In this document: positions 1 through 39,930 of the stretch, one piece after another
Layout: each line of letters opens with the position of its first letter
How positions within the stretch are numbered: the first letter of the stretch is position 1
Source of the DNA: Methylobacter sp.
Lineage (GTDB): Bacteria; Pseudomonadota; Gammaproteobacteria; Methylococcales; Methylomonadaceae
Length of the DNA stretch: 39,930 nt
Direction of reading: 5' to 3'
Assembly: GCF_030680395.1 (NCBI RefSeq)
Contig: NZ_JAUXVR010000009.1
Location: 1-39,930 of the forward strand
Notes under the pieces: generated by a model
Told to the model about the DNA's origin: nothing
What the model saw: only the letters and a program-made list of their open reading frames with translations
Databases searched by the model: none
Translations under genes and position numbers: made by a program

Positions 1-105
1 CTTGTGTCGATTATTTATTACAAGCATAAACAATCCATCACAAGCACCCACACAAATTATTTTGATCAGGTTTTTAAAGAGCGTGGAGTTAAACCCCGGT
101 TGAGC
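1..105 (-). promoter_or_regulatory. rRNA operon leader with boxA (16S gene lies off the left edge)
   Basis: Read on the minus strand, the sequence after promoter P2 contains GCTCTTTAAAA (82-72). This matches the boxA antitermination element of gammaproteobacterial rRNA leaders, and it sits where a boxA would be expected between an rrn promoter and 16S. The leader runs to the window edge, so the 16S gene is inferred, not seen. No protein-coding gene is supported in 1-325. Confidence 0.7.
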
Positions 106-111
106 TGGACA

Positions 112-139
112 ATTATACAGATCCAATTCAGTTTGTCAA
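112..139 (-). promoter_or_regulatory. rRNA operon promoter P2 (sigma-70)
   Basis: On the minus strand there is a perfect -35 TTGACA (139-134), a 16-nt spacer and a perfect -10 TATAAT (117-112). Two perfect hexamers directly upstream of a boxA leader are typical of a strong rRNA promoter. Confidence 0.8.
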
Positions 140-208
140 CATCTTGTTAACTTTATTTTTTCATCCCGAACCACCGAAGCCGTTTACCGAACCCCGATGA
201 AGCCGACC

Positions 209-236
209 ATTATAACCTACCCAGTCCGCTTGTCAA
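209..236 (-). promoter_or_regulatory. rRNA operon promoter P1 (sigma-70)
   Basis: This is a second minus-strand promoter 97 bp upstream of P2. It has TTGACA (236-231), a 16-nt spacer and TATAAT (214-209), the same geometry as P2. The tandem pair just past the 3' end of tyrS indicates that a ribosomal RNA operon begins immediately to the left of the window. Confidence 0.8.
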
Positions 237-325
237 CATGCTTGCCAACTTTATTTCTTGTTGCTGTCTCTGCCAAGGCGCCTGCCCTGAAAGAACTGCG
301 CATTCTACAGCTTTTTCTGACTGCG

Positions 326-1522
326 TCAAGAGGTTATCGTTACCCGCGCAAATTTTCTTTTTCCTACCTGATAAACATGATTGGTACCTGCCGAAATTTC
401 CAGCTTTTGATCAGAGACTTTCTCTCCGTCAATTTTCACCGCTCCCTGTTTTATCATGCGATTAGCCTCGGATGTACTCTCTGTTAATCCGGCATCTTTT
501 AATAGATTCGCTATACCATAACCGACACCATCCATCTTTAATTCCAACTCATCCATTTCATCAGGCATCGCTCCACGCTGAAATCTCGCTTCAAAGTTTT
601 CCAGAGCCTTAACCGCAGCGGACGCATCATGAAATCTTTCTATAATTTCCTGAGCCAACCTTACTTTATAGTCCCTCGGGTTTGCACCTTGCTTACACTC
701 CTCCGCCCATAACCCTATTTCAGTCATGGGACGAAAACTCAACAATTCGAAATAACGCCACATCAACTCATCTGATATTGACATTAATTTGCCAAACATA
801 TCATCAGCAGAGTCGGCTATGCCCACATAATTATTAAGTGACTTGGACATTTTTTGTACGCCGTCCAAGCCTTCCAAAATTGGCATTGTCATGACGACCT
901 GCGGCTTTTGCCCAAAAGCCTCTTGTAATTGCCGCCCAACCAGCAAGTTAAACTTTTGATCCGTTCCGCCTAATTCCACATCGGCCTTCATCGCCACAGA
1001 ATCATAGCCTTGAATTAAAGGGTACAAAAATTCATGTATTGCAATAGGCTGACCACCTTTAAAACGCTTGCTAAAATCATCCCGCTCCAGCATTCTGGCC
1101 ACAGTATGCTTTGCGGCCAATTGAATCAAATCGGCCGACGACATCGCATTCATCCAGCTTGAATTAAACATTACCAATGTTTTAGTCGGATCCAGGATTT
1201 TAAATATTTGCTCCTCATAGGTTTTTGCATTGTCAATAACCTCATCCCGAGTCAATGGCTTACGTGTAACATTTTTCCCTGTTGGATCGCCAATCATCCC
1301 GGTAAAATCACCAATCAGAAACAACACCTCGTGCCCCAACTCTTGAAATTGCTTCAATTTATTAATCAATACCGTATGACCCAAATGCAAATCGGGGGCA
1401 GTCGGGTCAAAGCCCGCCTTAATTCGAAGAGGCCGCCCCTCTTCCAATTTTTTAATTAACTCTTGCTTGATTAAAACCTCATCAGTCCCTCTAAGAAGGT
1501 GTGCCAATACGTCCTCTTGCAA
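326..1522 (-). CDS. tyrS: Tyrosyl-tRNA synthetase
   Basis: Class I aminoacyl-tRNA synthetase that charges tRNA-Tyr in the cytoplasm. The 398-residue product has the HIGH-type motif HLGH at residues 46-49, the tyrosine/ATP pocket stretch [10 protein letters not shown] near 183-192, the KMSKS loop at 224-228, and a C-terminal S4 RNA-binding domain from about residue 335. Length and motif spacing fit the bacterial TyrRS branch with a KMSKS signature (TyrZ-like). The start is TTG; it is supported by GGAG seven bases upstream and by the expected N-terminus. Its 3' end faces the rRNA promoters, so tyrS and the rRNA operon are co-oriented. It diverges from the M23 peptidase gene. Nothing looks damaged. 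Confidence 0.97.
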
Positions 1523-1702
1523 TTTCTTTCTCCAAAATATCTATAAATAATCCATTATAGAATTAATAATCAGCTCCGCTGAATAAAAACTTTTATATGA
1601 CCTAATTAATTGGTAAAAACCTTTAAAACCGCTTAAAATGAAATCGCAAATCCATTAAACGCTTCTTGATTTATATAATTTTCAATTACTTAGCACAGCC
1701 TA

Positions 1703-3187
1703 GTGAAAAATAAAATCTACACATACTTGCTCTTTGGAATTAGCGTAGCCTTTTCAGTAACCGGCTACACACAGACAAAGCCAGCAAGCATGCACGCAAC
1801 AGCTAAAACTATTTCTGCCGCCCCCCTTCAGTCAAAACATACCAAACCTGATAATAAAAAAAACACCTCTGCGGCACCTGTTAAGACCAAATCAAACAAC
1901 AAAAAGAATCCTATTTCATCAAAGTCCACCAATAAAAAAGACTCTATTGCTGTATCCAAGCTAACGACGCAAAGAAAATCTGCCTCAGCATCTAAAACTA
2001 CTGCAAAAAAGCAAACCATCGTTTCCGCCAAGTTAAAAAGCAACAAGCAGTCTATTGTCTCGTCCAAGTCGAGCCATAAAACTAACGCTGTTGCTTCTCT
2101 TGATGATCCGTCCACCAGAAAGCATACCGTTATTTCTTCCAAGTCGAGCGAGTCTGTATCAATCAAACCCCTCCACTACAAGAAAATGCAAAAACACGCC
2201 CCTGCTAATCTGGACTTGGATAATGCAGAATCAGATCAAATCATCCACACAAATAATGACAAACAATTCCATCGCACCTTAATCGACCATCCACAAATCA
2301 CAAAAATCAACACCGCTCATGTATCTATAGAAACATCCTTATTTCTGGATGGCCTCGAAGCCGACTTATCAAAAGAGCTGATCCTGCAACTTACCGATAT
2401 TTTTGCATGGGACATTGATTTTGCCACCAATCTACGCCCTGGCGATCAATTCACGGTTGTTTATGGGAAGAAAATAGTTGATGGTAAAGAAACTGACAGC
2501 GACGAAATCATTGCCGCTGAGTTTATTAACCAAGGATCGTCATACACCGCAGTCAGATACATCAATGAATTCGGCATTGCCAGTTATTACACGCCCGACG
2601 GGCAGTCCATGCAAAGAGCTTTTTTAACTACGCCTGTTGACTTTGCAAAGATCAGCTCCCCTTTTGACATGCACCGTAAGCACCCCATACTTAACAGAAT
2701 CCGCGCTCACAAAGGCATTGATTATGCCGCAAGAATCGGTACACCTGTCAAAACAACCGGGGACGGAATCGTTACCTTTAGTGGCCGCAAAGGCGCTTAT
2801 GGACAAGTAGTCATTATTCAACATAATGATCACTATGAAACACTTTATGCGCATATGTCTGATTTTAAGAAAGGCTTAACAGTCGGCAATCATGTTAAAC
2901 AGGGCGATGTTATCGGCTTTGTGGGCCAAACCGGCTTGGCCACTGGCCCTCACCTACATTATGAGTTTCATGTGGACGGACTTTATCGCGATCCTGAAAC
3001 GGTAAAGATACCGCATTCAATGCCTATAAGTAATGTATTACTGGCCGACTTCAATACTCAAACCCAGCCGTTCTTTACTCAACTTGCTCAGGCCAAAGCC
3101 AAAAGTTTATTTGCAAAAAACCCTTCGGCAATTGCTCCCGGCATTGCCCTACCCCCTGCATCCATGCAGTCTTCTCGTTACGATTAA
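1703..3187 (+). CDS. M23 murein endopeptidase with Lys/Ser-rich linker (MepM/OapA-like)
   Basis: Predicted zinc endopeptidase that cuts peptidoglycan cross-links in the periplasm. The N-terminus carries a signal peptide (MKNK, then a hydrophobic stretch to about residue 22). Residues 25-150 are low complexity, rich in Lys, Ser, Thr and Ala, with an imperfectly repeated SSKSS/NKK pattern; this probably tethers or spaces the enzyme at the wall. An OapA/LysM-like middle region (about 195-300) precedes the M23 domain, which has HxxxD (H336-D340), a central YAHM segment and the HLH metal motif near residue 417. The start is GTG. anmK follows nine bases later, so wall cutting and recycling of anhydro-muropeptides are probably co-transcribed. 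The exact physiological substrate is not shown by the sequence. Confidence 0.9.
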   Translation: MKNKIYTYLLFGISVAFSVTGYTQTKPASMHATAKTISAAPLQSKHTKPDNKKNTSAAPVKTKSNNKKNPISSKSTNKKDSIAVSKLTTQRKSASASKTTAKKQTIVSAKLKSNKQSIVSSKSSHKTNAVASLDDPSTRKHTVISSKSSESVSIKPLHYKKMQKHAPANLDLDNAESDQIIHTNNDKQFHRTLIDHPQITKINTAHVSIETSLFLDGLEADLSKELILQLTDIFAWDIDFATNLRPGDQFTVVYGKKIVDGKETDSDEIIAAEFINQGSSYTAVRYINEFGIASYYTPDGQSMQRAFLTTPVDFAKISSPFDMHRKHPILNRIRAHKGIDYAARIGTPVKTTGDGIVTFSGRKGAYGQVVIIQHNDHYETLYAHMSDFKKGLTVGNHVKQGDVIGFVGQTGLATGPHLHYEFHVDGLYRDPETVKIPHSMPISNVLLADFNTQTQPFFTQLAQAKAKSLFAKNPSAIAPGIALPPASMQSSRYD

Positions 3188-3196
3188 TCAAAATCG

Positions 3197-4360
3197 ATGC
3201 CTGAACTTTATATTGGACTCATGTCCGGAACCAGCCTGGATGGCATTGACGCCGCTCTTGTGGATTTTAAAAACAATGAAGCCCGTCTTGTCGAATTTGA
3301 ATACCTGCCCTTTCCCGGCGATATTCAAAGTACAATTCAGCAACTTAGCAAGCCTGACATGCTAATTTCGCTCAAAGAATACGGCACAATGGATGCCCGA
3401 CTCGGCCACTTATTCGCAAAGGCCGTTAATGCCTTGCTTGCTAAAGCCGACATTCCCGCCTCATCGATCAATGCCATCGGCAGCCATGGACAAACCATTT
3501 ACCATGCGCCTGACATCCGATTTCCTTTTTCCCTGCAAATCGGCGATCCCAATATAATTGCCGAACTTACCGGCATTACCACCGTGGCCGATTTCAGACG
3601 CCGGGATATTGCAGCCAAAGGCCAAGGCGCACCGCTGGTTCCGGCTTTTCATCAAGCCGTTTTCCACCACCCACATGAACATCGCTGCATCGTAAATATC
3701 GGCGGCATAGCCAATATTACCGTCTTGCCTAAACAGCAGTCGGCAGAAGTCATCGGCTTTGATACCGGCCCCGGCAACACCTTAATGGATCTGTGGATCA
3801 AGCTGCACCAAAACCAGTCGTACGATAAAAACGGCGCCTGGGCCAAAACCGGCAATATCGATCATGGCTTGGTAGCGCTATTAAAACAAGACGCCTATTT
3901 CAACGCCGCTCCGCCAAAAAGCACCGGCAAAGAATATTTTTCACTTCCCTGGATTTATCAGTATTTCGACGCATTCAGTTACAAAGCCGAGGACATACAA
4001 GCCAGCTTATGTTTTCTGACGGCGATAACGATTTGCGATGCGATCAAAAAGCACGCACCGGCTACTGAGCGCATATTGATTTGCGGCGGCGGTATTCACA
4101 ATGAATATTTACTGGAGCTCATCCAACAAAACATTGACTGCCCGGTTGAATCAACAGAGCAGTATGGACTTCATCCCGATCATGTTGAGGCTGTGGCTTT
4201 CGCATGGTTAGCCAGACAAACGTTAAACAATCTGCCGGGCAATCTTAAAGAAGTAACAGGAGCAATGAACTCTGTCATTCTTGGAGGAATTTATCAGGGA
4301 AACAAAAAGGGCGCAGCTTCCGCTCCTGCTCACGCTAAGCACCTACATCCCTGTAGGTGA
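3197..4360 (+). CDS. anmK: Anhydro-N-acetylmuramic acid kinase
   Basis: Phosphorylates and opens 1,6-anhydroMurNAc to MurNAc-6-phosphate in cytoplasmic peptidoglycan recycling. The 387-residue product has the family's N-terminal phosphate-binding signature SGTSLDGIDAALVDF (residues 9-23), the FDTGPGNTLMD segment near 190 and ICGGGIHN near 295. The family normally stops soon after the ILGGIYQGN segment. Here the frame continues about 20 residues (KKGAASAPAHAKHLHPCR) into a palindromic repeat whose right arm supplies the stop codon, so the tail is probably non-functional sequence. It lies nine bases behind the murein peptidase and converges on erpA. Confidence 0.95.
   Translation: MPELYIGLMSGTSLDGIDAALVDFKNNEARLVEFEYLPFPGDIQSTIQQLSKPDMLISLKEYGTMDARLGHLFAKAVNALLAKADIPASSINAIGSHGQTIYHAPDIRFPFSLQIGDPNIIAELTGITTVADFRRRDIAAKGQGAPLVPAFHQAVFHHPHEHRCIVNIGGIANITVLPKQQSAEVIGFDTGPGNTLMDLWIKLHQNQSYDKNGAWAKTGNIDHGLVALLKQDAYFNAAPPKSTGKEYFSLPWIYQYFDAFSYKAEDIQASLCFLTAITICDAIKKHAPATERILICGGGIHNEYLLELIQQNIDCPVESTEQYGLHPDHVEAVAFAWLARQTLNNLPGNLKEVTGAMNSVILGGIYQGNKKGAASAPAHAKHLHPCR
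4340..4359. repeat. Small palindromic (REP-like) repeat, copy A
   Basis: Perfect 8-bp arms (CACCTACA, 4340-4347; TGTAGGTG, 4352-4359) flank a four-base loop, embedded in a CTGCTCACGC... context. It lies between convergent anmK and erpA and encodes the last residues and stop of anmK. Related-looking hairpins occur near 25,813 and 25,930. It has no T-tract, so it is not a standard intrinsic terminator. Confidence 0.6.
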
Positions 4361-4400
4361 CACCCTGTCGCCCAACGAGGGGGGAGAAACTATAAAATAA

Positions 4401-4733
4401 CTACGCGGAAAAAGAAGACCCGCAACCGCAGGTAGTGGTCGCGTTAGGGTTACGGATAACGAACTGAGCGCCTGACAAATCTTCTTTATAATCGATTTCA
4501 GCGCCGGTTAAATATTGAATACTCATCGAGTCAATCAATACCGTGACACCGCCGTTTTCAACGCAGGTATCATCTTCATTGACTTCTTCATCAAAAGTAA
4601 AGCCATATTGAAACCCTGAACACCCCCCTCCTGAAACATAAACTCTCAGCTTCAGATTATCATTACCTTCCTCGGCTATTAATTCACCCACCTTGGTGGC
4701 GGCGCTGTCAGTAAAAACTATCGGATTAGACAT
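4401..4733 (-). CDS. erpA: A-type iron-sulfur carrier / insertion protein
   Basis: HesB/IscA/ErpA-family carrier that receives Fe-S clusters from the assembly machinery and passes them to apoproteins. At 110 residues it has the usual family length, with the three conserved cysteines: C38 in [10 protein letters not shown] and C102/C104 in TCGCGSSF. The [11 protein letters not shown] segment and the D-rich middle match ErpA better than IscA, and no isc genes adjoin it. It lies 96 bp downstream of argC on the same strand and may be co-transcribed with it, although no strong ribosome-binding site is seen before its ATG. Confidence 0.93.
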
Positions 4734-4829
4734 ACATGTAACACTATAAAAATGAAGTTGGAAGAAATTATGACTATACCCAGCTTTTTAGTCAAGAATT
4801 ATGAATGTGTGTACAACTGATTATTTGCC

Positions 4830-5861
4830 CTATGGATAAAGCGCAACACTCTTTAATCCCGAGTCTTCCTTTAGCCCAAACATCAGATTCATATTTTGCA
4901 CCGCCTGCCCCGCTGCGCCCTTAACCAGGTTATCAATCACCGATAACACCACGATAGTTTGACCGCCCTGCGGCCGGTGAATCGAAATCTGGCAGTTATT
5001 GCTGCCCCGTACATTTCGGGTATCAGGATGCGAACCTGGCGGCAATACATCAACAAACGTTTCGTTAGCATATCTTTTTTCGTACAAGGCCTGCACGTCA
5101 TCAGGATTACCGTGCGACTGACCATATAAAGTAGCGTGTATACCTCGGATCATTGGCGTTAAATGCGGTACGAAGGTCAATCCGACCGATTTTCCAGCCA
5201 TCAACTCAAGCCCTTGAGCAATCTCAGGCAAATGCCGGTGACCGCCAACCGCATACGCTTTAAAACTCTCGCCGGTTTCGCTCATTAACGTCGCCAACTC
5301 CGCTTTACGCCCCGCCCCGCTGACGCCCGATTTAACATCGGCGATTAAATGCTTAACATCAATCAGATCGTTTTCAAGTAACGGCAAAAAACCCAGCTGC
5401 ACGGCGGTTGGATAGCAGCCCGGACAAGCGATTAAATTACTCTGTTTAATTGCCTCGCGATTCAGTTCCGGCAAACCGTAAACCGCCTCGGCGATTAAAT
5501 CGGGACAAGCATGCTCCATACCGTACCATTTGCTCCATTCCTTTGCATCTTTCAACCTGAAATCAGCGGAAAGATCGATCACTTTAACGCCGCGCGTCAG
5601 CAACCGCTCCGCCATCAGCATCGCCGTGCCGTTCGGCGTCGCAAAAAACACCACATCGCATTCGGCCAAGGTTTCGACTTCGGGCAAGCTAAATACGGCG
5701 TCGATAAACCCCCGCAAACTGGGATAAAGCGCATCCACTCTAACGCCTGCATCGGCGCGCGAAGTTACAACCGCCACCTCGACATCCGAATGCAACGCTA
5801 AAATCCGCAATAACTCAACACCGGTATATCCGGTTCCGCCCACAATACCTGCACGAATCAT
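4830..5861 (-). CDS. argC: N-acetyl-gamma-glutamyl-phosphate reductase
   Basis: Third step of arginine synthesis: NADPH-dependent reduction of N-acetylglutamyl phosphate to the semialdehyde. The 343-residue product starts [14 protein letters not shown] (dinucleotide-binding GxxGxxG loop) and has the catalytic cysteine in [10 protein letters not shown] (about C149), plus GGHRHLPEI and [11 protein letters not shown] segments. I chose ATG 5861 rather than the longer frame starting at 5879 because AGGA lies eight bases before it and the family starts at this motif. The upstream region once faced the quinone oxidoreductase gene; the defence island now lies between them. Confidence 0.96.
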
Positions 5862-5893
5862 CTGTTTTATCCTACCCACACGTTGTTTATAAA

Positions 5894-5970
5894 AATAACT
5901 GGGGCATATAATAACCGCAACTTGGATTATTGACGATGTTGTAACTATGCCGCTTCCTAATCAGATGATT
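5894..5970. repeat. 77-bp direct repeat, left copy, flanking the defence island
   Basis: Matches 16546-16622 over 77 bp with two substitutions (5943 and 5960). It contains a TATAAT box (5907-5912) and the first eight codons of the quinone oxidoreductase gene. The two copies enclose the five-gene defence operon exactly. Beyond 5970 the similarity becomes patchy (for example TGTTTTAAA and ACGCCGTCA shared), suggesting that this copy has decayed. Confidence 0.95.
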
Positions 5971-6099
5971 ACCAATGAGTGTTTTAAAGTTGAACAAATC
6001 GTTCATTTTTGCAGCTACGCCGTCACCAATGAGATTTTATCTAAGCCGGAGCTAGCCTCAGCACGGTTCGAACAGGATCTGGGGTGTTCATTCAACTAA
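5947..6099 (+). pseudogene. Decayed 5' fragment of the quinone oxidoreductase gene
   Basis: An open frame of 50 codons starts MPLPNQMI, against MPLPKQMI at the intact gene (16599). It then diverges and stops after CSFN, overlapping the end of the HNH gene by 12 bases. The GTG that lies six bases upstream of the ATG in the intact copy is GTA here. By eye, further patches of the intact gene are recognisable to about 6050. I interpret it as the stranded original 5' end of qor left beside argC when the island arrived. It may still be transcribed because the TATAAT box is retained. Confidence 0.65.
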
Positions 6100-7188
6100 C
6101 TCTAGCTCGGCTTTCCATGCAGCCAACCTAGACTGATCAAGCATAGCGATGCATAAAATGCTATGGACTTCGTAATGGGGTTCAGTCGATACAAGATCGC
6201 CTTGTACGTTCTGCAAATGTAGCAGGATTTCGTCCTGCGTATGCCTCGCCTGAGCCCTCATTATCCGGCGTCGCTCGCGTTGGAGCAATACGCCTTGCTG
6301 CTTCGCATATTCCGCCTTGAACTCACGCGTCCAGCGTTTACTTAAATTAAGCAGATTGTCGAGGTTAACGACTTTTGCCGCGTCTGTCGGATTTATTGGC
6401 GCACTAATTATTGAACGCTTTTGCAAATCGTAGTTCAGCCGAATATTACCGTTGGCATGTCGTCGATAAGGATGAAACCAATCTGAAAAGCTACCCTGGA
6501 CGTGAACGGCCTTAGTACCTTTGTTATCGGTGCAATTGCACTCCCCACAGATAGGCAGCAAGTTATCGGCGCAAACGCTCAATAGTGGGTAAACGCTCTT
6601 GGCAATCCAGTGATCTACTTCAATATCTTTAAGTTCGCCTCCGCACAGTACACAAACTTCTCTGGCGCCCGGATTCGGGTTCAGTCGGTGCGTATCGCGA
6701 AATTCTTTGACAAACTGAGCATACGTTACGCCACCGTTAGTCACAGGCGAACCATTCGCTGCATAAGGAAGACCGCTACGAAAGCCCTTCTCGTAGAAAG
6801 CTTCCATTAACTCCCTGAATGCTTGCCACGACATATCGGGAATAGCCGGGCGGGCTATCGGCCAAGCAGGCGAATTGGGTTGAAACTGTTTCTCCAGATT
6901 GCTGACTGCTGCGACCCAGTCATTCAAAAATTCCTTGTCTGCTTGTGACATGGCCGCCACGGCTTGAGCTCTTGAAAGCAAGGGCTTCCCGGCAAGCTCA
7001 CGTTGCAAAAATGCCCAAAGCCAGTCCGCCTCAATTTGCGTGGGAACGCGCGGAGGCATCAGATTGACTTTAACAATGTCCGCCGAACCGACATTCACGT
7101 CGCAAAGCCAAGCCACCAGATGCTCTTGCAGGCGACGGCAGGCACGCAGGGCTGGAGTGCAAGCAATATGACAGATAGGCTTAAGCAT
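6088..7188 (-). CDS. HNH endonuclease, Septu PtuB-like partner
   Basis: Predicted HNH/HNHc nuclease of 366 residues. Two zinc-binding CxxC pairs (C179/C182 and C214/C217) bracket the catalytic VDHW segment (H193) and the N of DNLLPIC (N209), which is the canonical HNH arrangement. The N-terminal 175 residues are helical and of unknown fold; the C-terminal 120 residues carry Arg-rich helices. Its ATG overlaps the end of the upstream ATPase gene by 8 bp, so the two are translationally coupled. An ATPase followed by an HNH nuclease is the layout of Septu (PtuA/PtuB) and related OLD-like systems, where the nuclease is activated on infection. Assignment to Septu proper is an inference from gene order and motifs. 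Confidence 0.75.
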   Translation of the reverse strand: MLKPICHIACTPALRACRRLQEHLVAWLCDVNVGSADIVKVNLMPPRVPTQIEADWLWAFLQRELAGKPLLSRAQAVAAMSQADKEFLNDWVAAVSNLEKQFQPNSPAWPIARPAIPDMSWQAFRELMEAFYEKGFRSGLPYAANGSPVTNGGVTYAQFVKEFRDTHRLNPNPGAREVCVLCGGELKDIEVDHWIAKSVYPLLSVCADNLLPICGECNCTDNKGTKAVHVQGSFSDWFHPYRRHANGNIRLNYDLQKRSIISAPINPTDAAKVVNLDNLLNLSKRWTREFKAEYAKQQGVLLQRERRRIMRAQARHTQDEILLHLQNVQGDLVSTEPHYEVHSILCIAMLDQSRLAAWKAELELVE

Positions 7189-9010
7189 GACCCTTCCATT
7201 TATTCAACAGCGTACGCAACTCACTACGGTAGAAGCCGGAGCCCATGCGGGCAATCAGTTGCTCTAATTGCTGGATGTCAGCCTCAGTACCGCTGGCTAA
7301 GCTTAATTTTTCCTCAATAAATTCTTGCGCCCGCTTACCGATGCTGTCTTCGGCTTCGAACACAGTCATCATCAGGGCGCTGGGGTCAGTGGCGAAGGTT
7401 TGTTCAGACACCGACCGAATCACTGAACCGTCGGCGGTCTTCTGCATCATCACGATTTCATCATTGAACACATCGCTTAATACGATGGCCGAATGCGTGG
7501 AAATCAGTACGTCGTTGGCGGTGCGGCCAATAGCGGCGTCAATGATGTCGACGATTTCCCGCTTCCACTTGTCGTTAAAATGCGTCTCCGGCTCGTCCAA
7601 TAACAATAAGGCATCCTGCTGTCCTTCCAGCAAATGGAACAAGGCCATACGTCCCAACACCATTTGCTCGCCGTCGGACAATTCATCAAAGCGAATCAAA
7701 TCGTCGGTATCGTCTTTGCGGAGACAAAACGAAATTTCAGCAATCAAACCTTCTTCATGCAAATCGCAAAGCCGTTGGAAGCGTTCATAGGCGCTGAAAT
7801 TGTTCTCGTTGCCTATCAATGCCTGCAAGGCGTGGCCTTGCGTCTTCTCAGTAACTTGCCGCAGCTCTTCCATTCCCGGCGCATCCGGCACAAGGTCGGG
7901 ATCGAAGTCTCCGCCAATATCGTAGTGGAGGATACGCAAGCTACTGGGGTTCGGCTGCGCAATCACTTCCCCGGCGGCATAAAACCACGGCAGCAAGCGG
8001 CGTAATTTCTTCTCGGGCAGTCTATCGGGCTGAAAATCAATCGTCACAGCGACTGAAACAGGCCACTTCCAACCGGCTCTGCTCAATAACTCACGTAATA
8101 TCTGGTTTGACGGATCAGGCTCTACAGTCCCGGAAAAAACATCTTTCAGCCCTACCGGCAAAGCCACAGAAAGCACCGCAAACTTAAGCAGCTCGGGCGT
8201 AACCAAAATAGGTTCCCAGGCCTTTGAACCAATATCCTGAGCTAACTGCGCCATTTGATTCATCTGCTCACTATTAGCTTCGCTGTCTTCGTCCTGTAAC
8301 AAGATTTCATTCAGCAGATGTTCGTGTTCTTTATCTCTATTCCAACCGGGAGGCCGCTCACGAGTCGAGTCGTATTCATCAGACTGGGACACTAGATCGA
8401 CGCCTTCGCTGTCAGAGTTGCGCTCCCAAAGGCTTTGCCACGAAGCCAGCGCACCGGTGGTGTAAGCCAGCACAGTGCGCGGCAAATAAGGTAGCTGTGC
8501 GGTACCTCGCCCACTGGGCCAATTTCCGGGCGCAATGACCGCACGGAAGCCGTGCGGCAAGGGCTCAAAAGCCGCCTGCTTGGCATACAACGACCGAATC
8601 AGCTCTTCAAAATCGTCATTGGTGGCTGTCGGCAGGAAGGTAAAACTCTCGCTCACCCAAAGCGCAGGCTCTAACTGTTCTTCTTCACGCAGTGCCGACA
8701 GAATAACGGTTTGACGTTGGCTTCCTCCTACAACGGCTTCATTACCCACAATATATTGATCCACAACAGGGGCCGGACGATCCCGCCCGAGTTCATAGAC
8801 CAAAGAAACCGGAAAGTGAGGCGCGCACCAATCGGCAAGCGACAAAAACACTTTGCTAATAGCCCGTAAAAGATGGGATTTACCGCTGCCGTTAACCCCG
8901 ACAACAAAGCGAATCGCACATAATCTATCGAGCGGCGAATGGCTGGAGAAAACAATTTGCGCTTTGTTTAGCGGCGGATAATTACGGATATGCAGGTAAC
9001 GCAACTTCAT
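7181..9010 (-). CDS. ABC/SMC-like AAA ATPase, Septu PtuA-like
   Basis: 609-residue ATPase of the AAA_15/AAA_21 (OLD/RecF-like) type. Seen: Walker A GVNGSGKS (residues 38-45), the ABC signature LSDGEQM near 442, Walker B LLLLDEPE near 465 and the switch histidine in STHSA near 502. The region between Walker A and the signature (about 60-430) is long, as in PtuA-type proteins, and includes an acidic stretch around residue 235. No TOPRIM motif is evident, so it is not a classic OLD nuclease; nuclease activity would come from the HNH partner. It overlaps hsdS by four bases (ATGA) and the HNH gene by eight. The known family role is phage sensing and control of an effector; the trigger here cannot be read from sequence. 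Confidence 0.8.
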   Translation of the reverse strand: MKLRYLHIRNYPPLNKAQIVFSSHSPLDRLCAIRFVVGVNGSGKSHLLRAISKVFLSLADWCAPHFPVSLVYELGRDRPAPVVDQYIVGNEAVVGGSQRQTVILSALREEEQLEPALWVSESFTFLPTATNDDFEELIRSLYAKQAAFEPLPHGFRAVIAPGNWPSGRGTAQLPYLPRTVLAYTTGALASWQSLWERNSDSEGVDLVSQSDEYDSTRERPPGWNRDKEHEHLLNEILLQDEDSEANSEQMNQMAQLAQDIGSKAWEPILVTPELLKFAVLSVALPVGLKDVFSGTVEPDPSNQILRELLSRAGWKWPVSVAVTIDFQPDRLPEKKLRRLLPWFYAAGEVIAQPNPSSLRILHYDIGGDFDPDLVPDAPGMEELRQVTEKTQGHALQALIGNENNFSAYERFQRLCDLHEEGLIAEISFCLRKDDTDDLIRFDELSDGEQMVLGRMALFHLLEGQQDALLLLDEPETHFNDKWKREIVDIIDAAIGRTANDVLISTHSAIVLSDVFNDEIVMMQKTADGSVIRSVSEQTFATDPSALMMTVFEAEDSIGKRAQEFIEEKLSLASGTEADIQQLEQLIARMGSGFYRSELRTLLNKWKGHA

Positions 9011-10698
9011 GATGCAGTGCCTGCTTCATGACTAATGCTCTCTAACGATGCTTGCAAAGCAGCAATATCGTTGAGTCGGGATTTTTCCTCCGGCCGCAAT
9101 CGGCGATAGCCAGTAACAAAGTCGCCGTTGTCGTTGGGTAATGCCACCTTGGCGATCAATCCCAAAGCGGCAAGCTGTTCCAGTGCGCGCTTGACTCGGT
9201 CGTGCATATTACGCTCGTGCTCAATGGGCCATAGCCGACAAAACTCATCAAGATCGGAAGCATTATCGGCAAGTAACGTTCCCTTCCACTCACGCATGGC
9301 ATCAAGCACAAATCCCTGAAATTCGCTCAACTCATTGAGTAGCCAGTAGCGCGTGGGGCGGGGAAAATCAGCGGAGCGTTCAGGTGGAGCGAAGACTTCG
9401 GTGCGAATAGATACTTTAGCTCCGCGTTCGCGCAGTATTTGATCTCTTTCGATTATTGCGGCTTCAATCTCTTTTTGATGTACTTCTCGCCACTTCTCGG
9501 TCAGTTCACCAGAAAGCGCAAAGACTGTCAGCTCCGACTGAAGTCGCTTGGCAATTCGCTCGGACTGAGAAATAAGCTGTCGCAATAATCTAACCTCGTG
9601 CCAAAACGCGGCGAACTTCTTTTGCTCAGAAATCGCTGGTAGCGGAATTCTGATTTTTGTCAGATTTTCGCCACTCAAATTGCTCTGACCCGCTGTTGTG
9701 CGAATCGTATTGCGCATTGCTGCTCTGCCAAATGTACTATTGAGAAACGAGCTCAAATACTCTGGAAGCAGCTGCTCTGTGTTGGTACGTAAACGAATCA
9801 GGTAGGACGCATAAACCATCCCCGCCTTTACAATATCTTCCGTAATGGGCGCTGAGCGGCCAACGTAATCAGGATTACCGTTTGATCGGACAATAAGCAC
9901 ATCGGCTTTGGTTAAAAGCAGTCGATCCAATTCAGCCGAGGACAACCCAACGTATTTCATATCTGTCGTATCGACTTCACCACCCATCACGTTCGGAATA
10001 CGAAGAACTGGTGTACCGAAACCAATCTCTTCATCTGCCGAAACAGACGTGCCATAACGAGTTTCAACGAGGGTGCCGAGTTGTACCCACTCGACTCCAT
10101 CAACGCCCAGGACTAACCGATCAAGATAAGCCTTGATCATCAAGTTGAGTTGTCCACTTCGTGCTTTTTGCCGAGCAACTAGCGCTTCAGCCTGCTGCAA
10201 CACATCGACGATACGCTGTTGTTCAAGGAGAGTTGGGAGCGGAATTATCATCGATGCGAGGTCAGACTGCCGAATATTCTGAATGTTGGCGCCTTGCACT
10301 TGTCTATCTCTCCAAGCTCGAAAAGCTGGCGAATCTAGCCAACAAGATAAATATTTCGGTAACAGGACATCTGGCTTGGCTCGAATTACCGCATTGAAAG
10401 CCCCCCATGTTCCATCAAAGTCCTCCTCCAATATCGCAGATTTGCCGACAATCGAGGAACTGCCCGATGACATGCATACAACAATGTCATTCTTTTTCAA
10501 TCGCTGTGCATCGGACACGAAAGACGAAGAAATCCAGACTAAATCACGATCAATGATTAGTCTATCTTGGATATTTCCTGCTCGAAGAACGGACACTGCG
10601 TCTGGCATTGGGCTGGAAAAGACGTCACCTTGCGAGAAAGTCACTCCACGAACGATTTGCGCCAGTGATGGTGCTAGGCGCACATGAGGCCAACTCAT
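9007..10698 (-). CDS. hsdS: Type I restriction-modification specificity subunit with C-terminal extension
   Basis: DNA-recognition subunit shared by methylase and nuclease complexes. Two target-recognition domains are visible (about 1-165 and 195-375), each followed by the conserved helical spacer (LPTLLEQQRIVDVLQQAEALV near 175; LPAISEQKKFAAFWHEV near 365), so it should read a bipartite site. At 563 residues it is about 100-150 longer than usual HsdS. The extra C-terminal part (from about 445) is a separate Arg/Glu-rich helical domain with a winged-helix look (DRVKRALEQLAALGLIAKV). It overlaps hsdM by four bases (ATGA) and the ATPase gene by four bases. The extra domain might contact the ATPase/HNH pair, which is speculation. 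Confidence 0.93.
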   Translation of the reverse strand: MSWPHVRLAPSLAQIVRGVTFSQGDVFSSPMPDAVSVLRAGNIQDRLIIDRDLVWISSSFVSDAQRLKKNDIVVCMSSGSSSIVGKSAILEEDFDGTWGAFNAVIRAKPDVLLPKYLSCWLDSPAFRAWRDRQVQGANIQNIRQSDLASMIIPLPTLLEQQRIVDVLQQAEALVARQKARSGQLNLMIKAYLDRLVLGVDGVEWVQLGTLVETRYGTSVSADEEIGFGTPVLRIPNVMGGEVDTTDMKYVGLSSAELDRLLLTKADVLIVRSNGNPDYVGRSAPITEDIVKAGMVYASYLIRLRTNTEQLLPEYLSSFLNSTFGRAAMRNTIRTTAGQSNLSGENLTKIRIPLPAISEQKKFAAFWHEVRLLRQLISQSERIAKRLQSELTVFALSGELTEKWREVHQKEIEAAIIERDQILRERGAKVSIRTEVFAPPERSADFPRPTRYWLLNELSEFQGFVLDAMREWKGTLLADNASDLDEFCRLWPIEHERNMHDRVKRALEQLAALGLIAKVALPNDNGDFVTGYRRLRPEEKSRLNDIAALQASLESISHEAGTAS

Positions 10699-13229
10699 TC
10701 CCGTTCCTCCACCATAACCAACAGTTTGTCCAAATCTCTGATAATCTGCTGCTCGGTTTGGAGTAGCTCACCTATTAACTCCACCACGCTTTTGTCGCTT
10801 TTGAGCTGTGTGAGATCAAAAGGTTTGTATTGCCCGGCGGAAAGATTCCAATCGCGGGCTTCGATACAATCGGGGTCAAGCAGGCCATCTTTCAACTGCC
10901 CCTTTTCATCATAGAGCCGCTTAGCCAACATGGTCTCGACGTATTGCGGACGCACCAAGCCGTTGGCGTCGTGCGAGCCTTTGAGACTACCGTCGGCCGA
11001 TTGCCACTCGTCATTAAGCAGCCATTCGCGCACCGGCACCACCCAATGTTTGGCAGCGGTAAGATCAGTCTCTTGGTCGATGGCGAGACTACGCAATGTA
11101 ACATCGAAGCCATCAAGCTTGGCGACTTCACGAGCTAAACCTAACAAGCGATTTTTAAATTTACCTTCGTCGAGCCTTGGGTCGAAACTAATGGTTGGCT
11201 GACCCTGCTTATCGGCAGTTAACTTGACGTTCTGCTCGGCGCTACTATAGGCATCTATAGACAACCAATCGCTATTAATACTTGATGTAATTAAATCATT
11301 CCAAACTTTTAATGCAGGCGAGTCATCAGGCTCAAACAATCCACGGCAAGCATTAGCTAGGCGCTTGGTCTCAGTGATAAATTTCGAATAAGCCTTTGTC
11401 AGTTCCGTGTTTTCTTTTGAGTTCAATGTACTTTTTATGTGTGCTGGGGCAATGTAATCAGCAAGCCGATCTGTAAGTAGCTCTTCCAAATCATCTCTTA
11501 CTTTTTCACAAATGAAGCTTTCAGCCTCCTTTGGATCGGTCGGCAGATCAGAAAATAATTCATGGATGCCCCAAACCTGACCGTCCCACATATTGGTGTC
11601 GGGCAGCGCTGCAAAAGCTTCCCCAGCAGGGGTAAGTTTGTCAGCGGTATCGCGCAACAGTGCTTGCCTCCAGCGCTCGGGGTGAAAACTCGGTTGCAAC
11701 AAGGTCTTCTCAAAGCGCTTAGCGCCGGTACGGCCTTCGCTCTTCCATATCTTGAACTTGACCAGCGCATCCCACAGATCGTTGCGCTGACCAGGACGGC
11801 CGTTGCGCTTGGCATCGCGCGTGAAACCATCTTCTTCGACCTCGTAAAACCAGACGTATTCGGTACGCGGGTTCTGGCCGGTAAAACTTTGCTTTTCCTC
11901 GCGGCGGGTTTCCTTACGAAACAGCAGAATAGAGGTTTTGACGCCGGTATAGGGCTGGAACACGCCGCCCGGCAGCGAGATAACCCCTTCCACGACATGC
12001 TCGGTCAGCAATTCGCGGCGCAGACTTTTATGGGCATCGGTATTGCCGAACAATACGCCTTCGGGAATGATGACAGCGCAGCTACCGCCGACGTCCAACA
12101 AATCCAGCATCAGCCACAAAAACAGCAATTCGCTTTTGTTGGTCAGCGCATCGTCTTTTTTCTTGCCTCCGCCTCCGACACGAGGAAAAAGGAGGGAATC
12201 TTTCTCCAAATCGTTGGTATCGACGGTGCCGGTAAATGGCGGATTAGCCAGCACGAAATCGTAAGACTCGGACTTGAGCAGTTCGGCCAGTTTGGGCTTG
12301 CCGTCGCGTTTGCTCAAGGAATCGCCTTGCAGTAGATGCGGGTCGGTGACGTCGTGCAGCACCAGGTTCATCCAGCCGATGCGGGCCATGGTGCGGTCGT
12401 TGTCGAGGCCGACGAAATTGGCGCCATGGTGGATAGCGGCGTACTGCTCCTTCGTGGCTCCTGTGCCATGAGCTCGATGCGGCGTTCCATCCCATTCCAG
12501 CAGCACAATATCTTGCGCGGAATACTTGCGCATCAGGTATTGCTGGGCACTGAACAAAAAACCGCCCGTACCCGCTGCCGGATCGATGATGCGCTGACCG
12601 GGTTCCGGATCAAGTAACTCAACCATGAATCGGATCAAATGGCGCGGGGTGCGGAACTGGCCGTTCTTACCAGCCGTGGACATCTCGCTGAGCAGGTGTT
12701 CAAAGGTGTCGCCCATAATGTCTTGAGCGGCGGAACCGTCGCCCACGCGAGCGAACAGCTGGTCGATCAGATCGATGGCATCCCCCAGCACTTGGCCTTT
12801 GTTGGGGTCGAGCTGGAAATAAGCGTCGGCCATGCGGTTGTTAAGACTGCCTAGCTCGGTGTCGTTATCATCATTCGTTAAACGCGCCTCGATTCCCCGC
12901 AGCCAAGGAAAGACCCTTTCAATCAGATGCGCAGGGTTGGTCTTTTCTTGACGGATATAGCTCCAGCGGCAAGGTTCCGCATCAAGCTGCTTGCGTAGCG
13001 CCTCGCGCTTTTCCGGCGGTGCGGCTTGAATCTGGGCTTGTTCTGCCGCTGTCAGTGCATAAATTGACGGCAGTTTTTTCTCGATACGTTTCTTATCGAT
13101 GTCCTCCAGCCGTTTGAGAAACAGCAGGTAGGTGATTTGTTCGACGGCAACCAGCGGGTTGGTCAGACCGGCGGACCAAAATCGGTCCCAGAGTTTGTCG
13201 ACTTTTTTCTTGATGTGTGGGGCGAGCAT
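10695..13229 (-). CDS. hsdM: Type I restriction-modification N6-adenine methyltransferase subunit
   Basis: Adenine methylase of the type I complex. Seen: HsdM N-terminal helices (HIKKKVDKLWDRFWSAGLTN at residues 4-23), SAM-binding motif DPAAGTGGF near 215 and catalytic NPPF near 327. The product has 844 residues, much longer than the common 500-residue HsdM; the last 300 residues form an extra domain with no motif I recognise. I chose ATG 13229 rather than 13265 because AAGGAA lies nine bases upstream and MLAPHIKKKV is the usual start. This places it 19 bp after hsdR and removes an overlap. Confidence 0.95.
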   Translation of the reverse strand: MLAPHIKKKVDKLWDRFWSAGLTNPLVAVEQITYLLFLKRLEDIDKKRIEKKLPSIYALTAAEQAQIQAAPPEKREALRKQLDAEPCRWSYIRQEKTNPAHLIERVFPWLRGIEARLTNDDNDTELGSLNNRMADAYFQLDPNKGQVLGDAIDLIDQLFARVGDGSAAQDIMGDTFEHLLSEMSTAGKNGQFRTPRHLIRFMVELLDPEPGQRIIDPAAGTGGFLFSAQQYLMRKYSAQDIVLLEWDGTPHRAHGTGATKEQYAAIHHGANFVGLDNDRTMARIGWMNLVLHDVTDPHLLQGDSLSKRDGKPKLAELLKSESYDFVLANPPFTGTVDTNDLEKDSLLFPRVGGGGKKKDDALTNKSELLFLWLMLDLLDVGGSCAVIIPEGVLFGNTDAHKSLRRELLTEHVVEGVISLPGGVFQPYTGVKTSILLFRKETRREEKQSFTGQNPRTEYVWFYEVEEDGFTRDAKRNGRPGQRNDLWDALVKFKIWKSEGRTGAKRFEKTLLQPSFHPERWRQALLRDTADKLTPAGEAFAALPDTNMWDGQVWGIHELFSDLPTDPKEAESFICEKVRDDLEELLTDRLADYIAPAHIKSTLNSKENTELTKAYSKFITETKRLANACRGLFEPDDSPALKVWNDLITSSINSDWLSIDAYSSAEQNVKLTADKQGQPTISFDPRLDEGKFKNRLLGLAREVAKLDGFDVTLRSLAIDQETDLTAAKHWVVPVREWLLNDEWQSADGSLKGSHDANGLVRPQYVETMLAKRLYDEKGQLKDGLLDPDCIEARDWNLSAGQYKPFDLTQLKSDKSVVELIGELLQTEQQIIRDLDKLLVMVEERE

Positions 13230-13248
13230 TGAATGGTTTTCCTTAGGT

Positions 13249-15981
13249 TTAAGCGGCTTCGTCAACTAATTGGTTGGCGAAAGCAACGAGTTCTTCTATA
13301 TCCTGCGGCGGAAACAACGATTCGACGCGGCCGACACGCGACAGCGGCGGTTCGCTGAGCGCCGCGCGAGTAATGCGTCCGTGGCGTAGTACCGCGGTTT
13401 TTACCGCGCGCAGGAAGGTGAGTTGATTGGCGCGCAGGTAGCCGTGCTGTGAGATAAAGCTGTCGAAAGCGGCGTTGATGCGCTGTTCCCGGTTGGGCAG
13501 ATGGGCGTATTCACAGAGGATGTGGCGCAAGAAATCGGCGAGCGAAGCTGCGGGGTGCTCGAAGGCTTTGCGCAATGTGTCTTCGGTGACGAATAAATCG
13601 GTCCGGTTAAGCGTGGCGGCGATGCTGTCGAGTTCATCGTCGGATAAATTCTCGCCGCTCTTGAGCTTAGCCAATGCCGGCAACTCGTCCGCCAAGCGCA
13701 GCACCAGCGCCTCAACCTGTTCGCGATAACTTTCGGCAAAAGCGCCTTCGCCGGTGGGGCCGTAAATAATCCAACTGCGTTGGCTGATGGTATCCGGCAA
13801 ATTGATTTCGACCGTGGTATTGGGCGTAGAGGTGCGGTAGCGCATCAACGGTGCAAAAGTGGCTTGCAATGCGGCAAGCCTGGACAAATCGAGGTGCTGC
13901 CAAAAGCCTGCCGAAAGCACCCAGGCGCGTTGTTCTTGAATGCGTTGCACTTCGGGAATGTTGTCGGCGAGACTAGCGACGGCCTCTTGAATGCGCTCCA
14001 TCACTTTGGCCTGTTCGGTCTCATCGGATTTCAACCACGCAACGGTAAGCCGTTCGCACCAGACGCGAAATTGCAATTCATCCAGGCCCGACAGCGGCGC
14101 GAGACGCATCAACGGCGCGATGGTTTGCGAGAGATGTTCTTGTACGGCTTGGCTGGGCGTGGGCCACTGTTGCATCAAGGCGTCTAGCTCATCCCAATGC
14201 GGCCGCACGTTGATGCTCTGACGCGGGAGTGCGGCAAGCATGGCTTGTAACTCGGTTACAGTGGGCTCGTTGTCGAGTTGCTGTGCATGCAGGAGTAGCC
14301 ACTTTTCCAGGCGTAGCCGGAATAAACGCACGGGCAATGGCTCACTGGGGTGATCGACCTCGCCGTCTGGCTTGAGCTTGAAATAAGCGAAGTTCTTCCA
14401 ATGGTCGATAATCAGAAAGTCCTTTTTAACTTTGCCGCTCGCCTTGTCGGTGTGCAGCCGAGTGCCGCGCCCGATCATTTGCCAGAATTTGACGCGGCTG
14501 AATACCGGCTTGGCAAACACGAGATTCTGGATGGCGGGCACGTCGACGCCGGTATCGAGCATGTCCACTGAAATGGCGACACGCGGCATGGTTTTATATT
14601 TGAAGTCATCCAGCGTGGCATCGGCGCGTTCCATATGACTGTCGATGATCTCGGCCATGCCTTGCCGTTGCAGTTCCGGATAGAGGCGATTGAAACTTTC
14701 GTACAGACGCTTGGCATGGGCGTGGCTGACGGAAAAGATGATGCTTTTGTGCGGCAGGCCGCGAACATCCTTGCGGCACTTGTCCATGAACTCGCGAACC
14801 ATCGCATCGTTGGTACCTTGGTTGACGATGCCTTTTTCGATGTCGCTGCCGTCGAAATTGAGCTCGTCCAGTTCCACACCTTGATCTCGGGCCATTTTCT
14901 TTAAAGGTTCCGGCAGCGCATCGCCCTGAATGCCTTTGATTTGGAAGTTGGTTTGCGCATCCAGCACACGATAGTTGACGAGGTTCTTATCCTCAATGGC
15001 TTGATCGTAGCTATAGTAATAGCTGGGCGCGCCGTCGCCGCAATCGAAGAGCTCAAAGGTGTTGTGGTCAATATAGTCGGTCGGTGTAGCGGTGAGGCCA
15101 AGTTGAATCGCATCGAAATGGTCGAAGATGGCTTTATAACGCTGGTAAATCGAGCGGTGACTTTCGTCAGCGATGACCAAGTCGTAGTAACCGACCGAGA
15201 GGCGTTCGTATACCTGCATCATGCTGGGATAGGTGGAAAACTGGATGCGCGCGCCGGATGTCTCGCCGCTTTCGATGCGGGCGAGGCTCTCGTTTGGAAG
15301 GTGAGTTTTGAACTCGGACATGGCTTGTCGCACGAGTTCCCGGCGATCTGCCAAGAACAATACTCGCTGTACGCGCTTGGCGCGCAACAGAGTGTCTACA
15401 AGGGAAATGGTCGTGCGGGTTTTGCCTGTGCCGGTTGCCATTACCAGCAGAAACCGGCGTTTGGCGGCATCGATCCCTTCCGTGACGCGACGGATAGCTT
15501 CGTTCTGATAAACGCGATCCGCAATATCGGTATTGATGGCTACATCATGCAAGGTCTGTGCATAGCGCTGTTGGTGTCGCAGCCGCTCAAGATCATCCCG
15601 CGTGTAGAAACCTGCAACTTTTCTGGGTGGATAGCGGTCTCGATCCCAGAACTGGATTTCTTTGCCGTTGGTTAGAAAGATGAAGGGATCAACCCCAAAT
15701 TTGGCTTTGATGGCGTCCGCATAATCGGCCGCTTGGCGTTTGCCTGAGAGTTCATCACGAGATGTGCGCTTAGCTTCGACCACGGCAAGGGGTATTCCAT
15801 CCGAACCCAGTAAGACATAATCGGCAAACTGCTCGTTGCCGTATGCCCCGCTCGGATCTGCTGTTTGGAGCAAGACTTCTTCGATGAGCGTTCGTCGACT
15901 TTTCGACCAACCCGCGCGAGCGAGTTGGCTGTCGATTAATTCAGTCCTGGTTAAAGACTCATTACGATTAAGACCGGACAC
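13249..15981 (-). CDS. hsdR: Type I restriction-modification nuclease/translocase subunit
   Basis: ATP-driven DNA translocase and nuclease of a type I system, closest in layout to the EcoEI-type R subunit. Seen: PD-(D/E)xK nuclease in the N-terminus (D54 and VVEAK with E69/K71), helicase motif I MATGTGKT (181-188), motif II DESH (272-275), motif III GLTATP near 296, motif VI QMIGRGTR near 505, and the helical C-terminal assembly domain. Length 910 residues. It starts at GTG, supported by GGAGG eight bases upstream. It is the first gene of the five-gene operon; its promoter must lie in the 15982-16545 region. Confidence 0.95.
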   Translation of the reverse strand: MSGLNRNESLTRTELIDSQLARAGWSKSRRTLIEEVLLQTADPSGAYGNEQFADYVLLGSDGIPLAVVEAKRTSRDELSGKRQAADYADAIKAKFGVDPFIFLTNGKEIQFWDRDRYPPRKVAGFYTRDDLERLRHQQRYAQTLHDVAINTDIADRVYQNEAIRRVTEGIDAAKRRFLLVMATGTGKTRTTISLVDTLLRAKRVQRVLFLADRRELVRQAMSEFKTHLPNESLARIESGETSGARIQFSTYPSMMQVYERLSVGYYDLVIADESHRSIYQRYKAIFDHFDAIQLGLTATPTDYIDHNTFELFDCGDGAPSYYYSYDQAIEDKNLVNYRVLDAQTNFQIKGIQGDALPEPLKKMARDQGVELDELNFDGSDIEKGIVNQGTNDAMVREFMDKCRKDVRGLPHKSIIFSVSHAHAKRLYESFNRLYPELQRQGMAEIIDSHMERADATLDDFKYKTMPRVAISVDMLDTGVDVPAIQNLVFAKPVFSRVKFWQMIGRGTRLHTDKASGKVKKDFLIIDHWKNFAYFKLKPDGEVDHPSEPLPVRLFRLRLEKWLLLHAQQLDNEPTVTELQAMLAALPRQSINVRPHWDELDALMQQWPTPSQAVQEHLSQTIAPLMRLAPLSGLDELQFRVWCERLTVAWLKSDETEQAKVMERIQEAVASLADNIPEVQRIQEQRAWVLSAGFWQHLDLSRLAALQATFAPLMRYRTSTPNTTVEINLPDTISQRSWIIYGPTGEGAFAESYREQVEALVLRLADELPALAKLKSGENLSDDELDSIAATLNRTDLFVTEDTLRKAFEHPAASLADFLRHILCEYAHLPNREQRINAAFDSFISQHGYLRANQLTFLRAVKTAVLRHGRITRAALSEPPLSRVGRVESLFPPQDIEELVAFANQLVDEAA

Positions 15982-16545
15982 AATTTATCCTCCCTGCCTT
16001 AAACACCTCAAATCCCTCGGTTAACCAAAAATAGCGAAGCGCAAAAATTTCACGGCGACCAAATGAAGCATTTTTTGGATTAAAAGGTTTGAGCAGACTT
16101 TCCATGTTTCAAATTGTAATGCTGAATATATGCTGTAATTGCCGAGTGACCATTGAGATATTTGAACCAAGCTCGCCTCATTCTAACATTCCCACCCCGC
16201 AAACTTCCCTCTAAATTTGTATCTGCTATTTTTGGATTTCAATAAAATAGCTGTAAAGCAATTCCATTGGTTTACATTCAAACATTAAAATTCTAGTTAT
16301 AATTTTTCAAGCAAACATGCAATCCATCAGCAGAAAGTTAAATTCTGAACCATGCGCATTGATTGCAGATATGAATGACTAAATTCAGCGATAAGTCGTA
16401 AACACTTCAACATCCATGCCCTACTCAATGATAAACCCGCTTTTGAGTATATTCGGTATAACAAACTTGGCTTCGGCTTTTGAGAAATCCGTTTAAACCC
16501 TTCTAATCCGTGCCATCCGTGTTCCATTATTTAAGTTAGCATCTC
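15982..16545. other. AT-rich intergenic region upstream of hsdR, with a dispersed repeat
   Basis: No gene is supported in these 564 bases. It must hold the leftward promoter of the hsdRMS operon, but I see no convincing -35/-10 pair. Bases about 16485-16527 are a dispersed-repeat type seen in many bacterial intergenic regions, recognisable by AATCCGT followed by CCATCCGTG. The 66-codon minus-strand frame over it is judged spurious. Confidence 0.5.
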
Positions 16546-16622
16546 AATAACTGGGGCATATAATAACCGCAACTTGGATTATTGACGATGTTGTGACTAT
16601 GCCGCTTCCTAAACAGATGATT
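16546..16622. repeat. 77-bp direct repeat, right copy, flanking the defence island
   Basis: Partner of 5894-5970 (two mismatches). It covers the TATAAT box (16559-16564), the leader and the first eight codons of the intact quinone oxidoreductase gene. Sequence left of 16546 is unlike that left of 5894, so the repeat edge marks a junction of the inserted segment. Confidence 0.95.
16559..16564 (+). promoter_or_regulatory. Likely -10 box of qor, retained in the duplicated segment
   Basis: Perfect TATAAT 35 bases before the qor ATG. The duplicated segment begins 13 bases upstream of this box, so the -35 region differs between the two copies (near 5886 on the left, near 16538 on the right). Neither candidate -35 matches TTGACA well, so promoter strength at the present qor may differ from the ancestral one. 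Confidence 0.5.
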
Positions 16623-17582
16623 GCCATTGAAATTGAAAACGGTGTTTTAAAACCGGTTCAGCGCGCCATACCGACGCCGTCAGCTAACCAGGTGTTAATT
16701 AAGGTAGCTGCCGCCGGTGTCAATCGACCCGATGTGATGCAACGCAAAGGCCTGTATCCGGCTCCGTCCGGCGCATCCGACATTCCGGGACTTGAAGTTG
16801 CAGGAACGATCGTTGCGTTGGGCGACAACATCAGTCAGTTACATGAAGGCGACAGGGTCTGCGCACTGGTGTCCGGCGGCGGTTATGCCGAATATTGCCT
16901 TGCTTCAACGGCCTTATGTCTGCCCATACAGGAAAATCTGTCTTTTAACGAAGCTGCCGCATTGCCGGAAACTTTTTTCACCGTCTGGAGCAATGTTTTC
17001 GACCGCGCCCATTTGCAGCCCGGCGAAACGCTACTGGTGCATGGCGGCAGCAGCGGCATAGGCACGACGGCGATACAACTGGCCAAAGCCTTCAACGCCA
17101 AAGTCATAGTCACGGCAGGCTCAAACGAAAAATGCGAATTCTGCCTGCAACTCGGTGCCGATGGCGCTATCAACTACAAAGAGCAGGATTTTGTTGAGGA
17201 AACAATGCGATTTACCGACAACAAAGGCGTCGATGTTATCCTGGACATGATCGGCGGCGACTATTTCCCGCGTAATCTAAAATGCATGACCGACGACGCC
17301 CGACTGGTGCAAATTGCCATCCAAAACGGCCCGAAAGCCGAAATAAACCTGTTGCCTGTCATGCTTAAACGGCTCACTCTGACCGGCTCTACATTAAGAG
17401 CCAGGGACGATGCTTTCAAAGCCGCAATCGCGGGCAGACTGATTGAAAAGGTCTGGCCTTTATTAGCATCCGGACAAATCAAACCAGTTATACACTCAAC
17501 TTTTGCGCTCATCGACGCCGCCTTAGCCCATCAACTCATGGAAAGCAGCCAACACATCGGCAAAATCATCTTAACGGTATAG
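16599..17582 (+). CDS. NAD(P)H:quinone oxidoreductase, zinc-less MDR family (QorA/PIG3-like)
   Basis: Medium-chain dehydrogenase/reductase expected to reduce quinones with NADPH in the cytoplasm. Seen: N-terminal GroES-like fold with GVNRPDVMQRKGLYP (about residues 45-59), the NADPH-binding glycine motif HGGSSGIGTTAIQLAKA (about 147-163) and no structural-zinc cysteine cluster. The product has 327 residues from ATG 16599; an in-frame GTG at 16593 would add two. The PSGASDIPGLEVAG segment is typical of the PIG3/TP53I3-like branch. sseA begins four bases after its stop, so the two form an operon. Its 5' end is the sequence duplicated on the far side of the defence island. Confidence 0.88.
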   Translation: MPLPKQMIAIEIENGVLKPVQRAIPTPSANQVLIKVAAAGVNRPDVMQRKGLYPAPSGASDIPGLEVAGTIVALGDNISQLHEGDRVCALVSGGGYAEYCLASTALCLPIQENLSFNEAAALPETFFTVWSNVFDRAHLQPGETLLVHGGSSGIGTTAIQLAKAFNAKVIVTAGSNEKCEFCLQLGADGAINYKEQDFVEETMRFTDNKGVDVILDMIGGDYFPRNLKCMTDDARLVQIAIQNGPKAEINLLPVMLKRLTLTGSTLRARDDAFKAAIAGRLIEKVWPLLASGQIKPVIHSTFALIDAALAHQLMESSQHIGKIILTV

Positions 17583-17586
17583 CAAT

Positions 17587-18432
17587 ATGACTTACACGAC
17601 ACTCATTTCCACAGACGCGCTCCACCAACAACTTAACAATCCCGACTGGATCATCGTCGACTGCCGCTTTTCATTAGCGGATACCGAAGCCGGTGCCCAA
17701 GCCTACCGGCATGGGCACATCCCCAATGCCCGCTACGCCCATCTGGACAAAGACTTGTCCTCGGCGATCACCGACTTTACCGGCCGCCATCCTTTGCCGA
17801 ACTTTGCCGTATTGGCAAAAAAACTGGGCGACTGGGGCATAACCAATACCAGTCAGGTTGTTGCTTATGACGATGCAGGCGGCGCTTTCGCAGGCCGCCT
17901 CTGGTGGCTATTGCGCTGCATGGGCCACGACAAAATTGCGGTATTGGATGGCGGTATCAAGCAATGGCAAAAACAAGGCCTGCCGATCACCACAACTTTG
18001 CCTACTGTTAAACCCGTCACATTCAGGCCGTACCTGAACGAAGCGGCATGGCTGACTGCCTTACAGGTGCAAAACAGTCTGTCCAAAAAATCAATTTGCC
18101 TGATCGACGCCAGAACACCTGAACGCTATCGCGGCGAACAAGAACCTATCGATCCGGTTGCAGGTCATATTCCCTATGCATTAAACCGGGCTTTCCAATT
18201 AAACCTGGACAGCAATGGCTTGTTTTTATCGGCGGAACAATTGCGCGAACAATTTAAACAGCTAATCGGCTCTAACGCGCCCGAACAAGTCGTTCATTAT
18301 TGCGGTTCCGGGGTCACCGCTTGCCATAACTTGCTGGCGATGGAATATGCGGGATTATCCGGTTCCAAGCTTTATGCGGGATCATGGAGCGAGTGGATCA
18401 GGAATAAAAACCGGACGGTTGCTAAAAACTAA
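17587..18432 (+). CDS. sseA: 3-mercaptopyruvate / thiosulfate sulfurtransferase (two-domain rhodanese)
   Basis: Tandem-rhodanese protein of 281 residues that moves sulfane sulfur to cyanide or thiols. The catalytic loop is CGSGVTA with C239; this loop is characteristic of mercaptopyruvate sulfurtransferases, while classical thiosulfate rhodaneses usually have CRKGVTA. The first domain is the inactive structural copy (AGGAFAGRLWWLLRCMGH near residue 97), and GHIPNARYAHLD marks the conserved entry. It is coupled to the quinone oxidoreductase gene by a four-base gap. It lies near the sulfide-oxidation cluster, though with an independent promoter, which fits a role in handling persulfide sulfur. 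Confidence 0.9.
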   Translation: MTYTTLISTDALHQQLNNPDWIIVDCRFSLADTEAGAQAYRHGHIPNARYAHLDKDLSSAITDFTGRHPLPNFAVLAKKLGDWGITNTSQVVAYDDAGGAFAGRLWWLLRCMGHDKIAVLDGGIKQWQKQGLPITTTLPTVKPVTFRPYLNEAAWLTALQVQNSLSKKSICLIDARTPERYRGEQEPIDPVAGHIPYALNRAFQLNLDSNGLFLSAEQLREQFKQLIGSNAPEQVVHYCGSGVTACHNLLAMEYAGLSGSKLYAGSWSEWIRNKNRTVAKN

Positions 18433-18731
18433 CTTTAGTTTGGGATCAGGGAAATTAAACAAGCGGCAATAGGTTGCTAAAAGCCGCCAACACTTTAGGA
18501 CACATTTTTTTGAACATAGTAATGGGCTCCACTACATCTCAATAAGACCCTGCCAAGGTTATTCCCGGCAGCCATTTTTGGGCGAATTGTTTTGTAAATA
18601 AGCCTTTTAGATTCAAAAAGCCAGCTTCTTTTCTTATCCCGAACCGGTTAACTTAAGGCGGTAACCTATGCATGAGAATAATGCAGCCAACGCGTACTGT
18701 GCCAAGAGCCACGGGCAGCACATCAAATACT
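18433..18731. other. Intergenic region between convergent sseA and the Uma2 gene
   Basis: These 299 bases lie between converging genes. I see no open frame with a ribosome-binding site, no strong terminator with a T-tract and no tRNA. Confidence 0.4.
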
Positions 18732-19316
18732 CTATTCTACTTTCCAATCATCTAAAACCTTATCGTAAACCTCGCGCAAGCCAAGAACGCAGTCTATGCT
18801 TTCCAGCGGCACGCTAGCTTCAAGCCCCACGGCCTCCGTTAATATCCAAACGTCGCCTTGCCGCAGGTAACGTTCGATACTTGGCTGGTCTTGGGCAACC
18901 AGCAGGTATTCGCGCAATGTAGGGATTTTACGGTAATGGGCGAACTTGCCCCCTCGGTCATAAGCTTCAGTAGAAGGCGACAGCACTTCAATCAACAATG
19001 TAGGATTGAGCAAGGTATCTACATGTGCGTCCTCAAATTGAGGCGTACCGCAGGCAACAACAATATCCGGATAATGGTAGCTGCGCGCTTCGGCTGCCTT
19101 GACGCGCATGTCGTTGACATAGGCCTCGCAGGGGCGTTTTTTGAGTTGTATGCTTAATTCTCCTGCAATATTAATGGTTACCAAATTATGTTCCCGGTTT
19201 GCGCCGGTCATCGCATAAATTTGACCGTCGTGGAATTCGCTTTTATAGGAAGCGCTACGCTCCAGCGTTAAATATTCTTCGGCGGAAAAATGACCAGATG
19301 TAAGTACGGAAGACAT
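18732..19316 (-). CDS. Uma2-family (DUF820) PD-(D/E)xK nuclease-fold protein
   Basis: 194-residue member of the Uma2/DUF820 family. This family has a restriction-endonuclease fold, and its biological role is mostly unknown. Visible family marks: the N-terminal SAEEYLTLER segment, YHYPDIVVACG (candidate catalytic D), PTLLIEVLSPST (candidate catalytic E) and YRKIPTLREYLLV. GAGGTG precedes the ATG. It stands alone, convergent with sseA and upstream on the same strand as nothing obviously related. These genes are often mobile and multicopy in cyanobacteria and some methylotrophs. No function is assigned. Confidence 0.85.
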   Translation of the reverse strand: MSSVLTSGHFSAEEYLTLERSASYKSEFHDGQIYAMTGANREHNLVTINIAGELSIQLKKRPCEAYVNDMRVKAAEARSYHYPDIVVACGTPQFEDAHVDTLLNPTLLIEVLSPSTEAYDRGGKFAHYRKIPTLREYLLVAQDQPSIERYLRQGDVWILTEAVGLEASVPLESIDCVLGLREVYDKVLDDWKVE

Positions 19317-19393
19317 GAATCACCTCGTTAAAAGGAAATAGCTTACTAAATATTAAGAACATCATAGCGTTTTAACAGCGGCGTGAAGACTAT

Positions 19394-20788
19394 TTAAACC
19401 CCATAAATCTTGCGCTTACGCCAGAACGTTGCCCTGCTCATACCCAGCGAACGGGCGGCTAGGGTAACCCTGCCATTACTCTGCTCCAGCGCCTGACGGA
19501 TTGCAGCGGATTCCTCGTCCGCCGACAGCGGCGAATTTTGCACAGCTTGCAGCCCAACGGTACGCGACTCCCTAAACTCAGGCGGCAATTCAGAGCAACG
19601 TAAGGTCGTCCCCCTGCCTACCGCAAAAGCATATTCCACCACATTATGCAGTTCCCGGATATTGCCCGGCCATGCATAGTCCAGCAAAGCGCGCATGGCC
19701 TGCGGATCGATCTTTTCGATTTTCCTGAAATTGGCGGCATTATGCTGTTGGATAAAATGCCAGATCAGTAAACTTATATCTTCCCGGCGTTCCCGTAACG
19801 GCGGAATAAAAATGGGCACAACCCTGAGCCGGTACATCAGGTCTTCTCGGAACCGCCCCATTTTGACTTCTTCCCGCAATGAACGATGGGTTGCGGCGAC
19901 GATACGCACATCGACATCAATCGAACGGTCGCCGCCGACCGGAATATAGTTTCTTTCCTGTATGACACGAAGCAGCTTGGCCTGCAATTCAAGCGGCAAC
20001 TCAGCCACTTCATCCAGAAACAGGGTCCCGCCGTGCGCGCGTTGAAACAGACCGCTATGATCCTTGACCGCTCCGGTAAACGCGCCACGCACATGGCCGA
20101 ATAACTCGCTGTCCAGCAAACTACTGGACAAAGCCGCGCAATTGATCGCCAAGAAAGGCGCGTTGCGACGGGCACTCAGATCGTGAATGGCCTTGGCAAC
20201 CAACTCCTTCCCTGAACCGCTCTCGCCTCTTACCAATACCGTGGCTTCCGTTTCTGCGGCATTTTGAATAATCTGAAATACCGCCTGCATGGCCGGTGAG
20301 CGGCTTAGCAAGCCTTGAAAACCCAGTTTTCCCGCTTCGTCTACAGGACGTAGGCGAAGATCAAGAGTAGGAGCAAAAGCTTCGCTTGAGACTTTCGGAA
20401 AAATCGTATTGTCCGACTGTTCCGAAACAGGAAGCAGTAGCCCCAAACCGCCGGCGAAAACGCCATCCCGGTCATACAAAACCTGAGTAATTTTTTCTAA
20501 CTTAATTTTTTGTTGATCTGTTTTCAATGATTTTATGAGTTGTTTTTGATGGTCGCCGCTCTCGGTAATCGCGTATTCTTGCAAACAAGGCTTACCTGTG
20601 ACATTCTCGATTTTCAATCCCGATAACTGCGCCGCACCTTGGCTCCAGTGAATAATCAGTTGATCCCGGTCAACAATATACAGGCCTGTAATATCGCAAA
20701 GATCAAGCAGTTTTAAGAACAACGGCTGCAACGACTGGTGCGCCAGCCAGCCTGACAAAGATGCGGAAATCTGTTTCGTTTGTTTCAT
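19394..20788 (-). CDS. Sigma-54-dependent activator, FisR-like persulfide-responsive regulator
   Basis: Bacterial enhancer-binding protein of 464 residues. An N-terminal PAS-like sensor (about 25-120, with [14 protein letters not shown]) carries cysteines C31 and C68. The AAA+ domain has Walker A GESGSGKE (188-195), the sigma-54-contacting GAFTGA loop (235-240) and Walker B TLFLDEV (255-261). A Fis-type helix-turn-helix closes the protein (about 430-462). It diverges from a sulfide-oxidation operon headed by a consensus sigma-54 promoter. This is the genomic context of FisR, which activates sqr/pdo in response to reactive sulfur. Published FisR proteins use sensor-domain cysteines; whether C31/C68 are equivalent needs an alignment. 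The ATG overlaps one half-site of the putative operator, suggesting autoregulation. Confidence 0.87.
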
Positions 20789-20839
20789 TAATGTCTCACT
20801 GAATCGAATATGTGTTTCAATGAAACAATATATGAAACA
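20781..20839. promoter_or_regulatory. Putative enhancer sites (TGTTTCA/TGAAACA array) for the sigma-54 activator
   Basis: A perfect 7-1-7 palindrome (TGTTTCA-A-TGAAACA) occupies 20813-20827. A further TGAAACA half-site lies at 20833-20839 and a TGTTTCA half-site at 20781-20787, over the regulator's start codon. The palindrome lies about 100-115 bp upstream of the -24 element, a normal distance for an activator acting by looping. Binding is inferred, not shown. Confidence 0.6.
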
Positions 20840-20920
20840 GGCGAAAGGCGCAAGGCAAAGGGCTAAAGGTCCGCAATTCAGCTATGCGCCTTTAGCCTTT
20901 AGCCTTTAGCCTTTGCCTTA
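20838..20920. repeat. Imperfect inverted repeat of AGGCGAAAGG/CCTTTAGCC units, copy 1
   Basis: A purine-rich arm built of 7-mer-like units (AGGCGAAAGGCGCAAGGCAA, then GGGCTAAAGG) is answered by a pyrimidine arm with CCTTTAG repeated three times before CCTTTGCC. The arms can fold into a long hairpin. A sister copy lies at 23858-23938. The pair brackets the dioxygenase-CZB-SQR block. Confidence 0.8.
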
Positions 20921-20926
20921 ATCTTT

Positions 20927-20943
20927 TTGGCACGGCTCTTGCT
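20927..20943 (+). promoter_or_regulatory. Sigma-54 (-24/-12) promoter of the sulfide-oxidation operon
   Basis: TTGGCACGGCTCTTGCT fits the RpoN consensus (TGGCAC, five bases, TTGCT) completely, with the invariant GG and GC at the right spacing. It lies 40 bp before the ATG of the persulfide dioxygenase gene and downstream of the palindrome array. The neighbouring divergent gene is a sigma-54 activator, which makes the assignment strong. Confidence 0.9.
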
Positions 20944-20982
20944 CTAACCAGATATACCCCATAACCCAACCGGAGACACATC

Positions 20983-22077
20983 ATGCTATTCAAACAATTA
21001 TTCGATCAGGAAACCTGGACTTACACTTACTTGATTGCTGATCCGATCAGCAAGGACGCCATCCTGATTGATCCGGTCAATACCCATATCGACGAGTATA
21101 TTGAGCTGCTGGCAGCACACGACCTGCAACTGAAATATTCCCTGGAAACCCATGTTCATGCCGACCATATCACCGCAAGCGGCCTATTGCGCCAACGCTT
21201 GGGCGCGCAAACTGCAGTCAGCGGCCTGTGCGGCGCAGAGTCGGCCGACATTCAAATTCAGGACGGCGATATTTTTAAATTTGCAGGCGACGAACAAATC
21301 AAAGTCATTGCTACACCGGGGCATACGCGCGGCAGTATTTCTTTTTTATGGCGCGACCGTTTGTTTACCGGCGACTCTTTATTAATAGGCGGTTGCGGAC
21401 GCACCGATTTCCAAGGCGGCGATGCCGGTGCGCTTTATGACTGTATTACCCAACGCTTGTTTACCCTGCCGGATGAAACGCTGGTCTATCCGGGCCACGA
21501 CTATCAACAGCGCTGGGTCAGTAGCATCATGCAAGAACGCACGACCAATCCGCGTTTGGCAGGCAAAACCCGCGAACAGTTTATCGAGATCATGAGCAAC
21601 CTGAACCTACCCAAGCCCCGATTGATTGATGAAGCCGTACCCGCCAACCGTTATTGCGGTTTGGATGAGAATGAGCGCCAGGATGCCGTAGCGCTCAGAG
21701 ACGCAACGCTGCCGATCCGCGCCACAACAAAAACCGAAGATATGGTCGCCGAGGCCAAGCAGCACATTATTGAAATCGATGTCGCCAAATCGAAACAACT
21801 GCTTGCGGAAGGCAATATCGTGCTAATCGACACCCGCGAAGAAAGCGAATACGCCGCTGGACATGTTGACGGAGCCCTATTGGTACCGCGCGGTATGCTG
21901 GAGTTCAAAATCAGTAACATGCCTGAACTGGCCGACAAGTCGAAAACGGTACTCATCTACTGCCGTCTGGGGAATCGCTCGGCATTGGCGGCGCAGACCC
22001 TACAGCAACTGGGTTACACTAACGTGCTGTCTATGGCTGGTGGGTTTGAAGCGTGGAAAAAAAGCCAAACGTCCTGA
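20983..22077 (+). CDS. Persulfide dioxygenase-rhodanese fusion (ETHE1-like)
   Basis: Iron-dependent persulfide dioxygenase (glutathione persulfide + O2 to sulfite) fused to a rhodanese. Metallo-beta-lactamase core: HVHADH (H57, H59, D61, H62), H114 in TPGHTRGS, D131 in FTGDSL and H172 in YPGHDY. The iron ligands of ETHE1 enzymes correspond to H57/H114/D131-type positions. The C-terminal rhodanese (about 258-360) carries the catalytic C327 in YCRLGNRS. The fusion lets sulfite from the first domain meet sulfane sulfur in the second to give thiosulfate or recycle persulfide. GGAG precedes the ATG. It is the first gene after the sigma-54 promoter and is followed by a CZB protein and SQR. Confidence 0.92.
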   Translation: MLFKQLFDQETWTYTYLIADPISKDAILIDPVNTHIDEYIELLAAHDLQLKYSLETHVHADHITASGLLRQRLGAQTAVSGLCGAESADIQIQDGDIFKFAGDEQIKVIATPGHTRGSISFLWRDRLFTGDSLLIGGCGRTDFQGGDAGALYDCITQRLFTLPDETLVYPGHDYQQRWVSSIMQERTTNPRLAGKTREQFIEIMSNLNLPKPRLIDEAVPANRYCGLDENERQDAVALRDATLPIRATTKTEDMVAEAKQHIIEIDVAKSKQLLAEGNIVLIDTREESEYAAGHVDGALLVPRGMLEFKISNMPELADKSKTVLIYCRLGNRSALAAQTLQQLGYTNVLSMAGGFEAWKKSQTS

Positions 22078-22147
22078 TTCAGACATCAAAGCACCGGGTT
22101 TGCACTCATACGCATCCGGCTGACAACGCCTTACAAAGAGAAAAACA

Positions 22148-22498
22148 ATGAATTTAGACAGTGCAATTCAAAAACATATGGAATGGAAAGTAAAATTCCG
22201 TACTGCCATAACCAAGCAAGAACAGATGGATGCCGCGACCATTGGCAAGGATAATTGTTGCGAGCTCGGCAAGTGGCTGCACGGAGAAGGTAAAAGTCAA
22301 TGCGGCGGCTTAGGAAGCTATGCGATAACATTAAGCAGACATGCTGCATTTCACGTTGAAGCGGGTAAAGTCGCATCCGCAATTAACGCAAAAAAATATA
22401 CCGAAGCGGAGGCAATGCTGGTTGGCAGCTCGGCTTTCTCCACCATATCCAGTGAAGTCGGAATTGCGCTCATGCGTCTAAAAAAAGAAGCTGCCTAA
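22148..22498 (+). CDS. Stand-alone CZB (chemoreceptor zinc-binding) domain protein
   Basis: 116-residue helical protein that consists only of a CZB domain. Candidate zinc ligands are visible: H10, the cysteine of the CxxGxWLH motif (C38 in CELGKWLHGEG), H65 and H69. CZB domains normally sit at the C-terminus of chemoreceptors or diguanylate cyclases, where the Cys-Zn centre senses zinc or hypochlorite. Here there is no signalling domain attached. Its position between the persulfide dioxygenase (70 bp before) and SQR (98 bp after) suggests a zinc-thiolate sensor or buffer for reactive sulfur, which is inference. It could also be a partner of a chemoreceptor elsewhere. Confidence 0.85.
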   Translation: MNLDSAIQKHMEWKVKFRTAITKQEQMDAATIGKDNCCELGKWLHGEGKSQCGGLGSYAITLSRHAAFHVEAGKVASAINAKKYTEAEAMLVGSSAFSTISSEVGIALMRLKKEAA

Positions 22499-22596
22499 TA
22501 AAGTGAAAATGGATACATGACAAAGAAATTATGTTGCTTTACACTTTTTTGTCGTGTACCAAAATTTCCCACTAACTACATGCCTGAGAGGAATTT

Positions 22597-23850
22597 ATGT
22601 CAAATCAACACCATACCTTGCTAATCATAGGGGGAGGCGCCGCCGGCGTTTCCGTTGCCAACAACATGCGCCGTCAAAACTCTGATATTGATATTGCCAT
22701 CGTTGAACCGTCCGAAGTCCATTATTACCAGCCGGGCTTCACCATTATCGGCGGCGGCGCTTATACCATGAAACAAACCATGCGTAATGAAGCCGACTTG
22801 ATCCACCCGACCGTCACCTGGATCAAGGATTACGCAGAAACCTTTGAACCGGATGACAACAGCGTCAGTTTACGTTCCGGCGATACTATCAGTTACGACT
22901 ACCTGGTGGTCTGCCCCGGCCTGCAACTGGATTGGGACAAGATTAAAGGCTTGAAAGAAACACTGAACAAAAACAATGTATGCAGCAATTACTCCGCGGA
23001 GACCGTGGAATACACTTGGGAATGCATCCAAAACATTAAGGAAGGCACGGCGCTGTTCACCCAGCCGCCGATGCCGATCAAATGCGCCGGCGCGCCGCAA
23101 AAAATCATGTATCTGGCGGCTGATCGTTTCCGTAAAAGAGGCACGCTGGACAAATTCACTATTGAATTTTTAAATGCCGGCCCTGCCCTGTTCGGCGTGC
23201 CGTTTTTCGCTAAAGCATTAAGCAAAGTCGTTGCCGATTACGGTATCAAAACCTCTTTCAACCATAATCTGATTGCCATTGACGGCCCGGCCAAAATCGC
23301 CACCTTTGAAGTCACCGACAGCGACGGCAACAAGCAACGCATTACCAAAGCATTCGATATGATTCATGTCACGCCGCCGCAAAGCGCGCCGGATTTCATT
23401 AAAAAAAGCCCTCTGGCGAATGCTGCCGGTTGGGTTGATGTCAACCCCAACACTCTGCAACATAATAAATACGGCAATATCTTCGGCCTGGGCGACGCCG
23501 GGTCTACACCCAATGCCAAAACAGCCGCAGCGGTGCGCAAGCAGGTTCCGGTTGTGGTTGATAACATTCTTAACCTGAAAAACAGTAAGGATCTTCAGGG
23601 CGGCTATGACGGTTACGGCTCCTGCCCGTTAACTACCTCACTGAGTAAAGTGATGCTGGCTGAGTTTGCCTATGACGGCAAGGTAACGCCGTCTTTCCCT
23701 TTACTCGACCCAAGAAAAAGCCGTGCTATCTGGTGGTGGGGTAAAACCACCGGCTTTCCGTGGCTGTACTGGCATTTGATGATCAAGGGCTATCGCATCG
23801 ATATTCCTCATCTGGAATGCTACGCTAAAAAGTTTTTGAACGAAGAATAA
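22597..23850 (+). CDS. sqr: Sulfide:quinone oxidoreductase (type II, SQRDL-like)
   Basis: Membrane-peripheral flavoprotein that oxidises sulfide to persulfide and passes electrons to quinone. 417 residues. FAD-binding GGGAAGVSVA (12-21), second dinucleotide region near 155-215, and conserved cysteines C163 (IKCAGAPQK) and C343 (GSCPLTTSL), which carry the sulfur bridge in this family; C106 in VVCPG is the usual third. The C-terminal WWWGKTTGFPWLYWHLMIKG amphipathic stretch (about 377-396) fits membrane attachment. The motif set is that of type II SQR, which commonly pairs with persulfide dioxygenase for detoxification. A good GGA ribosome-binding site precedes the ATG. I see no sigma-54 box in the 98 bp upstream, so it is probably read from the promoter at 20927. 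Confidence 0.93.
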   Translation: MSNQHHTLLIIGGGAAGVSVANNMRRQNSDIDIAIVEPSEVHYYQPGFTIIGGGAYTMKQTMRNEADLIHPTVTWIKDYAETFEPDDNSVSLRSGDTISYDYLVVCPGLQLDWDKIKGLKETLNKNNVCSNYSAETVEYTWECIQNIKEGTALFTQPPMPIKCAGAPQKIMYLAADRFRKRGTLDKFTIEFLNAGPALFGVPFFAKALSKVVADYGIKTSFNHNLIAIDGPAKIATFEVTDSDGNKQRITKAFDMIHVTPPQSAPDFIKKSPLANAAGWVDVNPNTLQHNKYGNIFGLGDAGSTPNAKTAAAVRKQVPVVVDNILNLKNSKDLQGGYDGYGSCPLTTSLSKVMLAEFAYDGKVTPSFPLLDPRKSRAIWWWGKTTGFPWLYWHLMIKGYRIDIPHLECYAKKFLNEE

Positions 23851-23857
23851 ATTATTA

Positions 23858-23938
23858 GGCGAAAGGCGCAAGGCGAAAGACTAAAAAAACCGCTTTACAC
23901 TTTTCGCCCTTTGCCCTTTGTCTTTCGCCCTTTATCCT
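23858..23938. repeat. Imperfect inverted repeat of AGGCGAAAGG-type units, copy 2
   Basis: The left arm begins with the same 17 bases as copy 1 (AGGCGAAAGGCGCAAGG); the right arm has TTTCGCCCTTTGCCCTTTG followed by similar units. It ends four bases before the SulP start codon and therefore occupies the place of its ribosome-binding site. Confidence 0.8.
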
Positions 23939-23941
23939 TCT

Positions 23942-25687
23942 ATGCCCCATTCAAAATCCAATAACTCACGACTAATACAGTTATTTCCGATTGTAGGCTG
24001 GCTAAAATCCTACACCCGCCAGGAATTTAACAGCGACTTGTTCGCCGGTACCATTACCGCTATTTTGTTGGTTCCGCAAGGTATTGCCTATGCGATCCTG
24101 GCCGGTTTGCCCCCGCAACTCGGGCTCTATGCCAGCATCCTGCCACCGGTGCTGTATGCGCTGTTCGGCACCAGTCGCACCTTGTCTGTGGGGCCGGTTT
24201 CGATTGCCGCCATTATGATTGCCAGCGCTTTGTCCACGCCGGAAGTCAGCGTGTTAGGCAACCCCATCCAAAGCGCACTGATTCTGTCGGCGGAAAGCGG
24301 GATCATTATGTTGCTGATGGCGCTGTTACGCATGGGCGGACTGGTGAATTTTATCAGCCATCCGGTGCTCACCGGCTTTACCAGCGGCGCCGCGCTGTTA
24401 ATTATCGGCAGCCAATTACCGCAGTTGCTCGGCTTAAAAACACCGTCATGCGGCGTTGATGTTATCTGCTACAGCCATTATTTTTCAGGCGCAGTGCCGG
24501 TCACCCTATTAATCGGCCTCGTCGCAATTGCCTTACTGGTATTTTTCGGCAAGCCACTGGTTTTTATGCTTAAAAACACAAGCATGCAGCCTTACCTAAT
24601 CACCGCAATCAGCAAATGCGGACCCTTATTGACCATTATGCTGGCAACTCTGGCCGTCAGTTACCTTGATCTGACAGGTCAACAGAATGTGGCTGTTGTA
24701 GGCAAAGTTCCATCCGGTTTCCCGGCATTAAACATTGACTTCTCACCTATTGAAAAATGGTACACATTACTGCCCTATTCCGGCTTTATCGCATTGATTG
24801 CCTATGTGGAAAGCGTAGCCATTGCCAAGGTCACCGCCAATTTCAGAAACGAAAAAATCTTCCCTAATCAGGAATTAATTGCGCTGGGCGTCGCCAATCT
24901 GGCCGCCGCCATTTCCGGAGGAATGCCGGTAGCAGGTGGATTTAGCCGTACTATGGTGAATTTTTCCGCCGGTGCGCGTACGCAAATGGCCATGTTGATC
25001 GCCGCCGCTATGCTTGCCTTGGCGGTCATTTTCTTTAGCCCGTTATTTGAAAACATCCCCAAAGCGGCGCTGGCTGCCATTATTCTGGTCGCCATTATTC
25101 CTTTGGTGAAACTGAGCGATATTACCCACACCTGGCGTTACGATCGCGGCGACGGCATTGCCGAAACCGCTACCTTGCTGGGCGTTTTAGTCTATGGCAT
25201 TGAGGAAGGCATCACCTTGGGTATTATTCTCACCCTGATCAGCCACTTGCGTAAAACCAGCCAGCCGCATATTGCCGTGGTCGGGCGCATACCCGGCACT
25301 GAGCATTACCGCAATATCAAACGTCATAGCGTAGAAACCTGGCCTCACCTGCTGTTACTGCGTGTCGATGAAAGCATCACCTTTGCCAATATCAATTATA
25401 TCGAGGAATTCATCAACGCCGAGCTAAGGCGGCAACCGGACCTTAAGCATATTGTGCTTATTTTCACCTCAATCAGCGACATAGACACCACAGCGCTGGA
25501 GGTCCTGGAAAGCCTGAACCATACTTTGCAATCCTCAAAAATGACCTTGCATATCTCGGAAGCGAAAGGCCCGGTACTCGATAAGCTTGAAAAAACCGAC
25601 TTCCTCAGGCAACTGCAACCCGGCAAGGCATTTTTCCATACCGAAGATGCGGTTAGGGAGCTGGGCGATGCTGACGCTGCACCTTAA
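23942..25687 (+). CDS. SulP-family anion transporter with STAS domain
   Basis: Inner-membrane permease of the SLC26/SulP family. 581 residues from ATG 23942, with about 10-12 hydrophobic segments between residues 30 and 420, the signature GLPPQLGLYASILPPVLYAL near 58-77, GPVSIAAIMIA near 92 and NLAAAISGGMPVAGGFSRT near 320, followed by a cytoplasmic STAS domain (about 445-565). Substrate in this context is probably sulfate, sulfite or another oxyanion; bicarbonate is an alternative. A longer frame from TTG 23918 lies inside the inverted repeat and is not used. No Shine-Dalgarno is visible because the repeat abuts the start, so translation may be weak. It is the last gene of the sulfide block. 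Confidence 0.92.
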   Translation: MPHSKSNNSRLIQLFPIVGWLKSYTRQEFNSDLFAGTITAILLVPQGIAYAILAGLPPQLGLYASILPPVLYALFGTSRTLSVGPVSIAAIMIASALSTPEVSVLGNPIQSALILSAESGIIMLLMALLRMGGLVNFISHPVLTGFTSGAALLIIGSQLPQLLGLKTPSCGVDVICYSHYFSGAVPVTLLIGLVAIALLVFFGKPLVFMLKNTSMQPYLITAISKCGPLLTIMLATLAVSYLDLTGQQNVAVVGKVPSGFPALNIDFSPIEKWYTLLPYSGFIALIAYVESVAIAKVTANFRNEKIFPNQELIALGVANLAAAISGGMPVAGGFSRTMVNFSAGARTQMAMLIAAAMLALAVIFFSPLFENIPKAALAAIILVAIIPLVKLSDITHTWRYDRGDGIAETATLLGVLVYGIEEGITLGIILTLISHLRKTSQPHIAVVGRIPGTEHYRNIKRHSVETWPHLLLLRVDESITFANINYIEEFINAELRRQPDLKHIVLIFTSISDIDTTALEVLESLNHTLQSSKMTLHISEAKGPVLDKLEKTDFLRQLQPGKAFFHTEDAVRELGDADAAP

Positions 25688-25700
25688 GATTGATTAATTC

Positions 25701-25955
25701 ACCACGAAGACACGAAGGACACGAAGAAAAACAAGGTATAAGGTATCGTGTTTGCACTGCAAAACTCCTCATCTTAATCTCCCGGCAATAGCTGCTGTAT
25801 TGTCCTGCTACCTACATTCATGTAGGCAGCCAATAGTAGAAGGAATAAAGATGCCGAATTTTGAAATGCAATGAGTAAAACTTCGTGTTCTTCGTGTCTC
25901 GGCAACTGCTCCATGCGTTGCTCTACCTCCTGCATCCTTGCAGTCGTTCGTGGTG
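25701..25955. repeat. Dispersed inverted repeat of CACGAAG units, right arm interrupted
   Basis: The left arm (25701-25726) starts CACCACGAAGACACGAAGGA and continues with another CACGAAG unit. The right arm is its reverse complement but is split: CTTCGTGTTCTTCGTGTC (25881-25898) and TTCGTGGTG (25947-25955), with 48 foreign bases between. The interval 25688-25989 holds no gene. Confidence 0.75.
25899..25946. repeat. 48-bp REP-like hairpin inserted inside another repeat
   Basis: This segment separates two pieces of the CACGAAG arm that would otherwise be contiguous. It contains a CTGCA-TCCT-TGCAG hairpin and a CTGCTC...GC start resembling copy A at 4328-4359. TCG occurs at both ends and could be part of a target duplication. 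A related hairpin (CCTACAT/ATGTAGG) is at 25812-25827. Confidence 0.6.
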
Positions 25956-25989
25956 TTGTGTTTTAAATCAATCCGTGACCATTCAACCG

Positions 25990-27051
25990 CTATTTCGAAA
26001 ACGCAATAAAGCGCCGATAGGGCGAGCCCTGCTTCCAGGTAAATGCCTCGGTGTAGTAATGCATTAACGCCAGATAACCCAGCAAACCCAGGGTAATCGC
26101 TTTACGAATCTCCACACCGAAAAAGAACTCGGTTACCGCATTAACGGCATTATCCCCGTAAAACTGCAACGCAAACGCCAACGTAAAGGAACATAGGGGC
26201 AACACGATAAAAATGGGTACATGACAACGCGCCGCATAGCGATACATGAAATTCTGCGGTTGCCGGTGGTGCTTGTTGTAATCATGCGCCACATAGAAAA
26301 TATAGGCCGTCGCATCATGCACCAGTCTTGGCAGCAAAATTGCCAGGAAATAATACTGCTGAACAAAAAGATAAAAAGTGCTTAGTACCAATAAAACATT
26401 GGACCACAAAAAATATCTGGCCGATTGCGTGGTCACATAACGTTCGCATAACAGCGCACTGCAAACCAGCCCCGCACATAAGACTCCCGCACTCAGCTTG
26501 ATCCATTCCAACTGCTGCGCATCCAGGCTGTTTTTTAGAAATATGCCGACATAAACGAAAAGGCCCGCCGTCACACTCAGCCACAATAACAAATAAAAAA
26601 CCCAATCGGGCAGACGATACAGACCGCGCCCTACGCCTAATTGCTGTTTGAGTACGTGGTATACGGTCCAGGCCGCCACCGTCACGTAAAGCACTTTATA
26701 GGGAATAAACAAGCTACCCACGCCGAAAACCGTAGTAATGGCAACCGTCATCAAAATGATTTTCATCTTATAAAATTTCAGATATTCGGTATTGCTCACC
26801 AACAAGATGGAACTGGCGACGATATGCGGCGTTCCAAAGATAATTTGAAACAATAAAAACTGCTTCGGACTGCTCGGTAAATTCTGCTGCAAAAACCCCT
26901 GCCAGAACCAACTGTCAAACAATTGCAACAATAAACACAAAGGAATGATTGCATACAGCCCCAACAACAACCTGAACGAAACAGTCAGCGGGTTATCATT
27001 AAGAACATTTTGATTTGAAACGACTTGATCTGAAATGGTTTGGGCAGACAT
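25990..27051 (-). CDS. Polytopic membrane protein of unknown function with conserved-looking histidines
   Basis: 353 residues with about nine to ten hydrophobic segments, an inner-membrane protein. I do not recognise the family. Histidines sit in or next to membrane segments: GTPHIVASS (near residue 74), WTVYHVLKQQ (near 131), LPRLVHDATAY and VAHDYNKHH (near 240-258), and ALMHYYTEAF near 332. This pattern resembles integral-membrane metalloenzymes (desaturase- or Brp/Blh-like), but no classical HxxHH box is complete. GGAGG seven bases before ATG 27051 supports the start. It is convergent with the sulP block and is the last host-type gene before the integrative element. Confidence 0.75.
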   Translation of the reverse strand: MSAQTISDQVVSNQNVLNDNPLTVSFRLLLGLYAIIPLCLLLQLFDSWFWQGFLQQNLPSSPKQFLLFQIIFGTPHIVASSILLVSNTEYLKFYKMKIILMTVAITTVFGVGSLFIPYKVLYVTVAAWTVYHVLKQQLGVGRGLYRLPDWVFYLLLWLSVTAGLFVYVGIFLKNSLDAQQLEWIKLSAGVLCAGLVCSALLCERYVTTQSARYFLWSNVLLVLSTFYLFVQQYYFLAILLPRLVHDATAYIFYVAHDYNKHHRQPQNFMYRYAARCHVPIFIVLPLCSFTLAFALQFYGDNAVNAVTEFFFGVEIRKAITLGLLGYLALMHYYTEAFTWKQGSPYRRFIAFSK

Positions 27052-27149
27052 AAAGCTATCCTCCTATTATTGTTATATTCTCAGTCAGAATGTTGAGTAT
27101 TACTATAAGCTTTTGTTTTATATTAATGTGTTAAGTGATACTAGAGAAT

Positions 27150-27215
27150 TTGGTACACACCTTGGTACTCGTTTTTAATGAGCTGACATGATACACCACG
27201 GGATTGCTTGGGAAA
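27150..27215. other. Possible left boundary / arm-site region of the integrative element
   Basis: Three GGTAC cores occur here, the first two inside TTGGTACACACC and TTGGTACTC (27150-27169), then ATAGGTACA (27207-27215). Repeated GGTAC-type motifs are often seen near ends of tyrosine-integrase elements and may be integrase arm sites. No att core can be proved because the other end lies outside the window. Confidence 0.3.
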
Positions 27216-27223
27216 ATAGGTAC

Positions 27224-27248
27224 AAAAAAGCCGGTATTACCCGGCCTT
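27224..27248 (-). terminator. Intrinsic terminator, minus strand
   Basis: On the minus strand the stem GCCGG (27245-27241), a six-base loop and CCGGC (27234-27230) are followed by six T residues (27229-27224). It would end leftward transcripts of the integrative element before the membrane-protein gene. Confidence 0.7.
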
Positions 27249-27407
27249 GGTTTTGATATGCTAATTAACGGCGGAATGAAGGGCGAGCTGTGTCACCCCT
27301 TCAATTAATCTCAATAGTGTCTATCCTCGTATTGTCTCCAGCCGCTTTTCTTACTAAGCAATAAAAGCCGATAACCCGAAAGTTACCGGTTCTGACTGTT
27401 TATTTTT

Positions 27408-27432
27408 AGTTATCCGGAATTTCCGGATAACT
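27408..27432. repeat. 25-bp perfect palindrome (12-1-12)
   Basis: Arms AGTTATCCGGAA and TTCCGGATAACT with a single central T. It belongs to a series of long inverted repeats between 27.4 and 28.0 kb where no gene is supported. Confidence 0.9.
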
Positions 27433-27491
27433 GATTTTGATTGTTTCTATTTGCCAGTGCGCCCAAGTTCCCCCGAACCTTCCGCGAGGAG

Positions 27492-27526
27492 TTTTATAAA
27501 GGTAGTCAGCGTTTACCTTTATAAAA
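27492..27526. repeat. Inverted repeat, 13-bp perfect arms
   Basis: TTTTATAAAGGTA (27492-27504) and TACCTTTATAAAA (27514-27526) flank a nine-base loop. There is no T-tract in either direction that would make it a simple terminator. Confidence 0.9.
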
Positions 27527-27728
27527 TCGTCACTCAACAACCTGAATAGGAACATGGATTAGGCCAAAAGCACAGGATCGGCAAGCTCAAGCCATTGAAT
27601 TTCCTTATGGTGGTCATACTCACCATCTTTTAAACCATAAAGACAGTAACGCCTTGAATTTTATTATCATTCAAATATGAATCATCTTTTAGTCCGTAAA
27701 GACCGATAAAAAGCTGTGTCTTTATGTC

Positions 27729-27917
27729 TTGACTTCCAGAAGGGTCGAAACCGAATCAACCCCTGCATTTCTCAGATTTGAGCAATCTATTGATTTTATT
27801 GAATTCCTCAAATCTGAGGAATCAATAGATGGAATCCCGTCTATCTCATTCTATTCGTATAAAGGCGGTACCGGCATTGATCCCAATGTTCGGCAAGTTC
27901 GTCAATTTCCAAAGTAA
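27729..27917 (+). pseudogene. Fragment carrying a ParA/MinD-type deviant Walker A
   Basis: The frame at 27834-27875 encodes IPSISFYSYKGGTG. ISFYSYKGG(T/V)G is the hallmark N-terminus of a family of ParA-like ATPases, which continues with RS and a long domain. Here the similarity stops right after the glycine and the frame ends 14 codons later, so only the first dozen residues survive. The preceding 35 codons fall in inverted repeats and are not protein-like. I read it as a recombination remnant, perhaps the stub of a gene disrupted by the element or its relative. Confidence 0.45.
27771..27830. repeat. Nested inverted repeats (12-bp and 11-bp arms)
   Basis: CTCAGATTTGAG (27771-27782) is complementary to CTCAAATCTGAG (27807-27818), and ATCTATTGATT (27785-27795) to AATCAATAGAT (27820-27830). 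The two pairs interlock rather than nest cleanly, so they can form alternative hairpins or a pseudoknot-like fold. Confidence 0.85.
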
Positions 27918-27931
27918 CAGGGCTCGAATCA

Positions 27932-27962
27932 CTGACCTGACGACTACCAATCATCAGGTCAG
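27932..27962. repeat. Inverted repeat, 9-bp perfect arms
   Basis: CTGACCTGA (27932-27940) and TCAGGTCAG (27954-27962) flank a 13-base loop just past the end of the leftward small-gene operon. It might serve as part of a terminator or processing site, but lacks a T-tract. Confidence 0.8.
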
Positions 27963-27985
27963 AATCCCGACAAAACCTATGTTTA

Positions 27986-28141
27986 TTATTTAATATCAGT
28001 TACCTGTATAAAAATTAGAACGATAGGCTTTTCGTGTATAGTGCCTTTTTTAGTGCCTTTTGGTTTAATGAATGCGGTTTTAAACGCGCCAAGGCTTTCC
28101 TCCTTTGACTGGGTATCGATAGCTTGCTCGGCAGAGCTCAT
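27986..28141 (-). CDS. Small hypothetical protein of the element (51 residues)
   Basis: Starts MSSAEQAIDTQSKEESLGAF and is basic in its second half (KPKGTKKGT). Its ATG overlaps the stop of the preceding gene (ATGA, 28141-28138), which is the best evidence that it is translated. A longer frame would start at 28177 inside the neighbour and is less likely. No recognised domain. It is the third gene of a leftward cluster headed by a C4-like RNA. Confidence 0.55.
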   Translation of the reverse strand: MSSAEQAIDTQSKEESLGAFKTAFIKPKGTKKGTIHEKPIVLIFIQVTDIK

Positions 28142-28458
28142 GATTGCCCCCGCTCTTTGGCTATGTCGGCGTCGCAATAGGCACTGACTGTGGCTTTTAT
28201 GTCATCTAACTCCTGCATTATCGTATCAATAGCTATACAGAAAGTGGTATCAGAAGGCCTGTCAGCATTATGTCTCTGAAAATGCCAGGATAGTAGTTGC
28301 AAAACTCCATTGGCTCTCTCGGTCATTAAGCCAATGTTATTCACTAAACTTATGCTATTGCTTAAATTTGGATCGGCCAGACGGTGAGAAAAATCTACAG
28401 CGGCGCTATTAGTGACTGAAGTTTGTTCGTCGGTTTTATCTGTTGAATTAGCCATCAT
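28138..28458 (-). CDS. Small helical hypothetical protein of the element (106 residues)
   Basis: Not recognised. Ser/Thr-rich N-terminus (about 1-20), then two predicted long helices; the stretch ISLVNNIGLMTERANGVLQL suggests an oligomerising helix, and the C-terminus holds DTIMQELDDIKATVSAYCD. It begins two bases after the stop of the upstream 139-residue gene, with GGTG before the start, and overlaps the next gene by four bases, so the three are co-translated. The upstream neighbour has a similar helical layout. Possible roles are immunity, host takeover or toxin-antitoxin-like regulation, none of them demonstrated. Confidence 0.65.
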   Translation of the reverse strand: MMANSTDKTDEQTSVTNSAAVDFSHRLADPNLSNSISLVNNIGLMTERANGVLQLLSWHFQRHNADRPSDTTFCIAIDTIMQELDDIKATVSAYCDADIAKERGQS

Positions 28459-28460
28459 GA

Positions 28461-28880
28461 TTACACCTTTCCATAAAGTGCTTCGCGATTATTCAAGGCG
28501 TCAGTGACTTCGTAATTCTCGAATATCAACTGATTTTGCAGCTCCGCCAAACCACTAATAAGCCACCCCAATGTTACTAAACTGCTCTTGCCGACATTCT
28601 CCAGATCCGCATAGGCCATTATTTCACCCAAGGCCACGACACTATCAGCTATCACAGTTATTGTTTCATGTGTTCTTGAGCGAAGGATTTCTAAGCCGGT
28701 TATATCAGTTTGGTATTTCTTATGGAAAGTTTTTTTATCGTATTCTCTGGTGTGAGCTAACGCGCCCAGCATCAATACATTTGAAAAAACGGAGTTACCG
28801 TTGAAGTCAATCCCGCCATTTTCGCTGTGTTTAAAATTGATGTGATTGGCATTGCTTTCGGTTTTTGCTTGAGTGTCCAT
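28461..28880 (-). CDS. Hypothetical protein behind a C4-like RNA (139 residues)
   Basis: Starts MDTQAKTESNANHINFKHSE. A polar N-terminus (1-40) precedes mostly helical sequence (ETITVIADSVVALGEIMAY; LGWLISGLAELQNQLIFENY). The frame extends upstream to 29093, but that part translates the structured RNA at 28926-29006 and is not credible coding, so I place the start at 28880. In phages P1 and P7 the C4 antisense RNA controls an antirepressor operon on the same strand; this gene occupies the equivalent position, yet it does not look like an Ant protein. It is first of three coupled small genes. Function unknown. Confidence 0.65.
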   Translation of the reverse strand: MDTQAKTESNANHINFKHSENGGIDFNGNSVFSNVLMLGALAHTREYDKKTFHKKYQTDITGLEILRSRTHETITVIADSVVALGEIMAYADLENVGKSSLVTLGWLISGLAELQNQLIFENYEVTDALNNREALYGKV

Positions 28881-28925
28881 GATATTATCTCGATTATAGT
28901 TTTTATAAGCCGACACCATGATTTT

Positions 28926-29006
28926 GAGCGGGTGCCGGACTGGACGAAGTTGGCGTTCCGGAACAACAGAACCGGCCAGTCTTGCGACTGCTCCACCCAG
29001 CCCGAC
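28926..29006 (-). ncRNA. C4 antisense RNA-like element
   Basis: Minus-strand segment with nested pairing. An outer stem joins GGGTG and CACCC. Inside it is a hairpin CAGTC-GCAA-GACTG (GNRA tetraloop, 28990-28977). A second stem joins GCCGG and CCGGC around a GTTC/GAAC hairpin. Order and sequence agree with my memory of the C4 antisense RNA family of P1/P7-like and other prophages (about 80 nt, upstream of the gene it controls). When translated it gives the kind of GLGGAVARLAGSVVPE peptide often mis-annotated in databases. A covariance-model search would settle it. Confidence 0.6.
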
Positions 29007-29033
29007 ATAAAGAAGCGCTGAATTTTGCACAAT

Positions 29034-29053
29034 AAAAAACCGCATTAAGCGGC
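29034..29053 (-). terminator. Intrinsic terminator just upstream of the C4-like RNA
   Basis: On the minus strand CCGC-TTAAT-GCGG (29052-29040) is followed by TTTTTT (29039-29034). It would end transcripts from the 53-residue gene or, if transcription starts near 29110, act as an attenuator between promoter and RNA. Confidence 0.7.
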
Positions 29054-29114
29054 TATGTGCGCTGTTGTATTTCCGATACGCCAATATCGGCACTCAATGT
29101 GTGAGTGCGCCGAA

Positions 29115-29144
29115 AGTATAACTCTGCAATTAGAAGATGAGCAA
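29115..29144 (-). promoter_or_regulatory. Possible promoter upstream of the C4-like RNA
   Basis: Minus strand TTGCTC (29144-29139), an 18-nt spacer and TATACT (29120-29115). The -10 is good, the -35 weak. It lies upstream of the hairpin terminator at 29034, so expression of the C4-like RNA from it would need read-through. Confidence 0.35.
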
Positions 29145-29151
29145 CTAAAAA

Positions 29152-29313
29152 TTATTCTTCTTGTTTGGCGACAATCATACCCAACTTTCTCATAGCCTCC
29201 AGCTTGGCTTTCTGTGCGGCCCGTTTAGCGGCAAATGACGGCGCGCCAGCAAGGATTTTGTTTTGCTCGGTGAGTATGTGCTGGAGTTGTTCTTTTTCTT
29301 CTTGTGATGGCAT
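29152..29313 (-). CDS. Small hypothetical protein of the element (53 residues)
   Basis: MPSQEEKEQLQHILTEQNKI leads into an Ala/Lys-rich helix (SFAAKRAAQKAKLEAMRKLG). It is supported by AGGA eight bases before the ATG and by a codon pattern unlike the empty frames nearby. It ends just before the putative promoter and terminator of the C4-like RNA. No family recognised; the coiled-coil-like, charged sequence suggests a protein-interacting or nucleic-acid-binding peptide. Confidence 0.6.
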   Translation of the reverse strand: MPSQEEKEQLQHILTEQNKILAGAPSFAAKRAAQKAKLEAMRKLGMIVAKQEE

Positions 29314-29345
29314 GCATAGCATCCTGGTGATTATGGATCGGCTGA

Positions 29346-29501
29346 ATTAGCTCATGCCGACTTCATAAAAAAGTCGTTAAAGTTCTTGGCGCTGAAGCTG
29401 CGAAATTTTCCGCACCTTTAAAAACTGAGTCTGGACAAAATGCTCAAGGATATTTGCTGCCAAAACGCGAATCTCAGCTAATGGTTACCAGTAAGTTCTA
29501 A
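29346..29501 (+). pseudogene. Phage antirepressor / regulatory protein remnant
   Basis: A 51-codon plus-strand frame without a start reads LHKKVVKVLGAEAAKFSA and then YLLPKRESQLMV before stopping. The 'nucleus of LPKRE(S/T/A)' followed by a hydrophobic run is characteristic of phage Rha/antirepressor-type N-terminal domains. Both start and C-terminal domain are missing. It lies upstream of, and opposite to, the C4-like RNA, whose relatives regulate antirepressors; it may be the decayed former partner. Confidence 0.5.
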
Positions 29502-29518
29502 ATGAGTCATGGCTAATT

Positions 29519-29575
29519 CAAGTCTTTGATTTACATGCCATCGATTGAATCTAGGGCATGTAAATCAAAGACTTG
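29519..29575. repeat. Inverted repeat with 21-bp perfect arms
   Basis: The arms are 29519-29539 (CAAGTCTTTGATTTACATGC and one more C) and 29555-29575, its exact reverse complement, around a 15-base loop. This is the longest perfect hairpin seen in the window. It follows the antirepressor remnant and has no T-tract on either side. Confidence 0.95.
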
Positions 29576-29997
29576 CAAATTGACCGAATAGGGCGCGTCA
29601 TTGTGACGAACGGTGGTAAAAAGAAAAGGGGAAACGGTTGTTTCAGGTCAAGAGCCTGAGATCGATCCCCCTATAGAACCGAAAAATTCAATTCTTGATT
29701 CTGTAAATAACAAACCCCGGTTAGCCAGGTTGCTGCCTGACATCTCAGGGACCACATACTTGTAATTCAGAAACTCAGGTCAGAAAGAAAAAACGAAAAC
29801 CCAGCAGGGCTACTCGCTGACCTATCATCAAACGAAGTTGACGAAGAATCTGGACGACCGTTTACGGGGCTTTAACAGTATAACAGCAATCATTCAGCCT
29901 GTTAAATTGAGAATCGTAGGCAATAGGCATATGCATCGTCATAATGTCGAGTTCAATAAAATCAAAGGAATAGCATGTTTGCTACGTCTTTCCTGTT

Positions 29998-30023
29998 AAC
30001 CTTCTGCAAATTTGCAGAAGGTT
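29998..30023. repeat. 26-bp perfect palindrome
   Basis: Arms AACCTTCTGCAAA (29998-30010) and TTTGCAGAAGGTT (30011-30023) with no spacer; the flanks (GTTAACC/GGTTTAAC) extend it imperfectly. A palindrome with no loop is better suited to a dimeric protein or recombinase than to an RNA hairpin. Confidence 0.95.
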
Positions 30024-30484
30024 TAACGTCTGTTCTTGAAGAATGGAGGGGGTTACATCCGTTGTTACCTCTACTTGTTGATAGGACAGCTTGATTTTGC
30101 TGGGGTACGCTGATTTGACGTACCCAAATATTTCAATGACTTATATTTTTCGCATTGATTGGTGGTTTAATTGTGATACGCTTTTACCACCACTTTGTAT
30201 TCTCTTATTCATCTTGACGAACCTCGGTGAAGCTCTATATAGACAACATGTCGAGTTGAATAAAACCAGTACCTTGAGCAAATAAATATTAGTTGTTAAT
30301 GCTTGAACTTTGATCGCCCAGTTGCTTTGCTCCAGTGCCCCGCTTGGGCGACCCTCACCGGCTTCATTTGAGGGTAGCGCCACAAAGGATGTCTGATTAC
30401 CGGAATCGGGGGTAGATGTCTCGGACTTCCGCCAAAGCAACCAAATCCAGACACCGCCGTTGGCATTGCCGTCTTGTTTTTAAA

Positions 30485-30503
30485 ATGTCGGAAATCCCGA
30501 CAT
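30485..30503. repeat. Short hairpin ATGTCGG/CCGACAT
   Basis: Seven-bp perfect arms with a five-base loop, about 110 bp beyond the 3' end of the 762-residue gene. It could contribute to transcript ending, but no T-tract follows. Confidence 0.6.
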
Positions 30504-30614
30504 CGATTGATTTTATTATGTTTTTTTAAATACGGTTTGCGGCCTTATTTTAAACATGGGCTGCACCCACATTTACCTTTTAGGTGATGGCTGAAAACTC
30601 AACCATCAAAATAC

Positions 30615-32903
30615 TTACCCCCTTCCCGACATGCCCCCTGTCACGATATGAGCTATACCCCGATCCCTGACATCCTGCCCTACATCGGGAGCTGGCATGT
30701 TTACGGAAATACTTCTGTTTAAATCACTACCCAGCGGCTGTATTATCGGCGGCGCTTCAGCAATGGGCGGCGGCGGTGCAAATGTCGGCACTTTTGGCAT
30801 TGATGTCGAAGCCGTTTGTACTTGGGTGTTTACCGGACCCGCTGCCAGTTGATGATATAGCGGCATATAGTTTGCGTTTATGGCATTGTATCGACCGCCT
30901 TGAGTTGGATCGTCGGACGTTGAGGCTACGGCGGGGGCTGGAGTTTCGGCAAGATGCTCATCTTTTGCTAATTTTGCGTTGATCGCGTCAACCGTTTCTG
31001 TCATAGCGGTAGCTGCTTGTTTTGCGTATGTCGCCGTCGATGTTCCGTTACCATCTGTGCTTTCAATGCCGTTTTTAAACAACTTATTCGCGCCGCCCAC
31101 GCCTTTCAAATGCGCAGCTTTAGAATATCCGGCTATCTTTTCAGCAGAATCGCTATTAGAAATAGCTCCACTCCTAATTCCGCCAGCAACATTTTTATTG
31201 GTGTATTTGACGAACGCCTTATCTTGCGCCCCTTTATCTTGCAAAAAGGAATCTAATCCGCCTTCGGTATTCCAGTTAGATTTATCACGTAAAAACGCCT
31301 CATGCCCTCCAATTTCTCCGCGTGAATTGCGTTTTTTGTACCAATCTTTACCGGATGCTTTTTTGGCTTCTTCCAGCTTGTCTTGCTTTACCAATCCACT
31401 TTCTACCAGAGCTTCGGCTCCAAACTGATATTGGCCGAAATAACCTTGTTTATTATCTGCGTCTATTTTACCGCCGCTCTCTGTTTTTGACGTATTCGCG
31501 GCTAATGCTCTTGTTTGAACATCGCTAAGCCCGGTGATTTGATCTCCGCCTTGGAAATTTAGCGCCGCCTCGACTTCGTTAAATTTAGCGCGTCTGGATA
31601 TATTGCTAGCGCCCTCTTTTATCTTATCCCAGGCATTGCCCAGCGCCTCGGTGGTTTTCGGTGAACTTTTCTGTACTGCATCAACCGCCTCGTTGGCGGT
31701 GTTTTTCGCTATATCGGCACCGGCATTAACGGTTTCTTTTGTGGCCTCTACCGCTTTTTCGCCTGCGTCAACAACGGGTTTTAAGATAGCCGGAATATCG
31801 ATACCGAACTTGTCTTTAAGGAACCCTGTAAAAGCATCCCAAGACGACACCATGCCGTTAATTAGGCTATCGAAACCACCTTTTACAGTATCCCAGCCCT
31901 TACCGATTGATTCCGTTATCGGTGCAAATGCGGTAACGACAACATCCCATCCGGCAATAAGCTTAGCCCCGACCTCACCAAAGAACTTCTGTCCACTCTC
32001 CGTAAATAAGCCCCAGGCAATCGCTGAAGCCGCGCCAATAGCCAAGCCGATAGGCGAAAAAATAATACCAAGAACAGAGCCTATACCGGTAAGAAGTGCG
32101 CCACCCAGTCCGGTAATAGCCGCCATAATCCATGGTGAAATACTGCCTAACAACCCGCCAAGAAAGCTTTGATCACCATCGCCACCACCGCCTGGGTTGT
32201 CTTCTATATTATGCAGGCTCCTATTAGCCGCCCGGTTGAATACGGATTCATCTTTTCTAAAAAGATTCAGCTCCTTGAATATTTTCTTGTACCAGCGCTC
32301 TTTTTTGTCGCCACCGCCGCCGGTAAATATTTCGTAACCACGGCGCATGGGTTCAGCGACTTCCTGGAACGCCTTTATAGTAGGATCGGCCTCTTCGACG
32401 CCATTGGTAGACTCTTTTACCGCTGTGGTAATACTGTTTGCAACGTTACTTAGAAAACTACTCTGGTCTTTCTTTTTCTTTTTATCTTCTGGGTCTTCAT
32501 CAGGCGTATCTGTTGGACTTGATGCTTGATTACCTGAACTCCTGTTACCGGAAAATCTGCCTGAAGCATCGCGACCTCTCCCGTTTGGGATGACGGTTCC
32601 CCCTGGGCTTTCCGGCGGAAATACACTACTGGATGTACTGCTACTTCTTGGCCTATTTGGAGTTGCCACGCCGCTATTGTCGGCACTGCTTTGTCCGCTT
32701 GCCGACGAACCCCTATTGCGCGCATTACTGCCGCCGCTGGAGCTTCTTGAATGATTGTTATCGCGAACATTCGCAACCGCTCCGAGCAGCGAGCGTTTAA
32801 TGTCTCGAACATCTATTCTTATCTGCTTGAGCTGATCAACGGCTCTACTTAAATCTACCGGGTTGCCGGTTAAAAAACCTTGTGAATCGGATTGAAGTGC
32901 CAT
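30615..32903 (-). CDS. Large phage-type protein with disordered N-terminus, membrane-active core and lysozyme-like segment
   Basis: 762 residues, last gene of the element's main operon. Order: coiled N-terminus (LSRAVDQLKQIRIDVRDIKR); a Ser/Gly/Asn-rich disordered stretch (about 45-150); a hydrophobic Gly/Ala core (about 245-305, GLGGALLTGIGSVLGIIFSP) as in tape-measure or membrane-puncturing proteins; an Ala/Lys helical region; and a domain near 465-610 with KTESGGKIDADNKQGYFGQY. The E-S-G-G...GYFGQYQFG pattern is that of goose-type/SLT lysozyme-like domains, with E as candidate catalytic acid. The tail is Pro-rich. It resembles a virion-associated lytic or tape-measure protein, but no other tail genes are present. 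It could instead be an exported anti-host or anti-helper effector. Confidence 0.6.
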   Translation of the reverse strand: MALQSDSQGFLTGNPVDLSRAVDQLKQIRIDVRDIKRSLLGAVANVRDNNHSRSSSGGSNARNRGSSASGQSSADNSGVATPNRPRSSSTSSSVFPPESPGGTVIPNGRGRDASGRFSGNRSSGNQASSPTDTPDEDPEDKKKKKDQSSFLSNVANSITTAVKESTNGVEEADPTIKAFQEVAEPMRRGYEIFTGGGGDKKERWYKKIFKELNLFRKDESVFNRAANRSLHNIEDNPGGGGDGDQSFLGGLLGSISPWIMAAITGLGGALLTGIGSVLGIIFSPIGLAIGAASAIAWGLFTESGQKFFGEVGAKLIAGWDVVVTAFAPITESIGKGWDTVKGGFDSLINGMVSSWDAFTGFLKDKFGIDIPAILKPVVDAGEKAVEATKETVNAGADIAKNTANEAVDAVQKSSPKTTEALGNAWDKIKEGASNISRRAKFNEVEAALNFQGGDQITGLSDVQTRALAANTSKTESGGKIDADNKQGYFGQYQFGAEALVESGLVKQDKLEEAKKASGKDWYKKRNSRGEIGGHEAFLRDKSNWNTEGGLDSFLQDKGAQDKAFVKYTNKNVAGGIRSGAISNSDSAEKIAGYSKAAHLKGVGGANKLFKNGIESTDGNGTSTATYAKQAATAMTETVDAINAKLAKDEHLAETPAPAVASTSDDPTQGGRYNAINANYMPLYHQLAAGPVNTQVQTASTSMPKVPTFAPPPPIAEAPPIIQPLGSDLNRSISVNMPAPDVGQDVRDRGIAHIVTGGMSGRG

Positions 32904-32932
32904 TGTTTTACCTTTAATATTTTGTTAATTGA

Positions 32933-33322
32933 TTAAAAAGGGTCATGCTCGATTAAAATGCCAAGCCTTTCGCGCCTACCGATTAACATTTGGTCGCGTT
33001 TGGCGGCTTCTTCAAGAGCTTTTTCATAAATACCATCCAGCACTTCTTTTGCCGGAAATACATTCAGGTTGATTTCTTGCGGATCAATCGTTATTGCCGA
33101 CCTTCCGAAGCCCCGGTCCAGAATTTCTTTGCAGGCTCCTAATACGATATTAGGCGGCGTTTCTTCGTTTCTGATTAGCGTGGTAAGGACATTAAGAGCC
33201 TCTTCACCGTACTCGGCTGCGACTTGCTTTAACTTAAACGTCAGCTTATTGGGAACGTTCTTTTTGCGCCCGGCCCCCAACCGCTTGCCGCCGCGCTTTG
33301 AATTGCTTGTTTTAGATGTCAT
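32933..33322 (-). CDS. Small DNA-binding protein, terminase-small-subunit-like (DUF5681-type), paralogue 1
   Basis: 129 residues. The N-terminus KRGGKRLGAGRKKNVPNKLT is the RGGxRxGAGRKKG motif common to many phage small-terminase-like and DUF5681 proteins. It continues with AAEYGEEALNVL and KEILDRGFGRSA, shared with the next gene upstream. It is basic at the N-terminus and acidic/helical at the C-terminus. Tandem duplication with the 118-residue gene is evident by eye. No large terminase is present, so if it acts in packaging it would have to redirect a helper phage's enzyme, as in phage satellites; that role is inferred. Confidence 0.7.
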   Translation of the reverse strand: MTSKTSNSKRGGKRLGAGRKKNVPNKLTFKLKQVAAEYGEEALNVLTTLIRNEETPPNIVLGACKEILDRGFGRSAITIDPQEINLNVFPAKEVLDGIYEKALEEAAKRDQMLIGRRERLGILIEHDPF

Positions 33323-33401
33323 TTGATATAGTTTTCTATTTATTCAAACCGAAAAAAGCTGTGCTTATCAAGCTGGGCGTAGGCTGTGGCTGGTTTTGAT
33401 T

Positions 33402-33758
33402 TTATTCATCAAGCAAGCCGCGCTCGATCAACACTTGCCGCTGGCGCTCTCTCGCGTTCGCCATTCTATCGACGAATTCAGTTTCAAGTTTCTGCATTAG
33501 CTCTGGGTCCATTTTGGCGCTATGCTGCGCTTCTATATGGACTGCCGGTCTACCATATCCGCGATCGAGGATCTTATCAGCCGCTTGGAGCCTTGTTGCC
33601 GCCGGCGCTTCTGAATCTCTCATAATCTCGACAAAAACCTGGATCGCCTCCTCGGTGTACTCGGCTGCTTTATTTTTTAAATCAACCGTAACCTTGTTTT
33701 TGGTTCCTTTTTTTCGGCCTGCGCCTTGCCGTCTACCGCCTCGTTTTTGTTCTGTCAC
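33402..33758 (-). CDS. Small DNA-binding protein, terminase-small-subunit-like (DUF5681-type), paralogue 2
   Basis: 118 residues, starting MTEQKRGGRRQGAGRKKGTK. It shares the GAGRKK motif, AAEYTEEAIQVF and ADKILDRGYGRPAV with its neighbour at 32933. The GTG start is confirmed by AAGGAGG five bases upstream. It follows the 188-residue regulator by 12 bp. Two divergent copies side by side suggest subunits of a hetero-oligomer or specificity for two DNA sites. A standalone regulator of late genes is an alternative. Confidence 0.75.
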   Translation of the reverse strand: MTEQKRGGRRQGAGRKKGTKNKVTVDLKNKAAEYTEEAIQVFVEIMRDSEAPAATRLQAADKILDRGYGRPAVHIEAQHSAKMDPELMQKLETEFVDRMANARERQRQVLIERGLLDE

Positions 33759-33770
33759 CTGAGCCTCCTT

Positions 33771-34337
33771 TTAGTTGATAATTTGCTTGATTGAGCTGTG
33801 ATACTCGGCCAATTGCTTTGCAATTTTGTTGGCTTCCTGGGTGGTTTCATTAGCCATTCTGAGTAGTTTTGCGCCTAGTTTTAGCTCATTGTCGAAGCCA
33901 GGGTTTAGACAGCGAAACCGGGTTACCAAGTCTTTAAATTCGACGGTTTGTTTTAAGTTGATTGATACCGCGTTTTCAATGTTTGATACATGGCCGTATA
34001 GCTGCCGGATTGGGTTATTTTGGACTGACTGGCTTTGTTGTATTGCTCTTTCGATTTGGCTTTGCAGCGCCTCGGCGTGAAGACATTCCCAACTGTCAGC
34101 GAGCCCAAGAAGATAGTCAGAAGAGACTTCATAGACTTGTGATGCTTTTGGGATGAGCCAAAATGGAATTGAATTGGTATCGCTGGCCAATTCGACTTTG
34201 TTCAATTTTGATGAATTTGAATAGCCTAACCGCTTTGCGGCTACGATTTGACTAAAGCCGCATAATTCGCGGGCCGTGCGCATTCTCACTCCGAATGTTT
34301 TTACTAGTTCCGATGTGTGTGCGGGTGTTGTAGCCAT
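33771..34337 (-). CDS. XRE-type helix-turn-helix regulator, paralogue 1
   Basis: 188 residues. HTH domain at about 10-70 (RMRTARELCGFSQIVAAKRLG, with SSKLNKVE and VYEVSSDYLLGL as the usual cI/XRE ending), then a helical C-terminal part containing VTRFRCLNPGFDNELKLGAK. The same architecture and the LNP.FD motif recur in the next upstream gene, so they are tandem paralogues. They sit in the middle of the operon rather than at a divergent lysis/lysogeny switch, which is unusual for a repressor. No peptidase (LexA-type) domain is seen. Confidence 0.8.
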   Translation of the reverse strand: MATTPAHTSELVKTFGVRMRTARELCGFSQIVAAKRLGYSNSSKLNKVELASDTNSIPFWLIPKASQVYEVSSDYLLGLADSWECLHAEALQSQIERAIQQSQSVQNNPIRQLYGHVSNIENAVSINLKQTVEFKDLVTRFRCLNPGFDNELKLGAKLLRMANETTQEANKIAKQLAEYHSSIKQIIN

Positions 34338-34346
34338 GGTTAACCT

Positions 34347-34979
34347 TTAGACTGTTTGATTTTTTGGTTCTTGAGATGGATAGTTGCTCAGCACTTCAAA
34401 CGGCAAAATACCGTGTCGAATTAACTGACAAACTGCCTCGTGCGCTGCCTTGTCGGCTAGATCAAGACATTTAATTACCGGAGCGCCGCCGTGCATGCTG
34501 TCGAAGCTGGGATTTAGTTCCCAAAAGCGCAAAAGCGCGTCATAAACGGCTCTAATCGCCGGTGCTAGTACAGTGGCGGCCTCGGACAAGGCGGTTATCC
34601 GGCTATCTTGCTCAACCAGTTTTGTTGCTACTTTGGCTTGCTCTGTTATGAGCAAACTCTGTAAATGGGCTGAAAAATCCCTTTCCCTGCGAACTTCTTG
34701 GCACAACTCCCAGTCGTTGGTCTCTCCGAAGAGAAAATCGACAGACACGCCGTATATTTCCGCCGCTTTTTTGATTGTAGATAAGGGGATTGTGTAAATG
34801 CCATCCTCCAAGGCGGTCAGCTCGGCAGCGGGAACGCCGAGCCAATTGGCTACTTGGTAGTCATGAATCCCGGCTAGGCCGCGCGCCTCTTTCAATCGCG
34901 CGGAAACGGTTTTTAAAACTGCAATTTCAGCTTTGCTCTGCGGCTGAACAAGCAGGGTTTGTTCAGTGCCTGTCATCAT
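34347..34979 (-). CDS. XRE-type helix-turn-helix regulator, paralogue 2
   Basis: 210 residues. HTH domain at about 20-80 (ARGLAGIHDYQVANWLGVPA, then AAEIYGVSVDFLFGE), followed by a long helix and RFWELNPSFDSMHGGAP, matching the paralogue at 33771. Its ATG overlaps the stop of the 184-residue gene (ATGA). By family analogy it binds DNA as a dimer and represses or activates element genes. The two paralogues in tandem could form heterodimers. Confidence 0.8.
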   Translation of the reverse strand: MMTGTEQTLLVQPQSKAEIAVLKTVSARLKEARGLAGIHDYQVANWLGVPAAELTALEDGIYTIPLSTIKKAAEIYGVSVDFLFGETNDWELCQEVRRERDFSAHLQSLLITEQAKVATKLVEQDSRITALSEAATVLAPAIRAVYDALLRFWELNPSFDSMHGGAPVIKCLDLADKAAHEAVCQLIRHGILPFEVLSNYPSQEPKNQTV

Positions 34980-35530
34980 GCTTGGTGGTTTTGCTGTTGA
35001 TGTTGAAGATAGGGCTCAAGTTTTGCGCCATCAAGCAGCTTTTCGTCACATAACAGCGGGTCTGATAAGAACTCTTCCAGATTTTTTAGTTCGACTTTCA
35101 GGGCGGCGACATTGGCCGTATGTTCGTCAATTTCGGCTTGTGGATATGGGGAAATTGCTTTGGCTTGTTTGTCGTCAAAGCCCTGTTTTTCGAGCACTTC
35201 AATTTGCATTTTATGACGCTCAATTAGGTTTTGAATCGTTTTTTCATCTAGAAAGATGTCCTGCGGGATTGCACAGACTCTTGAAACCGCTGCGTTTACC
35301 AGGTCAACCGGACGCGCCTCAAATTGGTTTTTAGCTTGGCTGACAACCACCTCGGCCTCACTGACGATGGCATCAAGAAAGTCGATAAAGTCATTTACTT
35401 TTTGCGCCTTTACCGGGCATTGGCCTAAGACAGCAAGGTCTATTTTTTTTATGGCGGTGGTAACTCCCATGATAGTTTCGACGGTGCGTTTAGCGTTTTT
35501 AAAATCTGCCATGTTGATTTTTTGATCCAT
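34976..35530 (-). CDS. Coiled-coil hypothetical protein of the element (184 residues)
   Basis: Almost entirely charged helix: long coiled-coil-prone segments around 45-75 (FIDFLDAIVSEAEVVVSQAK), 95-115 and 135-155 (EIDEHTANVAALKVELKNLE). No signal peptide, membrane segment or known motif. AAAGGGC precedes the ATG, and it is coupled to the downstream regulator by a four-base overlap. Position between replication genes and regulators fits an accessory DNA-transaction or scaffold protein, but this cannot be shown here. Confidence 0.7.
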   Translation of the reverse strand: MDQKINMADFKNAKRTVETIMGVTTAIKKIDLAVLGQCPVKAQKVNDFIDFLDAIVSEAEVVVSQAKNQFEARPVDLVNAAVSRVCAIPQDIFLDEKTIQNLIERHKMQIEVLEKQGFDDKQAKAISPYPQAEIDEHTANVAALKVELKNLEEFLSDPLLCDEKLLDGAKLEPYLQHQQQNHQA

Positions 35531-35619
35531 TATTTTGCCCTTTTTTGATAATTGCTAAGTGAGATAGATTTTAAATTGATTTATTTGCCCATCTTTCGGG
35601 ATTTTCCGTTTTTTGAAAA

Positions 35620-35847
35620 TTAGTGAATGGCTTCGCCCGGATTGCGTTGATAGTTCACGGTGCCCTCGCACGCAAGGTCGGACACGAGTAGTAAAAATTG
35701 TGTGAAGTGCTCCAGGTCATTGTTATTTTTGAATTTCAGATGACCGCTTTCGATAAGCCCAATGATGTTCTTGGTTGATTCATGAAGATAATCTCTAAGC
35801 TTTTCTTCCGTGCTGATGTCTACCGGCATTGCTGGTTTGTTTTTCAT
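35620..35847 (-). CDS. Small hypothetical protein of the element (75 residues)
   Basis: From MKNKPAMPVDISTEEKLRDY; the upstream alternative start (35880) lies inside the preceding gene. The ATG comes two bases after the stop of the P-like replication gene. It is acidic-helical, with HESTKNIIGLIESGHLKFKN and a hydrophobic FTQFLLLVSDLA segment. No family recognised. Confidence 0.6.
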   Translation of the reverse strand: MKNKPAMPVDISTEEKLRDYLHESTKNIIGLIESGHLKFKNNNDLEHFTQFLLLVSDLACEGTVNYQRNPGEAIH

Positions 35848-35849
35848 TT

Positions 35850-36473
35850 TTAGCTTGCTGTTTTGAAATGGTTGATACAAAACCAGTTGTCGCTACCCTT
35901 GGTTCCATTGCTCAGCGTCCCTGTATCGCGACAGCCGTTGACTACACATAAGTGCTCGGGTTGAGCGTATCGGCGTTTGATGTTGTATCCATGCAGGATA
36001 AGCACGGCTTCATTGTTCCTAAGCGCTTCAGCTTTGCGCGCCATCCACGCCGTCTTGTCTTCTTTGCTGTCAGTTCTTGAAGCTGCTTTAGCCTTGGCTA
36101 AAAGCGCAAGTGGGTCACAGATTATTGTTGGTGCGGGCAATGCGGCAATGCTTTCGGCTTCAACTTTGTTAGCAGCTAGTTTTTTATTGCGCTTAACCGC
36201 CTCTAGGACGCTTTCCACTATTCCCGGTACGGTAGGGCAGAATTTTGTATTTCGCTCAGCACAGAGTTCGTAGCCGTTGACAATCGCATCAATCGGCAAA
36301 TCTTTAAGCTTTTGGTAAAGTCGCCGCTTGTAGTTTTTTAAAACCTCCGCGTCACGGAATTGTTTTATAAACGTTTGACCGTAGTCGGCCTCCATCGCAT
36401 TTATCATACTGACAATGGTTTTTGCCAGAGGATCGGATTCAATCCGATCAGAAGTCGGTGCTATTCCATTCAT
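35850..36473 (-). CDS. Phage-type replication protein P-like with C-terminal zinc-finger motif
   Basis: 207 residues from ATG 36473 (AGGA ten bases upstream). The middle (ADYGQTFIKQFRDAEVLKNY, then LPIDAIVNGYELCAERNTKF) resembles lambda P-type helicase-loading proteins, which follow an O-type initiator gene as here. The C-terminus has C-x4-C and C-x2-H spaced by about 18 residues (CVVNGC ... CINH), a likely zinc-binding finger not usual in lambda P. It overlaps the initiator C-terminal frame by 26 bp. In the known system P recruits the host DnaB helicase to the origin bound by O. Confidence 0.65.
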   Translation of the reverse strand: MNGIAPTSDRIESDPLAKTIVSMINAMEADYGQTFIKQFRDAEVLKNYKRRLYQKLKDLPIDAIVNGYELCAERNTKFCPTVPGIVESVLEAVKRNKKLAANKVEAESIAALPAPTIICDPLALLAKAKAASRTDSKEDKTAWMARKAEALRNNEAVLILHGYNIKRRYAQPEHLCVVNGCRDTGTLSNGTKGSDNWFCINHFKTAS

Positions 36474-36842
36474 CTCTGCTAATTCCTGTGGGTTGATTAC
36501 TTGAGGATGTTTTTGAGTTGGTAAGCCATTCAGCCTTAAACCCTTGCCAGTTGCGTTCGACGCAAATACGAACTGCTTCAGCAACAGATATTCCAGCTGC
36601 CTCAGCCTCCCTCTCGATTCCATCAAGCACCGTCTTGGTAAGTGGCGCTTTTTTTGCCTTTCTGGCTTTTAAGAAGTCATCTGCCAGCTGTTCATCGACC
36701 CCGGCTTTTTTTAACAAGTCAATGTCAGACGTTTTTGGTGCTTTATTAATTGATAGGTTCTTTGAAAGGTTCCTTGTTAGGTTATTGATAGATTCCGTGT
36801 CCCGTTTTTGGGACTCTTTCGAGGGAAAAACGGTACTGTTTC
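36448..36842 (-). CDS. Replication initiator, C-terminal part (other frame)
   Basis: This frame opens after a TGA at 36843-36841 and has no ATG before residue-rich coding sequence; the only nominal start is a TTG at 36717. It encodes DDFLKARKAKKAPLTKTVLD and AVRICVERNWQGFKAEWL, the characteristic C-terminus of phage O-like initiators with an N-terminal winged helix. The missing N-terminal half is in the 36777-37196 frame. A -1 shift inside the 66-base overlap would join them into one protein of about 250 residues. Confidence 0.7.
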
Positions 36843-37196
36843 ATCGGAAAAAGGGAACTGTTCCGGTTTGGGAACCGTTCCGCTTTTGGTATCGTTGTCA
36901 TCCTCCAATTCATCAGCTTGGCTTCTTGATACGACACCGATTAATCGATAAACAATCACCTGTCCAGTAAGCCCCTTTCGTTTCCCTGTATCCGTCATCA
37001 GTCCACAATCACACAAAGCCTTGACCGACCTAATAACGGTCTTTCGATCCAGGTTAGTGTCTTCACAAAGCCTTTTGATACTTGGGTAACATTCATGGGT
37101 CTCACCCGCTCTGTCAGACATTGAGAGTAAAACAAGCTTTGCGGTCGGTTTTATCTCTCTTTGCAACCATGCCCAACGGGTCGCATCAGTGCTCAT
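36777..37196 (-). CDS. Replication initiator, N-terminal winged-helix part
   Basis: 139 residues from MSTDATRWAWLQREIKPTAK. A winged-helix domain (about 15-95: CYPSIKRLCEDTNLDRKTVI, then SVKALCDCGLMTDTG) is typical of phage O-type replication initiators. The linker (100-139) ends abruptly after NGTRNLSIT. I prefer ATG 37196 to 37253 because it reduces the overlap with the upstream gene to 11 bp. Two slippery-like runs, CCG-TTT-TTC (36831-36825) and CCC-AAA-AAC (36810-36804), lie in the overlap with the downstream frame and are oriented for a -1 shift. Confidence 0.75.
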   Translation of the reverse strand: MSTDATRWAWLQREIKPTAKLVLLSMSDRAGETHECYPSIKRLCEDTNLDRKTVIRSVKALCDCGLMTDTGKRKGLTGQVIVYRLIGVVSRSQADELEDDNDTKSGTVPKPEQFPFSDETVPFFPRKSPKNGTRNLSIT

Positions 37197-37524
37197 CTCT
37201 GAGCCTCCGCTCCAGTTCATCAATCGCCGCGATAAATTTATATAACCTTCCATCTAATTCTTTTCTCAAGACAATCAGTTTTGATGGATCAATAAAATAA
37301 ACTTTGTAATGCGTTCTGCGACCCGAATACTTAGCGATGCCGCCAGGTCTGACCTCATCCAAAATCGGCCAGCCAGCGCATCTCAATTTGTAAACTGGAT
37401 GACGCAAGCAGTAGCTGCGAGTGTCGGTCATAAAGTCCAAATGGCTGATTTTTTCGCCCTTTAGCATCATGCCCAGGGCGGCTCCGCCCAAGGATTGAAT
37501 GACAGGTAATTTTGGGGGGTTCAT
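37186..37524 (-). CDS. Winged-helix / helix-turn-helix protein of the element (112 residues)
   Basis: Contains LGGAALGMMLKGEKISHLDF and a KLRCAGWPILDEVRPGGIAK segment, the pattern of short wHTH proteins found beside AlpA and initiator genes in integrative elements; the sequence SYCLRHPVYKLRCAGWPI is typical of them. Its ATG overlaps the stop of alpA by four bases (ATGA). Probably DNA-binding; its target may be the origin or the element's own promoter. Confidence 0.7.
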   Translation of the reverse strand: MNPPKLPVIQSLGGAALGMMLKGEKISHLDFMTDTRSYCLRHPVYKLRCAGWPILDEVRPGGIAKYSGRRTHYKVYFIDPSKLIVLRKELDGRLYKFIAAIDELERRLRDEH

Positions 37525-37790
37525 TGCGCAACCCGCGCTACTTCCAGCGAGACAACAAGCGCCTTTATCTCGTTGTCGGACTTACCAGCTACGCGTGCTT
37601 GATTGATCGCCACGATTTCACTTTGAGGCCATGCTGATCTATCGCCGCCAATCTTCACCGGGCGAGTCATCAGGCCTTTCTCAATATCCCGGTAAATTGT
37701 TGTTCTCGATTTCCCGGTCGCCTGCTTAACGATAGGGAGTCGCACTAATGAATCAATAGCGGCGGGTAAAATACTGTTTGTTATAGCCAC
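37521..37790 (-). CDS. AlpA-family regulator / excisionase-like protein
   Basis: 89-residue MerR-like winged-helix protein. SLVRLPIVKQATGKSRTTIY and the R.VKIGGDRSAWPQSEI segment are the standard AlpA signature. AlpA proteins activate integrase or excision of P4-like elements, and many act as excisionase. The GTG start is supported by GAGGA eight bases upstream. It heads the long leftward operon (AlpA, wHTH, initiator, P-like and so on), so it also sits at the switch for element replication. A palindrome 24-43 bp upstream is a candidate operator. Confidence 0.9.
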   Translation of the reverse strand: MAITNSILPAAIDSLVRLPIVKQATGKSRTTIYRDIEKGLMTRPVKIGGDRSAWPQSEIVAINQARVAGKSDNEIKALVVSLEVARVAQ

Positions 37791-37813
37791 GTTACTTCCT
37801 CGTAAGGTGTGCG

Positions 37814-37833
37814 CCGTATCGGAATCGATACGG
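37814..37833. promoter_or_regulatory. Operator-like palindrome upstream of the AlpA operon
   Basis: Perfect 8-bp arms CCGTATCG (37814-37821) and CGATACGG (37826-37833) with a GAAT centre, 24 bp before the alpA start. The centre-to-centre symmetry fits a dimeric regulator such as the XRE-type proteins of the operon. No clear promoter hexamers were found next to it. Confidence 0.55.
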
Positions 37834-37937
37834 ACTGTGGCTAAACTTTAGCGCTTGTTTTTATGCTTGTAACGTGGGTAAGGGGGGGTAAAGGTAGGTA
37901 TTATAGGTAGGCAAAATAATCTTCATGTAATTGAAAT

Positions 37938-38981
37938 TTAACCAAAAACATTCCTTAAAAAAACTTCTCCTTTTTTACTCATTGCATGTTGGTTAGCGCA
38001 AATCATGTCGTCTTTTGCGGCTTTCCAATCCCTTTCAAATTGGTCAATTTTTATCCTTTTGAATCTGGGATAACGGTCCTGTAGCTCTTTAAAAAGTTGC
38101 AGTTTAGTAAGTTGTAAATCTAACGGATCAAAGTCAATATTTTTTGTGTTAGCTATCTCTGTCAAGTGATCCATAAATGCTCTAAGGTCATTCAGCCTTA
38201 GCTGCTGTGGGGGTGTGTCGACATTACGTGCTGTCGGGTTGGGCGTAGATTCTGATAGTTCATTAAGGGATAATGCCTGATTACTTTCAGTAGCATTAAG
38301 CAAGGCTTTGTTGTTGGGCAATACAAAGCTTTCGTCATCCAGCCCGATTGAAGTGAACCTCTGCTTAAGCTCATCTAAGACCTTGCTGCGAATAACAAAT
38401 TCGCCATCTTTTGGCAGAGTAGAGCCTTGATATTGTGACTGTATTTTTAGCCCACTTATCCGCTCCTCTTCTATCATACTCAACAGTAATTCTGAGTTTT
38501 CCTTGCTGGTATTGTTAATAGCATTTTGCCGCCGCTGTTCTTTTAATTTCTCTCTAAAACCGGCTTGATACTCGCTAATATTAAATGAATCTTTAAGCTG
38601 GAAAATAATACCGTCATCTCCTTCAAGAAAAGCCTTATAACAACCCGGGCGCTTGGCCGATGTCTTTCCTGTCATATTCCAAAGCATTTTCTCAACTTCA
38701 AAATAATTACCTTGGAACATAGGCACATCCAATAAACCAATTATTGATACCCATTCCTTATCTTGCAGGATTAAGCTCCCTTCTTCGCCAATATTACACG
38801 GGGCGGCCCAAGTCCCATTTATCAAAAAAAATGACAATTTAATCTCCCGGCCTAAAGCCATTCGCAAAATGTCGGCTTCTGCAACATTTTCCCCATATGC
38901 GTTGGTAAGCCACTCCGCCGCTTCTGGAAGTGTTAGGTATGCTTTAAAATTAAAAAGTTTGGAGCTCGTGGGCTTATTCAA
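37938..38981 (-). CDS. Hypothetical protein of the element with N-terminal HTH-like segment
   Basis: 347 residues if the TTG at 38981 is used (GGAG eight bases upstream); the frame is open to 39005. The N-terminus (NFKAYLTLPEAAEWLTNAYG, then EADILRMALGREIKLSFFLI) resembles a helix-turn-helix module found in many uncharacterised proteins next to integrases. A mixed middle is followed by a charged, helical C-terminus (FDPLDLQLTKLQLFKELQDR, then RIKIDQFERDWKAAK). It stands between int and the alpA operon. No enzymatic motif is recognised; a DNA-binding regulator of the element is the likeliest role. Confidence 0.6.
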   Translation of the reverse strand: MNKPTSSKLFNFKAYLTLPEAAEWLTNAYGENVAEADILRMALGREIKLSFFLINGTWAAPCNIGEEGSLILQDKEWVSIIGLLDVPMFQGNYFEVEKMLWNMTGKTSAKRPGCYKAFLEGDDGIIFQLKDSFNISEYQAGFREKLKEQRRQNAINNTSKENSELLLSMIEEERISGLKIQSQYQGSTLPKDGEFVIRSKVLDELKQRFTSIGLDDESFVLPNNKALLNATESNQALSLNELSESTPNPTARNVDTPPQQLRLNDLRAFMDHLTEIANTKNIDFDPLDLQLTKLQLFKELQDRYPRFKRIKIDQFERDWKAAKDDMICANQHAMSKKGEVFLRNVFG

Positions 38982-39018
38982 AAAAAACACTCCGTTAAGG
39001 TGCAATCGTTATAAAAAG

Positions 39019-39075
39019 TTAACCGGAAGTAGGGTAACGACTCCTGCTTGTTGCCCGCTAAGGCTATCCGGTTAA
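39019..39075. repeat. Inverted repeat between int and the next gene
   Basis: TTAACCGGA (39019-39027) and TCCGGTTAA (39067-39075) are perfect 9-bp arms, 39 bases apart, immediately downstream of the int stop codon. A weaker inner pairing (GGGTAACG/TTGCCC) is possible. It may be a transcript end signal or a protein site. Confidence 0.7.
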
Positions 39076-39081
39076 TTCGGG

Positions 39082-39930
39082 TTATACCGCTTTTCTTAGC
39101 GGGGTTACGTTCCAATCTTTGCCCGTTTCGCATGACTCCAGATAATTTGCCCAAAGTTGCAAAGCATTTTTCCGCTCAGCAAAAAAGTCATGCCGGCCAT
39201 AAGTGCCAGCCACTCCAGATATTTTGTGATTTAGGCAACGCTCACTAATAAATTCATCAATCCCCATTTCTTGTAATTTAGTTTTTGCCGTCCGCCGTAG
39301 ATCCTGGACAGTAAAATGATTGATGCTGGTTATTTTTTGCAGCGCTACATTAAGCGTGGGCTCGCTGATATGCTTCAATCTATTGTGCTGAGCCTTGCGC
39401 GCCGGTAACAGGCAATCGCTATCTGCCGACCTGATAAACAGTTCCTTAAGAGCGTCAACCGCCTGCGTCGGCAATGGAATATCAATGGCCTTCTCGGTTT
39501 TTGTTCTATGCTTTTCCAGCGTCCATATGGCACCATTAAGATCAAATTCAGACTTCAACGCCTTAATCAGCTCGCATTTTCTAACACAAAGAATTAACAG
39601 TAATTTAACGGTTAAATAGTTGTCTCTACCAAAACCTTTTGCTGTTGCCATATCATTAAAAAGCGACTCCAATTCCACGCGCCCCAGGTTACGCTCGCGT
39701 GGTTTGTGTTCACCTCCGGCATAGCTTCTATCTAGCCATTGTGCTGGGTTGTGGGGAATGATGTTTAGTGCTACCGCATAACCAAAAGCCATGCGTGTGT
39801 GCTCTCTCAGTTTATTAGTGCTGGCCGGATGTCCACGCAGAAGGTCTTTTTGATACATGGAGCTAATGTGTTTACTGGTCACGTCCTCAACCAACATTTT
39901 ACCCAGAGCTGCATTTAGTCGGTTTAGGTG
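39082..39930 (-). CDS. int: Tyrosine recombinase / integrase, C-terminal part (cut by window edge)
   Basis: The frame is open to the right edge (283 codons visible, further upstream missing), so the ATG at 39897 is internal. The catalytic domain is complete: first Arg in CVRKCELIKAL, HFTVQDLRRT (His/Arg pair), LNHKISG (second His position) and the nucleophile Tyr in GTYGRHDFFAE. The core-binding region shows RLNAALGKMLVEDVTSKHIS. The type fits P4/DUF4102-style integrases that insert into tRNA or other small genes. It is oriented leftward, like the rest of the element, and its attachment site is probably just beyond the right edge or at the 27.1-kb end. Confidence 0.92.
   Translation of the reverse strand, partial: HLNRLNAALGKMLVEDVTSKHISSMYQKDLLRGHPASTNKLREHTRMAFGYAVALNIIPHNPAQWLDRSYAGGEHKPRERNLGRVELESLFNDMATAKGFGRDNYLTVKLLLILCVRKCELIKALKSEFDLNGAIWTLEKHRTKTEKAIDIPLPTQAVDALKELFIRSADSDCLLPARKAQHNRLKHISEPTLNVALQKITSINHFTVQDLRRTAKTKLQEMGIDEFISERCLNHKISGVAGTYGRHDFFAERKNALQLWANYLESCETGKDWNVTPLRKAV

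Follow-up and report, generated by a model that had tools for sequence, protein, structure and literature searches.

A defence island at the argC-qor junction of Methylobacter, bracketed by a duplicated qor start: a candidate decayed integrative element

The window analysed here, a stretch of 39,930 nucleotides from Methylobacter sp. (contig NZ_JAUXVR010000009.1), carries a defence island between the core genes argC and qor, which is bracketed by two copies of the 5′ end of qor. Within the genus, the duplication is tied to occupied junctions, the cargo differs from island to island, parts of the island ends are shared, the -35 region of qor is altered in most occupied loci, and no recombinase was found in five complete islands. 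The account that fits these observations best, with a probability of about 0.5, is a decayed integrative element at the 5′ end of qor. On this account, defence cargo would repeatedly have come to occupy the argC-qor junction of the genus, making it an insertion hotspot.

The window displays the following features between argC and the gene behind qor:
4830-5879, minus strand: left flanking core gene with Pfam semialdehyde dehydrogenase domains, which we take to be argC (N-acetyl-gamma-glutamyl-phosphate reductase)
5894-5978, plus strand: left copy, native argC-qor spacer and promoter with a truncated, apparently vestigial qor start; 81/85 identical to the right copy, left flank matching empty sites
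5978-6027, no strand assigned: left inner end, common to the G013 island of different cargo (50 bp, 80%)
6088-7188, minus strand: PtuB / PDC-M01B-like protein, 366 aa, last operon gene (PADLOC PDC-M01B 2.1e-13, PtuB 5.5e-07)
7181-9010, minus strand: PtuA-like / restriction-associated AAA ATPase, 609 aa (PADLOC PtuA 1.8e-33; NCBIfam TIGR04435 restrict_AAA_1 2.4e-32)
9007-10698, minus strand: HsdS specificity subunit (Pfam Methylase_S, PADLOC Specificity_I)
10695-13265, minus strand: HsdM methyltransferase subunit (Pfam N6_Mtase and HsdM_N)
13249-15981, minus strand: HsdR restriction subunit, EcoAI-like (Pfam ResIII, EcoEI_R_C, HSDR_N; PADLOC REase_I 7.8e-145; NCBIfam restrict_EcoAI 1.4e-84, below cut-off)
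16402-16542, plus strand: right inner end, common to G013 (143 bp, 88%) and partly to G021
16536-16541, plus strand: putative replacement -35 hexamer TTAGCA from the island end (TTAGCA-17-TATAAT, 10/12 to consensus; a consensus match only)
16546-16630, plus strand: right copy with the TATAAT box and the initial qor codons, running on into intact qor (repeat search, assembly search, alignment)
16593-17582, plus strand: qor (quinone oxidoreductase), intact, 329 aa (Pfam ADH_N and ADH_zinc_N)
17587-18432, plus strand: gene adjoining qor in nearly all loci compared (tblastn synteny)

The sequence-only reading had placed 77-bp direct repeats at 5894-5970 and 16546-16622, of which the right copy continues into intact qor and the left copy decays. 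This layout is borne out. By direct count 75 of the 77 positions are identical, and the match extends to 85 nt (95% identity, spacing 10,652), forming the largest family in a direct-repeat search of the window. A search with 16540-16640 in its own assembly (4.36 Mb, 49 contigs) matched two places only, with no third match at E ≤ 0.001; the second place has an E-value of 5e-33, so the pair is not due to chance. The TATAAT box and the initial qor codons are present in both copies. On the right, the sequence continues into an intact ORF for a zinc-binding dehydrogenase, in which an in-frame ATG is seen by inspection at 16599; on the left, about ten codons follow qor before the copy diverges through small gaps. 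The intact ORF is consistent with the earlier proposal that qor was kept functional. Between the two window copies the promoter parts are identical at 52/53 positions and the coding parts at 41/52. The near-identical promoter parts point to a recent duplication event or conversion at this locus.

Between the repeats, five genes overlapping head to tail on the minus strand encode HsdR, HsdM, HsdS, the PtuA-like AAA ATPase and the PtuB/PDC-M01B-like protein. The three Hsd subunits carry the family domains of a type I restriction-modification system. With hsdR-M-S, an AAA ATPase gene and a PtuB-like gene arranged in this order in a single operon of overlapping genes, the cargo resembles both the type I systems with an AAA ATPase (NCBIfam TIGR04435) and Septu PtuAB (PADLOC). 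However, the TIGR04435 match of the ATPase reaches 112 bits against a cut-off of 300, and its partner matches the PtuB models over part of its length only, more weakly than PDC-M01B, and gave no match in Pfam and NCBIfam scans. Five other homologues of the ATPase were found at E ≤ 1e-40 in 237 family genomes. An HsdS-like gene lies beside a distant homologue in all four loci long enough to tell, and in the fifth, where the contig breaks off, the ATPase is followed by a homologue (69%) of the PtuB-like protein. From these neighbourhoods, the ATPase appears to move together with the type I system. As the earlier reading had it, the island lacks an integrase or transposase: none of the five genes has a recombinase or transposase family match, and a genome-wide PF00589 search found nothing between the repeats.

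The junction was compared in 23 genomes of the genus, which is taken to be methanotrophic, with the window genome designated G000. Five harbor a complete island with a left copy between argC and qor, namely G000 (10.7 kb), G010 (8.4 kb), G021 (8.3 kb), G001 (6.3 kb) and G013 (3.7 kb). A left copy is also present in G003 and G022, in which argC and qor lie on different contigs. In nine genomes (G002, G004, G005, G006, G007, G009, G011, G016 and G020) argC and qor are adjacent with a single qor start. Four (G008, G014, G015 and G017) have the two genes on different contigs and no left copy was found in them; G012 and G018 could not be assessed. The second copies of the qor start in G000, G021, G013, G001, G022, G010 and G003 all begin at query base 7. 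Since G021 is assembled in three contigs, the island architecture is unlikely to be an artefact of draft assembly. The proposed association of the duplication with the island is supported: the nine adjacent junctions have one copy, and two copies without an island between them, a state that would have argued against the association, were looked for among the 23 genomes and not found.

Three of these loci deserve separate mention. In G019, a 90% complete genome without a qor match, a decayed qor-like fragment was seen by eye beside argC (L166, upstream of argC). In G022, about 27 kb of other genes take up the region from argC to the downstream core genes (L118, L168, L170), from which qor and its partner gene are absent. 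In G003 (L125:263-760) qor lies behind a Phd/YefM antitoxin gene and, by eye, the apparent end of a RelE/YoeB-type toxin gene, and the native promoter is gone.

Outside the genus, the gap between argC and qor is at most 700 bp in 81 of the 110 genomes with both genes among the matches listed; in 8 of the remainder the genes are further apart on one contig and in 21 they are on different contigs. Genomes for which just one gene was listed (20 with argC only, 21 with qor only) are left out of the 110. No left copy was detected in 10 genomes with argC and qor apart, in which 4.0-6.0 kb upstream of argC were checked. A weak match near argC in G106 (35 bp, 80%, E 0.001) has the orientation opposite to a left copy. 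The same duplication outside the genus was rejected on the genomes checked. The adjacent arrangement in most of these genomes, together with the lack of left copies in the separated genomes checked, indicates that adjacency is probably ancestral. Among the genomes compared, the repeat-flanked island is seen in this genus only. Other inserts do occur at the junction: G036 contains 2 kb with GNAT, FMN-binding and GFA genes, its argC-side flank lacking a qor start by eye, and in another genus a 17-kb stretch separates argC and qor (L211 of G184), the 6 kb upstream of argC containing no second qor start.

The proposed check for other cargo at the same site had a positive outcome in relatives: the cargo is unlike in all five complete islands and defence-type in each. 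In G021 it consists of a C5-methylase, Vsr and a HEF-type kinase and receiver, with an HTH_32/DDE_3 transposase-like pair inside. G010 contains another type I restriction-modification system, the toxin-antitoxin genes HigB and BrnTA, and Abi_C; G001 a DUF2357/PD-(D/E)XK protein, a McrB-like AAA protein and a WYL protein; and G013 one KAP/QatA-like NTPase. The cargo of the partial island of G003 is less clearly defence. Three different cargoes are found in G000, G021 and G010, which are close relatives on the argC tree. In G006, whose argC-qor junction is empty, G021-type cargo is located directly downstream of the qor operon (L202:1246-7639), with identities to G021 of 82% for Vsr, 42% for the receiver, 72% for the kinase and 95% for the methylase. 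A repeat around this cargo was looked for and none was found. Cargo can thus arrive near qor by another route.

The five complete islands contain 31 non-overlapping ORFs of 70 aa or longer, and a Pfam scan of all of them detected no integrase, resolvase or relaxase family. Matches to PF00589 are likewise absent from these islands and number 6 to 23 per genome elsewhere in the 11 genomes searched; judged by length and rank only, some of them are probably XerC/XerD. Nor was an integrase-bearing element found between argC and qor in the readable genus genomes. Within the window, a phage integrase is encoded at the edge (39082-39897), in a prophage-like minus-strand stretch (30615-39930) with PHROG matches to replication-initiation, regulator and tail-related families. 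As a candidate for the enzyme of the island, this integrase is unsupported, though not disproved: it is located about 22 kb downstream in that prophage-like region, and the genome contains two matches to the qor core.

A phage or plasmid source carrying the qor core was sought and rejected. Of 201 family genomes, 11 match an exact core pattern, every match lying at the argC-qor locus. An 18-mer of the qor core was found in two viral contigs, each time where a phage gene of one and the same type begins, with other phage-like ORFs nearby; from the sequence, these were judged to be chance matches. Two longer exact core patterns had no match in viral contigs, and BLAST of 16520-16700 against phages and plasmids was without match. 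The whole qor gene matched 82 plasmid records, none covering 80% of the query; the best 20 of the 82 align from query base 147 or beyond, within the coding region.

Parts of the island ends are shared despite the different cargoes. In addition to its similarity to G013 over the whole right inner end, the window shares 64 bp (88%) of the right end with G021 and the last 17 bp exactly with G001. At the left end, 253 bp (84%) are common to G001 and G021 and 66 bp (82%) to G021 and G022. The right end of G022 resembles the others by eye and gave no match in BLAST. A repeat of about 80 bp, at about 16456-16534 of the window, is dispersed through the genus, with at least 60 matches in G003, at least 56 in G002 and 3 in G000 including the query. 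This undercuts the shared right end as a recombinase site, and only the last 10-20 bp before the repeat copy and the longer window-G013 match count as specific. The shared left end (L112:6535-6830, L127:5745-6020) encodes a small protein whose relatives elsewhere adjoin a zeta-toxin-like gene (L193, L195), and which is perhaps an orphan antitoxin.

The right junction also bears on qor itself. In five of the seven right copies, those that start at the same base, a hexamer TTAGCA, TTATCA or TTAACA (TTANCA) is positioned exactly 17 bp from TATAAT. This putative new -35 element is sequence just outside the repeat and matches the consensus better than the native one: native sites have at most 3/6 matches at -35, and none of ten reaches 4/6. 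The earlier statement that the island duplicated, or brought its own copy of, the qor start therefore stands in part. The duplication is tied to the island, but the right copy differs from the native start in that island sequence makes up its -35 region. A promoter scan recovered the rebuilt promoter of the window (10/12), one of 4 sites in the stretch versus 1.9 expected in shuffles, and found none at the left copy on the qor strand. In most occupied loci the working qor gene thus appears to be driven by a promoter derived partly from the island end.

The geometry of the locus, with the native flank outside the left copy, cargo inside and the intact gene on the right, is that of a single crossover. 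Homologous integration of the Campbell type would involve a circle with cargo and a fragment of a related qor start; one recombination with the chromosome would generate direct repeats of the fragment, and one copy was later trimmed by decay. Such a route needs no recombinase, and the location of the G021-type cargo in G006, beyond the qor operon, could follow from loss of the other copy of a tandem duplication. It is nevertheless a less likely explanation than the decayed element, since the common starting base of five of the seven right copies, four of them with BLAST-detectable shared sequence outside, makes several independent captures unlikely; moreover, a circle of this kind was not found in the viral contig, phage or plasmid sets.

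The history of the copies was addressed by alignment. The left copies keep the native argC flank and the right copies of five genomes have the island flank. At three sites, states common to at least three of the seven left copies are absent from the native and right copies used, a pattern reached in 21 of 5000 label permutations (58 columns, relatedness ignored, G010_R left out as its promoter aligns poorly). Shared right-only states were not significant (165/5000 for three or more copies, 803/5000 for two or more). An 11-bp deletion removing the start codon is common to G010 and G003, which are not sisters on the argC tree. The left copies hence appear to share ancestry across species, which speaks against wholly independent insertions: at least some occupied loci do not seem to be fresh independent events. 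Rather, they look partly inherited or exchanged as units while the cargo turns over.

These shared states also bear on recurrent insertion by a recombinase acting in trans, in which the islands would be non-autonomous and would depend on an integrase, encoded at another place in the cell or by a helper element, to recognise their ends. Conserved ends with completely changing cargo, the patchy occupancy on the argC and qor trees, and the PF00589 matches outside the complete islands all fit this explanation. Yet derived states common to the left copies in the promoter part would be unexpected if each were the host's own relic, and the confinement of the exact core to the argC-qor locus among 201 family genomes, its absence from viral contigs and the lack of a phage or plasmid BLAST match count against recurrent insertion, a rival less likely than the decayed element.

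If homologous recombination within the two flanking genes, argC and qor, instead exchanged whole islands, the junction would be an ordinary core-gene-flanked hotspot and the repeats a relic without continuing role. Conserved flanks, variable defence cargo and the lack of an integrase are as in hotspots without mobile elements, as far as these are described in the consulted parts of PMC5635113 and PMC10250203. However, genomes sharing a junction are not unusually alike in their flanks, with partners ranking 3 to 17, out of 23 for argC and 21 for qor, when the first 150 bp of each gene are compared, a windowed comparison whose power is limited by one genome per species. Exchange through the flanking tracts is accordingly without direct support, and this reading is considered very improbable. 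Unusual divergence of qor was dropped as a sign of exchange, because the empty sister pair G020-G011 has a similar qor/argC ratio as read off the trees.

According to the preferred account, that of a decayed element, an ancestral integrative element would have entered the 5′ part of qor, carrying its own qor promoter and first codons. At the far junction a working qor (the right copy) would have been rebuilt with a -35 box from the element end, while the host's original start would have been left as the truncated relic now seen as the left copy. That the element no longer encodes a recombinase would reflect an original site-specific event followed by loss of the enzyme. The two ends may persist as a chassis between which cargo is replaced by homologous recombination, and empty sites may arise by clean deletion between the repeats, as such deletion would yield what empty sites look like. 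The new qor promoter presumably works. Several observations stand against this account: no integrase-bearing element was found at the site in the readable genus genomes and no source was found in viral contigs, phages or plasmids; the right copies of G010 and G003 lack TATAAT at this position and have no rebuilt promoter; and the near identity of the promoter parts in the window is as compatible with a recent duplication or conversion as with an old relic.

Judged by its sequence, the site is a defence hotspot with a duplicated, apparently re-promoted target-gene start, and is closest to a cis-mobilizable element (CIME) or to an enzyme-less, SXT-like 5′-end integrant. Some integrative elements that enter the 5′ end of a gene supply a new start, e.g. 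SXT/R391 in prfC; there the target gene receives its 5′ end and promoter from the element, and the old start lies at the other junction. The island-borne -35 in five of seven right copies corresponds to this at the sequence level. In contrast to SXT/R391, no integrase or other site-specific recombinase and no transfer genes were found here, and the islands measure 3.7-10.7 kb and carry defence cargo. CIMEs, including the integrase-less ssrA islands of Dehalococcoides, are similar in holding cargo between two pieces of a target gene, with no integration or transfer genes found and many cargoes at one site, as described in the consulted parts of PMC5704250 and PMC3146451. Correspondingly, repeats of the target site flank the cargo here like attL and attR, a putative role, and none of the 31 island ORFs matched a site-specific recombinase or relaxase family in the Pfam scan, a transposase-like pair being present inside the G021 island. 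The differences from CIMEs as portrayed in these sources are that a partner element with the enzyme was found neither at the site in the genus genomes nor, by any relevant core match, in the viral, phage and plasmid sets, and that a metabolic gene is targeted here, at its 5′ end, with part of its promoter exchanged. Core-gene defence hotspots of E. coli and P. aeruginosa likewise combine fixed core flanks with variable defence cargo, some sites being without a detectable mobility gene; a duplicated target-gene start with a rebuilt promoter is an anatomy not mentioned in the consulted parts of PMC10121019 and PMC10250203. No paper on this argC-qor site was found in a small search of a partial collection.

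As a tentative generalization, the islands might be integrase-less mobile defence cassettes that use a captured qor start as an address, each bearing at one end the promoter region of qor, its first codons and a -35 box, so that insertion would rebuild and re-promote qor. Moved by host recombination or by a recombinase in trans, they would allow the genus to swap its defences at one fixed, harmless site. According to the part consulted of one study, many novel mobile elements lacking an integrase would be very surprising (PMC5635113).

For the many turnover hotspots that have no integrase, it is debated how the cargo gets in. The site described here occurs within a single genus both empty and with different loads, its ends are defined, and a scar can be read in a gene that stays intact. 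Distinct predictions, open to testing, thus follow from trans-mobilisation, from Campbell integration and from flank exchange. The rebuilding of a promoter at the junction suggests a simple way in which an island may spare its target gene.
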